The notes below the pieces were generated by a model. It was not told the DNA's origin and searched no databases. It was given only the letters and a program-made list of their open reading frames with translations. From Hyphomicrobiales bacterium (GTDB taxonomy: Bacteria; Pseudomonadota; Alphaproteobacteria; Rhizobiales; Devosiaceae), in NCBI GenBank assembly GCA_900470445.1, contig UCAU01000002.1:1-64000 (forward strand): a stretch of DNA of 64,000 bases, read 5' to 3'. Both the position numbers and the translations under genes were made by a program. This document shows, piece after piece, positions 1-64,000 of this stretch; position 1 is the stretch's first letter; each line of letters begins with the position of its first letter.

Positions 1-318
1 GATATCGCCGCGCTCATCCTGGTGAAGGGCATGATGCGCGGCTGGTTCACTGGCAAGAAGCTCGGGGACTATACCACCTTCTCGGACATGCGGCGCGTGG
101 TCAACGGCACCGACCGTGCCAAACAGATCGAGCAGTATGCCGAAGCGTTCCTGGGCGCTCTGCCGGCGACGGTGAGGCCCGTCGAGCCTGCGAAGCCCAT
201 CCCGACCAACCCGCCTACGGAGACCGCGCCGCCTAAGCGCGCCAATGCCGCAGGCATCATCCTCGCAATCGTCATCCTGGCCGCCCTCGCAGCGGCCTTT
301 TTCTTTGTGAGGTTTTGA
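1..318 (+). CDS. Phage-type endolysin, C-terminal part with membrane anchor (partial)
   Basis: The reading frame is open from the first base, so the start lies upstream of the window. The visible part carries the pattern GWFTGKKL followed by RRVVNGTDRA and a short helix, which I know from the C-terminal half of GH19-like phage peptidoglycan hydrolases. A proline-rich linker (about residues 60-76) then leads to a C-terminal hydrophobic segment (AAGIILAIVILAALAAAFFF) ending in VRF, so the enzyme may be membrane-tethered. It is followed after 1 nt by another membrane protein, as in lysis cassettes of prophages or gene transfer agents. The catalytic domain is not in view, so the family is inferred from the C-terminus only. 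Confidence 0.6.
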   Translation, partial: DIAALILVKGMMRGWFTGKKLGDYTTFSDMRRVVNGTDRAKQIEQYAEAFLGALPATVRPVEPAKPIPTNPPTETAPPKRANAAGIILAIVILAALAAAFFFVRF

Positions 319-319
319 A

Positions 320-685
320 ATGCTGACTTCGATCATCCAAAACGCCGCCGCCGGTTGGATTTGGCGTCGTGCCCAAGAGCTGGGATCGCTCGCCACTGTA
401 ATGATCCCGATCTACCTGGCCATGCCTCCGCACATGCAGGAGGACGTGCGCGCCATCTTTACGGGCCAAGGCGGCGGCCTGACCATTTCGGCTGCCCTGG
501 GCCTGCTCTGGTACCTCTGGACGCAATGGCAGTCCTACCGTGCCACGACCATTGCGCAGGTCGTGACCAAGACGGGCGAGAAGATCATGCCCAAGCCTGA
601 CAGCGTTGGGATGGAGCGCGTTGAAACACAGGCCAAGGCCGCGCCCAAACGCCAGACCCTTTGGGAACGGCTGACCGGCAATTGA
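320..685 (+). CDS. Small membrane protein, holin-like
   Basis: 121 residues with two hydrophobic stretches, SLATVMIPIYLAM (about 23-35) and LTISAALGLLWYLW (about 54-67), and a basic, lysine-rich tail. The start is 1 nt after the endolysin stop (TGAAATG), indicating translational coupling. Size, topology and position directly behind a cell-wall hydrolase are what a phage holin or spanin-type lysis protein would show. I recognise no family from the sequence itself, so the role is inferred from context. Confidence 0.5.
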   Translation: MLTSIIQNAAAGWIWRRAQELGSLATVMIPIYLAMPPHMQEDVRAIFTGQGGGLTISAALGLLWYLWTQWQSYRATTIAQVVTKTGEKIMPKPDSVGMERVETQAKAAPKRQTLWERLTGN

Positions 686-821
686 CCATTCGGGCGGCTT
701 CGGTCGCCCGCTTTTCTAATCGTGGGGCTCGATCAGTGAACAAAGAAACTATGTCTGATGCCGAACGGCACGTCATGGCCCGGCTGGCTGAGGCCCTGGG
801 AGAGGAAAATCAGATGATGTT

Positions 822-1013
822 GTGGTCTTTTCCCGCGATGAAGCGGAGGTCTTGAAGGAATGGGCAAAATTCATGATCGCATGGAAAACGCTGGGGAAGT
901 GGGGCGCGAGCCTGCGCCAGGTTATCCTGTTCTTTGGTGGGGCGTTGGCTTTCTTGGCCGCTCTCCGGCTTGGGCTTCTGGACTGGCTGGGTCTGGGGAC
1001 CATCCCAAAATGA
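822..1013 (+). CDS. Small phage membrane protein, possibly the second half of a frameshifted gene
   Basis: The frame gives a charged amphipathic start (VFSRDEAEVLKEWAKF) followed by a membrane helix (about residues 32-56, VILFFGGALAFLAALRLGLL). The only start codon is a GTG at 822 without a clear ribosome binding site. An overlapping frame upstream (GTG 736 or ATG 751, stop at 855) encodes MSDAERHVMARLAEALGEEN, which looks like a matching N-terminus. Joining the two needs a -1 shift near 803-815. Either this is a short gene, or a frameshift (programmed or mutational) links the two parts. The stop overlaps the next start (ATGA at 1010). Confidence 0.45.
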   Translation: MVFSRDEAEVLKEWAKFMIAWKTLGKWGASLRQVILFFGGALAFLAALRLGLLDWLGLGTIPK

Positions 1014-1522
1014 GGCGCACCATCATATCTGCTGTAATCGGAGCCGGGCTTGCCTTCGGCGTGATGACGGCTATCGACGGTTACCAGAACATCCGCACCG
1101 CAGCGCGCTTCGCCGAAATGCAGCAGGCCTCGCCCAGCGACTGGCTCGAACTCAGTTCTATCCAAGTTCGCAACTCAGTAATGCCGGCAGAGCCTAGTCT
1201 GCGCTTCGTGGGCACGTCGAGCATGGATCTGCTGATCCGCTTGGCAGTGTCCCCGCGTGAGGCCGATACGGGCCACGTCATCTGCTCTGGCGGCGGCCGG
1301 ACGACCCTGTTTGAGGAAGGCATGCCAGTCACTTTCGACGCTCGGATATCCAGTTTGGCCGGGCTCGACTCCTGTGACTTTCCGGTCGGTCGATATCGTG
1401 TTCGCTTGAGCTTCTTGATGACGGAGCCGGGGACGCAGATTTCCAAGACGCTGCTGGTCGAAACTGAAGATCTGGAGGTCATCGCTGCGCCTGTCGAGCA
1501 TAGCGCCGGGCCGCCAAGGTAG
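1010..1522 (+). CDS. Membrane-anchored or secreted protein of unknown function, phage region
   Basis: 170 residues starting at the ATG that overlaps the preceding stop. The N-terminus is a signal anchor (MRRTIISAVIGAGLAFGVM), followed by an extracytoplasmic region that looks beta-rich and contains two cysteines. I do not recognise the family. Tight coupling to the upstream small membrane proteins suggests it is the last gene of the lysis-type cassette. A longer in-frame upstream reading exists but would overlap the previous gene almost completely, so the ATGA start is preferred. Confidence 0.5.
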   Translation: MRRTIISAVIGAGLAFGVMTAIDGYQNIRTAARFAEMQQASPSDWLELSSIQVRNSVMPAEPSLRFVGTSSMDLLIRLAVSPREADTGHVICSGGGRTTLFEEGMPVTFDARISSLAGLDSCDFPVGRYRVRLSFLMTEPGTQISKTLLVETEDLEVIAAPVEHSAGPPR

Positions 1523-1540
1523 GGCTCGGCCCTGCATCAC

Positions 1541-1789
1541 TCACTCCGCCGGTACTCGCAGTGCCTTGGCCTCTCCACGTGTGCTCTCGCGGAGCAGGTG
1601 GCCTTTCAGTAAACTTCCTGCCGCGATGTCGGGTCGTTGTTTCCCGGCCAAGACACTCAACAAGCGCCCGCCAGCGGCCACGTGAATAAGCCCATTTTCC
1701 AGGTAGAATGATGCCCGATGGACGTTATTTAGATCGTCGCGAATTTCGATATCGTAGACGGTGTTATTGCTGAATTCAGCACTCGTCAT
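1541..1789 (-). CDS. Small hypothetical protein
   Basis: 82 residues, no signal peptide or membrane segment. An excellent ribosome binding site (AGGAGG, 7 nt before the ATG at 1789) supports expression. The sequence contains YDIEIRDDLNNVHRASFYLENG and a polar C-terminus. I do not recognise a family. It is convergent with the phage-like genes and separated from its upstream neighbour by about 500 bases without coding signal. Confidence 0.5.
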   Translation of the reverse strand: MTSAEFSNNTVYDIEIRDDLNNVHRASFYLENGLIHVAAGGRLLSVLAGKQRPDIAAGSLLKGHLLRESTRGEAKALRVPAE

Positions 1790-1799
1790 AGCTTCGCCT

Positions 1800-1812
1800 C
1801 CTGTTGAACAGG
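1800..1812. promoter_or_regulatory. Perfect 13-bp palindrome overlapping the ribosome binding site of the 1789 gene
   Basis: CCTGTT-G-AACAGG is a perfect inverted repeat whose right arm (on the minus strand) abuts the AGGAGG Shine-Dalgarno sequence. A one-base loop cannot fold as RNA, so a DNA-binding site (operator) is the more plausible reading. It could also be chance. Confidence 0.25.
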
Positions 1813-2300
1813 CGGGAGCTTGAACCCATTATTGGGAAAGGCTGGGCAATTGCTCTCAGCGTCGGCGTGCCGCAGTCGCTAGCCGACGATGTACTGAGCG
1901 TACGCCTTCGTCTGCAACGAGTCGATGACCATCGATCCGGCTAGCTAATGGGAAATCGGGAGAGCCATACGTTTTTGGGAATGCAGGCCCTCCCATGAGC
2001 CCATGACGGCGAGCCCAGAGCTATTGAATATGAAACGCGTCGCGAAGAAAACCCCGTAGTCTTAGATATTTAGTTGAGAGAGCAGGAGACCTAGCCACTT
2101 CTTAAATTCGCAAGTTGGTGATGACGCCGGCGTAGGTTCCGCGAGTGAGGGAGGTCGGGGTGACGCCACACTTTACCCCCGATCCCACGTTGCCGCCTGG
2201 ACTTAACAATGGCGTTGGCCAGGCCCTCGAGCGTTTAATAGATCGGGAAGCGAGGGGCCGTCAGTGTTCAGACAAACCTCGCGCCTAACCGAATGGTGTT
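1813..2300. other. Intergenic stretch without recognisable gene
   Basis: About 490 bases between the small gene at 1541-1789 and the 3' end of the chemoreceptor. I saw no convincing open frame, RNA gene or mobile-element end. It presumably contains the promoter of the minus-strand gene at 1789. Confidence 0.5.
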
Positions 2301-4331
2301 TTAGAATTCGCTCCAGTCACTCGAAATCGCCGCATTGCCTTGGCTGAGGTAGGCCCTGGCGGCACGCTTCGCATTGGCCGGCTTGATGGCGCTGTGTGGC
2401 GGCGGCGCCGAATTGCGCTGAACCACAGCACGACCTTCGCCGGTTTTGAACACTGTAACGATATCGTCCAGCGCCCCGGCCTGGGCCTCGGTCTGTTCGA
2501 TCGAGGCATTCATCTCCTCAACCAATGCCGCATTGTGCTGGGTCATCTCATCCATCTGGCGGACGGCAATATTGACCTCTTCGATGGCGGATGCCTGTTC
2601 CTGGCTATCGCGCGCAATGCCATCCATCAGCTGATTGTTGGCGCGCGCCGCATCCAGCATGGCATGCAGCCGCCCTGCAGCGTCCGACACCAGGCGCGAG
2701 CCCAGGCCCACCTCGCCGGTCGACTGTTCGATCAGGACCTTGACGTCGGCCGAGGCAGAGGCTGCCGATTGCGCCAGGCGCCGCACTTCCACGGCCACGA
2801 CCGCAAAGCCCTTGCCGGCATCGCCGGCCCGCGCCGCTTCTACCGAGGCGTTGAGTGCCAACAGGTTGGTTTGGAAGGCGATATCATCGATCATGCCGAT
2901 GATATTGGAGATCTTGCCCGAACTGGTCTCGATCGCCGTCATGGCCTCATTGGCCTTTTCCATCACTTTGCGGCCCTCTTCGGCGGTGCGGGTCACCTCG
3001 CCGGCGTTGACGCTGGCATCCTTGGCGCGCTGCGAATTCTGCAGCACGGTCGCTGCCAGCTGTTCCATGGTTGCCGACGTCTCTTCGATCGTCGCCGCCT
3101 GCTTGGTGGTGCGTTCAGAGAGGTCATTGGCGCCGGCCAGGATTTCCCCGGTGGCGAGGCGCAGTGACCGCGACGTATCGCGCAACTGCATCACCACCTC
3201 ACTGAGCTTGTCGCCCACCGCATTGGTATCGGTCTTGAGGCGGGCAAAGGCACCCTGATACTCGCCTTCCATGCGCATGGTTAGGTCCGTATTGGCGAGA
3301 GCCGTCAGCACCCGGCCGGTCTCGTCTAGTCCGCGGTCCACGGTGGCCACGAGGCTGTTGACGCTGCTTGCCAGACCGTTGAGTTCGGGATCGGGGAATT
3401 GAGCCTCGACACGGCGGCTGAAATTGCCGGCGATCGCAGCATCCACTACTTCGCCGAAAGCTCCCTGCAGTTCGCTCATCATCTGCTGGCGCGCCTTCTG
3501 GTCGGCAATGATGCGCGCCGCTTCCGCCTCGGTCATCTGGCTGACCTTGAGTCCGTTTTCACGGAACACTTCGACGGACCGCGCCATGTCGCCGATTTCG
3601 TCGCGACGGGTCATCCCCTGTGGCACCACGTCGAAGTCATTGTCGGCGATGCGCACCATGTCACGGTTCAGTCTGGCGATCGGCTTGCTGATCGAGCGGG
3701 CAATGAAAACGCCGATGAGCAGCAGCAACAAGGTCACGCCAAAGGCAATGGCCCCGCTGATCAGCGCGGCTTCGCCGAAGATGGCATCGACCTGTGTGGT
3801 CAATACGCCCGAGGCAATCGTCCAGCCCCAGGGGGTGAAAGCCTGCGCATAGCTGACCTTGTCGAAAAAGCCGCCTTCCGGGGACTTGAACAGATAGGTG
3901 ACAAAGGTCGATCCATTGGCGATGGCATTGGTGACCATCTCCTTGATGTAGAGCTTGCCGGCGCCATCCGCTTCGATGGAACGGTCGCTACCCTGCTTTT
4001 CCGGCTTGGTCGGGTGCATCAGCATGACCATGTCGAACGTGTCAATGAACACGTATTCTCCGCCCTGATAGCGGAAGCCGCGCAGGGACTCCAGCGTCAG
4101 TGACTTGGCTTCTTCTTCGGTGAATTCACCAGCTTGAGCCCGGTCATAGTAATTTTGCGCAATGCTTGTCGCGCCCTGAACCACGCTCTGCAATTCGGTG
4201 CGCTTGAAGGCGTCGAGGTTCTCGCGCAACGTGTAGAGCTGATATGCCAGTACGCTGGCAAATCCGATGGCGAAGATAATGATCAAAGCATAGAGGCGTC
4301 GGGCGATGCTGCCAGTGAAGAAGTTAGTCAC
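2301..4331 (-). CDS. Methyl-accepting chemotaxis protein with periplasmic Cache domain
   Basis: Membrane chemoreceptor, 676 residues from the GTG at 4331. This start is chosen because GGAG lies about 7 nt upstream; reading from 4436 would add 35 unlikely residues. Order: TM1 (about 12-33), single Cache-type sensor (about 34-185, [11 protein letters not shown]), TM2 (about 190-210), HAMP ([13 protein letters not shown]...), a second HAMP-like linker, then the cytoplasmic signalling hairpin with the conserved tip [20 protein letters not shown]. The protein ends in DWSEF, resembling the DWEEF-type pentapeptide that tethers CheR/CheB on rhizobial receptors. The ligand is unknown; Cache domains of this type often bind small organic acids. 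No che genes are in the window. Confidence 0.93.
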
Positions 4332-4778
4332 TTTGTCTCCAGTGACGTGCGGGCAACAGGAATGACACTGGTCCGCCCCGCGGATGAAGCCTGGTACGTC
4401 GATATTATTTGATGTGGTGACGTAGGAATCCGTCAAACCGACACTGTCTTAGCTTGGTTAATCGCCGGTAAAACACCGTGCGACAGCCGTCGCGTTTTGA
4501 GTTCACAAATGAAGGAAAGCGAATGACTGCAGGTTTCTACACTCCTGATCGCATATAGGAGCTCAGAGGCTCTTTGGGCTGAGGATGAAGGGCGGCGTTC
4601 AGAAGTACTGGCCTCAGTCGATCAGCACTTTTTACCCGGCACCATGCTGGCTCGGCATTTTCTGCACAGAAGATCGGCCAGAACACAGCTCGCCGAGCCA
4701 AATTCCTCCTGTTCCAGTGTTCTGCGCTTGGCCCGCATTTTGCATGAACGAGGACGACTGATTGTCACGAGGTCCACC
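4332..4778. other. Intergenic region between divergent genes
   Basis: About 450 bases holding the divergent promoters of the chemoreceptor (minus) and the unknown gene at 4779 (plus). Open frames in both directions here look like extensions of the real genes with poor codon composition. No RNA gene or repeat was recognised. Confidence 0.45.
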
Positions 4779-5522
4779 ATGCAGATTACAGCTGCCACTT
4801 TCGCCGATCCTGCAATGCGACAATACCTGCAGACCTACTATGAAAATCAGAAAGCGGAGGCGGTGGCGTCGTGGAAGGCTCGTGAGCCCATTCCCGAAAA
4901 CGCGGAATTCAAACTTCCGGACGGCTCCATTCTGGTCGGCAAGGCTGTCCAGATCAGCGCCGAACAAATGGAAAAAGCGATCGTTCCTTTCGACCAGTGG
5001 CTCGACTTCCAGATTGACCGGTTCACCAATCCCGGACTTGGGCCAAAGCGTTTGGAGATGGCGCAGCAGCAACTCGATTTTGTGCAGGCGAACGGTCCTG
5101 ATAGCAGTTCAAACGTCCGCACGACATTTTCAAGTAACGGCGTCTTGTTGGCCGCTCTCTATACCAATGGCACCACCATGACGTCGAATGGTAGTGCGCA
5201 AATTCTCAGCCCCATTCTCGATAGAGCCAACGACCTGGAACTGACTGGACAGAAGCGCACCGACTATCTGACCCGCGAAATCCAGGTTGCGCTATCAAAG
5301 CGGCACCGGGATCTCAATGTCACCAGCTACCCCGACAATACCATTCCGACCAAGCGTGAATTTGGACAGCTCTGGCACCCCAATTTTGACATTGATGACC
5401 ATCACGCATCCGCCATAGCCGAGGCACAGGCGAGCTACGAAGATGCCTATGCTTGGTATCAGCAGTCGCAGACAAATCTGGATCAGATGCGCGACTTTCT
5501 ACTGAAGATGCAGGAAGCCTAG
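4779..5522 (+). CDS. Hypothetical protein
   Basis: 247 residues from the ATG at 4779, preceded by GAGG about 7 nt upstream. An in-frame extension to 4644 lacks a ribosome binding site and has atypical composition. The protein is soluble, with no signal peptide, and starts MQITAATFADPAMRQYLQTY. It has a glutamine-rich helical middle (RLEMAQQQLDFVQ) and a helical C-terminus (DAYAWYQQSQTNLDQMRDFLLK). I do not recognise a family. It stands alone on this strand. Confidence 0.6.
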   Translation: MQITAATFADPAMRQYLQTYYENQKAEAVASWKAREPIPENAEFKLPDGSILVGKAVQISAEQMEKAIVPFDQWLDFQIDRFTNPGLGPKRLEMAQQQLDFVQANGPDSSSNVRTTFSSNGVLLAALYTNGTTMTSNGSAQILSPILDRANDLELTGQKRTDYLTREIQVALSKRHRDLNVTSYPDNTIPTKREFGQLWHPNFDIDDHHASAIAEAQASYEDAYAWYQQSQTNLDQMRDFLLKMQEA

Positions 5523-5800
5523 GACGATTTCCGCTTATGGCCTCAGCGTAGTGGCGTAGCGCGTGATCCTCCTCCGCCATCAACGCTGGCCGCATCATTG
5601 GCTCCATACCCATGAGCGGTCAGTCCGCATTCGGACCCCATTGTAGCCGTTGACCCGTCGTCTTCGGCGTCCTAAAAGCCGACCCATAGCAGAAGGAGAT
5701 TTATGCGCAGAGGCTTGTGATCCCAGCCGCAAATAGCGGTATCGCCGGCACCACAGGATGGTCGCCGAACCTCTTTGCATATCTTTTCTGCGGAGTTCTC

Positions 5801-6250
5801 ATGAATACCGAGGACGTTTTGATTCGGCCTTTCGAGGCAGCGGACACCCATAAACTTTCGAAGATCTGGCTCGAAGCCTCATTGCTTGCTCACCCGTTTA
5901 TAGGCGAGCACCGTTTGATGGCTCAACAGGCGCTAATCGAAGAGCAGTATCTGCCAAGCGCTGAAACATGGGTCGCAACTATGAACGGTCAACCGGCCGG
6001 CTTCATCAGTTTGCTCGAGACCTTCATTGGAGGACTGTTTATTTGTCCGGACCGTCAAGGGCTGGGAATTGGAAGCCGTCTAGTCTCGCACGCCCTGACT
6101 TTGAAGGGTGAACTTACGCTTGAGGTCTACACTCAGAACCTGCAAGCGATGGGCTTCTACAGATCACTCGGCTTTCAGGAGCTTTCTCGGCGCTCGGCGG
6201 ACGATGAAGGTTATCCCTACGAAAATGCGCGTTTGTGTCTGATGGCATGA
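5801..6250 (+). CDS. GNAT-family N-acetyltransferase
   Basis: 149 residues from the ATG at 5801 (GGAG 6 nt upstream); an earlier in-frame start at 5717 lacks one. The protein shows the GNAT fold pattern: VLIRPFEAADTHKLSKIW at the N-terminus, the acetyl-CoA loop CPDRQGLGIGSRLVSHAL (motif A, Q/R-x-x-G-x-G/A), and the motif B region LEVYTQNLQAMGFYRSLGF. It most resembles small YjaB/YiaC-type acetyltransferases. It transfers an acetyl group from acetyl-CoA to an amine; the substrate cannot be told. Confidence 0.88.
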   Translation: MNTEDVLIRPFEAADTHKLSKIWLEASLLAHPFIGEHRLMAQQALIEEQYLPSAETWVATMNGQPAGFISLLETFIGGLFICPDRQGLGIGSRLVSHALTLKGELTLEVYTQNLQAMGFYRSLGFQELSRRSADDEGYPYENARLCLMA

Positions 6251-6327
6251 CGATTTGCCGGGCGGTGAAGCTGCCGTCCGGCAGCAATCTACTGCAGTTG
6301 CCCAAACGCAGTCGGTCTGAAATCCAC

Positions 6328-6410
6328 CGTTATCGCCATTGCCGGTCTCTCACCGGAACGGCCGCTTTTGAGATACGTCAACACCGCGCCAATGGCTGAG
6401 ACGGAGCGCT
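6328..6410 (+). repeat. 83-bp dispersed repeat, copy A
   Basis: This stretch matches 19542-19624 at 75 of 83 positions by my alignment, in the same orientation. It contains a small inverted repeat (CCGGT-ctctc-ACCGG). Both copies lie inside minus-strand frames that translate to SAIGAV.T.LKSGRSGERP, but neither surrounding frame looks like a real gene. See copy B. Confidence 0.75.
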
Positions 6411-6607
6411 TGGGTAGCTGCGGTGAGACCTCGAGTGGCCACCGCTGACGGGTTCCGACCGCATCGTCGCCTTGGAATGCTCGTTCGGCGTCGGGGAATA
6501 CCTCTGGGCCCTTCGCTTTTCTCACGGGAAGATTTTTAGCCCGTAGCCGCGTATTTTCCCGGCCCCACTCCTGCGGAACTACTGAGCAAATCGGCGCCAA
6601 TGAGGCA

Positions 6608-6721
6608 TTACCGATTCCACTCGCGATGCAGGGTCTCGTTGCTCAATCCCCAGAACAGCAGCAGCGTCATGGCGATGGCGACAACGGTCGCGATCAGCAG
6701 CTTGCGCAGCAGGCGCGGCGA
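6608..6721 (-). pseudogene. C-terminal remnant of a small membrane protein
   Basis: On the minus strand the frame ending at 6608 reads RLLRKLLIATVVAIAMTLLLFWGL followed in the same frame by SNETLHREWNR and a stop. This is a plausible transmembrane helix with basic flank and hydrophilic tail. An in-frame TAG at 6722-6724 cuts it off upstream, and the only ATG (6670) lies in the middle of the helix. It is most likely the 3' end of a decayed gene next to the dispersed repeat. The family is not recognised. Confidence 0.35.
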
Positions 6722-7090
6722 CTATCTCTCCGGCCTCTGTCTGGTAGCGGGCACCGGCATCCGCATTTTATTCCGCAAGCTCGAAGGACTTGCTTGCACC
6801 GGCTGGGCAGCGTTCGGGACGTGCCTGAGGAAACGATATCCTCCTCGGCGGAGGGTAGGAGCCACCGGTCGCCGTTGTCACTCGTGTGGAATGGGCGCGT
6901 TGCCGTCCGGCAGCAAACGACCCTGTCGGACTGTACTTAAACAGAGACGGAAAGCGACATCGGCAACATGTCGGCGCGAGTCTTGGCGCTACTTGGTCAT
7001 TGATATCGGACAGCATCCAGAGGGCTTTGTGGCAGAAATCTGGCGTGATACGAATGCGACTCTGTTTTGAACATTTTTTTGAGTTCGGTC
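6722..7090. other. Non-coding or decayed sequence upstream of the autotransporter gene
   Basis: About 370 bases. Several overlapping open frames exist here but none has a ribosome binding site or protein-like composition. It should hold the promoter of the gene starting at 7091. Confidence 0.4.
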
Positions 7091-10000
7091 ATGGTTTTGC
7101 GGTGGCTTAAGGGGCTGGCTTCCGGCGGTCGCGCAGTGGGCGCTACTGCGTTTCTTGCGGGGCTGATGGGCCTGTCGGTCCCGGTGCTGGCGGCATCATC
7201 CGACTGTACTGCCATCAACAGCCAATGGTCCAATGTCACTCAGTCCGGCGGCCTGGAGAAGTACGAAGAGTATTACTCTCTGATGCCGGGTGAGCAGATC
7301 ACCTATTCGGCGTCGACCACGGGGAGCACGAACGGGGCCGGAGACCCCTTCAATGGCGGCGGCTTCGCGGTTTACCTCGGACCGGACTACCACCTGGGCT
7401 TGGAAGAATATGCCACCTCTGGAAACGAGGTGGTGGCCAGCGGTTCGGTCACCGTCGACAGCAGCGGTCAGGTAACCCTTTACGCCTGGAGCGGCGCCAG
7501 CGGAGCGACCGTGTCCGCCACTGTGGTGTGTGCGGTGCCAACGCCGCCAGCCGCAGTGGCGAGCGTATCGGTGCCCGCCGATGGCACCTATCGGATCGGC
7601 GAGACGCTTTCCTTCACCGTGAATTTGGACAACGTCGTTACGGTCACTGGAACTCCCAGGCTCGCATTGGTGGTGGGGTCGACCACGCGCTACGCGAACT
7701 TCGTTTCCGGCAGCGGATCATCGGCCCTGTTGTTCCAGTACATGGTCGTTTCAGGTGATTTGGATAGCAATGGCGTTTCGGTCGGACCGCTCTCGCTCAA
7801 TGGGGGAATGATACGCGATGGAGCGAGCAATGACGCCGTGCTGACGCTGAATAGCGTCGGCAGTACGGCGGCTGTCAGTGTGGATGGCGTAGCACCCGGC
7901 GTCACCGGCGTCAGCGTCAGCGGGACCCCTGCCGCCAACGCCAGTCCGGTGGTGTTCACGGCCGACTTTTCCGAGCCCGTTTCCGGGCTTTCAACCTCGC
8001 AATTCAGCGTCACGACGACAGGCACGGCCAGCGGGACGATAAGCGCCATTTCGGCCTCGTCCGGGTCGACTGTCGACGTGACGGTTTCCAGCATCAGCGG
8101 CCAGGGAACGCTGCGGCTGGACGTCAATGCCTCGTCGTCCGTCGTCGATTCCGCCGGAAATAGCCTGGCAACGGGTTTCACCGCGGGCGGCACGCATACG
8201 GTCGACATGAGGGCCGACCAGACAATTACCTTCAACAATCCCGGCGCGCAGAATTTCGGGACAACGCCGACGCTATCGGCGACGGCGAGTTCGGGTCTCG
8301 CTCCGACCTTCTCGTCGTCGACACCCGGGGTGTGTACCGTGACGGGCGGCGGAACACTCAGTTTCGTCACCGCCGGCGCCTGTACGATCGACGCCGACCA
8401 GGAGGGGGATGCCGCCTATCTCGCTGCGCCGACGGTCACCCAATCCTTCACGGTCAACGCTGACATCCCCGGGGCACCCTTGATCGGAACCGCGACGGCG
8501 GGGGTTGGGCAGGCCAGCGTGAGCTTCATGGCGCCCGCCTTCGATGGTGGGGCCGCCATTACCGGATATGCGGTGACGGCCAATCCGGGTGGCCTGACAG
8601 GTACCGGCATATCGAGCCCTATCCTGGTTACGGGGCTGACCAATGGCGTTGCCTACACCTTTACCGTGACGGCAACCAATTCGGCGGGGACCGGCGCAGC
8701 CTCATCCGCGTCGAATGCGGTGACGCCAGCTTCGCCGCAGACGATTACCTTCGCCACTCCGAGCGCACAGAACTTTGGTACGGCACCGACGCTGACCGCT
8801 ACCGCGAGTTCTGGGCTGACGGTAACCTTCAGCTCGAGCACGACGGGTGTGTGCACCATCACATCCGGCGGGCTTTTGACGACGATCTCGGCGGGAACCT
8901 GTACGGTCAATGCCGACCAGGCGGGCAATGGCACTTATCTAGCCGCAACCCAGGTCAGCCGCAGCTTTACCATAAACCCCATCGTTCCCGGAGCGCCAGG
9001 TGCGGTGGTGGCAACAGCAGGAGATACGCAGGCCTCGGTGGCGTTTTCCGCACCGGCGAGCAGCGGGGGCGCCAGCGTTACAGGCTATACGGTGATGGTG
9101 ACCCCGCCCGATGTTTCGCCCGCCAGCGGTGCCAGCAGCCCGATCGTGGTCACAGGATTGACTAATGGGCAGGCCTATACCTTCACGGTGACGGCGGATA
9201 ACGCCGCAGGCACCGGACCGGCCTCGGCTGCGTCCAGTTCCATCACCCCCAAGGCGGTGCAGACGATTACCTTCTCCAATCCGGGGGTGCAGGATTTCGG
9301 CACCACGCCAACCCTTGAAGCCACGTCGGATTCCGGCCTGCCCGTGACCTTTACGTCCAGCACGACCGGCGTTTGCACCATCACATCAAGCGGGGGGCTG
9401 ACATTCGTGTCGACGGGCACGTGCACGATCAATGCCGACCAGGCGGGCGATGCCAGCTATCTGCCCGCCACGCAGGTCTCCCGGAGTTTTGCGGTGAGTG
9501 GCGTGCTGCCAGGCGCACCCACAGGGGTGAGCGCCCTCGCCGGCAGCAGCATGGCCACGGTCAGCTTCACCGTGCCCGCTGACACCGGCGGGTCCTCCAT
9601 TCTGGACTACACGGTGACCGCCAGCCCCGGCGGCGCGACGGCAGCAGGAACCTCCAGCCCGATCGTCGTCGGCGGCCTCATCAATGGTGTGATCTATACC
9701 TTCACCGTGACGGCGCGCAATTCCAGCGGGACCGGCACGACCTCGGCCGTGTCGGCACCGGTAGTGCCCGGGACGGCGCAGACGATCACATTCGCCAACC
9801 CGGGCCCGCAGGTCCTGGGCACTTCGGTGACGTTGTCCGCCTCCGCGACATCAGGGTTGTCCGTCCACCTTGCGAGCACCACGTTAGCCATCTGCACTGT
9901 TACGGCCGGGGGCACGCTGACCCCGGTATCGACCGGCACCTGCACCATCGAGGCGAGCCAGGCGGGGGACAGCACTTATCTGCCCGCCGCGCCGGTTCAG

Positions 10001-11608
10001 CAGAGCTTTGTCATTGGTTCGACCGCGGTGACAGTGGTGCCGGCAAGCGGAGCATTGCCCGATGCGATGGCCGGGGAAGGCTATTCGGCACAATTCATCG
10101 CCTCGGGCCAATCCGGAACTGTGCTTTGGTCAATATCGACAGGCACCCTGCCAGCGGGCATGGTGCTCAACGCGTCGACTGGCGAACTGACCGGACCGAT
10201 CGATGCTGGCGCAGAGGGCGCCTTCAGCTTCACCGTGGCCGCCACCGATCAGGCCGGGGGTGGATCGGGGAGCGCGAACATGACGCTCAAGGTCCTGACG
10301 CGTGCGGTAGCTGCCGAGAACAAGGAAGTCACGGTGCCGCCCGGTGCCACGCCGCCACCGATCAACCTGGTCGAGAACGCCACCGGCGGTCCCTTCACCG
10401 CCGCAGCCGTTGCGGGCGTGGAGCCAGCCATTGGCGGTACCGCCGAGATCATCATGGGCCTCGTTTCGGCGATCGAAACCGACTATCCGGGCAGTTTCTA
10501 CCTCCAGTTCACACCCAACCCGCAATATTCGGGTACGGTCGTGGTCACCTACACCCTGACCAGTGCACTGGGCACATCCGACCCGGCGACGGTGACCATC
10601 CACACCAGCGTCGATACGGTGGCTGTAGAGGACCTGTTTTCCGATCTGTCACGGGGATTCATCACCGCGCGCGGCAATCTGCTGGCCGGAGCCATCGAGA
10701 CTCCGGGGCTGCGCGAGCGGCGCGGCCAGGCGGGTGCGTCGGCTCCGGGCACTATCAACGCAATTCCTGGCGGCAACTCAGTGACCATGAGTTTCGCCTC
10801 GAGCAGCTTGCAGATCGCGGCTTTCGAGGCGATGGACGGGCTGGTGGCCGATGCGGTCGATACCGGTGGAGTGAACTTCTGGATCGACGGAACGGCAACC
10901 CTGCACGTGCGCGGCGGCAATGATAGCGATTATTGGGGCTCGTTCTCCCTGCTCTCGGCGGGCGCCGACGTGCTGGTCAACCAAGACCTCCTCGTGGGCG
11001 TGGTGAATCATGCCGACTGGATGGAGGACAGCAGCAGTTCGAGCAGTGTGACGGGACAGGGTTTCCTGGTGGGGCCCTATGTGTCGGCGGAACCGGTCGA
11101 TGGCGTGTTCCTCGATGCAAGCGTTCTCTACGGGCGGAGCTGGAATGACGCATCGACGCAGATATTCCAGGGCACGTTCGACACGGAGCGGCTGATTGGC
11201 CAGGTCAGGCTGGAGGGGACCTGGGATCTCGGCGACGGACTCAGCTTCCGGCCCTTTGCAAAGCTGTTCTATCTGCGGGAGGAGATGGAGAGCTATGTCG
11301 TCGATGATGGAGCCGGCAATACGGCGTTGGTACCGGGATTCCTCAGCGAGCAGTTGAAGCTCAGCGGCGGCGGCAGCCTGCATTTCGTGCTGGAGACCGA
11401 GAATGACCTAATAGTGCGCCCCTACCTGGGACTGCAACTCGGGCTTACAGTGGACGATGAGCAGGTTGGGCAATCGGCGGCGCTCAGCGGCGGCGTGGAT
11501 CTGACCGGCTTGGGAAGTTGGACGCTCGGTCTTCTTACCCAGGCTGACTTTGCCAGCGAGGGCTTCCGATCGATTTCCGCACGAGCACGGTTTGGCCTTT
11601 CCTTCTAG
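7091..11608 (+). CDS. Autotransporter with Ig-like and fibronectin type III passenger repeats
   Basis: Predicted surface protein of 1505 residues (ATG at 7091; a TTG at 7067 is in frame but less likely). A signal peptide ends in VPVLA-ASS near residue 34. The passenger holds two Ig-like units with cadherin/adhesin character. Four repeats then begin QTITF near bases 8220, 8740, 9262 and 9780. Fn3 domains (start PGAP, core YTFTVTA.N..GTG) alternate with them, and a putative-Ig module follows near 10030-10300. The last ~270 residues form an autotransporter beta-barrel ending ARFGLSF, with the C-terminal aromatic expected of outer-membrane barrels. Role inferred: type Va secreted adhesin or surface-layer component. 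The repeats are alike at DNA level, indicating recent duplication. Confidence 0.85.
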   Translation: MVLRWLKGLASGGRAVGATAFLAGLMGLSVPVLAASSDCTAINSQWSNVTQSGGLEKYEEYYSLMPGEQITYSASTTGSTNGAGDPFNGGGFAVYLGPDYHLGLEEYATSGNEVVASGSVTVDSSGQVTLYAWSGASGATVSATVVCAVPTPPAAVASVSVPADGTYRIGETLSFTVNLDNVVTVTGTPRLALVVGSTTRYANFVSGSGSSALLFQYMVVSGDLDSNGVSVGPLSLNGGMIRDGASNDAVLTLNSVGSTAAVSVDGVAPGVTGVSVSGTPAANASPVVFTADFSEPVSGLSTSQFSVTTTGTASGTISAISASSGSTVDVTVSSISGQGTLRLDVNASSSVVDSAGNSLATGFTAGGTHTVDMRADQTITFNNPGAQNFGTTPTLSATASSGLAPTFSSSTPGVCTVTGGGTLSFVTAGACTIDADQEGDAAYLAAPTVTQSFTVNADIPGAPLIGTATAGVGQASVSFMAPAFDGGAAITGYAVTANPGGLTGTGISSPILVTGLTNGVAYTFTVTATNSAGTGAASSASNAVTPASPQTITFATPSAQNFGTAPTLTATASSGLTVTFSSSTTGVCTITSGGLLTTISAGTCTVNADQAGNGTYLAATQVSRSFTINPIVPGAPGAVVATAGDTQASVAFSAPASSGGASVTGYTVMVTPPDVSPASGASSPIVVTGLTNGQAYTFTVTADNAAGTGPASAASSSITPKAVQTITFSNPGVQDFGTTPTLEATSDSGLPVTFTSSTTGVCTITSSGGLTFVSTGTCTINADQAGDASYLPATQVSRSFAVSGVLPGAPTGVSALAGSSMATVSFTVPADTGGSSILDYTVTASPGGATAAGTSSPIVVGGLINGVIYTFTVTARNSSGTGTTSAVSAPVVPGTAQTITFANPGPQVLGTSVTLSASATSGLSVHLASTTLAICTVTAGGTLTPVSTGTCTIEASQAGDSTYLPAAPVQQSFVIGSTAVTVVPASGALPDAMAGEGYSAQFIASGQSGTVLWSISTGTLPAGMVLNASTGELTGPIDAGAEGAFSFTVAATDQAGGGSGSANMTLKVLTRAVAAENKEVTVPPGATPPPINLVENATGGPFTAAAVAGVEPAIGGTAEIIMGLVSAIETDYPGSFYLQFTPNPQYSGTVVVTYTLTSALGTSDPATVTIHTSVDTVAVEDLFSDLSRGFITARGNLLAGAIETPGLRERRGQAGASAPGTINAIPGGNSVTMSFASSSLQIAAFEAMDGLVADAVDTGGVNFWIDGTATLHVRGGNDSDYWGSFSLLSAGADVLVNQDLLVGVVNHADWMEDSSSSSSVTGQGFLVGPYVSAEPVDGVFLDASVLYGRSWNDASTQIFQGTFDTERLIGQVRLEGTWDLGDGLSFRPFAKLFYLREEMESYVVDDGAGNTALVPGFLSEQLKLSGGGSLHFVLETENDLIVRPYLGLQLGLTVDDEQVGQSAALSGGVDLTGLGSWTLGLLTQADFASEGFRSISARARFGLSF

Positions 11609-11816
11609 TTGGCTGGGGTGGCGGGTACGGCAACTCAAGAACATTTTTGCTTTCACGTTGATTGCTCTCCCGAAGCGCTTCGGCGCTTGGCTTCCAAAAG
11701 ACCTGTTGAAAGCCAATTAGCCCGAGACAGGGGCGTTATTCCACGCCTACTCACATCGATGTGCTATGAATGCGTGGACCTCGCTATCTCAAAGGCGGAC
11801 AAGTAGGACGCGGTGA

Positions 11817-12014
11817 TCAGAGATGCCAGATCGACAATCCATGCGCCGGCACGACCTTCTGGCCGAGCCTCAAGGCTTGCTCACTGCAAGGAGTTGTCCA
11901 GCTTTCAGGACCATAATTGAAGGCGAACAATAGATTGCCACGGCAGCGCAGGCGGACGTGGTGAGGAAGCGGCGTGCAAGCGACGCCTGCGGACGAGAGT
12001 AAGTTGCTTATCAC
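11817..12014 (-). pseudogene. C-terminal remnant of a GH42 beta-galactosidase
   Basis: The minus-strand frame encodes HVRLRCRGNLLFAFNYGPE and ends GQKVVPAHGLSIWHL. The pattern RxRGxLxFAFNYGP and the final beta-strand match the C-terminal domain of GH42 beta-galactosidases (family knowledge). About 65-75 residues of a roughly 650-residue enzyme remain. The frame runs upstream into the methyltransferase remnant read in another frame. It is a leftover from a deletion or insertion event. Confidence 0.55.
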
Positions 12015-12369
12015 CTGTAGTAGCAGATCAGGGGCTGCCCAGCCTGCGAGAGAGCGCGAGCGATGTGCTTCTTGGAGGGTTCGGCAAGCTCGGGATGACG
12101 ACCGTCAAGCGCCCCCACCCTGATAGCGACAGCTATATTGAACGGTCTCTCGCCCTCAAGAAGTTCAAAACCTTCCGCAGACATTTGTCAGAAGGCAAGT
12201 CACGTCCAGACCCGATTTCTGCACCTGATGACTTTTCAGCCCCCGCAATTGCCCTCGCTGATCGATCGATCGCCAGCACATAGCCGGTGCTGATCCTTCG
12301 GCAAATCTCGCGCGCCATGGCTCCCGTGCCACAACTAATCTCAAGCAGTCGAGGGGAGAGTGCGGGCAC
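12011..12369 (-). pseudogene. Remnant of a class I SAM-dependent methyltransferase, frameshifted
   Basis: The minus-strand frame from 12369 reads LLEISCGTGAMAREICRRI then YVLAIDRSARAIAGAE, the SAM-binding motif I and acidic loop of Rossmann methyltransferases. The frame is lost near 12185. The continuing sequence (12184 down to 12011, another frame) reads FELLEGERPFNIAVAIRVGA, the expected next part of such enzymes. So at least one frameshift and both ends are missing. The 5' side abuts the truncated IS66 element; the 3' side abuts the GH42 remnant. Confidence 0.6.
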
Positions 12370-12433
12370 CGCGAATGTACCTTCATGGGTTGTGGAGTAA
12401 TGTTAACCCCGCGAGATGTTGCTGCTGGCACCG

Positions 12434-12743
12434 AGCGCACCCGTTTCCAGTCCATGCCATCCACCAGTGCCAGCAGTTGCGCATGGCTCAGCTGAACCCG
12501 GCTGTGACCGATCCGTGGCCAACAGAACGCTGCCTTTTCCAGCCGCTTGGCGTAAAGGCAGAGGCCCGTGCCGTCCCACCAGACGACCTTGATCCGATCT
12601 GCCCGCTTGGCGCGGAACACATAGAGGGAACCGTTGAAGGGATCAGCCCCAGCGTTGCGCACCAGACCGACAAGCCCATCAGGCCCCTTCCTGAAGTCCA
12701 CTGGTTGGCTGGCCAGGCATGCCTTTACGCCCGAGGGGATCAT
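12434..12743 (-). pseudogene. tnpB: IS66-family accessory protein TnpB, 3'-truncated
   Basis: From ATG 12743 the frame encodes the typical IS66 TnpB (Orf2): VDFRKGPDGLVGLV, then DPFNGSLYVFRAKRADRIKV, then WWDGTGLCLYAKRLEKAAFCWP, up to LVDGMDWKRVR. After about 103 of the usual ~115 residues the sequence diverges and runs into the methyltransferase remnant. The frame stays open to 12165 but that extension is not TnpB. TnpB is required with TnpA and TnpC for IS66 transposition; the large transposase TnpC that should follow is absent. Confidence 0.8.
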
Positions 12744-13117
12744 GCCGAGCGTATCACTCGCAAGACACGGCACAGGTGATCCTCACTTATCGCGGACTCC
12801 ACACGGACTATGGCACCCGCGATGCCGATCCCGATGGCACCGCCCGAGGTTCCGGTGTCTTCGCCAGGCGCCTCACGCCGTTCAACCTGGCCCTTGGCAA
12901 TGGCTTTGCGCCGCCAGCCGACCAACTGCGAGGGCGACATCCCGTTACGCCGCGCCACCGCCGAGACGTTCACGTCCCGGGCCAGCGCCTCTTCAACGAT
13001 CCGCGCCTTGGTCTCGTCCGGCCAGTTGCGCCGCGCCACCGCCGGACTGTTCTCCATCCGGCTAGGCACGACCTCCAGCAACTGGAAACTTCTATCACTG
13101 GGCATATGCGCATACAC
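12740..13117 (-). CDS. tnpA: IS66-family transposase subunit TnpA (Orf1)
   Basis: 125 residues (possible later start at 13105). The N-terminal half carries a helix-turn-helix of the transposase IS3/IS66 Orf1 type: RRNWPDETKARIVEEAL, then VSAVARRNGMSPSQLVGWRR. The stop overlaps the TnpB start by 4 nt (ATGA), the usual IS66 arrangement. It appears intact, but with TnpC missing and TnpB cut the element should not be able to move on its own. Confidence 0.8.
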   Translation of the reverse strand: MYAHMPSDRSFQLLEVVPSRMENSPAVARRNWPDETKARIVEEALARDVNVSAVARRNGMSPSQLVGWRRKAIAKGQVERREAPGEDTGTSGGAIGIGIAGAIVRVESAISEDHLCRVLRVIRSA

Positions 13118-13227
13118 AGGAACTCACACCGTCATCAACCTACGGTGCGAATATCCCAACCGTCGCGCTTCTGTCAGACGAGGTCACCTTGGCGCTTACG
13201 ATGGGCCAAGCGCTTTAACGAGTTTGC

Positions 13228-13647
13228 CTATCGCGTCCGATCGACCCGTGCAGCACCGGCAGCAAGGAACGGGGCAAAGGCTTTGCGCACCGTCTCAAGG
13301 AATGCCCCGCTGAATTTACCGCGCGGGGTCTGGGCAGGATCGAAGTGATACGATCGCTCGATGATGTCGTAATTGCATTCGCTCACGGTAATCCAGCCTT
13401 GCTTGAAGGACGAAAGCTTGGCGCGGCGCAATTCAAGATCAGGAATTTCGATCGCGGTCTGGCCGTCATATGGCGGCGTTGATGAGATGGGCAGCAACAG
13501 GACATGGGAATGTCCCTTGGGATCGCTGATGCTGAGGATCAGGCAGACCGGGCGATCTTTTTCGCCATGCTCGCGGCCATTGCCTTCCTGCCAGCGCCAC
13601 AGATAGGGATAGCTGACAATATCGCCTCGGCTGAACCGATCAGTCAT
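13228..13647 (-). CDS. Toxin of a type II toxin-antitoxin pair, PemK/MazF-like
   Basis: 139 residues. It begins RFSRGDIVSYPYLWRWQ and continues KDRPVCLILSI and HVLLLPISSTPP. This is the G-D-I-V...K-x-R-P-V layout of PemK/MazF-type endoribonuclease toxins, though longer than classic MazF (~115 residues). Its start overlaps the end of the upstream Phd-like antitoxin by 8 nt, strongly supporting a two-gene operon. Inferred role: mRNA cleavage or growth inhibition, neutralised by the partner. No stop or frameshift is seen, so it may be functional. Confidence 0.65.
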   Translation of the reverse strand: MTDRFSRGDIVSYPYLWRWQEGNGREHGEKDRPVCLILSISDPKGHSHVLLLPISSTPPYDGQTAIEIPDLELRRAKLSSFKQGWITVSECNYDIIERSYHFDPAQTPRGKFSGAFLETVRKAFAPFLAAGAARVDRTR

Positions 13648-13906
13648 CCTTGGTCGCCTGATAGTCGGCGGAATCCTGTTCGAGCTGCGCGCTGAACATT
13701 TCGGCCAGACCGGCCGGCATCTCGCCGGCGCCGTAAGCCCGGCGCGGATCGTTGTTGTTTATCATGCGTTCGAAAACATCGGCGGAGACGACGACAACCG
13801 ACGCGCGACCATGTTTTGTGAGCGTGATGGGGGAACGCATGGCTTCGTCATGATAGCGTCCGAAGTGCCGGACAAACTCGGCGGATGTGATGATTTTACT
13901 CGTCAT
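13640..13906 (-). CDS. Antitoxin, Phd/YefM family
   Basis: 88 residues starting MTSKIITSAEFVRHFGRYHD with the Phd/YefM DNA-binding fold: early S-A-x-x-x-R/H, then ITLTKHGRASVVVVSADVFERM. The C-terminus is acidic and probably disordered (DSADYQATKDD), as expected for toxin wrapping. It overlaps the toxin start by 8 nt. Such antitoxins repress their own operon, so an operator is expected just upstream of 13906. Confidence 0.8.
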   Translation of the reverse strand: MTSKIITSAEFVRHFGRYHDEAMRSPITLTKHGRASVVVVSADVFERMINNNDPRRAYGAGEMPAGLAEMFSAQLEQDSADYQATKDD

Positions 13907-13912
13907 CTTGGC

Positions 13913-14284
13913 TCAATCTCCTGTTTCTGCATAATACAGAAAACACAGATAAATACAAGAGCGAGTTACCTGATAGGGCTCAAGCCTCGTCAGCTTCGGC
14001 GCTACCGGGTTGCAGGCGATGCAAGAAGGTGACGGCGCGTTGTGCATGGCAGCGGCGCGGAAGATTGCGCCCTTGTCTTCCTTCAACACGTCCAGCCAAG
14101 AGGCCAGATAGTTGGCGTGATTCGCGCGGTTCCCTTGCGCTACATCGCCCTCGGCCGTGCCGTAGCGCTCCGGGATCTTGCCTTCGAGCTGCTCGCGGCC
14201 GCCGTTGATCTGGGTTAGGTCAACGAGATCGAAGTCGAGGAGGGCTTGAGGCTGGGCAGGCGGACGGGTTCCGCCCTGCTCCAA
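13913..14284 (-). pseudogene. Fragment of an ArdC-like antirestriction/zincin protein
   Basis: The middle of this frame (about 14020-14170) reads NHANYLASWLDVLKEDKGAIF then RAAA, which matches the region H-x-x-Y-L-x-x-W-L-x-x-L-K-x-D-x-R-x-I-F of plasmid ArdC-type (DUF1738) proteins. Upstream and downstream parts do not belong to that family. ArdC-like proteins protect incoming conjugative DNA. Here only about 50 residues remain, lacking the HExxH motif, so this is debris of a mobile element. Confidence 0.55.
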
Positions 14285-14358
14285 TCGAAGTCCTCGGCAG
14301 AGGCGTTCGTTTCCCAGAAGGCACGCTCTTCCGCTTCCGTTGTAAGGTGGGAACCGGT
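14215..14358 (-). pseudogene. N-terminal fragment of a CopG/BrnA-type antitoxin
   Basis: In the frame closed by TAA at 14215-14217 the minus strand reads TTEAEERAFWETNASAEDFD then WSRAEPVRLPSLKPSSTSIS. This is the conserved N-terminal part (E-E-x-A-F-W-E-T-x-D...L-P-N-L-K-P-S-T-x-x-I-S-L) of CopG-type antitoxins paired with BrnT-like toxins. It stops where the ribbon-helix-helix should begin and continues into the ArdC fragment in another frame. No start codon remains. It is a deletion scar joining two mobile-element genes. Confidence 0.55.
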
Positions 14359-14459
14359 CTAGATCTCTTGTTTACAATAGCCTCGCCCCTTAGGACTCAT
14401 ATCCCGGGCCGAGACAGTGGCCTTCCGTCATCGGTGCGCCGGGGGGCGCCGCATAGGCG

Positions 14460-15476
14460 CTAGGCATGGGCCTCTCGGAACGATACTAGCTTACGACGAC
14501 GCTCATCCCACAGCACTAACTTCACACCTGCGAGGCTGTCGGCAATCGATATCCTCCCAATGGCCTTGAGCTCGGGATAGTCACGCAGAACTTCGGGCAG
14601 GCGATAATATGGGATCCTACTGGCGAGGTGATGCACGTGGTGTATGCCGATATTGGCCGTCATCCATCCGAGAATGCCGGGCAAATCGTAGTAGGACGAG
14701 CCGTGCAGGGCTGCCTCCTTGAACTTCCAGTCGGACGCGGGAGCCCAGTGCGTTTCCTCGAACTGGTGCTGGACATAGAAGAGCCACACGCCGGCAGCCG
14801 CTGCCATGATCACAATGGGCAAATGGACCAAGACCAGAGCCTGCCAGCCGAATACCCACGCCACAGCGATGGCGAGCACCGCAATGCCGAGATTCGTTGC
14901 CATGGTGGAGAGCCATGGTGCCACACCGGCGCGCATCATGCCTACCGGCCAACGGTGCTGCAGGAGGAACAGCCATAGCGGGCCGACCCCGAACAGCACG
15001 ACCGGGTGCCGATAGAGGCGGTAGCGCAGCCGGCCCATTTTCGGCAGGGCTTGGTATTCCCTTACGGTCAGGGTGTCGACATCGCCGATGCCGCGCATAT
15101 CGAGATTGCCGGCGGTAGCGTGATGCTGGGCATGCGTTCGGCGCCAATAATCGTAGGGCGTCATGGTCAAGACGCCGATGACGCGCCCCGCCCAATCGTC
15201 GGCCTGCCGGTGCGCGAAGAAGGCGCCATGGCCGCAGTCATGCTGGATCATGAACAGGCGGACGAGGAAGCCGGCGGCGGGAATGGTGAACACCAGGCCC
15301 CACCAGAAACCGTAGGCGAGCGAAGTCCAGGCCAGTCCCCAGCAGAGGACGAACGGCGCGAGCGAGATCACCAGCTCCATCGTGCTGCGCCAGCGGTTGG
15401 GCTGGCGGTAACGGGACATGATCTGGGGCCATGGCCTGTCGTTTGACGTCACGTCTGGTGCAAGATCGGTCATCAT
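14460..15476 (-). CDS. Membrane fatty acid desaturase, DesA-like
   Basis: Integral membrane di-iron desaturase of 338 residues. It introduces a double bond into acyl chains, probably of membrane lipids, using O2 and an electron donor. The three histidine boxes are present: HDCGH (about residue 79), HAQHH (about 115) and HHVHH (about 280). Hydrophobic segments lie around 35-75 and 190-235. AAGGA 5-6 nt before the tandem ATGs at 15476/15473 supports the start. Omega-6/delta-12 acyl-lipid specificity is suggested by overall resemblance but not proven. A short GC hairpin lies just downstream (14436-14449). Confidence 0.9.
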   Translation of the reverse strand: MMTDLAPDVTSNDRPWPQIMSRYRQPNRWRSTMELVISLAPFVLCWGLAWTSLAYGFWWGLVFTIPAAGFLVRLFMIQHDCGHGAFFAHRQADDWAGRVIGVLTMTPYDYWRRTHAQHHATAGNLDMRGIGDVDTLTVREYQALPKMGRLRYRLYRHPVVLFGVGPLWLFLLQHRWPVGMMRAGVAPWLSTMATNLGIAVLAIAVAWVFGWQALVLVHLPIVIMAAAAGVWLFYVQHQFEETHWAPASDWKFKEAALHGSSYYDLPGILGWMTANIGIHHVHHLASRIPYYRLPEVLRDYPELKAIGRISIADSLAGVKLVLWDERRRKLVSFREAHA

Positions 15477-15661
15477 GGTGTTCCTTCGGTAGCGCTACGA
15501 AGGTAGCGCTCCGCGTGCTGGAAATAGTTTTCCGCGACGACCCGGTCGCCAGCGGCGGATTGGGCATCGGCCAGCTTCAAGTAATGCTGCCTTCGTGCCT
15601 CGGCTGCATTACGATCGATGGTTGACGATCAGCTCGATTGCCCGTTGTACTGACGTCCTCA

Positions 15662-16210
15662 TCAGGCCGCGATCTTCTGCCGGCTCAGAGGGTATGCGGC
15701 GGCATCATAGAGCGCGCGGATGGCCTCCCCTTCGAAGCGCACTTCATTCACCTCAAGGAACGAACCGGCCCGGCCATTGCTGGGCAGGTCCTCGATAACG
15801 TAGCGGATGGCCTCCGCTGCCGTCGCGAAACGACGGTACCGGGTCTGCTGGGTCTTGGCGTAGCGCCGGCTGGGAAACAGCTCTGCGCTGGCCTTGTAAT
15901 TGAACTCATCCATGGAAAAAATCTCTCTGGGTTCGTGTGGTGGCATCGACGATGTGGATTCGATGCCTTGGTGTTTATGCGGCAGCGGGTAGTTCAAGCT
16001 GCGATAGAGCCAGCCCATTGCCTCGCCTGAAAATACGGCGTCGCCGATTAGGAGCCGGGCACCTCGAAGGCTGACGGGCGCCACTTCCTCAATTGCGAAG
16101 CGGATCGCCTTGGCGGCGGTGCGAAAGGTCCTGGGACCTTGTGTGAATGCGGTTGGCCAGTCGCTACCGAGATAGAGCTCAGCGCGGGCCTGGAAGTCTG
16201 GAGATGTCAT
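15662..16210 (-). CDS. Unknown protein made of two tandem homologous domains
   Basis: 182 residues from ATG 16210 (MTSPDFQARAELYLG). It consists of two related ~78-residue units. Unit 1 has RTFRTAAKAIRFAIEEV and VFSGEAMGWLYRSLNYPL. Unit 2 starts MDEFNYKASAELF and has YRRFATAAEAIRYVIEDL and RFEGEAIRALYDAAAYPL. The linker before unit 2 is encoded by a Shine-Dalgarno-like CCCAGAGAGA followed by ATG, echoing the CCCAGAGAAC before unit 1. This suggests two tandem genes fused by loss of a stop. Function is unknown; the cold shock gene lies upstream on the same strand. Confidence 0.7.
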   Translation of the reverse strand: MTSPDFQARAELYLGSDWPTAFTQGPRTFRTAAKAIRFAIEEVAPVSLRGARLLIGDAVFSGEAMGWLYRSLNYPLPHKHQGIESTSSMPPHEPREIFSMDEFNYKASAELFPSRRYAKTQQTRYRRFATAAEAIRYVIEDLPSNGRAGSFLEVNEVRFEGEAIRALYDAAAYPLSRQKIAA

Positions 16211-16280
16211 AGTGTTCTCTGGGGACCCAACATATGGCGCGGGTCTTTTAATCTTCGCCTCGACCAATATGGGAGGCGAG

Positions 16281-16305
16281 TGCCGGCCCAGCATCTAGGC
16301 CGGCA
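16281..16305 (-). terminator. Stem-loop downstream of the cold shock gene
   Basis: TGCCGGCC and GGCCGGCA form a perfect 8-bp stem around a 9-nt loop, 9 bases after the stop of the cold shock gene. There is no T-run, so it is either a Rho-independent-like terminator of weak type or an RNA-stabilising 3' hairpin. Confidence 0.55.
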
Positions 16306-16313
16306 GTCGGTTC

Positions 16314-16520
16314 TTAGAGGAGCGTGAGATTGGTCGCGGAAATCTTGCCATCCCGCCCGGTTTCGAGTTCGTAGGTGAGCTTGTCGCCTTCATAGAGGCC
16401 ATTGAGGCCCGAGCGTTCCACGGCGGAGATATGGACGAAAGCGTCCTTGTCGCCACCCTCTGGTGCGATGAAGCCGAAACCTTTGGTCGTGTTGAAGAAT
16501 TTAACGGTGCCGTTGATCAT
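16314..16520 (-). CDS. Cold shock protein, CspA family
   Basis: 68-residue single cold-shock (OB-fold) domain binding single-stranded RNA/DNA and acting as an RNA chaperone. RNP1 is KGFGFI and RNP2 is DAFVHISAVE, with the starting GTVKFFN pattern. The ATG at 16520 gives exactly the family length; an open frame extends upstream but belongs to the leader. A long AT-poor leader precedes it, as is common for cold-shock genes whose mRNA folds regulate translation. Alphaproteobacteria usually carry several paralogs, so no specific csp letter is assigned. Confidence 0.95.
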   Translation of the reverse strand: MINGTVKFFNTTKGFGFIAPEGGDKDAFVHISAVERSGLNGLYEGDKLTYELETGRDGKISATNLTLL

Positions 16521-16896
16521 GTATGTGTAGTTCTTTCTGTGGCCCGGGCCGGAGCAAACGGGCGGTGATCCAGTGGCAAAATGCCAATGGATGCCTAAAC
16601 GTTCGCAATAGAGGAGGTGGCCAGGGCCGGCGAACCGGCGAGACAGGCAGCCAACGGAGGCTGAAAACGTACGACTACTTGTGACAGAGGTTTGTGGCGA
16701 ACACGAGGCGGGCGCCACATTGCGGTGGCCACGCCCAATCCTGCCTCGCCGAAGATCAAACCGAGTGAATGACCCCAAATCGGCCATCAACGCGGGTCAA
16801 GAGAATTCCCGAAATCCGCCGTGTCCCATGTAGCTTCCTGCGCCCCCGTGCGCAGGGCTCCATGTTGTTGACCGGCGTGTGCAGCTAGTAAATTTC
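16521..16896. other. Leader/promoter region of the cold shock gene
   Basis: About 375 bases between the cold shock gene and the 3' end of a methyltransferase gene. No protein-like frame was found. It probably encodes the 5' untranslated leader of the cold shock mRNA. Confidence 0.4.
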
Positions 16897-17673
16897 CTAG
16901 GTGGGCACGCGTCCCCGAATGGCGTGAGCACGACCCTGGACTATAAACTCGCCCGAACTTCGAGAGTCGCGGACAGAATCGCGAATGTGATCCAATTGTT
17001 GGGCACCGAGCTTAGCAAGAACCTGTCCGATGCCTGGTGCCGAAACAGCCATCGTCCAATAGTCATCGAAACTTGGAAAGACGCGGTGCGCTACGATTTC
17101 ACGGGTTTCAACGTCCATCAAACCCGCGTCGGTCCAAAGGCGGTAAAGTGCGTCGAGGCTCGCAACTTCGGAGTGAGGTGGCAAGATCGGCTCCGCGCCT
17201 GTGCTGCGCATGGCAAGATGGACATCCTCATAGGGGAAACCACCCCCTTCAATATCCCAGGCATATGCGGCAACGGTGCCACCGGGCCGAACGACACGCC
17301 GCAGTTCCGCGACCCCTTTGGCCGGATCTGGAACGAAGAAAATGACCAGCGCCATAATGGCTACATCGAAGGCGGAGGCCGGATACGGGAGCTGTACCGC
17401 GGAACCCAGAGTGAAGGTGGCCACACCCGAGTGGTGTCGGTTTCGGGCAAACTCCAGCTGCGCCGGTGATGGGTCGATCGCTTCGACTGACGTCGGCTTC
17501 GTCCGCCGAACAATCAACTCGGTGGAAGCGCCGTTTCCGCACCCGATGTCCGCCCACCTGGCGCCGTCCGGAACATCCAGCCAATCAAGGAAGTCCGCTC
17601 CTATCAGGGCGCTCCAGACGCCCATCATGGCCTCGTAGCCTTCGCCGTCGCTAAACCTCATTGCATCTGCCAT
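16897..17673 (-). CDS. Class I SAM-dependent methyltransferase
   Basis: 258 residues from ATG 17673, preceded by GGGAGGA 5 nt upstream (favoured over the in-frame ATG at 17688). SAM-binding motif I is ARWADIGCGNGASTELIV (about residues 43-60). An acidic turn VEAIDPSPAQ follows, then motif IV/post-I (SAFDVAIMALVIFFVPD) and RVVRPGGTVAAYAWD, as in UbiE/COQ5-like methyltransferase_11 proteins. The substrate is unknown; small molecules are usual for this type. The C-terminus from about 190 is specific. It is distinct from the methyltransferase remnant at 12 kb. Confidence 0.85.
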   Translation of the reverse strand: MADAMRFSDGEGYEAMMGVWSALIGADFLDWLDVPDGARWADIGCGNGASTELIVRRTKPTSVEAIDPSPAQLEFARNRHHSGVATFTLGSAVQLPYPASAFDVAIMALVIFFVPDPAKGVAELRRVVRPGGTVAAYAWDIEGGGFPYEDVHLAMRSTGAEPILPPHSEVASLDALYRLWTDAGLMDVETREIVAHRVFPSFDDYWTMAVSAPGIGQVLAKLGAQQLDHIRDSVRDSRSSGEFIVQGRAHAIRGRVPT

Positions 17674-17925
17674 GAGTTCCTCCCGCATATCGGGTAGCTT
17701 AGCGCGATGGTGGGCTCGGCGGTAGTCCTAGACCCTTGCCGTGGCACGGCAATGCCGCTCCCGAGAATTCGCGAAGGCTCGTCAAACGGCTGGAATGGGC
17801 GAAAGGGCAGGGCGATCAGACACCACCGGCGGCTCCCCACCCCATTTTGGCCATTGACGCTTCGCTTTCGAGATGACCGCTTCTGGACCTAAGACGTCAA
17901 TTGGTCGCTGACGTCGATGCCTGAT

Positions 17926-18516
17926 TTAAGGTTGCGGCTCACGCCCCCGTCTCGGCTCGTAGCGCAGCGCCACAGCGCCTGAGCTGAGCTCCTTCCGGTC
18001 GATGAGCTTCAATTCGACGTACTTGGAGAGTCCGGCGAGCAAGGTGGGCCCATGACCGGCAATTCTGGGCTGTACCACGAATTCGTACTCATCGATCAGG
18101 CCCAGCTCCGCCAGTGCCAGTGGGAGTTGCACGCCGCCCGTGAGCAGCGCCTTGCCCGGTTGCTGCTTGAGCTTCCGGACCGCCTCAGCCAGGTGTCCGC
18201 TCACGAGCTCGGCGTTCCAGTCGACGCGGTCCAACGTGCTCGAAACGACGTATTTCTTCATCGCGTCGATGGTGCGCGCGAAAGGTTCTGTCCAGTCAGG
18301 CGGCGTCGAAGTCCGCGTCGCCAGCCGCCACGCCCCTTCCATCATTCCATAGGTGACGCGACCAAAAAGCAAGGCATCGGCCCGGGCGATGCTCTCGGTG
18401 GCGTGGATATGGGTCGCGCGCAGTTGCTCCTGTTGCAGTGCCTCGTCCGATGGGATGGCGTTGTGGTGGACGCACCCGTCGAGCGTCACGTTGATGGAAT
18501 AAAGAAGAGGTCGCAT
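17926..18516 (-). CDS. Dihydrofolate reductase-like (RibD C-terminal) family protein
   Basis: 196 residues with the RibD_C/DHFR-like fold: MRPLLYSINVTLDGCVHH at the N-terminus, ADALLFGRVTYGMMEGAW, KKYVVSSTLDRVDWN, and KALLTGGVQLPLALAELGLI with the conserved GG-x-x-L. Such stand-alone members are probably NADPH-dependent reductases of unknown substrate. It is the third gene of an operon and its start shares 1 nt with the stop of the SRPBCC gene. It is commonly found behind ArsR-SRPBCC pairs in soil bacteria. Confidence 0.85.
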   Translation of the reverse strand: MRPLLYSINVTLDGCVHHNAIPSDEALQQEQLRATHIHATESIARADALLFGRVTYGMMEGAWRLATRTSTPPDWTEPFARTIDAMKKYVVSSTLDRVDWNAELVSGHLAEAVRKLKQQPGKALLTGGVQLPLALAELGLIDEYEFVVQPRIAGHGPTLLAGLSKYVELKLIDRKELSSGAVALRYEPRRGREPQP

Positions 18517-19034
18517 TACGGTCGTTGCTCCATTGCCGTTCCTGCCGCGATGGCCAGCGCGAACCGTTGCAGCTGGCTGGTCAGTCCAATGATTGCGCCG
18601 CGTGTCATCTCGGGGTCGGGGTGACGATCGGCTGTCAGGATCATCCGAACTTGACCCGCCTCGGCGTGGAGCTCGACCATCATGTCGTAAGGGTACGACT
18701 CGACGCCCGGGACGAAGTCCATGTCGAAGCGAATGTGCAGCTTACGGTGGCGCTCAATCTCCAGAAACCGACCGCTTACCCGCACCGACAGCGGCCTATC
18801 GAGGTTTGCTAGATACGCGACCTGCTCGGCACCCACCGCGGTCATCACGTGATCAAAGGTGCCGCCAACGCGCAGCTCTAAGGTCGACACCTCAAAGCGC
18901 ATTCCTTCGGGTGCGAACCACTCCTCGAGCCCTTCTTTCGTCGTCCAAAGCGCCCATACGTCTTCGATCGATGCGTCGTACACCCGCTCGAACCTGATCG
19001 TATCCACGCCGGGCTCGCCGGCTTGCGCTATCAC
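18516..19034 (-). CDS. SRPBCC / AHSA1-like domain protein
   Basis: 172 residues starting at GTG 19034, which overlaps the ArsR stop (GTGA) and has a GGGGGGAAG Shine-Dalgarno directly upstream. The START-like pattern is clear: IRFERVYDASIEDVWALWTT, then GLEEWFAPEGM, ELRVGGTFDHVM and a C-terminal helix GLTSQLQRFALAI. AHSA1-like proteins are helix-grip folds binding small hydrophobic ligands. Coupling to an ArsR regulator is typical for this family. The next gene shares 1 nt with its stop, so all three proteins should be made from one mRNA. Confidence 0.87.
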   Translation of the reverse strand: MIAQAGEPGVDTIRFERVYDASIEDVWALWTTKEGLEEWFAPEGMRFEVSTLELRVGGTFDHVMTAVGAEQVAYLANLDRPLSVRVSGRFLEIERHRKLHIRFDMDFVPGVESYPYDMMVELHAEAGQVRMILTADRHPDPEMTRGAIIGLTSQLQRFALAIAAGTAMEQRP

Positions 19035-19369
19035 TTCTTCCCCCCAGGTTGCGGTAAGCCCCGCCGTTGCGCCAGGGCGGCGTCGAGGCGATCGAGCCGG
19101 CCCTCCCAAAGCTTGCCATAACGCCGAACCCAGTCGTCGATCACCTGGAACGGCTCGGGTCGAAGCGAATAGAGGCGGCGCGCTCCGTCAGGCCTCATCG
19201 CGACGAAACCAGCTTCCCCCAGTATCCGCAGGTGTCGTGAAACGCCGGACTGGTCGATATCCACGGCACGAACAAGGTCACCCACAGCCTGTTCGCCGCC
19301 TACCAGCGCCTCGACGATACGAAACCGCGATGGGTCGGCCAATATCTGGAACACGCTTTGTTGCATCAT
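19031..19369 (-). CDS. ArsR-family transcriptional regulator
   Basis: 112 residues with a winged helix: FQILADPSRFRIVEALVGGE, then VGDLVRAVDIDQSGVSRHL (recognition helix) and LGEAGFVAMRPDGARRLYSL (wing). No cysteine metal site of the ArsR/CadC type is visible (no CxC in helix 3), so this is the metal-independent class usually paired with SRPBCC genes. It is the first gene of a three-gene overlapping operon and likely represses it. The in-frame upstream extension to 19498 is rejected because it crosses the promoter repeats. Confidence 0.88.
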   Translation of the reverse strand: MMQQSVFQILADPSRFRIVEALVGGEQAVGDLVRAVDIDQSGVSRHLRILGEAGFVAMRPDGARRLYSLRPEPFQVIDDWVRRYGKLWEGRLDRLDAALAQRRGLPQPGGKK

Positions 19370-19370
19370 C

Positions 19371-19394
19371 GTGCATATGTATTCCTGTGCATAT
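19371..19394. promoter_or_regulatory. Candidate ArsR operator: direct repeat GTGCATAT
   Basis: GTGCATAT occurs twice, 16 bp apart (19371-19378 and 19387-19394), immediately upstream of the arsR start. The spacing of about 1.5 helix turns and the position are compatible with binding by the ArsR dimer or with promoter elements. It is inference from position only. Confidence 0.35.
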
Positions 19395-19541
19395 TCTGTG
19401 TCAAGCCGTGTGAACAACAAACCAGCCTGGCTTGGGCTCTTCATGCTTTGGGGCGACCATGTTGGTGGCGGGGCCTTGGGGTCCGCTTCTGGCGCCAAGC
19501 TGCCACTGGGAGCCGGAACAGCCGTCCGTCGCTAACCACCC

Positions 19542-19624
19542 CGTTATCGCCATTCCCGGTCTCTCACCGGAACGGCCGCTTTTGAGATGCGTTGACACCG
19601 CGCCTATGGCTGAAATGGGGCGCT
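19542..19624 (+). repeat. 83-bp dispersed repeat, copy B
   Basis: It matches 6328-6410 in the same orientation with 8 mismatches. Sequence flanking the match differs except for a short shared GACCGCAT further on. Like copy A it lies in a gene-poor patch next to broken-looking sequence. Its nature (decayed gene segment, regulatory RNA or intergenic mobile repeat) is unknown. Confidence 0.75.
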
Positions 19625-19850
19625 CTGGCGACCAGCCGCTGCCGACCGCATTCTTCCGCGGCCTCCCCCGATCAGGTTGTTCTGAGCGCGGCGTTTTCGA
19701 GAATTCATCCCAGAGCGACACCGGCCGAGGTAAACATCACGAACAACAGTGCCGCTCGGGGGCTGTCCTCTGTCAAAACAGCTCCCGCGACCGCCAGCAG
19801 GTGAAAAAGGGACCGGTCGGTCGGGGTTGTTACGAAAAACCAATGCCGGC

Positions 19851-20324
19851 CTAACCGTCGCGGTCGGCAAACACGGCGGCGATCAACAGCAGTTCGGCGC
19901 TGAGGGTGGCCGCGAGGCGTGCGAGATGCCAAGTCCACCAGCTATCACGCAAAGTAGTCCAATTGGCGGGGATCGACTCCGGTGTCCACCCCATGATCTG
20001 GTCATTGATAGGTTGGTTGAAAAATCGGGTGACGATACCGCCAGCGACGATCGCCAACGCGGCCGCCAGATAGAGCCCCAGCACCGCAGGCCGATTGCGA
20101 CCGAGCACGGCCAGCACCACCACCAGCGCCAGCGCCGCGGCAGCCATGGCCGGCAAAAGGATATTGAGACCACGAATGGAGCCCTGATGCACCTCGAGGA
20201 AGGTCGTCGGCGCATAAGCAGTAATGTCATAGCCGCGCCAAATGCCGAACATGCTGCCGGAGACGAGGCCGACAAGCAGTAGAGCAAGCACCTGGGCGGT
20301 CGTGGGCAACGCAGCAGACATCAT
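19851..20324 (-). CDS. DUF1772-family membrane protein
   Basis: 157 residues with four hydrophobic segments (about 9-28, 50-75, 82-100, 133-152). The pattern of a conserved N-terminal helix, FFNQPINDQIMGWTPESIP and WWTWHLARLAATLSAELLL matches the DUF1772/anthrone-oxygenase-like family. The biochemical role in bacteria is not established. It is divergent from a TetR regulator 85 bp away, a frequent pairing, suggesting TetR represses this gene. Confidence 0.8.
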   Translation of the reverse strand: MMSAALPTTAQVLALLLVGLVSGSMFGIWRGYDITAYAPTTFLEVHQGSIRGLNILLPAMAAAALALVVVLAVLGRNRPAVLGLYLAAALAIVAGGIVTRFFNQPINDQIMGWTPESIPANWTTLRDSWWTWHLARLAATLSAELLLIAAVFADRDG

Positions 20325-20372
20325 GACCCCCGTGGTACGGCGACCCCTTGCGGCTCACGGCAGCACGGGTAA

Positions 20373-20395
20373 ACTGAAGATATATTCAATACAGT
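20373..20395. promoter_or_regulatory. Candidate TetR operator between divergent genes
   Basis: ACTGAA - 11 nt - TACAGT is an imperfect palindrome (5 of 6 positions per arm) around an AT-rich core (GATATATT), located between the DUF1772 and tetR starts. TetR-family repressors typically bind such sites in divergent intergenic regions. Confidence 0.35.
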
Positions 20396-20409
20396 AGTGA
20401 TGCATCGAA

Positions 20410-21060
20410 ATGATAGAAGCTGTCAAGCCGAAGCGGAAATATGCCTCGAGGCACCGCGCCGGCCAGGCGGCGGAAACGCGCGAAGCGGTGATCGCGGCGG
20501 CGCGACAACAATTCATCGCGATGGGCTGGCAGGGAACTACTATTGCTGGCGTGGCGCGGGCGGCCGGGGTTTCGAACGAAACAATCTATGCCGTGTTCGG
20601 CAACAAGCAGGCGCTGTTGCACACGGTGCTGGAGCGGGCGGTGCGGCGTGCGGAACCGACCATACCACTGCTGGAGCAGGCGGGGCTGCTGGCCATCGCA
20701 GCAGCGTCAGACCAGCGAGCGCAGATCGCGCTGTTTGCCCAGGACATTACAAGTGTGCTGGGCAATGTGGCGGTGCTCATGGCCGTGGTGCGCACAGCTG
20801 CTGCCACGGATACAGAACTCGCCGCCTTGTACCGAGGCCTCCACGATGGCCGCCGCCGTAACCTCGTTTTTGTCGCCAAGGCATTGTTGGATAAGGGCCC
20901 GTTGCGTGACGGAATGGATGCTGAGACGGCAACGGCGCTGCTGTGGCGGCTGGCCAGCCCTGAGCTGTTTCTGTTGATGACCGACATTGAGGGATTACAA
21001 GCGGCTAGCTACGCGGAGTGGCTAACAGATGCGTTGGTCGATGCGCTATTACCGAGCTAA
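20410..21060 (+). CDS. TetR-family transcriptional regulator
   Basis: 216 residues. The N-terminal helix-turn-helix is clear: AVIAAARQQFIAMGWQGTT, IAGVARAAGVSNETIYAVFG and NKQALLHTVLERA (about residues 25-78). The C-terminal ligand domain resembles TetR_C members with a conserved LASPELFLLMTD near the end. It is divergent from the DUF1772 gene, with a palindrome between them. The inducer is unknown. Confidence 0.92.
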   Translation: MIEAVKPKRKYASRHRAGQAAETREAVIAAARQQFIAMGWQGTTIAGVARAAGVSNETIYAVFGNKQALLHTVLERAVRRAEPTIPLLEQAGLLAIAAASDQRAQIALFAQDITSVLGNVAVLMAVVRTAAATDTELAALYRGLHDGRRRNLVFVAKALLDKGPLRDGMDAETATALLWRLASPELFLLMTDIEGLQAASYAEWLTDALVDALLPS

Positions 21061-21432
21061 CCTGATGGTCATGTGCCATTGGCAGAATGAGTAGAGCGGT
21101 TCCTTTTCCACGCAGGGAGGCGTCGGCGGTGCGAAAGGCCAGGCGGTGATGGGCGCCGGTCCGGGGTTGGCGTCCTTGGACACCGCTGCGCGAGAGTCTG
21201 GCTGCCACTTCTATTGAAATGGATCGGAGCCGTACATAGTCCCTTTCGATTCATAATTTAAAACTGGTCACGCTTAACCCCTGTGAGCAGTATATTTCCC
21301 GAGCCTTGGAATTGTTACTTTACGATAAGCCATCGTTTGTATTTATGGCTTGTCGGCCTCTTTCCGCGCCGATTCGATCGCGCGTCTCTCCATTAAGGGA
21401 CGGGCCGTTTTGACGTTCTGGGGGCTGTTCCG
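21061..21432. other. Intergenic region upstream of the giant repeat protein gene
   Basis: About 370 bases, with an AT-rich part from roughly 21220 to 21350 that stands out from the GC-rich surroundings and is the likely promoter region of the gene at 21433. No RNA gene or reliable open frame was found. Confidence 0.45.
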
Positions 21433-24400
21433 ATGTCGTTTTTCCGTGCGCTGCACCTGCTGGTGCAAGCTGCAGGCGTGTGCCTGTCGTTTGACCGACG
21501 CGCCGAATGGCAATGGAAACGCCGCGCTGCAGCGAAGGAAACCTGGCGTAAGCAACGTCCGCTCGGCATCTTCAGCGCTGTCTTATTGGGCTCACTTATC
21601 TTAGTATCGGCGGTTCAGGCGCAAACAACCGGCGGTTGGACGCTGAATATCGACAACACTGGCTTCAACCCTATCCCAGCTGGCGCGCTGCTGCCCTATT
21701 CGATCCGCATCGATAACAATGACAACGTGGCGACGCCAGCGACGACGATCACCTTCACCATTCCCGCAAGTGCGGATTTCCTCGATGTCACTGGCGGGCT
21801 AACCAATTGCGTGGCTGACCCCGCGGCCGGGCAGCCGGCAACAGTCACCTGCGATGTACCAGTATTGGCGCCCAGTGCCATCCTCAACGCCACGGTCAAC
21901 TTGCGCCCCCGGGAGCAGGGCACGATTTCCCTCACCGGCACCATGGCCAGTCCGGGCCCGACCTTCAGCCGCCAGACCACCGTGCAAAGGGGCGCTGATC
22001 TTTCGGTCGCGCTCGTCGCCGACCCTGCAACAGTCCAAGGGGGCTCTGTCGCTCACTTCAGTGCGACGGTTACCAATGCCGGACCATACCCGTCGGACAA
22101 TGCTACGCTGGTGGTGTCCCTGCCTGTAGGGCTATCCACCGATGTCTCAATGCCTGCTGGCTGCTCGATCGCCGGCCGCGACATCACCTGCGTCATCGCC
22201 GGGCCCATTGGGATTGGCGCATCTATTCCGCTGGACTTCTCGGCTCAAGTTACCGCCTCCAATGCGTCCACGATCACGCTGGCCGCCGAGGTGAATTCAA
22301 CCTCGCCGCGCGACGGGGTGAACGACAATGACGGCGCCACGGCCGACATCAATGTTACCCCGGGCACGGATGTCAGCATCGGCAAGACCCGTGCGCCTCA
22401 GGGGCTGATCCTTGTTGGCGATACGGTTACCTTCACCCTTGAGCCACGATTTGTGGGCGTAGCTCCCACTTCAGCCGGCATTCAAGACGTCGTGCCGTCG
22501 AACTATTCGATCGACAGCGTTGTTCCCACGCCGGGTTCTGGATGGACGTGTCCGGCGCCGGCGGGCCAGACGATCAATTGCAGCTACGCTGCCGGGGGCG
22601 GCACGAACTACACCGCGCCGATCACCATCACGGCGACGGCCATCGACGCCACGTCGCCAACTGTCGGTGTCACGAATACGGCGAGCATCAACTCCCCCAA
22701 CGAGAACGCCGATGCAGGCGGCAACAATTCGGGTAATGACGGCGCTGCTTTCATCGCTGTGCCCACCATCGATCTCAATGCGGAGAAAAGTGGCCCGCCG
22801 CGTGGATTGGTGACCGTCGGCAATTCCTATGATTTCCGCCTTTATACGTTCAATGAAGGCAATGCTGGCTTCTTCGGGCCACTTACCATTACTGATCATC
22901 TTCCGGCAGGATTGACGCTTACATCGGCAGCTCTGCCAGGCGGCTGGAGCTGTTCGCCGGCGCTGCCACTGGTCGGCGGACCGGGCGCCGATTTCACCTG
23001 CGTCACCAACAACTACACTGAATCCTCGCCGCTGGGGCCGACGCAGCGGACGCCGGACCTCGTCCTGACCGCCGAAGTGACTGCGCCCGGCGCGATCTCA
23101 AACTCCATGACGGTGTCCTTCCCGAACTGGGATCAGGGCGGAGATATAGACCCCTCGAACAATACCACCGGAATTGGCCTGACTGGCGCTGACAACGCGA
23201 ACTGGGCCGATTTAAGCGTCCTGAAGACGATGACCGCGCCAAGCCCGATAAACTCGGGCGACCAGGTCACCTTCGAGATGGAATTGGTCAACATAGGACC
23301 GGCACCAGCTCTCAATGTCGTCTTGGATGATCGGTTGAACGATATCGTCGCCGCCGGTGGGGGCGAGCCGGGCCCAAGCGATGTGACGGTGGTCACGTCG
23401 CCGGGCGTCGCCACGGGAATGGCTTGCGTAGTCCCGACCAGCAGCGGCTATTCGCGCGATCTGCAGTGCACGGTCGATGCGCTGCCCATGTGTACGCAGG
23501 GTGTTGACTGCCCCAAGGTATCCGTCACGGTTCGCACCGGCAGCCAGGGTGCCAAGACCAACACCGCAACCGCCTTTTCAACGGTCACGCCGGATAACGA
23601 CACCGCCAACAACACCGACAGCGTCAACTACGCCGTGGTCTCGCGCACCGACGTGACGGTCGCCAAGTCCAGCCCGGCATCCTCTACGGGCGCCAACGCC
23701 GGGCAGGAATTGATCTATGTGCTGACAGCGGGCGTGCCGCTGAACGGCCTCAGCGATGCTGACAACGTGACCATCGTCGACACTTTACCGGCTGGCGTGG
23801 TGTTCAAGAGCGCCGCGCCGAGCAGTGGCTCCTGCTCTGTCCTGCCGGGCGTTGACACAATAACCGGTCCCGGCAACAACACGATCACCTGCAACCTTGG
23901 CACCATAACCAACGGTTCCCAGCAGACCGTCTCGGTGCGCGTGGTTCCAACGACTGCTCAGGCTATTGCCGGCGTCCCCATAAATAACGTCGTCGACGTC
24001 ACCACCACCACCGACGAGACCGGCGGTGCGGCACCCAATCACGCCGAACTGTCGCTCAGCGTGCTGCCGCCGGAGCTGGACCTGATTATCAGCATCGTCG
24101 ATGCTCCCGATCCGATACCGGTCGCCACGGACACGACCTACACCATCACCATCCGCAATAGCGGACCGTCCGATGCGTTCAATCTTGATGTGCTCGATAC
24201 GCTGCCGACGACCGGCCTTGCCAATCCGCGCATCGTCTCATTTCCGCCTGGTGCCAACTGCGTTTTGAACGGTACTAGCGCTACCGTGCCCGGTGGCACC
24301 ATGAGCTGCGAAATTCCAACTCTGGCAGCCAACACTCAGGTGCAAATCACAGTTGCCATGGAAGGGGTGGCGCGCGGGCGCCACACCAACAATGTCTCGG

Positions 24401-27400
24401 TGACTTCAGACGAAACGGTCGCGGGCTTCGAGAGCCCCACCGACAATAACGCGTCCTATGAAGACACCACCGTACGCGAACGTGCCGACCTTCTGGTGAC
24501 CAAGGTTCCCAGCGCGGCTATCGTTGATTTGCGCGAGGAGTTCAGCTGGACTATCACTGTGACCAACCAGGCCGGTGCTGGCCTGGGCGTCGCCGAATGG
24601 GTGACCCTGACCGACATGCTGCCCGAAGGCATGGAGCTGACCCAATTGCCAGTGGCGTCGGTGGGTACTTGCTCAGGCGTCGTAGGCGGACGCAACATTT
24701 CCTGCGAGCTCGGGGATATGGCCTCGGGCGCTGTGGCCACGGTGACGCTCTCGACCAAGATCACCTCGACCATTGCCGCCTCTGCCGAAAACTCGGCCAC
24801 TGCCAATACGCTGTCGTTCGAGCAAAACCCGCCGAACAATACCGGCACCGGACAGGTTACCACAGTCCAGGCGAGCAGCATCAGCGGCACGCTCTACCGC
24901 GACTTCAACAGCAATGACACAAGGGGCGCCGAAGACACCGGCATCAGCGGCATCACCATGTCGGTGACCGGCACCGCGACCCACGACGGCGCTGCCATCA
25001 CCGCGACGACCACCACCGGTAGCGACGGCAGCTACAGCTTCGCCACCCTACCGCCCGGAACCTACAGCGTCTCCTATGGCACGATAAGCGAGCCGCACCT
25101 GGTCGACGGCAAGGCTCTGCCGGGGCCCAACGGGTCGGGCGCTAACCCGACAGCGAACGGGGTCGGCAGGATCGACGGCATCGTCATCACCAACTCGTTT
25201 TTCTCGGTGGGCCAGGACTTCACGCGCGTTCCTGTTCCCCGGATTGGCCTGAGCAAGACAGCCGGCATCATAGCTGTGCAGCCCGATGGCAGCTACTTCA
25301 TCCCCTATACGGTGACGGTCAAGAATCTCAGCCTTGAGCCGGTCAACACCATCGCCGTCACCGATGTGCTGGATGGTGCATCGCAGAACTTCGGCGCCTA
25401 TAGCGGCGGCGGTGCTCCTGCCGAAGGGCAGTATCGTATCGCTTCGGTCTCAGGCGGCGCATTTGGAACCCTGAACACGGGCTTTACCGGAGCTGGTGCC
25501 AATACGCTGGTTTCCGGGGGAACCCTGGCGGCGGGCGCCAGCGGCACGGTCACATATACGGTGCATATCAATCCAGCGATTCCACGGATCGTGCCGTCCC
25601 CTGTGCACACCAACCAGGCCAGCGTGGCAGGTACCGGGCAGAACTCGGGAACGCCGGTAACGGACCTTTCGCACAACAATTCGAATCCCGACCCGGACAA
25701 TAACGGTATTGCCAACGAGCCCGGCAACAACACGCCGACCACGGTTTCGCAGACCCCCGCGCCAGCCGTCACGTTGGTCAAGACCGCTACGCCCGCGTAT
25801 AGCGGAGCACCAACTGTCGGAGGCCGCATCGACTACAGCTTCACGGTCACTAACACCGGCAACACACCGCTGCTGAACGTGCTGGTAACTGACCCGCTAC
25901 CCGGCCTGGTGGGTTTGAGCACAACCCCCATCCCTCGACTTGATCCTGGCCAATCCGATAGCACCACCTTCACCGCCCATTACCTGCTCACTCAAGCCGA
26001 CATCGACAGTGGTTCGCGGTCAAATACGGCCTCAGTGTCCGGCCAGTGGGGCATTAATGGTGGCACGGCGCAAAATGTGAGCGCAAGCAGCACTGCAAAC
26101 GTTCCGGCGCTGAGCGATCCCGAGCTGACGCTCGTAAAGGAATTGGAATCGGCCGTCGACATCGGCAATCCGCGCACCGAGGTGGGTGATGTGGTCCGCT
26201 ATCGGTTTAAGGTCACCAATACCGGCAACACCACGCTCACCAGCGTGACGGTGGCAGATGCCTTGCCGGGCGTTGCTCCGGACCCGGTCAATGCCTTTAA
26301 TATCGGCACGCTCGCCCCGGGGGCTGAGACCACTGTTTACGCCAACTATCCGGTCACGCAGGCGGATATCGACGCTGCCACGGTGCAAAACAGCGCAACC
26401 GCAAGCGCACTGCATGGTTCCACCCCGATCAGCACGCCGCCGAGCACGGTCGCGACTCCGCTTTTCCGGCAGTCGAGCCTAACGCTGACAAAGACGTTGG
26501 CCAGCACCATTCCGCCAGTGCCGCGCGAAGGCACACCTGTCACTTGGACAGTAAGGGCGACCAACACAGGCAATGTGACGCTGAGTAGTCTCGTCGTCAC
26601 CGACCCATTCCCCAATGCTGTCGTCTCGCCGACGTCGCTGGCTAGTCTCGCCCCCGGTGCATCAGCTGACTTCAGCGTAGTAGCGCCGCTGCGCCAACAG
26701 GACATCGACGCCGGCACAGTCAACAATACCGCCACCATCAACTTCAACGATCCAGCCGGCCCGAAGACACCGGTTGACGCAAGTGCGATCGTCACTCTGC
26801 CGCCGCAGACGCCTGCCATCGCGCTACAGAAGACGGGCGACGTGTCGGCGCTAACGAACCCACCCCAGGTGGGCCAGGAAATCGTCTACACGATTATTAT
26901 CCGCAACACCGGCAACGTGCCGCTGGACGAGATAACACTGGCCGATCTGCTGCCCGATGTCGTGATTGACGCTGCTGATGTGACTAGGCTGAGCACGGCC
27001 GTTCTGCAGCCGCAGAATGACGCAGGCACGGCCACCGATACCGACATCACGGTCACAGTGCGCTATGCGCTCAAGCAATCGGATGTCGACGCCGGCGAGG
27101 TGGAGAACACCGCCATAACGACAGGTAAATCGACTGTCGATGACACTCTCGTTACGGACCAGGGCGGAACGGACTTTGGCACCAATGATCCGACGGTGAC
27201 CAGCCTGTCGCAGGCACCGCAGATCAGTCTCGTCAAGACCATTGCTAGCGCTGCCTTGAGTTCTCCGCCGCAAAAGGACGACCTGATCACCTACGCGTTT
27301 TCGGTTCAGAACACCGGCAACGTGACGCTGAACAACATCCAGCTCACCGATCTTATGCCCGATGTGCTGGTTTCCGGCAGTTGGACAGGTCCACTGGCGC

Positions 27401-29691
27401 CAGGTGCCAGCAACGACACCGCCTTCACTGCCACCTACGCCCTCAAGCAAGCCGACATTGATGCGGGCACATTTGCCAATTCGGCGCGGGTCGATGCCAC
27501 GGGTCCTGGTCCCGGTGGTACGGACATCCCAGTTTCCGACATCTCGGGGACTGCCATCGGCAACGACGATACGACCGACCTGGGCCCGCTCACACGCACC
27601 ACGGCGCTCACCATCGTGAAATCGGCTGATGACTCCAATCTAAGCACGCCACCACAAGCCGGCGAGGAGATCACCTATACCTTTGTCGTGACCAACACCG
27701 GCAACCAGACGCTGACCAATGTCGTCGTCGCCGATCCATTACCGGATCTCGTCCTGACATCCCCGAACACGATTCCGACCTTACTGCCCGGTACTGCCAA
27801 CGCGGTTACTATTTCGGCGACCTACGTACTTAAGCAGTCCGACATCCAGGCCGGCGAAGTTCGAAACCAGGCCACTGCTAGCTTTGAAAACCCGGACGGC
27901 CCGCAGCCACCTGTGCTCTCCAATGAGATCGTGGTGCCCCTGGACCAGACGCCATCAATTGCGGTGGTGAAAACGGCCTCGTCCGCTCTGAGCGAACCGG
28001 CGGTCGTGGGTGAGGTGATTACCTACACCTTTACGGTGACCAATACGGGCAATCTCACGCTCGATAATGTCGAAATCAGTGATCCTCTGCCTCGACTTAC
28101 ACCCAGTTCCTTCGCTGTGGGCACGCTTTTGCCGGGCGAGAGCTCGGCCCCACTCACCGCCACCTATGCGATCGATGCGGCGGACGTAACGGCCGAGGAG
28201 GTTGTGAATCAGGCCGTTGCCACGGGCACCTTTAACGATGGCTCCGGCCCGCAGCAGATTACGGATCTCTCCGGACCTACCAACGATACCGACCAGCCGA
28301 TCACTGTTCCTGTGGTCAAGGCAGAGCCCAGCCTTGCCATCGCCAAGACCGCAAGCTTTGCCAATGGAGGCGGCTATACGCGTGTCGGCGACGTCATCGA
28401 TTACCAGTTTGTCGTCACCAACACAGGCAACGTGCCGCTCACCAATGTCACGCCGCGCGAGCTTGCCTTGACGTTCAACGGCCAGCCGCCAGCAGGCGAA
28501 CTCGATCCAATCCAGCCGGGGCCAGTTCCGCTGGCCGTGGGCGAAGAGGCCACATTCAACACCCGCTATGTACTGACACAGGACGACATCAATAACGCCG
28601 CGGGCATTGCCAATGGTGTCAGCAACACTGCCGATGCGACTGGCGTGTACACGTCTGCCCTGGTTGGCGTGCTGGCCGTCGAGGCGGAAGATGACACGGC
28701 CACCTTGATGGTGCCCGCGCAGGAGCCCGCCGACATCACCATCGCCAAGCGGGCGCTGGTTTCCACCATCCGGCGTGGTGAGACTGCGTCTTTCGTCATC
28801 ACTGTGACCAACAGTTCGCTGGCCGATGTCGGGCTTGTAACGATCGCCGATCGGGTTCCCGCGGGCTTTGTCTTCGTCGAAGGGACTGCGACTGTGAATG
28901 CGGCTCCGGTCACCCCTACGGTTGCCGGGCCAGTCGTCACCTTCTCCGACGTGCCGTTGGGGCCCAATAGCAGCGTCGAAATCGGCCTTGTGCTACGCGC
29001 TCTACCGACGACCCCGCCCGGAAACTACCGGAACACGGCCTATGGAACCGACGCCTTTGGGACGCCATTGGCGCCCCCCGCACATGCCGATATCCGCATC
29101 GATCCCGAGGCGATCTTCGATTGCAGCGAGGTGATCGGCAAGGTCTTCAGCGATCTTGATCGCGATGGCTACCAGGACGAAGGCGAACCGGGCATTGCTG
29201 GCGCAAGGCTGGCGACCGTCCGCGGCACTTTGATCACCACGGACGCTTTCGGACGCTTCTCGGTGCCGTGCGCCGACCTGCCAGACGGCAATATCGGCTC
29301 GAACTTCGTGCTGAAATTGGACGAGCGCACGTTGCCCGCCGGCTTCTCGATGACTACGGACAATCCGGCCATGGTCCGACTCACCGCGGGCAAGATGACC
29401 GAAATGAACTTTGGCGCCTCGATCGGTCGCGAAATCCGCCTCACCCTCGACAACTCCGCTTTCGTCGGTGGCTCTGAGGTTCCGACGGCAGCGCTCGATG
29501 ACGGCATCAGGCAACTGATGACGCTCCTAACCGATCACACGACGACGCTCTACATCGCCTATGGCGGCGAGGCGGGGGATGATCTCGGTCGCCAGCGCGT
29601 CGAGCATGTCATCGCTTTGATACGCCAGCAGTGGCGGCAAGCGGGCGAGCCGTATCGGCTCGTCATCAACACCGATCCGATGGAGCGTTGA
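21433..29691 (+). CDS. Giant DUF11-repeat surface protein (2752 residues)
   Basis: A ~43-residue basic extension precedes a hydrophobic signal segment (LGIFSAVLLGSLILVSAVQA, to residue 63), an unusually long export signal. About 17 DUF11-type beta-sandwich repeats follow, each opening with a strand like L.L.K and a core VTNTGN. Eight of the later ones (from near bases 25765, 26118, 26473, 26815, 27218, 27601, 27954, 28329) share the Y-x-L-x-Q-x-D-I-D-A-G signature at ~115-135-residue spacing. Two SdrD B-like units (near 24886 and 29134) interrupt or end the array. The last ~85 residues (RLTLDNSAFVGGS...DDGIRQLM...LIRQQW) resemble a degenerate OmpA-like domain. Inferred role: long extracellular or periplasmic fibre, working with the coupled beta-barrel gene. 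Confidence 0.85.
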   Translation: MSFFRALHLLVQAAGVCLSFDRRAEWQWKRRAAAKETWRKQRPLGIFSAVLLGSLILVSAVQAQTTGGWTLNIDNTGFNPIPAGALLPYSIRIDNNDNVATPATTITFTIPASADFLDVTGGLTNCVADPAAGQPATVTCDVPVLAPSAILNATVNLRPREQGTISLTGTMASPGPTFSRQTTVQRGADLSVALVADPATVQGGSVAHFSATVTNAGPYPSDNATLVVSLPVGLSTDVSMPAGCSIAGRDITCVIAGPIGIGASIPLDFSAQVTASNASTITLAAEVNSTSPRDGVNDNDGATADINVTPGTDVSIGKTRAPQGLILVGDTVTFTLEPRFVGVAPTSAGIQDVVPSNYSIDSVVPTPGSGWTCPAPAGQTINCSYAAGGGTNYTAPITITATAIDATSPTVGVTNTASINSPNENADAGGNNSGNDGAAFIAVPTIDLNAEKSGPPRGLVTVGNSYDFRLYTFNEGNAGFFGPLTITDHLPAGLTLTSAALPGGWSCSPALPLVGGPGADFTCVTNNYTESSPLGPTQRTPDLVLTAEVTAPGAISNSMTVSFPNWDQGGDIDPSNNTTGIGLTGADNANWADLSVLKTMTAPSPINSGDQVTFEMELVNIGPAPALNVVLDDRLNDIVAAGGGEPGPSDVTVVTSPGVATGMACVVPTSSGYSRDLQCTVDALPMCTQGVDCPKVSVTVRTGSQGAKTNTATAFSTVTPDNDTANNTDSVNYAVVSRTDVTVAKSSPASSTGANAGQELIYVLTAGVPLNGLSDADNVTIVDTLPAGVVFKSAAPSSGSCSVLPGVDTITGPGNNTITCNLGTITNGSQQTVSVRVVPTTAQAIAGVPINNVVDVTTTTDETGGAAPNHAELSLSVLPPELDLIISIVDAPDPIPVATDTTYTITIRNSGPSDAFNLDVLDTLPTTGLANPRIVSFPPGANCVLNGTSATVPGGTMSCEIPTLAANTQVQITVAMEGVARGRHTNNVSVTSDETVAGFESPTDNNASYEDTTVRERADLLVTKVPSAAIVDLREEFSWTITVTNQAGAGLGVAEWVTLTDMLPEGMELTQLPVASVGTCSGVVGGRNISCELGDMASGAVATVTLSTKITSTIAASAENSATANTLSFEQNPPNNTGTGQVTTVQASSISGTLYRDFNSNDTRGAEDTGISGITMSVTGTATHDGAAITATTTTGSDGSYSFATLPPGTYSVSYGTISEPHLVDGKALPGPNGSGANPTANGVGRIDGIVITNSFFSVGQDFTRVPVPRIGLSKTAGIIAVQPDGSYFIPYTVTVKNLSLEPVNTIAVTDVLDGASQNFGAYSGGGAPAEGQYRIASVSGGAFGTLNTGFTGAGANTLVSGGTLAAGASGTVTYTVHINPAIPRIVPSPVHTNQASVAGTGQNSGTPVTDLSHNNSNPDPDNNGIANEPGNNTPTTVSQTPAPAVTLVKTATPAYSGAPTVGGRIDYSFTVTNTGNTPLLNVLVTDPLPGLVGLSTTPIPRLDPGQSDSTTFTAHYLLTQADIDSGSRSNTASVSGQWGINGGTAQNVSASSTANVPALSDPELTLVKELESAVDIGNPRTEVGDVVRYRFKVTNTGNTTLTSVTVADALPGVAPDPVNAFNIGTLAPGAETTVYANYPVTQADIDAATVQNSATASALHGSTPISTPPSTVATPLFRQSSLTLTKTLASTIPPVPREGTPVTWTVRATNTGNVTLSSLVVTDPFPNAVVSPTSLASLAPGASADFSVVAPLRQQDIDAGTVNNTATINFNDPAGPKTPVDASAIVTLPPQTPAIALQKTGDVSALTNPPQVGQEIVYTIIIRNTGNVPLDEITLADLLPDVVIDAADVTRLSTAVLQPQNDAGTATDTDITVTVRYALKQSDVDAGEVENTAITTGKSTVDDTLVTDQGGTDFGTNDPTVTSLSQAPQISLVKTIASAALSSPPQKDDLITYAFSVQNTGNVTLNNIQLTDLMPDVLVSGSWTGPLAPGASNDTAFTATYALKQADIDAGTFANSARVDATGPGPGGTDIPVSDISGTAIGNDDTTDLGPLTRTTALTIVKSADDSNLSTPPQAGEEITYTFVVTNTGNQTLTNVVVADPLPDLVLTSPNTIPTLLPGTANAVTISATYVLKQSDIQAGEVRNQATASFENPDGPQPPVLSNEIVVPLDQTPSIAVVKTASSALSEPAVVGEVITYTFTVTNTGNLTLDNVEISDPLPRLTPSSFAVGTLLPGESSAPLTATYAIDAADVTAEEVVNQAVATGTFNDGSGPQQITDLSGPTNDTDQPITVPVVKAEPSLAIAKTASFANGGGYTRVGDVIDYQFVVTNTGNVPLTNVTPRELALTFNGQPPAGELDPIQPGPVPLAVGEEATFNTRYVLTQDDINNAAGIANGVSNTADATGVYTSALVGVLAVEAEDDTATLMVPAQEPADITIAKRALVSTIRRGETASFVITVTNSSLADVGLVTIADRVPAGFVFVEGTATVNAAPVTPTVAGPVVTFSDVPLGPNSSVEIGLVLRALPTTPPGNYRNTAYGTDAFGTPLAPPAHADIRIDPEAIFDCSEVIGKVFSDLDRDGYQDEGEPGIAGARLATVRGTLITTDAFGRFSVPCADLPDGNIGSNFVLKLDERTLPAGFSMTTDNPAMVRLTAGKMTEMNFGASIGREIRLTLDNSAFVGGSEVPTAALDDGIRQLMTLLTDHTTTLYIAYGGEAGDDLGRQRVEHVIALIRQQWRQAGEPYRLVINTDPMER

Positions 29692-29694
29692 GCC

Positions 29695-32600
29695 ATGAAT
29701 TTCACAACTCTTCGCGCCGCAATGATGACTGCCTGCTCGGCTCTGGCCATTGGGCTGGCAACGCCCGCCTTCGCGCAAATGGGCTTTTCCATCGCCGTCG
29801 ACGGCATGCACGTTTCCGGTGATCCAATCGCGCCCGACCACAAGCGCCAGACCGATACGGCATTGGCCCGCACCGACATCCAGGTCACGTTCGATGGCCT
29901 GGATGCGGCGCCGAGCTTGAATGTGCTGCCTGCGGACCGACGCTCGGTCTATCGGGCTGGTGAGCCGGTGAGGTTCGTGATCGATACCAACTACGCGGCA
30001 TGGATCGAGCGCGCTGAGGTTCGTCTCTATGACGCCAGCAGCGATGATCTGCTGGCGGTCCTGCCGGGGCAGCCCGGCAAAGAGCTCTTGTGGTCGATGC
30101 CCGCTAATACGGGTGCGGAGTTCTATTATGTGGCTCGCGTCTATGATCGCGACGGTCGCTTTGACGAAACACTCGCGCTGCCGTTGACGCGCAGCGAACT
30201 CAGTGCCCCGTCAACCAAAGACCTACCGGTTTGGGGCGATGACCGCACCGCCTTACGCAACATCTCGGTGTACGGCGGCACGGTTACGGTGCATGGCACG
30301 AACCTGCCGGCCGGCGGGAGCGTGCGCTTTCTGGGCGAGAGTGTGCCCGTGGATGCCAGCGGGGCCTTCGTGGCCAAGCGCATTCTTCCCTCTGGCGACC
30401 ACACTATCGAGATCGCCGTCGATGACCCGGATGGGGATGTCGTCGTCTTCAATCGCGACATCAATATTCCTTCCGAGGAGTGGTTTTATGTCGGCATGGC
30501 AGACCTGACGGTCGGCAAGCGATGGGGCGACGGCAGGATCATTGCGGCCAATCCCGAGGAATTCGACGGCATCTATGCAAAAGGTCGCGCCGCTTTTTAT
30601 CTCAAGGGCAAGATCAAAGGCGAATATCTGCTGACGGCCTCGGGCGACACAGGGGAGGGGCCGCTCAATGAAATGTTCAGTGGCATGCTTTCCACCGATC
30701 CACAGGCCCTGCTGCGGCGCATCGACCCTGACGAATACTACCCCGTCTACGGCGACGATTCCGTGCTGGTCGACGATGCCCCTACTCGGGGCAAGCTCTA
30801 TGTCCGGCTCGAGCGCGGTCCCAGCAACGTCATGTGGGGCAATTTCCGCACTGTGGTGGGCGATAGCGAGCTACTGCGCCGCGAGCGCGTGCTGTATGGG
30901 GCTTCTGCTCGGCTTGAATCGGATGCCGTAACAGCCCAAGGCGCCCCAATTTACGAAGCCAATGTCTACGCGGCCCAACCTGGAACCCTTCCGGCACGTG
31001 ATGTGCTACGTGGCACTGGCGGCTCGGCCTATGTGTTGCGCCGGCAGGACATCGTTGCCGGATCTGAAACGATCACCATCGAGCGGCGCAACGCCATCAC
31101 AGGCCTCGTTGTTTCGACCACGACACTACGCGCAGGTGTCGATTACACGATCAACTATATGCAGGGTGTCATCATCCTTGCTCGACCGCTCAGTTCCACC
31201 CAGCGCTCCGAGGGGGCGGTGCAGTCCTCCAGCGACGATGTCGTGAATCTGGTAGTGCAATACGAATTCAGCCCACCGAATGCGGACCTGGACGAGTTTG
31301 CCTTTGGTGGCAGCGGCACGATCCGGCTGAACGATGCTGTCACAGTGGGCGCCGTCGGTATGACCGAGACGATGGAGGACGAAAGCGACTTGCGCGTCTA
31401 TGGCGCTAATATTCGCGTTGCCCCCACCGAGGACACCTTCATCGAGGCCGAGATTTTGCGCAGCGAGGGCAGGGCGCTGTCGAGCTGGGTCTCCACTGAT
31501 GGCGGGCTCACCTACGTGCAGCAGGCCGCTGTGGCGGCCGATTCAGACGCCTATGCCTATCGGCTTCATGGCCAGGCCGATATTGATGACTTCTTCGAAG
31601 GCACTTTCGACGCGATTGCAGGCTTTACACTCGAAGGCCGGGAGGCGGGGTTCTCGACGGGCGAACTACAGACGCAGCACAACACCTTAATCTTCAACGG
31701 CTTTATCGACGCCCAGATCAACGACCATCTGGCGCTGGCGCTCGATTATGATCGCATCAGCAACGAAACGGGGGCTCGCCGCGACGAGCTAGGGGCCGAG
31801 CTGAGCTACACGCTCAACGATGACTGGACTGTCAGCGTGGGCGTGCTGCATCGGGACGAGACCCGCCCGGGCGGGCTTGCCAAGGACAATGGCAGCCGCA
31901 CCGACGTTGGCGCGCGCGTGACCTATAGTCCGACCGATGATCTTTCCGTTTTCGCCTTCGGCCAGGCGACGCTGGCGCACACGGCCGGCTATGGTCGCAA
32001 CGATCGGCTGGGCGTTGGTGCAGATCTCAAGCTCGGCGTCGATTGGGCCCTGTTCGGGGAAGTATCGACTGGCTCTACGGGGCCGCAGGCGCTTGCGGGG
32101 ATCAGCCATGAATCTGAGCCCGGAAGGCGCACCTATCTCGGCGTGCGCGTCAGCCCCGAGGCCCAGGAGGATCTGTTTTCCGACCACCAGGCTAAGAGCG
32201 GGCTCGTCCTCGGGTCCGAGCAGCGGATCAACGACGCCCTTACGGTGCACGCCGAAAACAATTACGGCTTGTTCTCCGAAGCGGGATCAACCACTGCCCT
32301 TTACGGCGTGAAGTTCACGCCCGACAAGTTCTGGACCGGTTCGGGCACCTACGAGACCGGCCGTATCCGGGATGACGACGCCTCAGACTTCGAGCGGCAT
32401 GCGGTCTCTGTGGGCCTTGGCTACAAGGACGAGGGGATCGAGTGGAGCGGCCGAGGCGAGTTGCGGGTGGAAGACTCGGCCGATGGCACGCGGGATCGCA
32501 CCACCGCACTGCTGCAGTCTGGGCTTTCGGTCAAGACTGCCGACGACTGGCGCATCCTTGCCGGCATCGACGGCCTGTTCAGCCGCTCCGACCAGAGTAC

Positions 32601-33135
32601 CATACTTGATGGGGACTATGTCGAAGCCAGCGTTGGAGCTGCCTATCGCCCAGTAGACAATGACCGGCTGAACGCGCTTTTCCGCTACACGTACCTCTAT
32701 GATTTGCCGGGGCCTGATCAGGTGTCACGAGGCGGTTCGGTATTGGGCCCGGCACAGCGCAGCCACATCCTGAGCGTCGATGCCAACTACGACCTCACGC
32801 AGTTCCTGACAGTCGGCGCGAAATATGGCGTGCGTATCGGGGAGACATCGGAAACGCGTAAGAGCAACGACTTTATCGCCTCGACCGTGCATCTTGGTGT
32901 GCTGCGTGCCGATCTCAGTGTACTCGAAGACTGGGGTTTGCTGCTGGAGGGGCGCATGCTTTACAATACGCAGACTAGCATCTCCGATTTTGGCGTTCTT
33001 GCGGCTGTGTCCTACGACATCACCAAGGAGCTCCGAACGACCGTCGGCTACAATTTCGGCCAATTCTCTGATGACCTAAGTGATCTGACCTATGATGATC
33101 ATGGCGTCTTTTTCAACATGGCCGCCAAGTTTTGA
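29695..33135 (+). CDS. Large outer-membrane beta-barrel protein, partner of the DUF11 giant
   Basis: 1146 residues. The signal peptide is MNFTTLRAAMMTACSALAIG...ATPAFA-QMG (27 residues). Residues ~28-260 form periplasmic beta domains (FVIDTNYAAWIERAEVRLYD; GGTVTVHGTNLPAGGSVRFL). From ~262 there is a long series of amphipathic strands, starting FYVGMADLTVGKRWGDGRI and including DPDEYYPVYGDDSV and LYVRLERGPSNVMWGNFRT. The protein ends VFFNMAAKF, with the C-terminal aromatic required for BAM-dependent barrel insertion. The gene starts 3 nt after the giant gene. From family memory, this barrel type recurs directly behind DUF11 giants in proteobacteria. Export or anchoring of the fibre is inferred. 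Confidence 0.8.
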   Translation: MNFTTLRAAMMTACSALAIGLATPAFAQMGFSIAVDGMHVSGDPIAPDHKRQTDTALARTDIQVTFDGLDAAPSLNVLPADRRSVYRAGEPVRFVIDTNYAAWIERAEVRLYDASSDDLLAVLPGQPGKELLWSMPANTGAEFYYVARVYDRDGRFDETLALPLTRSELSAPSTKDLPVWGDDRTALRNISVYGGTVTVHGTNLPAGGSVRFLGESVPVDASGAFVAKRILPSGDHTIEIAVDDPDGDVVVFNRDINIPSEEWFYVGMADLTVGKRWGDGRIIAANPEEFDGIYAKGRAAFYLKGKIKGEYLLTASGDTGEGPLNEMFSGMLSTDPQALLRRIDPDEYYPVYGDDSVLVDDAPTRGKLYVRLERGPSNVMWGNFRTVVGDSELLRRERVLYGASARLESDAVTAQGAPIYEANVYAAQPGTLPARDVLRGTGGSAYVLRRQDIVAGSETITIERRNAITGLVVSTTTLRAGVDYTINYMQGVIILARPLSSTQRSEGAVQSSSDDVVNLVVQYEFSPPNADLDEFAFGGSGTIRLNDAVTVGAVGMTETMEDESDLRVYGANIRVAPTEDTFIEAEILRSEGRALSSWVSTDGGLTYVQQAAVAADSDAYAYRLHGQADIDDFFEGTFDAIAGFTLEGREAGFSTGELQTQHNTLIFNGFIDAQINDHLALALDYDRISNETGARRDELGAELSYTLNDDWTVSVGVLHRDETRPGGLAKDNGSRTDVGARVTYSPTDDLSVFAFGQATLAHTAGYGRNDRLGVGADLKLGVDWALFGEVSTGSTGPQALAGISHESEPGRRTYLGVRVSPEAQEDLFSDHQAKSGLVLGSEQRINDALTVHAENNYGLFSEAGSTTALYGVKFTPDKFWTGSGTYETGRIRDDDASDFERHAVSVGLGYKDEGIEWSGRGELRVEDSADGTRDRTTALLQSGLSVKTADDWRILAGIDGLFSRSDQSTILDGDYVEASVGAAYRPVDNDRLNALFRYTYLYDLPGPDQVSRGGSVLGPAQRSHILSVDANYDLTQFLTVGAKYGVRIGETSETRKSNDFIASTVHLGVLRADLSVLEDWGLLLEGRMLYNTQTSISDFGVLAAVSYDITKELRTTVGYNFGQFSDDLSDLTYDDHGVFFNMAAKF

Positions 33136-33361
33136 GCTGACGAGGCGCCAAGCGGCCGTTGAGACGCGCCCCACCGCGATTTCTCCCGGTGGAGAGTGGC
33201 AACATTGCGAATAGAACGACGGCGTGGCGTATTTCCCCCGACGTCACAAGGACGTTGGTGGTTTCCGCGACCGGCGATGCCGGAAAGCGCTTTAGTGGGG
33301 GCCGCGGCCATGTTCCGCAGGTCTTACCGACATTAGAATCGCCTGCTCAAAGGAGTTATGC

Positions 33362-34099
33362 ATGCGGATGCCGAGTTGGATCGTGGTCACGGCGACATTG
33401 GGTCTTATGTGTGCGCCCGCTCTTGCCCAGGCATTGCCGCTGCCCGGCGAGCCCGAAATTCCCGAGGACTACGCCACTCTCCTCTGCCAAGATGTTGCGG
33501 GCGGCCAGGACGTCCTAGCCAATTATCTGGCTCCGGGCGAGCACTCCATCGATACGACCATTTTTCTCGAGGGGCTCAAGTTAAACGACTGCTTCTATAA
33601 GCAGGATCGGGTTGGTCCGATTGAGATCGAGAGCGTGATCGAGCGCCGTGTAGCGCAGCCCGGTCAAACTTATATCCTTTATCGCGGCACGATGGCGAAC
33701 GGCACAGACGTCGTCGGTATCCTGCATGAGGAAGGATACGATGCCTATCCGCGCACTGAATTCCAGCAATTCCTGGCCGAAAGTACGCGGGACGGCGTCG
33801 TTTCGGTGAGCGAAGGCGAGCGTGGCGCTTATATTTGCGCCTCGACCGAAGCGTCGATGGCTGTGTTGGACTCCATTGGCCAGTCCGATGTCCCCGATGA
33901 GCAATTTGCTGCTCTGGATCGGGCGCTCGATACCTATGGCTGCGTGGCAGCCATAGGCGAATTCCGGATCACCGAACGACATGGCGATGCCTATATTGCT
34001 GGCGGTTACGAGGCTGATGAAATCTGGACCGCCCTGACGGCAATCGACCAGAGCGGGAAAACGGTGAGCCTCCTCTATGACGCCAGCCCGTTCCGCTAA
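33362..34099 (+). CDS. Secreted protein of unknown function behind the surface-protein pair
   Basis: 245 residues with a signal peptide (MRMPSWIVVTATLGLMCAPALAQA). AAGGAG 6 nt before the ATG at 33362 fixes the start over the overlapping ATG at 33358. The mature part has four cysteines, possibly two disulphides (LLCQDV, NDCFYK, AYICAS, YGCVAA), fitting a periplasmic or secreted protein. I do not recognise a family. It lies 226 bases after the barrel gene on the same strand and is closed by a strong hairpin, so it may have its own promoter or belong to the same unit. Confidence 0.65.
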   Translation: MRMPSWIVVTATLGLMCAPALAQALPLPGEPEIPEDYATLLCQDVAGGQDVLANYLAPGEHSIDTTIFLEGLKLNDCFYKQDRVGPIEIESVIERRVAQPGQTYILYRGTMANGTDVVGILHEEGYDAYPRTEFQQFLAESTRDGVVSVSEGERGAYICASTEASMAVLDSIGQSDVPDEQFAALDRALDTYGCVAAIGEFRITERHGDAYIAGGYEADEIWTALTAIDQSGKTVSLLYDASPFR

Positions 34100-34125
34100 C
34101 GTCCGATTGCGTTAACCAGCGCGCC

Positions 34126-34148
34126 AGGCGGTGTCATGGACACCGCCT
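34126..34148. terminator. Bidirectional stem-loop between convergent genes
   Basis: AGGCGGTGTC - ATG - GACACCGCCT is a perfect 10-bp inverted repeat with a 3-nt loop, located between the stops of two convergent genes (34099 plus, 34199 minus). No T-run flanks it on the plus strand. It is the expected place for a shared transcription terminator. Confidence 0.7.
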
Positions 34149-34198
34149 ACAAATACGAGCCTTCCTTGGTCATTCGCACACCCAAACGACAACGTGGC

Positions 34199-34657
34199 TC
34201 AGCCAGCCGCCCTTGAGTTCATCACCTGACCGGTAAATTCGCACGCAGCGCCGTGATAGGCGAGGCAGCCACGTTGTTCTTCGAGATTGAGGAAGCCGTC
34301 CTCGTCGAAGACCAGCTTGACCTCACAATATTGCTCGCTGGTCATCGGGCTGTCCGAGGCCGGCTTGTAATCCTCGTTTTCGATTAAGAGATTGCCACCA
34401 GTGGGCCCCAGGATCATCTCACCCTCGATACCACCGGCGCAACCTGGAAAGTCATTCTCCGTGGGTACGACAGTGTCGATCTTGACCGCAAAGACGCCGT
34501 CCTGCCGATGTGTCAGTTCCACCGTGAGTTCTCCGCCTTCGCCGCTGCCGAAATAGGTGCCCTCCTGCTCTTCGGGCGTAAACCCCATGGGCTCTTGCGC
34601 GTGGGCTGTCGCGGTGAGCAGAACGCTGGTGATAAGGGCTGCAAGCAGACGAGACAT
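34199..34657 (-). CDS. Small secreted protein of unknown function
   Basis: 152 residues from ATG 34657 (MSRLLAALITSVLLTATAHA, cleavage after AHA-QE). The mature protein is acidic with five cysteines (PGCAG, QYCEV, RGCLAY, AACEF among them), suggesting disulphides and a periplasmic location. The family is not recognised. A longer in-frame start at 34696 would push charged residues before the signal peptide and is less likely. It is convergent with the secreted protein at 33362. Confidence 0.6.
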   Translation of the reverse strand: MSRLLAALITSVLLTATAHAQEPMGFTPEEQEGTYFGSGEGGELTVELTHRQDGVFAVKIDTVVPTENDFPGCAGGIEGEMILGPTGGNLLIENEDYKPASDSPMTSEQYCEVKLVFDEDGFLNLEEQRGCLAYHGAACEFTGQVMNSRAAG

Positions 34658-34907
34658 AATCAACCTGATTTTAAGAGGGGAAATCGCGCGTTCCAAACTG
34701 CCGTGACAATGTCCTTGTAATCGTGGCTAAAATCGGCCGCCAGCGGCATTTGCTTCGGTATTTTGGGAGGCCCAGAACGTGTGCGATTAGGACCCGATCA
34801 CTGCGTCAGTCTACGCGGCCTCACCTGCTGGGTCGGGAACCAAACGCGATCGGAGAATGGCTTGGGTGCTCGGCTAACGCGGCGATGGACGGTGCCTCCG
34901 GGGCTTA

Positions 34908-35480
34908 TTACGATCCGCCGGTTTTGTCATTGATGAATGACAATGCGATGCGATCGACGATAGGGCTGAACTCAGATTTCCTCGCAGCATCGTAGAAAAT
35001 GTCGATGCACCAGTTCTCGGCCTCATCGCGCCGGCAGGCGGCGTAGAATATCTGGTTGTCAGCAAACCCCGATATAACGCCAAGATGGTCCTTATCGACT
35101 TCGTAGGTGATCTCTCTTGCCTGGGCTGCGACTGTCTCGGTCAGGTAGACGTAGGGCCGGGCATCGCTTTCAGTGCGGTATTGTCGAAGCGTTATTGGGT
35201 GATCTGGTACGTAAACAGATCCAAAATCCTTGTCACCCCATATGAGCGCACTAATTGGTCCGTCGATAAAGAATTGTGGAACCTCGATTGTGCTTCCACC
35301 GCTTTGGGTCGTGGTCCACTCATCTGCGGTTGCAGACGAAACGCTACAAGCTACCACAGCGGTCGCCACGACAAGGATCGCAATAAGCCCCGAGTGAAAG
35401 AAGTCTGACCGCACGTGATGCGGAAACCTCAATCCAAGACGGGTTCCGAAATCTGTGCCGTCTCTATTGCACGTGGGCAT
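34908..35480 (-). CDS. Secreted or membrane-anchored protein of unknown function
   Basis: 190 residues from ATG 35480, with GGAG 7 nt upstream. There are about 30 hydrophilic residues, then a hydrophobic segment (LIAILVVATAVVACSVSSATA), giving either a long signal peptide or a signal anchor; VVAC could even be read as a lipobox-like site, although the N-region is too long for a typical lipoprotein. The mature part has YRTESDARPYVYLTETV and YAACRRDEAENWCIDIFYDA. The family is not recognised. It is the third secreted unknown in a row after the giant surface protein. Confidence 0.6.
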   Translation of the reverse strand: MPTCNRDGTDFGTRLGLRFPHHVRSDFFHSGLIAILVVATAVVACSVSSATADEWTTTQSGGSTIEVPQFFIDGPISALIWGDKDFGSVYVPDHPITLRQYRTESDARPYVYLTETVAAQAREITYEVDKDHLGVISGFADNQIFYAACRRDEAENWCIDIFYDAARKSEFSPIVDRIALSFINDKTGGS

Positions 35481-35718
35481 AATTATTCTCCGATCTAAAC
35501 CACCTCCAAAGAAACCAGACTTCTGAATAAATCGCTATGGCGGATGCATCAGGGCTTCCGATCTGTGGGGCGCCACAGCGATCGGATGTAGGGATCTGCC
35601 CAGAATGGAAAGATCAAGACGGGGACGTCATCCGCTATTGGAGCTCTGGACTTTGCGCGTAACAAAGCGAGGTGCGCGGCTCGATCAATTGATCGAAGCC
35701 GCGCTACTATGGGAGGGA

Positions 35719-36207
35719 TTAAGCGGCCTTGACGTTGGCTTCTGCCTCGCCAACCTTTGATAGCTTTTGGTCTGTGGCGATTTCTTCCTTCAAGGTCGCC
35801 TCAAACAGCGCGGCAGCGTCGGTTAGCCCCAGTTGGTTCGCCCATGTCTTCAACGTACCGTAGCGGGCGATTTCATAGTGTTCGACCGCCTGAGCGGCAG
35901 CTATCAGGCCTGCATCAAGCGCGCCGGTGCCCTTATATTCATCGATGATGGACTTACCTTCTTCAATAATCCCTAGGATCGCGTCGCAGCTTTTGCCGCG
36001 GGCGGGCTTTCCGATGAGCTCGAAAACCTGTTCCAAACGCTCGACATGCACCTCGGTTTCCTCCAGATGCTGTTCAAACCCGGCTTTCAGCGTAGGTGAT
36101 ACCGCAGCCTTCGCCATCTTTGGCAGCGTCTTCACGATCTGCTTTTCGGCAAAATAGATGTCCTTGAGGGTGTCAAGAAAAAGATCGTTCAGAGTTTTTT
36201 CGGCCAT
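35719..36207 (-). CDS. Ferritin-like DUF892 protein, YciE/YciF family
   Basis: 162 residues from ATG 36207, preceded by AGGAG 8 nt upstream. It is all-helical with the DUF892 pattern: TLNDLFLDTLKDIYFAEKQI, LPKMAKAA, FEQHLEETEVHVERLEQVFE and AVEHYEIARYGTLKTWA. The Glu/His residues E-x-x-H in helices 2 and 4 form the di-metal site known from YciF structures. The family is linked to stress responses, but its activity is unresolved. It stands alone and is divergent from the DUF72 gene. Confidence 0.92.
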   Translation of the reverse strand: MAEKTLNDLFLDTLKDIYFAEKQIVKTLPKMAKAAVSPTLKAGFEQHLEETEVHVERLEQVFELIGKPARGKSCDAILGIIEEGKSIIDEYKGTGALDAGLIAAAQAVEHYEIARYGTLKTWANQLGLTDAAALFEATLKEEIATDQKLSKVGEAEANVKAA

Positions 36208-36323
36208 ATTTGTAAGCTCCTGCATTGTGAAAGACCCAGCTCACAACGCCGGCACGCCTACTCTGTTCCGCTGCATGGCAGAGGGGGCAGCGGAACAAAC
36301 GAAGGACGTCTTGAACAATTTAT

Positions 36324-37217
36324 GTGCCCAATCGTTTTGATCGCATGACTGGACCCCTCACCCCTGACGAGCGCCGCGCAAAAAAAGCTCAAAAGCGGAT
36401 TAAGCAGCGTGAGAGCACCATCCTGCGTGCCAGCAAGATGCACAAGGCGAGATTGCTAGCCGAAGATGGCGCGCCTCGAAAGACAACCATACCACCTGCT
36501 CTGAATATTGGATGTTCGGGTTGGTTCTACTGGCATTTGAAGGGCACCTTCTATCCAACCCAGATGCCGACCAAGGACTGGTTCTCTTACTACGCTGACC
36601 ATTTCCGTACGGTTGAGCTCAATGCCCCATTTTATTCCTGGCCCACGCTGGGCGCGGTGCGTTCATGGCGCAAACAGGCCGAAGGCCGGGATATGATTTA
36701 CACAGTCAAGGTGTCAGACCTGATTACTCATGTCCGCAAGTTCGAAGATACGGGAACATTGGTACGGGACTTCGGCTATATCGCTGACCTGCTCGGACCA
36801 ATGATGGGCTGCTTCTTGTTTCAGCTACCACCGAGCTATCACTACTCGCCAGACCGTCTGCAACAAATTTTGGAGCAAATGGATCCGGCTCGGCGCAACG
36901 TCATCGAATTTCGTCACACGAGCTGGTGGCGCGATGAAGTCTATGCGGCGTTCGAGAAAGCAGAGGCAATTTTTTGTTCCTGCAGTGGGCCGCGTTTGCC
37001 TGACGAATTGATAAAGACCGCCGACGATATTTACATCCGATTCCACGGGATTGAGCGATGGTATCGCCATGATTACAGTGAAGAAGAACTTTTTGTTTGG
37101 GCGCAACGTATCCGAAGCGCGGGTGCCGAGCGTGCGTGGATTTATTTTAACAATGACTTTGATGGCTACGCAGTCAAGAACGCGATGATGCTATCGAAAA
37201 TTCTGTCCACCGTATGA
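36324..37217 (+). CDS. DUF72 family protein
   Basis: 297 residues from GTG 36324; the ATG at 36345 is an alternative. The DUF72 TIM-barrel-like core starts at about 60: LNIGCSGWFYWHLKGTFYP, then YADHFRTVELNAPFYSWP, IYTVKVSDLITHVRKF, CFLFQLPPSYHY, NVIEFRHTSWW and AWIYFNNDFDGYAVKNA. These are all hallmark motifs of the family. A ~55-residue basic N-terminal extension precedes the domain. The biochemical function of DUF72 is unknown. The downstream sequence is a decayed cydB. Confidence 0.88.
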   Translation: MPNRFDRMTGPLTPDERRAKKAQKRIKQRESTILRASKMHKARLLAEDGAPRKTTIPPALNIGCSGWFYWHLKGTFYPTQMPTKDWFSYYADHFRTVELNAPFYSWPTLGAVRSWRKQAEGRDMIYTVKVSDLITHVRKFEDTGTLVRDFGYIADLLGPMMGCFLFQLPPSYHYSPDRLQQILEQMDPARRNVIEFRHTSWWRDEVYAAFEKAEAIFCSCSGPRLPDELIKTADDIYIRFHGIERWYRHDYSEEELFVWAQRIRSAGAERAWIYFNNDFDGYAVKNAMMLSKILSTV

Positions 37218-37265
37218 AAGAGCGGCATCCGGTCGTCTGGCCGCGACAACCGCCTTAAACTGTGG

Positions 37266-37640
37266 CGCCTTAATCCGCTGGCTAAGACAGTGGCGCTGAC
37301 GCAGGCGGCTGGCTGCCCAATTATGGGCCCCTATACTTGGATGATCGCGGCACCCGTCTTAGGCTTTGTTGGTGGTCGGAGCCTGCTGGCGCTGCAGGCG
37401 CGGTGGGGCTTGCCAGCGTTGTGGGCCTCAAGCCTGGGCATTTTCGGCATTGTCTCGACCGCAGGGTTGTCGCTGTTTCCGTTTCTGCTGCCTTCCTCGA
37501 CCGTGCCTCAGTCCGGCTTGACGCTCTGGGACGCATCCTCCAGCCATTGACGCGCTTCATCATGCTACTGGTGACCTGTTTCTTCGTGCCCATCATCTTT
37601 CTCTATACGGGCGGGGTGTTCCGTGTGATGCGCGGCACGG
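37266..37640 (+). pseudogene. cydB: cydB remnant (cytochrome bd oxidase subunit II, C-terminal part)
   Basis: The plus strand reads NPLAKTV, YTWMIAAPVLGFVGG, GIVSTAGLSLFPFLLPSSTV and PQSGLTLWDASSSH, then a TGA at 37548. After a one-base shift it continues LTRFIMLLVTCFFVPIIFLY and TGGVFRVMRG, exactly the end of CydB. A second shift is likely near 37305-37320, where the expected GGWLANYG is only readable in another frame. Only the last ~120 of ~380 residues remain and cydA is absent, so it cannot encode an oxidase. The cydX remnant follows. Confidence 0.8.
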
Positions 37641-37691
37641 GCGAGCACCGAAAGCGTGGAAAAGAACCCCACGCGCCTATTGGAGGCGAGC

Positions 37692-37794
37692 ATGTGGTAT
37701 TCCTGGGTCCTGGGGGCTGGCTTGCAGTTTTGCCATTCTAAACGCCATGTGGTTTGAAATGCGGGAGGACCCGCACAGGGCCAAAGGGCAGTAA
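37692..37794 (+). pseudogene. cydX: cydX remnant (small subunit of cytochrome bd oxidase), frameshifted
   Basis: A good ribosome binding site (GGAGG) precedes ATG 37692, which reads MWYSWVLGAGL. After one frameshift the sequence continues FAILNAMWFEMREDP and ends HRAKGQ at 37794. This is the complete CydX microprotein (first residues MWYF.W.LG.GLA, end NAMWFE) apart from the shift. It confirms that a cydABX operon once lay here. Confidence 0.75.
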
Positions 37795-37962
37795 CCGACC
37801 GGCGCATCGCGACACCTCTCGGTCATGATCGCGCTCTCGTATGCATAGTGGCTTCTGCAGGAGCGGGGGAATGTGCTCACGCTCACCAGCGCTGCAGCCA
37901 TAGGAGGTGCACATCTCGTGGTGCTGTCGATCAACCGTGCTACGGTGGCATGAGGAGCACCC

Positions 37963-38205
37963 ATGAGCACAGCGTCTGAACGCGAATATACTGTCGAGTC
38001 CTATAATACCGACCCAGAAGGCCGACCCCAACAGTCTGACATGTCCAAGGTGGTCGCTACTAGCCCTCAAGCCGCAGCCATGAAGGTGCTCAATGAGGAT
38101 CTACATACGATCGGCGATGTGACCCGGCTGCGCGCACGAGTGAAGCACACGAGTAGCTCGGGTGTAGAGAAGGTCACCACGCTCTACAGCAAGCTGCCGA
38201 TTTAG
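37963..38205 (+). CDS. Small hypothetical protein
   Basis: 80 residues with a clear ribosome binding site (GAGGAG, 6 nt before the ATG). Soluble and mixed alpha/beta: REYTVESYNTDPEGRPQQ, VVATSPQAAAMKVLNEDL, LRARVKHTSS. It has the look of a small single-domain stand-alone protein; the family is not recognised. Confidence 0.55.
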   Translation: MSTASEREYTVESYNTDPEGRPQQSDMSKVVATSPQAAAMKVLNEDLHTIGDVTRLRARVKHTSSSGVEKVTTLYSKLPI

Positions 38206-38566
38206 GCACCGAATCTGTCCAAGGTCGCAACGTTTGGACAGGAGACATATCAATCAACATCACTGACCGAGCGCGCTGCTGACCGCGACCGACAGGGGCG
38301 GCTCGGCGTCATTGCCGGGGACCTAGCCGCGCGCTTAGGGATGTTGCCCAGGAACTAAACTTGTACGAATAGGCCCGTTGCCAATGCCTGGAAGGGACAA
38401 TTCCCCGGGGAGCCATTTCATGCTGATCTTGGCTACGATTGGCTTCCCGGGAGGTATCAAGCCCGAGCCTCTAAAGCAGCGAACGCTAAGTCATGGTCGT
38501 GTCGGGCTTGCGTGATCGGGATCGGGGTGGGAGACAGGTGAACAGATATGGCTAGAGAGCGCATAA
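38206..38566. other. Intergenic region upstream of the HWE kinase
   Basis: About 360 bases without a convincing open frame, repeat or RNA gene. It should contain the promoter of the kinase gene. Confidence 0.45.
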
Positions 38567-39625
38567 TTGCCAGATAACAGTTCCAAATTTCCGGCCTCGA
38601 CTAAGCCCATGGCCGAGATCGTTCGGACGTTCGATTGGTCGAGCACTCCCCTGGGACCGATCACGAACTGGCCAAGCCCGCTGCGCACCGTTGTAAACCT
38701 TATGCTGGAGTCTGATTTTCCTAAAGCGATCGCATGGGGACCTGATCTCATCACGATCCACAACGATGCCTTTTTGCCAATCCTTGGTGAGAAACCAAGC
38801 GCCGTTGGCCGGCCATTCTCGCAGGTGTGGAGTGAGGCCTGGGATATCATTGGGCCGATAGCTCAAGATGCATTTGCAGGAAAATCTACGTTTATCGAAG
38901 ACTTCCCCCTAATCATCGAGCGGAGCAGCGCTCCCGAGCAGGCGTATTTCACCTTTTGCTATAGCCCGATCCGCGGTGACGACGGCCAAGTTATTGGCAT
39001 GATGGACACCGTTATCGAGACCACACAGGGGGTGGTAGCGCGCCAAACCGAGGCCGTTCTTCACAAGGAGCTGGCACACCGGATCAAAAACGTCATGGCT
39101 GTCACGGGGGCCGTCGTCAACTCTACCCTGAGGCATGCCCGCACGCTGGACGAGGCCAGAGAATCGATAGGAAATCGGTTGGCTGCGCTTGGTAAAGCGC
39201 AAGACATGGTGACGGACATCGGACAGGGTTCGGAGTTGTCGCAGCTCATCCGAACCGGCTTAGCACCCTATCGTCTGGACTGGGATCGGATCGGGCTTTC
39301 CGGACCGCTCGTTAATCTGCCTTCAACTCAGGTGATCCCATTCTCGCTGATTATCTACGAATTGGCCACGAATGCTGCGAAATACGGAGCACTGAGTTCG
39401 GCCGACGGCCATCTCAACATCAGCTGGAGTATAAGCGAACAAAGGCAGTTTTCCTTCCGTTGGAAGGAGGGCGGCCTAAGCGGCTTGAGGGAAGCCTCCA
39501 GGACCGGATTTGGATCCCAACTTCTCACCAGGATTGCGCCAGCCTATTTTCGGGGTCAAGCGAGTATCGATCTGAGGATTACAGGCATGGAATACCTCCT
39601 GACGGGCCAAATTTTGACGGACTGA
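38567..39625 (+). CDS. HWE-family sensor histidine kinase with PAS-like sensor domain
   Basis: 352 residues from TTG 38567 (ATG 38609 is an alternative start). A PAS-like sensor domain covers about 15-160 (FDWSSTPLGPITNWPSPLRT; WGPDLITIHNDAFLPIL; YFTFCYSPI). The HWE kinase core follows: the H box KELAHRIKNVMAVTGAVVNS with the phosphoacceptor His near residue 171, the N box YELATNAAKYGALS, the FRWKEGG segment that gives the family its name, and GFGSQLLTR. It is cytoplasmic, with no membrane segment, so it probably senses an internal signal such as light or redox. No response regulator is adjacent. Confidence 0.93.
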   Translation: MPDNSSKFPASTKPMAEIVRTFDWSSTPLGPITNWPSPLRTVVNLMLESDFPKAIAWGPDLITIHNDAFLPILGEKPSAVGRPFSQVWSEAWDIIGPIAQDAFAGKSTFIEDFPLIIERSSAPEQAYFTFCYSPIRGDDGQVIGMMDTVIETTQGVVARQTEAVLHKELAHRIKNVMAVTGAVVNSTLRHARTLDEARESIGNRLAALGKAQDMVTDIGQGSELSQLIRTGLAPYRLDWDRIGLSGPLVNLPSTQVIPFSLIIYELATNAAKYGALSSADGHLNISWSISEQRQFSFRWKEGGLSGLREASRTGFGSQLLTRIAPAYFRGQASIDLRITGMEYLLTGQILTD

Positions 39626-39864
39626 ATCACCGATCTCTTGCGGCGCCTCGAACGGCCGTCGACAAAGGTGTCGTTTACGCCTCTGTCGCATCGGTCGAGT
39701 GATTACGCGCGCTAGATTGACCGCTATTGCCACCGGAAAAGAGCCGCACGCCGAACAAAGGCGCTCAAGCGGCTTGGACAATGGCCACATTCCCAACTCA
39801 CAGTAGGAACACTTGTGTTTTGGTCAGGGAAAGACCAGCTACTATCCTTTTAGAAAGTGCCACC

Positions 39865-40011
39865 ATGGCTCGCCAACCGAACTATGACTTTGAACGAAAA
39901 GAACGTGAACGGCTCAAAAAACTGAAGAGCCTTGAGCGTGCAGAGGCCAAGTTGAAACCAACGACGGAAAGCCAGAGTGACGTTCCAGCCCCGACAGCGG
40001 GCAAGTCCTAG
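39865..40011 (+). CDS. Small conserved basic protein of rhizobial type
   Basis: 48 residues starting MARQPNYDFERKERERLKKL, a highly charged helix followed by a Ser/Thr/Pro-rich tail. I know short proteins with the start MARQPNYxFERxERxR as widespread hypothetical genes in Hyphomicrobiales. The ribosome binding site is weak (AGAAAG). A longer in-frame reading from 39727 is unlikely. RsgA begins 50 nt downstream, so the two may be cotranscribed. Confidence 0.65.
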   Translation: MARQPNYDFERKERERLKKLKSLERAEAKLKPTTESQSDVPAPTAGKS

Positions 40012-40060
40012 TGGTCGCCGGCAAGGGTCCCCAGACGTTGATCTACGGTAGGAAACCGTG

Positions 40061-41014
40061 ATGGTTCGCCTCGCTGACGAGCAACTCGGCTGGGACAGCT
40101 TTTTCGAGTGTCAGCTTGCAGACAGCGAAGCAGAACTTTGGCGGTTGCGCATTGATGCGGTCCATCGCGGGCGGCTGACGGGCCTCATGGACGCCGAGCA
40201 GTTCGAAATCGAACTGCCTGCGCGCGCCGATACTGCTCACTTTGCGGTTGGCGATTGGATGCTGGTCAATCCCCATACCAAGGCACTGCATCGCCGCCTG
40301 GACAGAAGGACGCTTTTGCAGCGTCCAGGACAGGGTAAAAGGCCAACCCAGCTTGTTGCCGCTAACGTCGACACGCTCTTTATCGTCGCTTCCTGTAACG
40401 CGGACTTTAATTTGGCGCGGCTCGAACGTTATCTCGCGTTCGCCAATGACGCCGGAACGAATCCCGTCATCGTTCTGACCAAAGCCGATGTCGCCGATGA
40501 CGCGCAAGATTTTGCGCGCCAAGCTGCCACATTGCAGCGCGGATTGGCCGTAGTAACAATTAACGCCCGCTCGGCTGATGCGGTCACGGCCCTGCGGCCT
40601 TGGTGTGGGCCGGGATCGACCATAGCCATTGTCGGCTCATCTGGCGTCGGCAAGTCGACCCTTGTCAATAATTTGGTAGCCAGTGGATCCCAGCTTCCCC
40701 AACAGACAGGAAGTGTCCGCCCAAGCGATTCAAAGGGCCGTCACACAACCACCGCCCGGTCGCTTCACGCCATGGCCGGTGGCGGTTGGGTGATCGATAC
40801 TCCCGGCGTCAGAAGTTTGCACATGAAGGACTTGGGGCAAGGTTTGGATGTGCTATTCGCCGAGATCACCGAACTTGCCCCCTCCTGCAAGTTCCGCAAT
40901 TGCACTCATGACCACGAACCAGGCTGCGCGGTCCGGGCGGCAGTAGCGTCCGGCACGCTTGATCCGGACCGTCTCACCCGCTGGCGAAAGCTTCACACTG
41001 AAAGTCGCGCTTGA
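40061..41014 (+). CDS. rsgA: Ribosome small-subunit-dependent GTPase RsgA
   Basis: 317 residues from ATG 40061 (GTG 40058 adjacent; AGGA 7 nt upstream). It is a late 30S assembly factor. The OB fold (about 30-90) is followed by a circularly permuted GTPase domain: G4 VLTKAD precedes G1 GSSGVGKSTLVN, then G2 GRHTTTARSLH and G3 DTPGVRSL. The C-terminal zinc site CKFRNCTHDHEPGCAV is complete. The order G4-G1-G2-G3 is diagnostic for the RsgA/YjeQ family. The motifs are intact, so it should be functional. Confidence 0.95.
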   Translation: MVRLADEQLGWDSFFECQLADSEAELWRLRIDAVHRGRLTGLMDAEQFEIELPARADTAHFAVGDWMLVNPHTKALHRRLDRRTLLQRPGQGKRPTQLVAANVDTLFIVASCNADFNLARLERYLAFANDAGTNPVIVLTKADVADDAQDFARQAATLQRGLAVVTINARSADAVTALRPWCGPGSTIAIVGSSGVGKSTLVNNLVASGSQLPQQTGSVRPSDSKGRHTTTARSLHAMAGGGWVIDTPGVRSLHMKDLGQGLDVLFAEITELAPSCKFRNCTHDHEPGCAVRAAVASGTLDPDRLTRWRKLHTESRA

Positions 41015-41224
41015 GCTCGCCGTGCATTTGCACTTCGACCACCATCCGGCTCAATGGGCCTGCATCTTGACTAGCATCAATGTCCTGCCTGCGACCCGAG
41101 ACGGCAACTAGCGCCACGCCCTCCCAACACAAGCATGGCGACGCCTGGTTCTGTATCATCGCTCGCTTTTGGCAAATGCGCGTTGCGTGCTCGAAAGGCA
41201 GCATGAGATCAGAACGAGCATTTC

Positions 41225-42349
41225 CTAGGTCGCGGCTCCTAGCGCGACTCCGCGGAATGCTCTGAGTAAATCCCGATCCAGCTTTCCGCCCATGCTCTCC
41301 AGGACCAAAAAGGCTTCGTATCGGTCCATGCCAGCGCGATATGACCGCCTCTCGATAAGAGCCGAATAGATATCCGCAATCGTCACCATGCGGACCACGT
41401 CGCTAATTTGCGTGTTGGACAGCCGGTCTGGATAGCCGCTTCCGTCGAGCAATTCATGATGGTGTAGGACGACGTCTAGGGACTCGCTGGGAAATCCGCC
41501 CTGTTGAAGTAGCAAATCATATCCGAGTTTGCAGTGGCGCTGCATTTCCGCCATCTCTGGCTCCGTCAGCCGTCCCGGCTTATCGAGGATGCTCAGTGGT
41601 ATACATGCTTTGCCAAGGTCATGGAGCAAAGCGGCCCGGGCGAGACGACGTTGGTCACGTGAGCTGAATCCTAAGTGTTGAGCAAACGCCACGGCGAAGC
41701 CCGTGACCGACAAGCAGTGCCTATAGGTGCTGTTGTGGTGCAGACTAACGACCTCAAGCCACCGCTGCAGCCCGCCCTTGTATAGCGCGTTCGAAATAAC
41801 CTCCTCCTGTTCCAGGACATCCTCGAGCGAAAGACCTTGGCCGGCTTTCAGGCCTTCAAATATCTTCAGGAACACTCGGTGGGCCGCATCGACCCCGGCA
41901 CAGACCACGTCATCGATCTGAGCCAGCTCGACGCTAAAGCTGGCTGCACAATCGGCGCTGATGTCACCCAGCAAATCTTCAGGGGCGAACGGGCGGAACA
42001 AGGTCATGCTAGCGCCAAGGGCTCTGGCCTGTGTGCCGCCATGGTGGCGATCCGCGCCAATGACAAAATAGCGAGGCGCGTGGTGTGCGGCGGGAGCTTC
42101 AAACTGGCGCCGTAGTCCGAGAACGGTGTCGATGTCGGTCAAGTCGACGTCAACGATCATGCGAAAGTACTGATCGGTCCGGCCACTTAGCTCTAGAGGC
42201 GAGATTTGAGTCACCGCGCCGGCAAGGGTCAATATGTCAGCGAGGTCGGCGCTGCGGTCAGGGCGATCGGAAATTAGTAAAAATCGATCGGTAGGCCCAG
42301 TTATCGGCCAGGTCGGCCAACGTCCTGGGATCTGTGCTTTGGCTGTCAT
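41225..42349 (-). CDS. HD-GYP c-di-GMP phosphodiesterase with pseudo-receiver domain
   Basis: 374 residues. The N-terminal ~140 residues look like a receiver (REC) domain (RFLLISDRPDRSADLADILT) without clear conservation of the acceptor-Asp context. The C-terminal half is HD-GYP: LARAALLHDLGKACIPLSIL (HD), HCKLGYDLL and HHELLDGSGYPDRL, the full HHExxDGxGYP signature. A downstream DIYSAL segment is also present. Predicted to hydrolyse c-di-GMP in the cytoplasm. It is divergent, across 246 bp, from a GGDEF-EAL gene, so the two probably tune the same c-di-GMP circuit. Confidence 0.9.
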   Translation of the reverse strand: MTAKAQIPGRWPTWPITGPTDRFLLISDRPDRSADLADILTLAGAVTQISPLELSGRTDQYFRMIVDVDLTDIDTVLGLRRQFEAPAAHHAPRYFVIGADRHHGGTQARALGASMTLFRPFAPEDLLGDISADCAASFSVELAQIDDVVCAGVDAAHRVFLKIFEGLKAGQGLSLEDVLEQEEVISNALYKGGLQRWLEVVSLHHNSTYRHCLSVTGFAVAFAQHLGFSSRDQRRLARAALLHDLGKACIPLSILDKPGRLTEPEMAEMQRHCKLGYDLLLQQGGFPSESLDVVLHHHELLDGSGYPDRLSNTQISDVVRMVTIADIYSALIERRSYRAGMDRYEAFLVLESMGGKLDRDLLRAFRGVALGAAT

Positions 42350-42595
42350 TATTAGAAAGAGCTCGGGTCTGAAATCGGATGCCGGTCAGTTGCTCCAAGG
42401 GTAACTCTGTCCGAAGCAATAGAGAGCGAGATACGCCGGTAGCGTGAACGGTTCATAAATCCGCGGCTACAGCTCGCGAAGTCGTACAGTCCCCGCTGGC
42501 ACAACAGCCAAACTTACTAAAATTGTACCAAGCTTGAACATAAGCCGCTCAGTCTAAAGGCCTATCTAGATGACTCGCCCTAGGGACATGCGCCA

Positions 42596-44434
42596 ATGCT
42601 CTTGCGTCTACAGAATGTAATTCTAGAGATGGTCGCAAAAGGTGAAGCGCTCAAGGCAACCACTGACCGTCTTTGCACCGAGGTCGAGGCTATCGCTCCT
42701 GGTACAGTTTGCTCTGTGCTTGCCGTGGATAGGGGGGGCTTTCTGCATCCGCTATCTTGCCCTGCTCTGCCGCAGAGTTATTCGGACGCGTTTGAGGGCC
42801 TCGCGATCGGGCCGGCCGTTGGGTCGTGCGGCACAGCCGCCTATCGAGGCGCCTCCGTCACTGTGACCGATATAGAGACAGATCCACTTTGGGCGGCGTT
42901 CCGGGCCTCGGCCGTACCGCTTGGAATAAAGGCCTGCTGGTCGAGTCCTATCTTCAATAGCGAAGGGAGGGTCATCGGCACGTTTGCATTCTATTACCGC
43001 GTTCATCGCGGCCCCAATGAATTCGAGGAGGCGATCGTTGCCACCTGTGCCCATCTTTGTACCATCGCTATCGAGCGCCATGAACGTGTCCTTGAACGTG
43101 AACGAATGGCGTATTCCGACGCCCTGACCGGCCTTCCTAACCGCGCAAAATTCGAACTTAGTTTGTCGGAAGAAGCGAGTAGGCAAGAGGGTCCACGGGG
43201 GCTGCTCCTCTTCGATATCGATAACCTCAAAGCGTTCAATGACACCTTTGGCCATCGTGCAGGCGACGCTCTCATTCAAATTGTGGCTTCCAGAATCGCT
43301 GCGACCGCCATGCCGCATCGCTCATTTCGGCTGAGCGGAGACGAGTTCGCCGTCCTGGTCGAACACAATGACGTCGCCGCCTTGGCAAAGAAAATCATGG
43401 CAGCGGTTTCAGAGGCAGCCCTGTGCGACGGTCACTCCGTCATGCCTTCGGTGACGATCGGGGGAGCAGTCCTTGGAATTGATCGAGATTGTGAGCTTAT
43501 GCGGCACGAGGCCGATTTCGCGCTCTACCATGCCAAGGACAACGGGAGAGGCCGGTTCGTCTTACACACCCCAGCCCTAAAAACAGCGATAGCCCATCGA
43601 TTTGAGGCCATCCACAATGTCGGAGTCGCTCTCGATGAAGGAAGGATCGAAACCTTCTATCAGCCCATAGTGCGCCTCGACACCAGCGAGATCATAGGTT
43701 TGGAGGCACTGTGCCGGATGAGGACGCACTCCGGCACTATCGTGCCAGCGGGAGACTTTCACGATGCGACGACAGACGTGCGGCTGGGGGCGCGCATTAC
43801 ACAGACCATGATGAGTAATGTTGCAAGGGATCTGCGCCATTGGCTCGACATTGGCATCCCAGTCCAACATGTCGGCATCAATGTTTCATCCAGCGACTTT
43901 CACAGAGGTGATCTCGGGGACCGTCTGACGACGACCTTCGGCGGCATGAATGTGCCCCTCAAGCACATCATTTTGGAGGTCACAGAGTCGGTTTACCTTG
44001 GGCAACGTTATGCGGCCATCGCAGACGAAATTCGTACATTGCGGTCAAAAGGGCTTTTAGTGGCGTTGGACGATTTTGGTACCGGCTTTGCGTCTCTAAC
44101 TCATCTGTTAAATGTGCCCATCGACATCATCAAAATCGATAAGTCCTTTGTCGATGGAATCGCCGAGGGCGGCGGAGGCACCGCTATCATAAAGGGCGTC
44201 CTCGGCATTGCGGGCGATCTGGGTATTCGAGTTGTCGCGGAGGGGGTGGAGACGCCCGATCAGGTGCGCCGCCTTCGCACATTGGGCTGCATACTGGGCC
44301 AAGGGTACCATTTCTCCAAGGCGGTCGGGCGCGATGCCACGACCGAATTGCTCCTTCGATTTGCCCAGCAGCCATCCGCCTCCACAGGCAAAATGGTCCA
44401 GTTGGAGGCATACCGGCAGCGCCTGGTTCACTAG
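42596..44434 (+). CDS. GAF-GGDEF-EAL c-di-GMP turnover protein
   Basis: 612 residues. GAF sensor domain (about 15-160, with GSCGTAAYRGASVTVTDIE). GGDEF domain (about 165-325): DALTGLPNRAKFE, FDIDNLKAFNDTFGHRAGD and the active-site loop RLSGDEF, where the first Gly of GGDEF is Ser. EAL domain (about 345-600): GLEALCRM, VGINVSS, ILEVTES, ALDDFGTGFASLTHL, IKIDKSFVDG and VAEGVET, all key phosphodiesterase residues present. SGDEF variants can be active, so bifunctionality is possible, but phosphodiesterase is the safer prediction. No membrane segments; ligand binding by GAF is likely. Confidence 0.93.
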   Translation: MLLRLQNVILEMVAKGEALKATTDRLCTEVEAIAPGTVCSVLAVDRGGFLHPLSCPALPQSYSDAFEGLAIGPAVGSCGTAAYRGASVTVTDIETDPLWAAFRASAVPLGIKACWSSPIFNSEGRVIGTFAFYYRVHRGPNEFEEAIVATCAHLCTIAIERHERVLERERMAYSDALTGLPNRAKFELSLSEEASRQEGPRGLLLFDIDNLKAFNDTFGHRAGDALIQIVASRIAATAMPHRSFRLSGDEFAVLVEHNDVAALAKKIMAAVSEAALCDGHSVMPSVTIGGAVLGIDRDCELMRHEADFALYHAKDNGRGRFVLHTPALKTAIAHRFEAIHNVGVALDEGRIETFYQPIVRLDTSEIIGLEALCRMRTHSGTIVPAGDFHDATTDVRLGARITQTMMSNVARDLRHWLDIGIPVQHVGINVSSSDFHRGDLGDRLTTTFGGMNVPLKHIILEVTESVYLGQRYAAIADEIRTLRSKGLLVALDDFGTGFASLTHLLNVPIDIIKIDKSFVDGIAEGGGGTAIIKGVLGIAGDLGIRVVAEGVETPDQVRRLRTLGCILGQGYHFSKAVGRDATTELLLRFAQQPSASTGKMVQLEAYRQRLVH

Positions 44435-44943
44435 CCCCGACTGCCCAGGATCCCGAACAGCCGTTCTCAGCGCTCGGGGTAGGACCAAGCAAGGCTAGTT
44501 GCTGGAGGCACTTGAGCGTCAGCAAGTGTAACGCTTGGTTGAGATCGGGGACGACGATCAAGATAATCATGCCCTTTTCGTGGGCCTGAGCCGGCATAAT
44601 GCTGAGCACCTCGCTGAAGCTACGACCATTGGCGAGCTCGTGCGTTTTCCACATTTACTGTGCGCGGCCACTAAGTGCATCCAAATGCGGAGAACTCTGA
44701 AAACGAAGCCCCGCCGCGCCGTTCGTCTTCTGTCAGGGCTTTGGGCCTACGCACTTGCTACTCCGTCGGAGCGGCTGCTTTGTGATCACCCCAATTCATG
44801 CCGCCTTTGTCCGTCGCGCGGTCCCCGCGTCAACCCCATGCGGGGTTCGCCCTTCGCTGCGCTACGGTGACGCCGGCCTCGCGCTCCTCCTATGGGCTGC
44901 ATCGGGGGTGATCCCCAGCAACCTCAAATACGGAGATTTTAAA
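44435..44943. other. Intergenic region upstream of the DUF736 gene
   Basis: About 500 bases. No gene could be supported. A GC-rich part (44815-44900) with short inverted repeats (CCCCGC...GCGGGG) precedes the DUF736 gene. This marks the boundary between chromosomal signalling genes and the conjugative region, so an integration junction could lie here, but no att-type duplication was recognised. Confidence 0.4.
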
Positions 44944-45264
44944 ATGGCTACGATTGCAAATTTGACCCAGAAGTCCGACGGCTCGCTCGAAGGCACGCTT
45001 GCCACCCTCAATATCACCGCTCCGATCGCCATCGTACCGAATGACCGCAAGGCCAAGGACAACGAACCCGACTTCCTCATCATTTCGCGTAAGAATGGCT
45101 ACGAGGTGGGTGCCGGTTGGAACCGGATCAGTCAGAACACAGGCGCCGAATATATCTCGGTTTCGCTGAGTGCCCCCGAGTTCGGGACCATCTACGGCAA
45201 TATCGCCAACGCTCCTGGCGATGACAACACCAAGAAGGTCATCATCTGGAACCCGGTCAACTAA
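44944..45264 (+). CDS. DUF736 family protein
   Basis: 106 residues from ATG 44944, with GGAG 8 nt upstream. The family pattern is clear: MATIANLTQKSDGSLEGTLA, then LNITAPIAIVPNDRKAKDNE, PDFLIISRKNGYEVGAGWNR and EYISVSLSAPEFG. DUF736 proteins are found almost only on plasmids and integrative elements of Alphaproteobacteria, near tra and rep genes. The function is unknown. A strong hairpin follows the stop. Confidence 0.92.
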   Translation: MATIANLTQKSDGSLEGTLATLNITAPIAIVPNDRKAKDNEPDFLIISRKNGYEVGAGWNRISQNTGAEYISVSLSAPEFGTIYGNIANAPGDDNTKKVIIWNPVN

Positions 45265-45273
45265 GTTGACCAC

Positions 45274-45301
45274 GCTGATCCCGCAACAATGCGGGGTCAG
45301 C
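45274..45301 (+). terminator. Stem-loop terminator after the DUF736 gene
   Basis: GCTGATCCCGC and GCGGGGTCAGC pair over 11 bp (one G-U) around the loop AACAAT, 10 bases after the stop codon. There is no T-run. It is a likely transcription terminator or 3' stabilising hairpin. Confidence 0.65.
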
Positions 45302-45373
45302 CTTCAGAGCTGCAACTCTGAAAATCTGACCATACTGGTATGACGATTGATGATTGGTGCGCGGAGATGCGCC

Positions 45374-45574
45374 ATGAGAACGACGCTAGCTATCGATATC
45401 CTCATTACGGCAAAAGCGTTGGCCAGGCAGCAGGGGAAGAGTGTTGGGGAGGTAGTCTCCAAAATCGCCAGGCACGCGATGCGTCGTGCCGAGTTCGGCG
45501 GTGAACGCAATGGAATCCCACTCCTTTCGCCGCGACCGAATACGCCTCCGGTAACCCTTGAGATAGTCAATTAA
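45374..45574 (+). pseudogene. vapB: VapB-type antitoxin with premature stop and small deletion
   Basis: The frame reads MRTTLAIDILITAKALARQQ then GKSVGEVVSKIARHAMRRAE, NGIPLLSPRP and TLEIVN. VapB relatives have IDDDVL.AAK at the start, so two or three residues appear deleted within the DNA-binding strand. They also continue NQLRDEL; here TAA replaces the Gln codon, and CTGCGAGATGAGTTG still encodes LRDEL after the stop. Together with the broken toxin downstream this is a dead TA module, although a short protein could still be made. Confidence 0.65.
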
Positions 45575-45594
45575 CTGCGAGATGAGTTGCAGAG

Positions 45595-45782
45595 ACATTT
45601 CTGCCGGACGTCAATGTTCTTATTGCACTCATATATTCCGGCCATGTGACTCATGATGACGCACACCTACCTTGGTTTGGGACTACCGACCGAATGGGCA
45701 ATTGGCCACGTTCGATCGCAAATTGTCGGCTGCCGCTGTTAAAGGTGGGAAATCCGCGTTGCACCACATCACGGGCAAATAA
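45595..45782 (+). pseudogene. vapC: VapC-type PIN toxin, internally deleted
   Basis: The N-terminal part reads FLPDVNVLIALIYSGHVTHD then DAHLPWFGTT, the PIN-domain start with the first catalytic Asp. After about 35 residues the frame is lost. A second frame (45705-45782) gives the VapC C-terminus ATFDRKLSAAAVKGGKSALH ending HITGK. Roughly 70 central residues are missing and the start codon is damaged. The toxin is therefore dead, consistent with the antitoxin losing constraint. Confidence 0.65.
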
Positions 45783-45808
45783 CCACCCTGAGCAATCCTG
45801 TCTCGAGT

Positions 45809-46054
45809 TCAGGATGCCGTCTGGTATCCTCGTCGCCGTTTGCTACGTTCGAGGCGGGCCTTAGCCCGATGTGCCGTCTCAATATCGTCACACAGGACGA
45901 TCTTGTGCTGACCTCGAGTGCCAATGCGGCCCCATTCCCGAATGAGAGAGCTTCCGCCGAACAGATTTGGCTGAATGGACAGGACATAGAACCGCGCCAT
46001 GTTTTGGCTTGGATCGACACGGCTTAGGTAAGTCTCAGCGGGCTCTTGGCTCAT
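45809..46054 (-). CDS. WGR domain protein
   Basis: 81 residues consisting of one WGR domain: TYLSRVDPSQNMARFYVLSI, PNLFGGSSLIREWGRIGTRG (the W-G-R signature) and a basic C-terminus RAKARLERSKRRRGYQ. WGR domains are nucleic-acid binding modules, known from PARPs and from small stand-alone proteins common on rhizobial plasmids and islands. AAGG lies just before the ATG. It sits between the dead VapBC pair and traG, as part of the mobile region. Confidence 0.85.
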   Translation of the reverse strand: MSQEPAETYLSRVDPSQNMARFYVLSIQPNLFGGSSLIREWGRIGTRGQHKIVLCDDIETAHRAKARLERSKRRRGYQTAS

Positions 46055-46286
46055 GACCTTGAGTCTCTTTGAACGGAAGAATCCTGTCCAATCAGAGTTT
46101 TGAATCGTTAGGGGGCCATCGATTCATTTTGGTGATGACCAAGGTCGTCCGTTTTCCGGCCTACGGGGCCGCAGCAGCTCCTCCGAGGGCGCGCAGCATG
46201 GCGTAGGCCGGAACGCGCTCTCCATATAGCGCCGAAGAGACGGCCGGAGCCTTGTGGGAAACGGGCACTGCGGAGCGGTGCAAAAC

Positions 46287-48203
46287 CTACCTGCGAGCCT
46301 CAAACCTGTTTTGCCCAACGCTGTCTCTCATATCTGCGCGGCGGAACCAGATAGCGCGCCCGCATCGCAGCGGCGGGTTGCCGGCTGTGAATACGATCTG
46401 TTCATCCGCGCGCATGCGGAGCACCTCGTGGGGCAAGATCAGGGCCCGGCGCGTTAGTTGCTTGGATCGAGTCCGTGACGAGCCGGACATTTGTGCACTC
46501 TGGCTCAACTGATCGACCTCCACTGTAGTTTCGCCGCAGCGCCTGGAAATGTAGTCGGCTGTTTCGGGATCATTGACCGCGGCAAAGGAAATCCAAGAGG
46601 CGCTTTCGAACCATTTGCTGGCCGCGTCCCGCCCGCCATAGGCCTCACGCATCTGCCCAATCGACTGGAACAGCAATAGGAGTGTGATGCCGTATTTGCG
46701 GCCGGCGTCGCGTGCCGTTTCAAGAATGCGCAGATAGCCAAGTCGCGCGACTTCATCGAGCAGGAACAGGGTCCGCCCCCGCACGGGGCCATGGCGATTG
46801 TAGAGAGCATTCATCAATGCGCCAATGATAACGCGGGCCAGACCGGGATGGGTTTCGAGCGTTTTGAGGTCAAGGTTGACAAAGATGTCGATGTTTCCAT
46901 CGGCCAACTCGTCCGTGGTGAAGCTGTCCCCTGACACCAGAGCGGCATAATTGGGGTAGGATAGCCAATGGGTTTCCTTTACCGCATTGGCATAGACGCC
47001 GGAGAAGGTTTCGGGCGTCATGGCAATAAAGGGCGCCACGTTCTCCTTCACAAACTCGGATGCCGACCTGTCGTAGATGGCTTGCAACCGCTCGCGCAAT
47101 TTTGGCTCCGGCTCCGCCAGATTGGCGCGAACCTGGCGCAAATGCTGGTCTGATTTTTGAGTATGGCCGGACAGACATACATCGGCCAGCAGCGCAGTCA
47201 CCAATTGCAGCGCCGAAGCGCGAAAGAAGTCGTCGCGGGCAGAACCCTGGCGCGGATTGTCGGTAACGATCCAGGCGGCGATTGCGACGATGTCCTCTTC
47301 CTTAGTGCCACCAAACTGGCCTACCCAGTCCAGCACGTTGAACCCAATTTCAGGCGACTTTGAATCGATCATGAAAAGGCTGCGGCCGGCTGCCTGTCTG
47401 TGATCAGACACCATCGGTCCAACTTCATTGGACGGATCGAGCACGACAAGGCTACCTCTCCATTTCAGCGCCGTGGGCACCGTGACCGACGTGGTTTTGA
47501 AGCCGCCGGAACCCGCAAAGACGATACCGTGCGAGGAGCCGAACGACCCATCAAAACAGAGCAGGGGGGTTGCACCGCCCTTGCCCCAGCTCCGCTTGTC
47601 ATCGGTGCGAAATGCACGCTCGGCAATGCTGTCTTGGTCGACACGGTAGCGCTCGCCAATGACGATGCCACCAGTACACGGAAACAGCCGAGCCGCTTGG
47701 CCGGTGCGCATCCAGGAGGCTTCGCCATATATCGCACGTCTACCCTGGACGCGCCTCGGCGTAGCTGCTGCGAATGCAGCATTCCCGCGGAGCGCGACCC
47801 GCATCGCAAATATGCCGCACAATGCTGAGGTCATGCCGCCGAGCAGGGTCGCAGGATCGGTAAAGTCCAGGACGCCCCGGCCCGGAGCAATCTGATGGGC
47901 AAATGACAACAATCTCGAGGACTCCCGCCACACCGCTATTGCTGTAACGATCATTGCGCCGATGACGGCGCCATATGCCGCGCTGCGGATCGCTATCGCG
48001 CCCTTGGCGGCAAACAGAAAAGCCACGCCAATGATGCCTCCGGCCATGTAGGGCAGGGCAATGCCAATTCGACCCAACATTATTGTGGCAGCCGCCGATG
48101 GGCCGAAGGTAGATAGCCCCGTTTCAATGCCGCTTAGCCCGAGACAAGTGCCCACCATCAAGGCGATGGGCGCGACCATCAGCAGCAGTCTATTCGGGGT
48201 CAT
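46287..48203 (-). CDS. traG: Type IV coupling protein TraG (Ti-type, VirD4 family)
   Basis: 638 residues from ATG 48203. The membrane-bound ATPase links the relaxosome to the mating channel. Four or so N-terminal hydrophobic segments (to about 150) are followed by the VirD4/TraG domain. Walker A is [15 protein letters not shown] (P-loop with GFKTTS), Walker [12 protein letters not shown], and the motif [15 protein letters not shown] region ([17 protein letters not shown]) is present. Its start overlaps traD by 14 nt and the order traC-traD-traG is that of Ti plasmids. It looks intact. No trb channel genes are in the window. Confidence 0.93.
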
Positions 48204-48405
48204 TGCCGAAGGCTTGTGTGCCGAGGGCCAGCAGGCGCTCCCGCTCCGACGGAATATTCTTGATCCGGTCGCCCCCATCAATAAGCAGCCCGAGCAGCAG
48301 GGCCCGTTTCTCGTAGCGCAGACCCGCCTTGGCGATTAGGCCGCCAAGTTGGATCTTTTCGCGCGTGTCTTTCCTTCTGTCGGCAGTTTGGCTGGCCTTT
48401 TGCAT
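48190..48405 (-). CDS. traD: Conjugal transfer protein TraD (Ti-type)
   Basis: 71 residues from ATG 48405; a GTG at 48420 overlapping the traC stop is an alternative start. The conserved core [20 protein letters not shown] followed by [10 protein letters not shown] identifies the small Ti-type TraD (unrelated to F-plasmid TraD). Ti-type TraD is a small accessory protein of the DNA-processing module whose precise role is unsettled. It is placed between traC and traG as in agrobacterial plasmids. Confidence 0.85.
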
Positions 48406-48415
48406 GCGCTTAAAC

Positions 48416-48661
48416 CTAACCACTAGACCTCGTAGGCGCCCGACCCTCGATCGTCGCCATTTTGTCGGCCTTACTCTTGCGAAACGTGGTCGCCAGGTCG
48501 CCGAACGCCGCCAAAAGGCCGGCATCGTCGATATCGATGTCGCCCAGTCCTGCTTTCAAGGCGAGCCGCCCGATGCGTTCGGCTTCCTTGGTTTCGGCAG
48601 CCTTGAGCTGGTCCTGGAGCCTGGTGATTTCTTCCCGGATCTTTGAAGATGGCTTCTTCAT
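48416..48661 (-). CDS. traC: Conjugal transfer protein TraC (Ti-type)
   Basis: 81 residues from ATG 48661: [20 protein letters not shown], a coiled-coil, then [19 protein letters not shown] and a basic tail. This matches small Ti-type TraC proteins, which help relaxosome assembly at oriT. An open frame extends upstream to 48919 across oriT but has no support. It is the first gene of traCDG and is divergent from traA across the origin of transfer. Confidence 0.85.
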
Positions 48662-48797
48662 TGCAGCTGTCTTTCTCGTCGCATGGCTGTTTGCGATGGA
48701 CAAAAACACCTGGTTACGCGTAGCGCATCCCACCAAATCTGGTAGGTCGGCAGCGCCGACGCTTCTTGAGATTATCCCGCCGTTCCGAAGGAATGGT

Positions 48798-48831
48798 CCA
48801 AGGGCGCAGTAATACGTCGCAAGGGCGACGT
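48798..48831. other. oriT: Origin of transfer (oriT), Ti/MOBQ-like
   Basis: Between divergent traC and traA the plus strand has CCAAGGGCGCAGTAATA directly followed by a perfect inverted repeat ACGTCGC-AAGG-GCGACGT. From memory, pTi-type oriT has CCAAGGGCGCA-ATTATACGTCGC, with nicking at the end of GGGCGCA. The position (traC-oriT-traA) and sequence therefore both fit. The likely nic site is around 48808-48809. Exact cleavage is inferred, not shown. Confidence 0.8.
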
Positions 48832-48904
48832 TCCCTTTGCGGCCCGACCTGCTTGGCCATCCCGACGAACACTGCCGCTTGTTCTTTGTCGGGATCAGTT
48901 CGCC

Positions 48905-51900
48905 GTGGCTATTACCCATTTCACGCCCCAGCTCATTGGGCGCGGCTCAGGCCGTAGCGCTGTATTGGCTGCCGCATACCGCCATTGCGCTCGAATGGAG
49001 TATGGCGCCGAGGCGCGGATCGTGGACTATTCCAACAAAGGTGGCATGATCCACGAGGAGTTTATGTTGCCACCCAACGCGCCGGCCTGGATACGCGACC
49101 TGGTGGCAGATCGGTCGGTGGCAGGTGCGGCTGAGGTGTTCTGGAACAAGGTGGAAGCGTTCGAAAAACGCCAGGACGCCCAGTTCGCCAAGGAGTTCAT
49201 TGTCGCGCTGCCGGTCGAGCTCACGGTTGTTCAGAATATTGCCCTAGTGCGGCAGTTCGTGCTTGAGCACGTGTCGGCACGTGGACAGGTGGCCGACTGG
49301 GTCTATCATGATGAGCCGGGCAATCCACATGTGCATTTGATGACGAGTTTGCGCCCACTCAGCGAGAGTGGATTTGGACCAAAGAAAGTCGCCCTGATCG
49401 CTGATGGTGGCGAGGTGGCGCGCAACAAAGCTGGCAAAATTATCTACAAGCTATGGTCGGGTGAGAAGGCGGAGTTCCTGGCGCAACGGCAGGGCTGGCT
49501 GGACCTGCAGAACCAACACCTGGCATTGGCGGGTCTCGATATTCGGGTCGACGGGCGTTCCTACGCCACGCGGGAGATTGCGCTGGTACCCACCAGCCAT
49601 ATCGGCGTTGCGGCCAAAGCTATGCAACGAAAAGCCGATGGAACGGGCCGCCTGGCGGAGTTGGAGCGGCTAACGCTGTTCGAGGCCCAACGAGAAGAGA
49701 ATGCGCGACGGATACAGCAGCGGCCAGAGATCGTGCTTGAGCTGATTACGTCCGAGAAGAGTGTGTTTGACGAGCGCGACGTCGCCAAGTTGTTGCACCG
49801 CTATGTAGATGACCCCGAAACCTTCCAGCACCTGATGGCGCGAGTCTTGCAGAGCCCGAGCGCGCTGCGGCTAGAGCGAGAAACCATCGACTTCGCAACT
49901 GGCGAGGCCATTCGCGCCAAATTCACTACCCGCGAGCTGATCCGTATTGAGGCGGGAATGGCCGATGGCGCGATGAAACTCGCTAGAGCCACCGGCTTTG
50001 GCGTTCGCGCGGATGTGCTGGCGGGCATATTCAAGCGCCATGCGCACCTCTCGCTCGAGCAACGCGTGGCCATCGAGCACGTCGTTTCCCGGGGGCGGGT
50101 AGCGGCCGTGGTGGGCCGCGCCGGCGCCGGCAAGACGACCATGATGAAAGCGGCGCATGAGGTCTGGGAGAGCGCTGGTTACCGCGTCGTCGGCGGAGCT
50201 CTGGCCGGCAAGGCGGCCGAAGGCCTTGAAAAGGAAGCCGGCATCACATCGAGGACCCTGTCATCCTGGGAGATCCGCTGGAAACAGGGGAGGGATCTGC
50301 TCGACGCCAAGACAGTGCTCGTACTGGACGAAGCCGGCATGGTTGCCTCCCGTCAGATGGCAACATTCGTCGAGGCCGTCTCACGGGCGGGCGCCAAACT
50401 TGTTCTTGTGGGCGATCCCGAGCAGTTGCAGCCGATCGAAGCGGGCGCCGCCTTTCGTGCCATTGCCGATCGCATCGGTTATGCCGAACTGGAAACCATC
50501 TATCGCCAAAAAGATCGTTGGATGCGGCTGGCGTCCCTAGACCTGGCGCAGGGTAGGGTCGAGCGGGCACTGTCGGCCTATGCCGGTAAGAACAAGGTGT
50601 TCGGCTCCGAACTCAAAGCCCAGGCCATTGCACATCTGATCGAGGACTGGAATCGCGACTATGACCCCCAAAGATCCATTCTGATCCTGGCGCATCTGCG
50701 CCGCGACGTTCGAATGCTGAATGAGCTGGCGAGAGCCAAGCTTGTTGAGCGTGGTCTGATCGCGCCGGGCGAGCCATTCCGGACCGAAGATGGACAGCGT
50801 CGCTTTGCGGGTGGCGACCAGATCGTATTTCTCAAAAATGACAGTGGGCTGGCTGTCAAAAACGGCATGATCGGCAAAGTAATCGAAGCGCAGGCCGGGC
50901 GCCTCGTGGTCGAGGTTGGCTCCGGAACGGACACCAAATACGTGGCCGTAGAGCAGCGCTTTTACCGCAATCTCGATCACGGCTATGCCACAACGATCCA
51001 TAAGTCGCAGGGTGCCACTGTGGACCAGGTCAAGGTCTTGGCGACGCTCTCACTGGATCGGCACCTGACCTATGTGGCGATGACCCGGCATCGCAACGAT
51101 CTCGCGCTCTATTATGGCCACCGATCGTTCGGGTTGGCCGGCGGGCTAATCCCGATTCTGTCCAAACATAATGCCAGGCAGACCACGCTCGATTATGAGC
51201 GCGGCACGCTCTATCGGCAGGCACTGCGTTTTGCCGAAAATCGAGGTCTGCATCTTGTTCGGGTAGCCCGCACGCTTGTGCATGATCGGCTCGAATGGGC
51301 ACTGCAGCAGAAGCAGCGCCTCGCCGATCTCGGCCAGAAGCTGTGGGCGCTCGGTGCCCGGCTTACCCTTATAAGGGATCAGTCAGTAGCCAATGGCCAC
51401 GGCATTGAAGAGGCAGCCCCCATGGTCGGAGGCGTCAGGGTGTTCCCCAGCTCGCTAAGCGACGCCGTGGAAGAAAAGCTGCTGGCGGATCCCGTCCTAA
51501 GCAAACTATGGAAGGACGTCTCCAGCCGCTTCGGCCAGGTATTCGCTGATCCTCAATCTGCGTTCCGGTCCGTGAATTTCGATGCGGTGCTGAAAGACAA
51601 GGACACAGCCGCCGAAACGCTCGAACGTCTTGAGCGCGAACCTCAATCCTTTGGGCCATTGCGGGGTCGGATCGGATTATTGGCCGGCAAGGCCGACAGA
51701 GACGCTCGCCGACTGGCCGAGCGTAATGTGTCGGCGTTGAAGCTGGACGTTGAGCGCTATCTGCGGTCGCGGGAAGTGAGGGCCCAAAAGCTTGAGGTCG
51801 AGGAAACAAGGCTCCGGCAGCGCGCCGCGATCGACATCCCCCCTCTTTCGCCGACGGCCCATCTGGTTCTGGGCAAGGTTCTCGACGCGATAGAGCGCAA

Positions 51901-52213
51901 TGATCTGCCAGCGGCACTCGGCTTTGTACTGACCGACCGCATGGTCAAGGCCGAGATTGACGGGTTCAACAAAGCCATTGCCGAACGCTTCGGGGACCGC
52001 GCTTTGTTGGCAAATTCGGCCCGTGAACCGAACGGTCCGGCATTCGAGAAGGCGGCCCAAGGACTCAAGCCGGCGGAACGCGAGAAGTTAGCCTTGGCCT
52101 GGTCCACGATGCGAGCGGCCCAGCAGCTTGTGGCCCATCGGCGCTCGGTAGAGGCGATCAAGCAAAGCGAGGTCACGCGTTTGTCGCAGCGCCAGCACCC
52201 GGTGCTCAAATGA
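48905..52213 (+). CDS. traA: Relaxase-helicase TraA (Ti-type, MOBQ)
   Basis: 1102 residues from GTG 48905 ([20 protein letters not shown]). The N-terminal relaxase domain (1-250) carries the motif [13 protein letters not shown] with the metal-binding histidines. The helicase domain (about 380-760) has Walker [12 protein letters not shown], Walker [16 protein letters not shown], motif [18 protein letters not shown] and motif [13 protein letters not shown]. The C-terminal ~300 residues are family-specific. It nicks oriT, stays covalently attached via tyrosine, and unwinds the strand for transfer. All motifs are present, so it is probably functional. Confidence 0.95.
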
Positions 52214-52743
52214 GATCGCGTCGTCGGGCAGGGGGACTTGTTATTGCTAGTTTTGGTATCATCGGGATGCTTTTCGGCGCTGGCCATTGGGGTGGTCTGC
52301 GGATCAATCTGACGCCCAGTTACCCGCTTGGCCTATGGCGTATTGAACCACTCGGCCGGACCGTGGCTGTGGGTGACCTCGTGTTCATTTGCCCGCCCGA
52401 CACAGCGCCATTCGTGCCGGCCCTCGAGCGGGGCTATATCCGTCCCGGCATTTGCCCCCGCGGCATCGGGCCGTTGATCAAGACCATCATGGCCGTCGGC
52501 GGGCAGCAGGTCGATATTGCTGGGTCGGTGACGATCGATGGTTGGCCCCTGGCCCATTCTAGGGTCCGCGGCCTCGACCCAGAGGGCAGGGCGCTGCCGG
52601 ACTTCGCCGGCGGCATCGTGCCGGCGGGGTGGCTTTATCTCCATTCCAATTTTGCTGGCTCATTCGACTCCCGGTATTTTGGGTTCGTACCGGCGAGTGG
52701 TCTGCTCGGACTGGCACGACCGGTGTTCACTTATGGCCCGTGA
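52210..52743 (+). CDS. traF: Conjugative transfer signal peptidase TraF
   Basis: 177 residues overlapping the traA stop by 4 nt (ATGA). One N-terminal membrane helix is followed by an S26-type peptidase domain: catalytic Ser37 in [11 protein letters not shown] and general base Lys91 in [12 protein letters not shown]. Conserved box E-like DSRYFGFVP appears near the end. In Ti and RP4 systems TraF matures (cyclises) the pilin TrbC. The dyad is intact even though no trbC is visible here. Confidence 0.93.
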
Positions 52744-53899
52744 TCGCATGCGCGGGCTCAGTATCATTGCCGCAGCTGCGATCGTCGGAGTGATCGGCTG
52801 GAGTGGCAATGTGCTGGCTTTGCCCCTGGTGACGGTGTTTCCGGCGCTGTGGGGGTTCGCACCATCAAGGGCCGCCGCCGGGATGGTCGCCGCAGCATAT
52901 TTTCTTGCGGCCTCGCGTGGTCTGCCGCAGAGCGTGATGAATTTCTATGGTTCCGACGCGCTGCCGGCGATCGGACTATGGGCCGGTGCATCGCTCGGTT
53001 TCGTGCTGGTTCACACATTGCTCTGGACCTCGCGACCAGGCTGGGGCAGGGCGCTGCGCTACGGTGTGGCAGCTGTTGCCATGAGCGTGCCGCCCTTTGG
53101 AATTGTTGGTTGGGCTCTGCCGATCACGGCGGCCGGCATATTGTTTCCGGCGTGGAGCTGGCTGGGACTCTGTGCTGCTGCGATCGGCCTGCTTGCTATG
53201 ACGACAAGGCTCTGGCCTATCGTCATCCTGAGTTTTGGCGGCCTATGGATTTGGTCCGCCGCAACGTGGACACAACCAGGAGCGCCTGACGGATGGACGG
53301 GACTCGATACGCAGTTTCGCGGGGCCAACGGTCAGTTTGCCGGCTATGCGCAGCAGCGTGACACCATTGATCTGGTGAAGGCCGCGGCGACCAATGGCGC
53401 GAGGGTCGTCGTCTTACCCGAAAGCGCTGTCGGCATTTGGACACCTACGGTCGAGCGACTCTGGCGTGAATCCTTGGAAGGCACTGACATAATTTCGATT
53501 GCCGGCGCCGTTGTCATCGATCCTGCTGGCTACGACAATGTAATGCTCAGTATTACGGGAAAAGAGGTTCGTATTCTCTATCGCCAGAGGATGCCCGTGC
53601 CGGTGTCAATGTGGCAGCCGTGGTCGAGCTGGACAGGCAAGGGCAGCGGCGCGCGAGCAGATTTCTTCGCCAATCCTGTCGTCGAGTACGATGGGTGGCG
53701 CATCGCGTCATTGATCTGCTACGAGCAATTGATTGTTTGGCCCGTGCTGCAGTCAATGGCTCATTCGCCGGACATTATCGTCGCTATCGGCAATGGCTGG
53801 TGGGCCGAAAATACGTCTATCGTTCCTGTCCAAAAGGCGAGTAGTGAAGCTTGGGCAAAACTGTTCGGTTTGCCGATCATATTCGCATCCAACACCTAA
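52733..53899 (+). CDS. traB: Conjugal transfer protein TraB (Ti-type)
   Basis: 388 residues from ATG 52733, overlapping the traF end by 11 nt. The N-terminal half has about seven membrane segments. The C-terminal half is nitrilase-like, with [11 protein letters not shown] (catalytic Glu) and [14 protein letters not shown] (catalytic Cys), resembling apolipoprotein N-acyltransferase. Ti-type TraB raises conjugation efficiency; its reaction is not settled. The length matches the family, so it ends naturally. traH, which often follows, is absent. Confidence 0.9.
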
Positions 53900-53961
53900 A
53901 GCGCATCCTGCGGCTCGTCGTGACTGGCTCGTTGAGCACCAAGACCAATCTGACATGGCGG

Positions 53962-54720
53962 CTAGAGCCCTAGTGCCTTAAGGGACTCGATCGAACGGTT
54001 TGCGAAACGCTGCCAATCACCGGGATTGTCGTGTTCAGTTACTATGTGATCGGCCTTGGTCTGGCGGAACAGCGGCACAAGGGCCGCCCAGTCGATAATG
54101 CCGTCCCCGGTTGCGGTCCAACCATCGTCTACCGTGGTGCCCTTGGGCGCCGTGTCCTTGGTCTGGATGGCGATGATGCGATCGGCATATCGTTTCAGCT
54201 CTGAGGCCGGATCGGCGCCCGCGCGGGTTATCCAGCCGCAATCGATCTCGAACCAGACGTCCGGCCCGCCGGCCTCAAAAATGTGGTCAATGGGCCTTGT
54301 GCCGTCGGGCAGGGGTGCATATTCGAAATCGTGGTTGTGCCAGGCCACCTTGAGCCCGTGCGAGGCCGCTTCTTCCGCGCCGCGTCCCAGTTTTTCGCCT
54401 AGGGCTTTCCAGTAGTCAGGCGTCGGCTGGCGGTCTTCGGCGGTGACGAAGGGTGGGATCATCACAGTGGCGCCCAGCGTCAGCGCGATATCGATGAAAC
54501 GGTCGGGCTCCTCGACCAGTCCCGCCAGCGGCATGTGAAAACCGAGGCACTTCAGCCCCGCATCATCGAGCTGCCGGCGGAACAGCTTGGGGTCCGCTTC
54601 GTAAGCGGGCAACCACGGCTCGATGGCGTCGTAGCCCATGGATTTGAGAATGGGGAGCTGGGCCGCGAGTGGCGAAAAATTGCGGGAGGAATAGAGCTGG
54701 TAGGCGATGGGGTAGGGCAT
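53962..54720 (-). CDS. Sugar phosphate isomerase/epimerase-like TIM-barrel protein
   Basis: 252 residues of the xylose-isomerase-like (AP endonuclease 2) TIM barrel: YQLYSSRNFSPLAAQLPILK, GYDAIEPWLPAY, LKVAWHNHDFEY (metal-binding His and Asp), VWFEIDCGWITRAG and HIVTEHDNPGDWQRFANRSI (Glu/His). Such enzymes isomerise or epimerise sugars or inositol derivatives using a divalent metal. It is the last gene of a run that includes a VOC protein and a sugar ABC transporter, so a role in catabolism of the imported sugar is inferred. Confidence 0.87.
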   Translation of the reverse strand: MPYPIAYQLYSSRNFSPLAAQLPILKSMGYDAIEPWLPAYEADPKLFRRQLDDAGLKCLGFHMPLAGLVEEPDRFIDIALTLGATVMIPPFVTAEDRQPTPDYWKALGEKLGRGAEEAASHGLKVAWHNHDFEYAPLPDGTRPIDHIFEAGGPDVWFEIDCGWITRAGADPASELKRYADRIIAIQTKDTAPKGTTVDDGWTATGDGIIDWAALVPLFRQTKADHIVTEHDNPGDWQRFANRSIESLKALGL

Positions 54721-54763
54721 GTGGGGCCTGAGTTTGTTGGCTCGATGTAGTCACGACACCGGC

Positions 54764-54843
54764 TTTCTCTCGGGTTGACCCGAGGGCCGCTACCAGCACG
54801 GCGCGGGTCGAGAGAGACTCTCGGGTCAAGCCCGAGGGAAAGC
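54764..54843. repeat. REP-like pair of palindromes in inverted orientation
   Basis: Two hairpins lie between the isomerase and VOC genes: CTCGGGT-TG-ACCCGAG (54769-54784, perfect 7-bp stem) and CTCGGG-TCAAG-CCCGAG (54820-54836). The whole units, including a flanking CTTTC, are near-identical in inverted orientation. GGGTCAAGCCCGAGG-type palindromes are common intergenic repeats in rhizobia (from memory). They may terminate or stabilise the operon transcript at this gene boundary. Confidence 0.7.
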
Positions 54844-54878
54844 GAGTGTGTGGGATAGCTGGTACCTAATGGACGGCC

Positions 54879-55358
54879 CTAGCCCTGCGCTTCCTTGTCC
54901 TTGTCGAACTCCAGCAATTCCACCATCACGCCCAGGTCCTTGACCGTATCGTAATAGGCATAGCGGCCGTGGCTGCCGTCGAACTCGCCCCGTTGCAAAA
55001 GCTTATGACCCTTGGACTCCAGATAAGCGTCGCGCTTGGTCAGGTTCCTTGTGCGGAAAGCGATGTGGTGACAGCCGGGACCCTTCTGCTCAAGCAGGTC
55101 GCGCCAGGCGCTCTTTTCAGGACCGGGCTGTAGGAACTCCACGTCGATGTTGCCGAACTTGAACATCATGATGCGGCAGCCGACATTGGCGGGCTTGCCG
55201 TGGTAAATGGCCTTGGCCTCGTGGGACTCGGCCGCCTTGCCTTCCTTGGGCAGGGGCTTGCCGGTGAGGTCGGAAAACCACTGTGCGGATTTCACCACGT
55301 CGTCGGTGACGAAGCAGATCTGCATCACCTCGTCTTCATCAAGCAGGCGCTTGTCCAT
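54879..55358 (-). CDS. VOC-family protein (glyoxalase/dioxygenase-like)
   Basis: 159 residues in the vicinal-oxygen-chelate fold: MQICFVTDDVVKSAQWFSDL, a middle part IDVEFLQPGPEKSAWRDLLE, then GCHHIAFRTRNLTKRDAYLE and VMVELLEFD. The second module shows His (CHHIAF) and Glu (VELLEF) typical of metal ligands. It resembles methylmalonyl-CoA epimerase or hydroxyphenylpyruvate dioxygenase-like members, but the reaction is not determinable. It lies 68 nt downstream of the substrate-binding protein gene in the same direction. Confidence 0.82.
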   Translation of the reverse strand: MDKRLLDEDEVMQICFVTDDVVKSAQWFSDLTGKPLPKEGKAAESHEAKAIYHGKPANVGCRIMMFKFGNIDVEFLQPGPEKSAWRDLLEQKGPGCHHIAFRTRNLTKRDAYLESKGHKLLQRGEFDGSHGRYAYYDTVKDLGVMVELLEFDKDKEAQG

Positions 55359-55426
55359 TTTATGCGGTCCATTCGAATTGAGGGAGGCCGGCGGCCCGAA
55401 GGTCGCCAGCCCAGGGAGGAGGCGTG

Positions 55427-56674
55427 TCAGCCCAGGATGGTCTCGTAGTTTTCATGCATCTGGGCGATGGCGTCTTCGACACTCATGTTGGGATCGCTCC
55501 AGAAGTTGAAGACAACGTTCCAGATCGAATCCTGCCAGTCGGCATCGGCGGTATTGTGCGGGTTTTGCACCTGCTGGGCCGGATCTTCGAGAATGCGCAA
55601 AACCTCGGTGGAGCAGGCGTCGAGGCTTTCAGCGGGCGCATCGAGACGCACCGGGGTCGAACCCTTGGCGGCGGCGAACTTGGCCTGCTCGCCGGGATCA
55701 AGCACTTCGGCTGCGAAGTCCAATTCGGCCGTCTTGACGTCGTCGGTGGTGCCGCCGAGCAGACCCCAGGCATCGACGGTCACCACCACGGCCTGGGCTC
55801 CGGGAATCTCGATGCAGCCGAAGTCCGTACCCGCGACCTTGCCAGCGCCGAGCCATTCGCCCTTCATCCAGTCCCCGTGGATCTGCATCAGCGCCTTGCC
55901 GGTGATGACCTCGTTGGTGGTTTCGTTCCAGGGACGGTTTTGTGCTTCCGGGCCCGCTTCATTGGCAAACAGGCGCAGGGTTTCAAGGGCCTTGGCAAAA
56001 GCCGGATCGTCTAGCGCGGTCGGATCGACCTCCTCGCCATAGAGCTTTTTGTAGATGTTAGGCCCGGCGATAGCCGCGACCAAAGCATGGGTCAGATAGC
56101 CGACCTGGAACGGCTGGCTGCCGACGGCAAGGGGAGCATAGCCGGCCTGGCGGATTTTGGGGAAATCGGCAAACATGGCGTCGACCGACGTCCAGGCGGT
56201 CGGATCGACGCCGGCCGCCTTGGCGACTTCCATGTTGTAATAGACCATGCCGTCGATATGGAGCGCCTGCGGCACCTTGACGATTTCGCCATCGACCGAG
56301 ATCGAAGCAGCGACGGCGGCCGGAAGTTTGTCGACAATGCCCTGCTCAGTGAACCATTGCGTCAGTGGGAAGCCCAGACCCATGCCGGCAATGTCGCGAT
56401 AGACGCCGGGGTTGGATTCCATGAAGACGTTGGGGGGCTGGCCGCCGGTGATCAGGCTCATCAGGTTCACATTGGAGCCGGTATCGTGCGGAATGGCGAT
56501 ATCGGTCCAGACATGGCCCTTGGCTTCAATGCCGGACTTGATGACGTTGAGGGCGGCGATTTCTGGCGGGGCAGACCAGCTGTGATAGATGACCAGGTCC
56601 GTTGCCATGGCACCGAATGAAGCGGTGCTGAGCATGAGGCCAGCGACAATGCCGGTAAGTCTCTTGGTAGACAT
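55427..56674 (-). CDS. ABC transporter substrate-binding protein, carbohydrate (family 1)
   Basis: 415 residues. The signal peptide (MSTKRLTGIVAGLMLSTAS...GAMA-TDL) directs it to the periplasm. The mature start LVIYHSWSAPPEIAALNVIK, the hinge VPQALHIDGMVYYNMEV, GKALMQIHGDWMKGEWLG and APAESLDACSTEVLRILEDP are characteristic of extracellular solute-binding protein family 1 for glucose/galactose-like or oligosaccharide transport. GGGAGAGAG precedes the ATG. It is fourth in the operon after two permeases and the ATPase, an unusual place since these genes often come first. The sugar is not known. Confidence 0.92.
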   Translation of the reverse strand: MSTKRLTGIVAGLMLSTASFGAMATDLVIYHSWSAPPEIAALNVIKSGIEAKGHVWTDIAIPHDTGSNVNLMSLITGGQPPNVFMESNPGVYRDIAGMGLGFPLTQWFTEQGIVDKLPAAVAASISVDGEIVKVPQALHIDGMVYYNMEVAKAAGVDPTAWTSVDAMFADFPKIRQAGYAPLAVGSQPFQVGYLTHALVAAIAGPNIYKKLYGEEVDPTALDDPAFAKALETLRLFANEAGPEAQNRPWNETTNEVITGKALMQIHGDWMKGEWLGAGKVAGTDFGCIEIPGAQAVVVTVDAWGLLGGTTDDVKTAELDFAAEVLDPGEQAKFAAAKGSTPVRLDAPAESLDACSTEVLRILEDPAQQVQNPHNTADADWQDSIWNVVFNFWSDPNMSVEDAIAQMHENYETILG

Positions 56675-56700
56675 CGTTCTCTCTCCCTAGTTATTTTTGC

Positions 56701-57795
<1,095 letters not shown>

Positions 57796-57800
57796 ATCGA

Positions 57801-58703
57801 TCAACCCTTGATGGCGCCGGCGGTAATGCCCTGCACGAAGAGCTTGCCGACGAAGAAATAGATGACGAGGGGTGGAATGGCGGTCAGCAGGGCCGCGGCC
57901 ATGTTGTCGTTGTAGCGAACGGTGCCGGTCGAGATGGTGATGAGGTTGGCCAGGTTGACCGTCATCGGCTGGGCGCCCATGCCGCCAAAGGTCACGCCGA
58001 TCAGGTAGTCGTTCCAGATCGAGGTGATCTGCAGGATCAGCACCACGATCAGGATATTGCCGCTCATGGGCAGGATGATCTCGAAGAAGATCTTCCAGAA
58101 CGAGCCGCTATCCATGATGGCAGCGCTCATGATCTCCTGCGGGATATCCTTGTAATAGTTGCGGAAGATCAGGGTCAGTACCGGCATGGCCAGCACAGCG
58201 TGAATGATCGCCACACCCCAGATGCTGCCATAGACCTTGAGCGTCGCCGTCATCGAGATCAGCGGAAACATAATGATCTGGAACGGCACGAAGGCACAGA
58301 TGAAGAGAATGAAGAGGAAGGTGCCCGCCCATTTGACGTTCCACAGCGCTAGCGCATAGCCGGTGATGATGGACAGCCCGATCGAGAGGATTAGCGACGG
58401 CACGAGGATGAAGACCGAGTTCCAGAACCCGACTTTGAGCCCTTCGCAGCGTGTGCCGGAGCAGGCGGAGTTCCAGGCATGGTCCCAAGCCTCCAGCGTC
58501 CAGATATTGGGCAGCGCAAACATGGCGCCTTCGCGGATCTGGTCCATGGTCTTGAATGAGGTAACGATCACCACATAAAGCGGGATGCAGAAGAACAGCG
58601 CGCAGATCGAGAGGAAGACGATGATGGCGATGGAACGACCCGTAATGGCCTTCTTCTTGCGCGGAAACCAAGGAGCGCTGCGGACCGTGATCTCGCTCAT
58701 CAT
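57801..58703 (-). CDS. Sugar ABC transporter permease, MalG type
   Basis: 300 residues, six membrane helices, with the binding-protein-dependent transport signature EAA loop around [20 protein letters not shown] (about 195-215), which docks onto the ATPase. An N-terminal helix ([20 protein letters not shown]) and the C-terminal [17 protein letters not shown] are typical of MalG/UgpE-like members. It overlaps the upstream permease by 4 nt (ATGA) and is followed after 5 nt by the ATPase gene. Confidence 0.93.
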
Positions 58704-59590
58704 GCGGCTCCCGAGCGGCGTTGCTGCCAGGCGGTGAGCAGCACCAGCGGCAGGAAGATCACGGCGGTAATCAGCAGCATCAGCACGGCAGCCGCCGAGG
58801 CAAAGCCGAGATTGCCCTTGGCCGATAGCGCCTGAATGGTGAAATAGGCGGGAACATAGGTGGATTGTCCCGGGCCGCCATTGGTCATGGCGACGATGAC
58901 GTCATAGGCCTTGATCACGCCCAGCGAGAGCAGGATGGCGCAGGTGACGAAGGTAAACTTCATCATCGGGATGATGATCTCGGTATAGAGCTTGAACAGG
59001 CCCACGCCATCGAGGCGGGCGGCGCTCCAGATCTCCGAATTGATGGATTTCAGCCCCGCCAGCATTAGCGCCATGTAGAAGCCGGCGCTCTGCCAGACCG
59101 AGGCGAGGATGACGCCATACATGGCGGTTTCCGGCCGAGCCAGCCAGCTCGCGTTGACCCAGGTGAGGCCGATGGAATGGATGAAATGCTCGGCGCCCAG
59201 TTCGGGATTGAAGATCCAGCGCCAGGCCGCGCCGGTAACGATCAGCGAGATGGCGAGTGGATAGAGAAACACTGTGCGGAACAGGCTTTCGCCGCGTTTT
59301 TCCCGGTCGATCATGGCGGCGAGGATGAAGCCGAAGACGATAGCGAGGGCGCTGCCCAGGCCCAGCACGACCAGGTTTTGCAACGAGATCATCCAGGCGT
59401 CGTCTTTGAACAGCCGCTCGTATTGCCGACCCCATTCGGACCAGTCGATTTCGTATTCGGGCAGGCGGCGGCTGCGCGTCAGCGACAGGTACACCGTCCA
59501 AAGGATGGCGCCGATAAAGGCGACCAAAGTCACCAGTCCAGCCGGCACCAATGCCAGTTGGGGTGACCATCGGCTCCACCGAAAGGTCAT
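58700..59590 (-). CDS. Sugar ABC transporter permease, MalF/UgpA type
   Basis: 296 residues from ATG 59590, with GGAGG 6 nt upstream (two in-frame starts further upstream are too close to or before this site). Six membrane helices; EAA loop AARLDGVGLFKLYTEIIIPM. GGPGQSTYVPAYFTIQ near the C-terminus is the usual MalF-type periplasmic loop. It is the first gene of the transport operon and is divergent from the aldo/keto reductase gene. The 190-bp gap should hold both promoters and the LacI operator. Confidence 0.93.
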   Translation of the reverse strand: MTFRWSRWSPQLALVPAGLVTLVAFIGAILWTVYLSLTRSRRLPEYEIDWSEWGRQYERLFKDDAWMISLQNLVVLGLGSALAIVFGFILAAMIDREKRGESLFRTVFLYPLAISLIVTGAAWRWIFNPELGAEHFIHSIGLTWVNASWLARPETAMYGVILASVWQSAGFYMALMLAGLKSINSEIWSAARLDGVGLFKLYTEIIIPMMKFTFVTCAILLSLGVIKAYDVIVAMTNGGPGQSTYVPAYFTIQALSAKGNLGFASAAAVLMLLITAVIFLPLVLLTAWQQRRSGAA

Positions 59591-59782
59591 GCTCATCCTC
59601 CCTTGCACGTCGCGACGGATTATTCCGCTCTTCGCCGTGTCGGCTCTTGCAGGCAGTATTATCGTTAAACTAGGTTCATGCGGAACGATCCGTCAATAGA
59701 TTTTTCGCTTGCCGGATGCGTGTTTTGATCGGCCAATGGTCCCAACAAGCTGCCAGGGAATGTGGTTTCGCGGAGGAAAATT

Positions 59783-60595
59783 ATGCAAAATCAATATGAT
59801 ATACCGCATATGGGCTTCGGCACTTATGGCCGCCAAGGCGAGGCCGGCATTGCGGCGATGCTGGTGGCGCTGGAGACGGGCTATCGCCACCTCGACACCG
59901 CCCAGGATTACGGGACGGAAAAAGAGGTGGGTCAGGCCGTCAGGCGCTCGGGGCTCGACCGCGCCGATATCTTCGTCACCACCAAGATCGCCACCGGCAA
60001 TCTAGGTTCCGGAGCTCTCGTTCCATCGCTCCGGCAAAGCCTCGACAATCTGCAACTGGACCGGCTTGACCTGACGCTGATCCACTGGCCCTCGCCCAAC
60101 GATGCCGTGCCGCTGCCGGTCTATATCGAGCAATTGGCCCAAGCCCATGCCCTCGGCCTGACCCGGCTGGTCGGTGTTTCAAACTTCACCATTCGCATGC
60201 TGGAACAGGCGCAGGGCATTCTCGGCGACCTCAGAATCGCCAACAACCAATTCGAACTCAACCCGCTGCTGCAGAACAAGAAGCTGGCAAACTACTGCAC
60301 CGGAAGAGGAATTTCCGTAACCTGCTACCTGCCGATCGCCCGCGGCATTCTCGGCGACGTCCCGGTCATTGCCGAAATCGCGGCCCGTCACGGCGCGACG
60401 CCGGAGCAGGTTGCCCTGGCCTTCGAATTCGCCAAGGGCTACATCGCCATCCCCACATCGAGCAAGGCGGACCGCATCCGCTCCAACTATTTGGCGACCA
60501 AACTGGTGCTGTCCGAGGCCGAAATCGCAACCATCGAAACGGTGGACCGAGGTCAACGTGTCATCGATCCGGCCTGGGGACCCGACTGGGACTGA
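59783..60595 (+). CDS. Aldo/keto reductase
   Basis: 270 residues from ATG 59783 (GGAGG 7 nt upstream). NAD(P)H-dependent reduction of aldehydes or ketones, or the reverse. The catalytic tetrad is complete: Asp38 and Tyr43 in HLDTAQDYGTE, Lys68 in VTTKIATG, His101 in TLIHWP. Cofactor region IAIPTSSKADRIRSN near the C-terminus has the expected K-S-x-x-x-R-like spacing. It is divergent from the sugar ABC operon and in the same direction as the VOC and LacI genes, so it probably acts on the transported sugar or derived aldose. Confidence 0.92.
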   Translation: MQNQYDIPHMGFGTYGRQGEAGIAAMLVALETGYRHLDTAQDYGTEKEVGQAVRRSGLDRADIFVTTKIATGNLGSGALVPSLRQSLDNLQLDRLDLTLIHWPSPNDAVPLPVYIEQLAQAHALGLTRLVGVSNFTIRMLEQAQGILGDLRIANNQFELNPLLQNKKLANYCTGRGISVTCYLPIARGILGDVPVIAEIAARHGATPEQVALAFEFAKGYIAIPTSSKADRIRSNYLATKLVLSEAEIATIETVDRGQRVIDPAWGPDWD

Positions 60596-60752
60596 GATGG
60601 TTTGGGACTGTTGACAACGTCGCGGCTTGGGATAATACCTGTCGTATTAACGTTCCTATAAAGGGCTCGCCTCACTGACATGTCGGGGCGGTCCGCTGGC
60701 CTGTCGCCAGCGGAAACGTAGAGGCATGGCCGCAATGTCGGCGGGAGGAATT

Positions 60753-61196
60753 ATGAAGGGCATTACCAGTCTGGGGCATGTGGCGATCAATGTGATCGAT
60801 CTCGAAAAATCGCTGGATTACTACGTCAACAAGCTCGGCTTTCCCGAAATGCTGCGGCTCAAGCGCGATGATGGCGAGACCTGGCTGGTCTATCTGCGCA
60901 TCACCGACGAGCAATATCTGGAGATTTTTCCCGGCGCTGAAAACGACCGGGCGCCGGCTAGTTGGCACACCAACGGCATGACCCACATGTGCTGGACTAT
61001 CGACGATCTCGATGCCACCTGCGACCGCATCAAAGCAGCCGGTATCACCCTATTGTCCGAACCTAAGGCCGGCCTTGACGGCAACCGCCAGGCCTGGCTG
61101 GAGGATCCCGACGGCAATCGCATCGAACTGATGGAAATGCACCCGGACTGCCTGCAATATCAGGCCATCAGGCGTCTGCACGCAGAAGGCGTCTAG
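60753..61196 (+). CDS. VOC-family protein (lactoylglutathione lyase-like)
   Basis: 147 residues from ATG 60753 (GGAGG 6 nt upstream; longer in-frame start at 60726 lacks one). The fold has two modules: SLGHVAINVIDLEKSLDYYV (first metal His), WLVYLRITDEQYLEIFPG (Glu), THMCWTIDDLDATCDRIK (His) and LEDPDGNRIELMEMHP (Glu). All four glyoxalase-type metal ligands seem present, unlike the more divergent VOC protein at 54879. It presumably isomerises or cleaves a small sugar-derived substrate. Confidence 0.87.
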   Translation: MKGITSLGHVAINVIDLEKSLDYYVNKLGFPEMLRLKRDDGETWLVYLRITDEQYLEIFPGAENDRAPASWHTNGMTHMCWTIDDLDATCDRIKAAGITLLSEPKAGLDGNRQAWLEDPDGNRIELMEMHPDCLQYQAIRRLHAEGV

Positions 61197-61316
61197 TTTA
61201 TCGACGGTTCTGGTGTCTATTGTCGCCCATGGTTTTGATCTTCTCTTGTCCGCCCTGTAAATCCGCTTTTTGGGTAGCATGCGCCGCTCATCCGGCGTGT
61301 CGGGTAGGTTGAGATC

Positions 61317-62339
61317 ATGGGCAAATCCACCGTTCGCTTGAAGGACATCGCTGACAAGACCGGATTTTCGGTCAATACGGTGTCGTTGGCCCTGCGCCAG
61401 AGCCCACGCATTCCCGAAGAGACCTCGATCCGCATCCGCGAAGCGGCTGAAGCCCTCAATTATCTGCCCAACCATGTCGCCAAGTCGCTGGTCAGCCGCG
61501 AAACCAAGACCATTGGCCTGGTGCTGACCGATATCACCAACCCGGCTTTGACGCAGGTGGCCCAGGCGGTCGAGATGACCTTGTCGGAGCGCGGCTATTC
61601 CACCCTCTTTGCGACGTCCAACAATGATCTCGACGAGGAAAAGCGCGTTATCGAAATGTTCCGCTCCCGCCAGGTGGACGGCATGCTGATCTATCCGCGC
61701 AGCCATCGCGAGCTTGAGCATATTCGTCGGCTGCGACGCGCGAACTACCCCGTGGTCCTGCTCGTGGGCGACCCCGATGCGGGGATCGACGCCGTTTGCA
61801 TCGACGAGCGGCGCGGCGCTTATCGCGCCGTGCGCCATCTCATCGATATCGGCCATAGCCGGATCGGTATCATCGATACGTCCAATGCCAAGGGGAATCT
61901 CGAAAAACGCGATGGCTATGAGCAGGCACACAAGGAAGCCGGCCTCACGGTCGATGGTGACCTACTCGCTGATCCCATGGGCAATACCGTCATCCGCGGC
62001 TATTGGGCCATGGATCGCCTGATGAGCATGCCTGTGCGCCCGACTGCGGTGTTTGCGGCCAATGACTCTCTCGCCATTGGGGCGCTGCGCTGGACGCAGA
62101 AGAACAACCTGCGGGTGCCCAAGGACGTCGCCATTATCGGCTTCGATAATATCGAATTTGCCGAGCATGCGGCGACACCGATCTCATCGGTCAAATACGA
62201 AGTCGATATGGTGACCGAGTTGGCCGTTGAGCGCCTGCTGCAATTGATCGCCGCGCCCGATGGTCTGCCCGAACCGCGGGTCACCATGATCGATCCCGAA
62301 CTGATCGTGCGCGACAGCACCGCGGGCAGGGGAGATTAG
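61317..62339 (+). CDS. LacI-family transcriptional regulator
   Basis: 340 residues. Helix-turn-helix and hinge at the N-terminus: VRLKDIADKTGFSVNTVSLA, LNYLPNHVAKSLVSRETKTI (hinge helix about 50-62). A periplasmic-binding-like effector domain follows (IGLVLTDITNPALTQVAQAV; AVFAANDSLAIGALRW; VAIIGFDNIEFAEHAATPIS). It likely represses the divergent ABC operon and the AKR-VOC genes until the sugar or a metabolite binds. CGTTAA-cored motifs upstream of malF and of the VOC gene are tentative operator candidates. Confidence 0.94.
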   Translation: MGKSTVRLKDIADKTGFSVNTVSLALRQSPRIPEETSIRIREAAEALNYLPNHVAKSLVSRETKTIGLVLTDITNPALTQVAQAVEMTLSERGYSTLFATSNNDLDEEKRVIEMFRSRQVDGMLIYPRSHRELEHIRRLRRANYPVVLLVGDPDAGIDAVCIDERRGAYRAVRHLIDIGHSRIGIIDTSNAKGNLEKRDGYEQAHKEAGLTVDGDLLADPMGNTVIRGYWAMDRLMSMPVRPTAVFAANDSLAIGALRWTQKNNLRVPKDVAIIGFDNIEFAEHAATPISSVKYEVDMVTELAVERLLQLIAAPDGLPEPRVTMIDPELIVRDSTAGRGD

Positions 62340-62673
62340 CCAGGCATCGACGCAGTTTTGTTTTTTGCCCCTGAATCTCGCCCAACCGACGAACGAGCCT
62401 GAGATTTTGCCGGTCATCAGCGTTCGAGATAAACGAACATCGGATATCTATCGTTCGCATAATGTATCTTATGGAACTGACGCAACATACTGATATTGCT
62501 GTACTATTTTAAAGCGCAGCTATAGCGGCATACGGTAGATGTCGCAACACTACCTTTCTGGCACTCTCCAGCATGCTCTGCATGCGTTTCGCCAAGCATC
62601 GGCCAATCGAAATTTTGTGGAGTCCGCGACCCCTCTGCAGCCAGCCCAATGGCCGCTTTCGGTAGGCCTCATT
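62340..62673. other. Intergenic region between convergent lacI-type and lysR-type genes
   Basis: About 330 bases including an AT-rich part (62430-62520). No supported gene, repeat or RNA was found. Short open frames on both strands have no ribosome binding site. Confidence 0.45.
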
Positions 62674-63552
62674 CTACCTCAGGGACCGCGCCATCTCTAT
62701 TATCTCGTCTCGATTTGCAGTTGGATCTTCCTTGTTCCAAGCGATGGACAGGCCGACACTAAAATCGACCCCCTCCACATTTCGGAAAATGACATCGCGA
62801 TTGGGCAGTTCCTGCATCCACTCGGGCACAAATCCCACCCCAAGGCCCGACGCAACCAATGAGAAAAGCGATAGGGTGTCGTCACAAGTGTATGCAATGC
62901 TGCCGAGCAGATCTTGCTCTCGGAACATCTGGTAGAAATAGTCTTCGGTATAAGAGAGGTTCGACCTTGCAAACGCGATAATCTTTTGTGGTCGCAGATC
63001 GTCGATCGTGAGTTTGGGCAATCGCGCGAGCGCGGTGTCCTCGGCCATAGCAAGAACATACCGCTCATGGCCAATCCCTAGGCATCGTAGTGAGCCCAGA
63101 TTTTCCAGGGGCCGGATGAAGCCGACATTCACATTGCCCGCTTCGATTTCACGGATGATCGTTTCACTGGTGCCGGTCCGGACATGGATTTTTACATCAG
63201 GAAAGCGCCGGCCGATTTTGGCCAGGAAGGCCGGCAATACGCCAAAAGTGGCGGGATAAATTGTGCCAATCGTGAGCTTTTTCAGGTCTTTCCCTGCAAT
63301 GGCCTGGGTGACCAAGCGCGAGTTTTCGAGGTCTGCCAATATTCTTCGGCTCCGCTCATAGAAAACGGCGCCCGCTTTGGTCAGTTGAACCCGGCGCGTC
63401 GTGCGGATCAGCAGTTGAACACCAAGATCGCGCTCAAGGTTCTGGATTTGTAGGCTCAGCCCTGGCTGAGCGACGTTGAACCGTGCGGCAGCTCGTCCGA
63501 AATTCAGTTCTTCGGCAAGGGCAACGAAAAAGGAAAGCTGACGAAGTTCCAT
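62674..63552 (-). CDS. LysR-family transcriptional regulator
   Basis: 292 residues. Winged helix-turn-helix at the N-terminus: MELRQLSFFVALAEELNFGR then AAARFNVAQPGLSLQIQNLE and FYERSRRIL. The substrate-binding domain covers about 90-290 (LTIGTIYPATFGVLPAFLAK; VGFIRP; CDDTLSLFSLVASGLGVGFV), resembling the BenM/CatM-like subgroup. Targets of LysR regulators are usually divergently adjacent, but upstream of this gene (63553-64000) no gene could be supported, so the regulon is unknown. Confidence 0.93.
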   Translation of the reverse strand: MELRQLSFFVALAEELNFGRAAARFNVAQPGLSLQIQNLERDLGVQLLIRTTRRVQLTKAGAVFYERSRRILADLENSRLVTQAIAGKDLKKLTIGTIYPATFGVLPAFLAKIGRRFPDVKIHVRTGTSETIIREIEAGNVNVGFIRPLENLGSLRCLGIGHERYVLAMAEDTALARLPKLTIDDLRPQKIIAFARSNLSYTEDYFYQMFREQDLLGSIAYTCDDTLSLFSLVASGLGVGFVPEWMQELPNRDVIFRNVEGVDFSVGLSIAWNKEDPTANRDEIIEMARSLR

Positions 63553-64000
63553 TGCGATCTGTGGCCCAGCCAGGGACTTATATTCTTTGCAGTATGAAAG
63601 TGTGCAATTGATAAATCAACCGTCTACTCGGACTTCTCGGCCCTGGGGATGGTGACGTCGGCACTCGTATCGCTGGCCTGCTCGCAGCGTACGGGCCATG
63701 GTGGTCCCCATGGTGGAGCCTTCGCTTTAACGGCCAGTGACAGACCAACCGGACCCAAACATCCATTAGCAGCATCCAGCTGCCGGCCGGAGGTCAGCGC
63801 ATAATCAGGGGTTTTCACACAGCCTCGGTTTGTTGCCGACTGGCTGCTTTCACATTGTGCCAGTGCCGAGTCAGAGCTCGAAATAGGCTGACATAACCCC
63901 GAAGACTTTGAGTGGTGGGCAATCGAGCAACGTCGCGATCCCCGCGGCGAAAGCGCTAACATATTCGTGCACACCGAAATTTATCGTTGTGTCTTGATTT
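63553..64000. other. Gene-free end of the window
   Basis: About 450 bases with only short, protein-unlike frames. The segment GGGGTTTTCACACAGCCTC (63811-63829) resembles sequences I associate with ends of IS elements in proteobacteria, but no inverted partner or transposase is visible. The lysR promoter should be near 63560-63650. Confidence 0.35.

Follow-up and report, generated by a model that had tools for sequence, protein, structure and literature searches.

A giant DUF11-repeat protein and a predicted outer-membrane barrel recur as a two-gene unit across many proteobacteria

A giant protein built of DUF11-type repeats and a predicted outer-membrane barrel protein are a real unit, two genes that recur together across many proteobacteria. 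In the window (the whole stretch of DNA analysed here, 64,000 nucleotides long and part of the 91,506-base contig G000:C20), the giant is encoded at 21433..29691 (2752 aa) and the barrel protein at 29695..33135 (1146 aa), both on the + strand. The open reading frames are as an earlier note on this DNA had described them, and the coordinates confirm that the ATG of the barrel gene follows the stop of the giant gene after 3 nt. That note had proposed a dedicated pair, a proposal now well supported by conserved adjacency, coupled inheritance, natural fusions, and a paralogous pair. Judging from sequence and a structure model, we think it probable that the pair is a two-partner giant adhesin whose fibre is exported through, and anchored in, the predicted barrel; on the simplest reading, the barrel would be the missing export and anchor partner of DUF11 fibres. 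Much more confidence attaches to giant and barrel functioning together than to export via the lumen.

Within the family, the barrel was found in 11 of 136 genomes, and the loci read contain 10 intact barrels, every one with a giant directly upstream (10/10, the giant of Devosia neptuniae being interrupted near its end). In the order, where 297 genomes were searched with both proteins, the giant's end was matched in 22 and the barrel in 20, and all 16 genomes with a strong giant match (E < 1e-40) have the barrel as well. Of the other genomes, G052 has a broken barrel only and G533 a marginal match to the barrel only, G556 and G534 are weak for both proteins, and G586, G613, G738, and G791 are weak and match the giant only. 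Among 18 stretches read around giant matches, the barrel is the next gene in 15 and shares one ORF with the giant in 2, and the single barrel-less stretch is a weak SdrD_B match. A barrel-first scan of named genomes, from which the best 80 of 543 loci were taken, gave 66 loci with the giant's end upstream on the same strand, 8 without it, and 6 with too little sequence, so that among these best 80 a giant lies upstream in 66 of the 74 barrel loci having enough upstream sequence. The giant's stop falls within 375 nt of the barrel homology in 63 of the 66 and 1.1-1.2 kb away in the other 3, and the stop and start of the two genes overlap by 4 nt in 38 of the 66. Of the 72,556 records in a plasmid collection, 25 contain a match, and 21 of them were read: the giant's end is upstream in all 20 stretches that hold most of the barrel, including one giant broken near its end and one reduced to a 203-aa remnant behind IS elements. 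Matches extend to 12 of 385 genomes at the class level, where the 13 loci read comprise 4 split pairs, 5 single ORFs, 3 giant-less barrels (L062, L063, and L066), and 1 fragment, and to 46 of 299 genomes at the phylum level, where the 16 loci read (from 14 genomes) comprise 12 split pairs, 3 fused genes, and 1 giant-less barrel (L169).

Whether either gene often stands alone, a question raised by the earlier note, is thus answered mostly in the negative (16/16 strong giants with a barrel, 66/74 barrels with a giant), with orphan barrels at 8/74 loci. Six of these eight come from Chelativorans and Nitratireductor, where the same kind of divergent gene adjoins the barrel, presumably one for a biotin-dependent carboxylase by its motifs, and they look like one syntenic clade. 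These six orphan barrels (L238, L239, L240, L242, L253, and L257) are 1256-1350 aa long. At the other two loci (L231 and L273), the upstream sequence is short or disturbed; the giant-less barrels of the class and phylum searches are more distant orphans. Such orphans show that a barrel need not have a giant beside it. Decayed or fragmentary copies were also seen in three Devosiaceae genomes (L038, L039, and L040; such places in G052, G062, and G026).

The two proteins also occur as one chain. In L116 (genome G543), a single ORF consists of DUF11 repeats, an SdrD_B unit, the terminal domain, and then directly the mature barrel, with no signal peptide between the giant part and the barrel part, and because that signal peptide is absent a sequencing error that simply joined two genes is an unlikely explanation of the fusion. 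The barrel is recognised in part only in looser single-ORF relatives, namely L067 (4545 aa), L069-L072, L117, and L179-L181, with the order DUF11, SdrD_B, OmpA, OmpA, barrel in L179; single-chain relatives with few repeats are 1673-2205 aa long. Ahead of the fused genes L069-L071 and L179-L181 lies a gene whose product, 352-393 aa long and signal-like at its N-terminus, may be a separate fibre subunit; one of the two such proteins scanned contains DUF11 and the other has no Pfam match. Another arrangement is seen on plasmid p4 of Acinetobacter haemolyticus (L202), where an OmpA protein and a further DUF11 protein are encoded behind a 2008-aa protein of the DUF11-SdrD_B-barrel type.

The giant begins with a predicted signal peptide (about aa 1-63), after which comes a repeat stalk in two blocks, whose limits we set by hand: block 1 (aa 80-1148; 21670..24876) has 8 DUF11-type repeats with a Cys pair each, one of them with four Cys, and block 2 (aa 1270-2558; 25240..29106) has 10 Cys-free repeats of DUF7507/DUF11 type. 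Between the blocks, Pfam recognises a first SdrD_B unit (aa 1150-1216; 24880..25080), and behind them lie a conserved C-terminal SdrD_B unit (aa 2559-2662; 29107..29418) with two invariant Cys and a terminal domain (aa 2663-2752; 29419..29688) with a predicted beta-alpha-beta-alpha-beta order, a weakly OmpA-like topology. Over the whole protein, Pfam reports DUF11 (E 1.7e-115), DUF7507 (E 7.2e-169), and two stretches of SdrD_B; the two SdrD_B units of the earlier note therefore stand, and its estimate of about 17 repeats becomes 18 when the giant is scanned with a profile of its own repeat sequences (weakest copy, E 0.012). A Lys-Asp-Asn isopeptide triad is present in 14 of the 18 repeats by a pattern of our own used without a chance control; in two triad repeats the pattern picked another Asp, and the aligned Asp is there as well. 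Relatives of the giant range from 657 to 6458 aa. The giants of the roseobacter plasmids L183, L193, and L198 have 6107-6458 aa by annotated coordinates, the giant gene of pSG53 occupies about one third of the plasmid, and in a Pelagibacterium locus (L036) two short giants of 704 and 657 aa stand in tandem ahead of a single barrel. Pfam names no adhesive N-terminal domain in the window's giant; PF18651, which we take to be the adhesive domain CshA_NR2, occurs in 5 of 120 listed giants sharing the same C-terminal end.

That end contains the best conserved of the parts compared, the C-terminal SdrD_B unit (70% mean identity over 95 pairs), with both Cys present in 29 of 29 sequences. In aa 2650-2752, Pfam does not recognise an OmpA domain (PF00691), and comparison of the terminal domain with the OmpA profile by hhalign gives a weak match (probability 22%, P 0.001). 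The OmpA profile matches in the position of the terminal domain in giants L171-L173, L175, and L201, and OmpA domains of the peptidoglycan type are present at the giant-barrel junction in relatives, which would place the giant's C-terminus in the periplasm. These junction domains could also mean that the entire giant is periplasmic, with OmpA-like domains linking the outer membrane to peptidoglycan, and the single-chain relatives with few repeats would suit such a tether. We nevertheless hold it to be improbable: stalks of at least 18 domains would, from their length and a usual domain size, be several-fold longer than the periplasm is wide, the giant ranges from 657 to 6458 aa among relatives, and PF18651 occurs in giants with this same end. 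Giants L176 and L177 terminate in an SdrD_B unit and have no peptidoglycan-type domain at the junction, as might be expected if the barrel served only as an exit pore for a giant that ends up outside the cell, in the matrix or a surface layer. Against release, which we consider very improbable, speak the high conservation of the Cys-paired SdrD_B unit and the L116 fusion, which joins the giant's end to the barrel; the surface-layer formation suggested by the earlier note found no support.

In the barrel protein, a signal peptide (about aa 1-27) is followed by predicted Ig-like domains (aa 61-258; 29875..30468), which lie ahead of the first barrel strand and are presumably periplasmic, and by the predicted barrel (aa 260-1146; 30472..33132), with a small all-beta insert (aa 441-512; 31015..31230) in a plug-like position between strands 8 and 9. 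An AlphaFold2 model of moderate quality (pLDDT 79, pTM 0.67) forms a barrel from about residue 260 through the C-terminus, and the region before it (aa 61-258) is nearly all beta. We counted about 42 strands from the DSSP line of the model; if this count holds, the barrel is to our knowledge the largest single-chain barrel known. The C-terminal aromatic residue seen by the earlier note was confirmed: the protein ends in Phe, as do 106 of 120 listed relatives. The best conserved stretch of the barrel is aa 259-512, insert included.

The barrel protein has no Pfam match over cut-off, and the predicted barrel matches none of the Pfam translocator families. In the window's barrel and 7 relatives, Pfam matched neither the autotransporter barrels PF03797 and IAT_beta, nor the usher and SprA domains, nor POTRA, and it found no TPS domain in the window's giant; YadA_anchor matched one barrel relative below its cut-off. 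A Foldseek search with the barrel model listed SprA (6h3j) among its matches (E 7.1e-6, with a low TM-score of 0.15). In databases, many barrel relatives bear the name 'TonB-dependent receptor', and one of them, from Phyllobacterium sp. 628, adjoins genes for a siderophore-interacting protein, exbB, exbD, and a TonB family gene, so the barrel could be a TonB-dependent-type transporter for which the giant captures substrate. This is a reading to which we assign very little weight, because Pfam found no plug or TonB-dependent barrel domain in the same 8 barrels, because the model shows almost only beta structure in the Ig-like region, and because the annotation of the other 20 plasmid stretches read (mostly 3 kb of flank; two unannotated) shows no exbB/exbD/tonB set. 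If the strand count holds, the name would need correction for a large family, with 2070 barrel relatives at E <= 0.001 among 7995 scored.

Co-variation was followed at 95 of 136 loci, those with full-length parts. Distances in the giant's end correlate with those in the barrel parts at r 0.72-0.79 (95 pairs), values of a kind that close relatives inflate, and a Mantel test of the terminal domain against the barrel N-domains gave 0/999. A specific link between these two is flat (partial r 0.07 given aa 513-1146), and binding between the giant's last 90 residues and the periplasmic domain of the barrel, a suggestion of the earlier note, thus gains no support from co-variation. Barrel aa 513-1146 are tracked more closely by both parts of the giant's end (0.44-0.49 given the N-domains); between the SdrD_B unit and barrel aa 259-512 the link is modest (0.29). 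Alternatively, the barrel may do no more than hold the giant's C-terminal end, with the fibre crossing the membrane otherwise, assisted by BAM or through a general secretion system. The junction parts are the conserved parts, which fits anchoring as well as export, and a few kb behind the pair the Eleftheria terrae plasmid (L185) carries type II secretion-like genes. However, the predicted size of the barrel and its plug-like insert exceed what an anchor needs, and the annotation of the other plasmid stretches read (mostly with 3 kb flanks; two unannotated) shows no secretion genes. We regard an anchor alone as unlikely.

If the barrel both exports and anchors the giant, as we prefer, Sec would carry the two proteins into the periplasm and BAM would insert the barrel, as its C-terminal Phe suggests. 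The repeats, mostly with the Lys-Asp-Asn triad, would then cross the outer membrane via the barrel, gated by the plug-like insert, and the conserved end of the giant would be held back: the SdrD_B unit with its invariant Cys pair could be a stopper lodged within the pore or beneath it, and the OmpA-like domain at the very end would remain in the periplasm, where relatives have true OmpA domains of the peptidoglycan-binding type. At about 4 nm per stalk domain, the product would be a stiff stalk of roughly 70-80 nm with its N-terminus outermost and a role in attachment or biofilm life.

As putative properties, 'fibre' and 'adhesion', the words of the earlier note, agree with published work on DUF11 stalks. 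In the accessible text of one paper, DUF11, renamed CLIPPER in 2025, builds the stalks of fibrillar adhesins and contains a Lys-Asn isopeptide bond, presumably formed with the help of an Asp; the CLIPPER structure was solved with an Acinetobacter adhesin whose end is described as an OmpA-like anchoring domain (PMC12617251). In that of another, DUF11 is the commonest stalk repeat of proteobacterial CshA_NR2-type adhesins, whose usual anchor is an OmpA-type domain, and OmpA-like anchors are predominantly found in Proteobacteria (2023; PMC10952558). By term search, 'beta-barrel' and 'outer membrane' have 0 occurrences in the main text of the former, as have 'barrel' and 'outer membrane' in that of the latter, in whose accessible text we found no statement on the route of DUF11 fibres across the outer membrane. 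We found no description of the giant-barrel pair in the accessible open-licence literature, subscription journals and preprints lying outside the search. With a barrel following the giant in 66/74 named loci and with fusions of the two, this gap concerning the crossing of the outer membrane becomes a direct two-gene test.

Barrels of known systems have 12 strands in inverse autotransporters, 24 in the FimD and PapC ushers, and 16, together with POTRA domains, in the CdrB type, whose adhesin CdrA begins with a TPS domain. The nearest working parallel is CdrA/CdrB of Pseudomonas aeruginosa, in which, from the accessible text, the C-terminus of CdrA is held in the CdrB pore (PMC7616799). It too has two proteins and a long repeat adhesin, and here a C-terminal hold in the barrel and an outermost N-terminus would be shared, but the barrel here has about 42 predicted strands, and Pfam found neither POTRA nor TPS; with type Vb two-partner secretion the pair shares the adjacency of adhesin and barrel genes. 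Intimin and YeeJ resemble the pair in having an Ig-like stalk, an outer-membrane barrel, and a periplasmic peptidoglycan-binding domain, as far as the accessible text describes them (PMC5595812, PMC8286594), although that domain is LysM in intimin/YeeJ and OmpA in relatives here, and although in their single chain the barrel precedes the stalk, whereas here the order is the opposite and the stalk mostly has a gene of its own. CLIPPER adhesins of the A. silvestris B9T28_05395 type share the DUF11 stalk and the Lys-Asp-Asn isopeptide chemistry, and in the accessible text some have an OmpA-type C-terminal end; compared with those that have an OmpA anchor, the terminal domain of the window's giant is only OmpA-like. 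FimD/PapC ushers differ both in strand number and in handling polymerised subunits instead of one long polypeptide, and no pilus chaperone gene is annotated in the plasmid stretches read (mostly 3 kb flanks; two unannotated). SprA, the type 9 secretion translocon, is likewise a very large single-chain barrel, with 36 strands in the accessible text (PMC10994853), but its TM-score to the barrel here is low, and Pfam found no SprA domain here. We suggest tentatively that the pair might represent an unnamed class of outer-membrane protein translocon found across Pseudomonadota. Its single-chain barrel, which with about 42 strands would be larger than SprA, would export one isopeptide-hardened giant adhesin and then hold it, with a Cys-paired C-terminal stopper and an OmpA-type periplasmic anchor, and the system would be encoded by two genes, by one fused gene, or as plasmid cargo.

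The same locus lies on a 532,786-base plasmid of Devosia neptuniae A18/4-1, with a barrel 99% identical to that of the window, and both window flanks match this plasmid in part (97-98% over 27% and 35% of the tested stretches). At 46290-52210, about 13 kb from the pair, the window has a conjugation region with a TraG-type coupling protein and a MobA/TraA-type relaxase-helicase, which scores to the Bep_C_terminal (BID) family too. Because of the plasmid match of locus and flanks and the conjugation genes, the window's locus is probably plasmid-borne, like the D. neptuniae copy. In D. neptuniae A18/4-1 (L030/L182), the gene for the giant has an interruption close to its 3' end, and the annotation places a small gene between giant and barrel; the window's copy is intact. 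The window's genome has a second, diverged pair on contig C25 (L009, 735-9349), in which a DUF11 giant of 1656 aa stands ahead of a barrel sharing 46% identity with the first. Upstream of the pair on the Eleftheria terrae plasmid lie response-regulator, FecR, and CHASE2 genes, and downstream of it, a few genes further on, come the type II secretion-like genes. A third ORF behind the window's pair (33362..34099, + strand; 245 aa) has the signal-like N-terminus and the cysteines that the earlier note had seen, but its inclusion in the system fails: the protein occurs at 1 of 136 loci tested, the window's own, and elsewhere only at the same-species locus L030, outside those 136, and by this distribution the third gene does not belong to the giant-barrel system. 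Upstream of the pair, at 7067-11608 on the + strand, the window encodes a protein of 1513 aa in which Pfam finds fn3 and Ig-type domains, possibly another surface protein.
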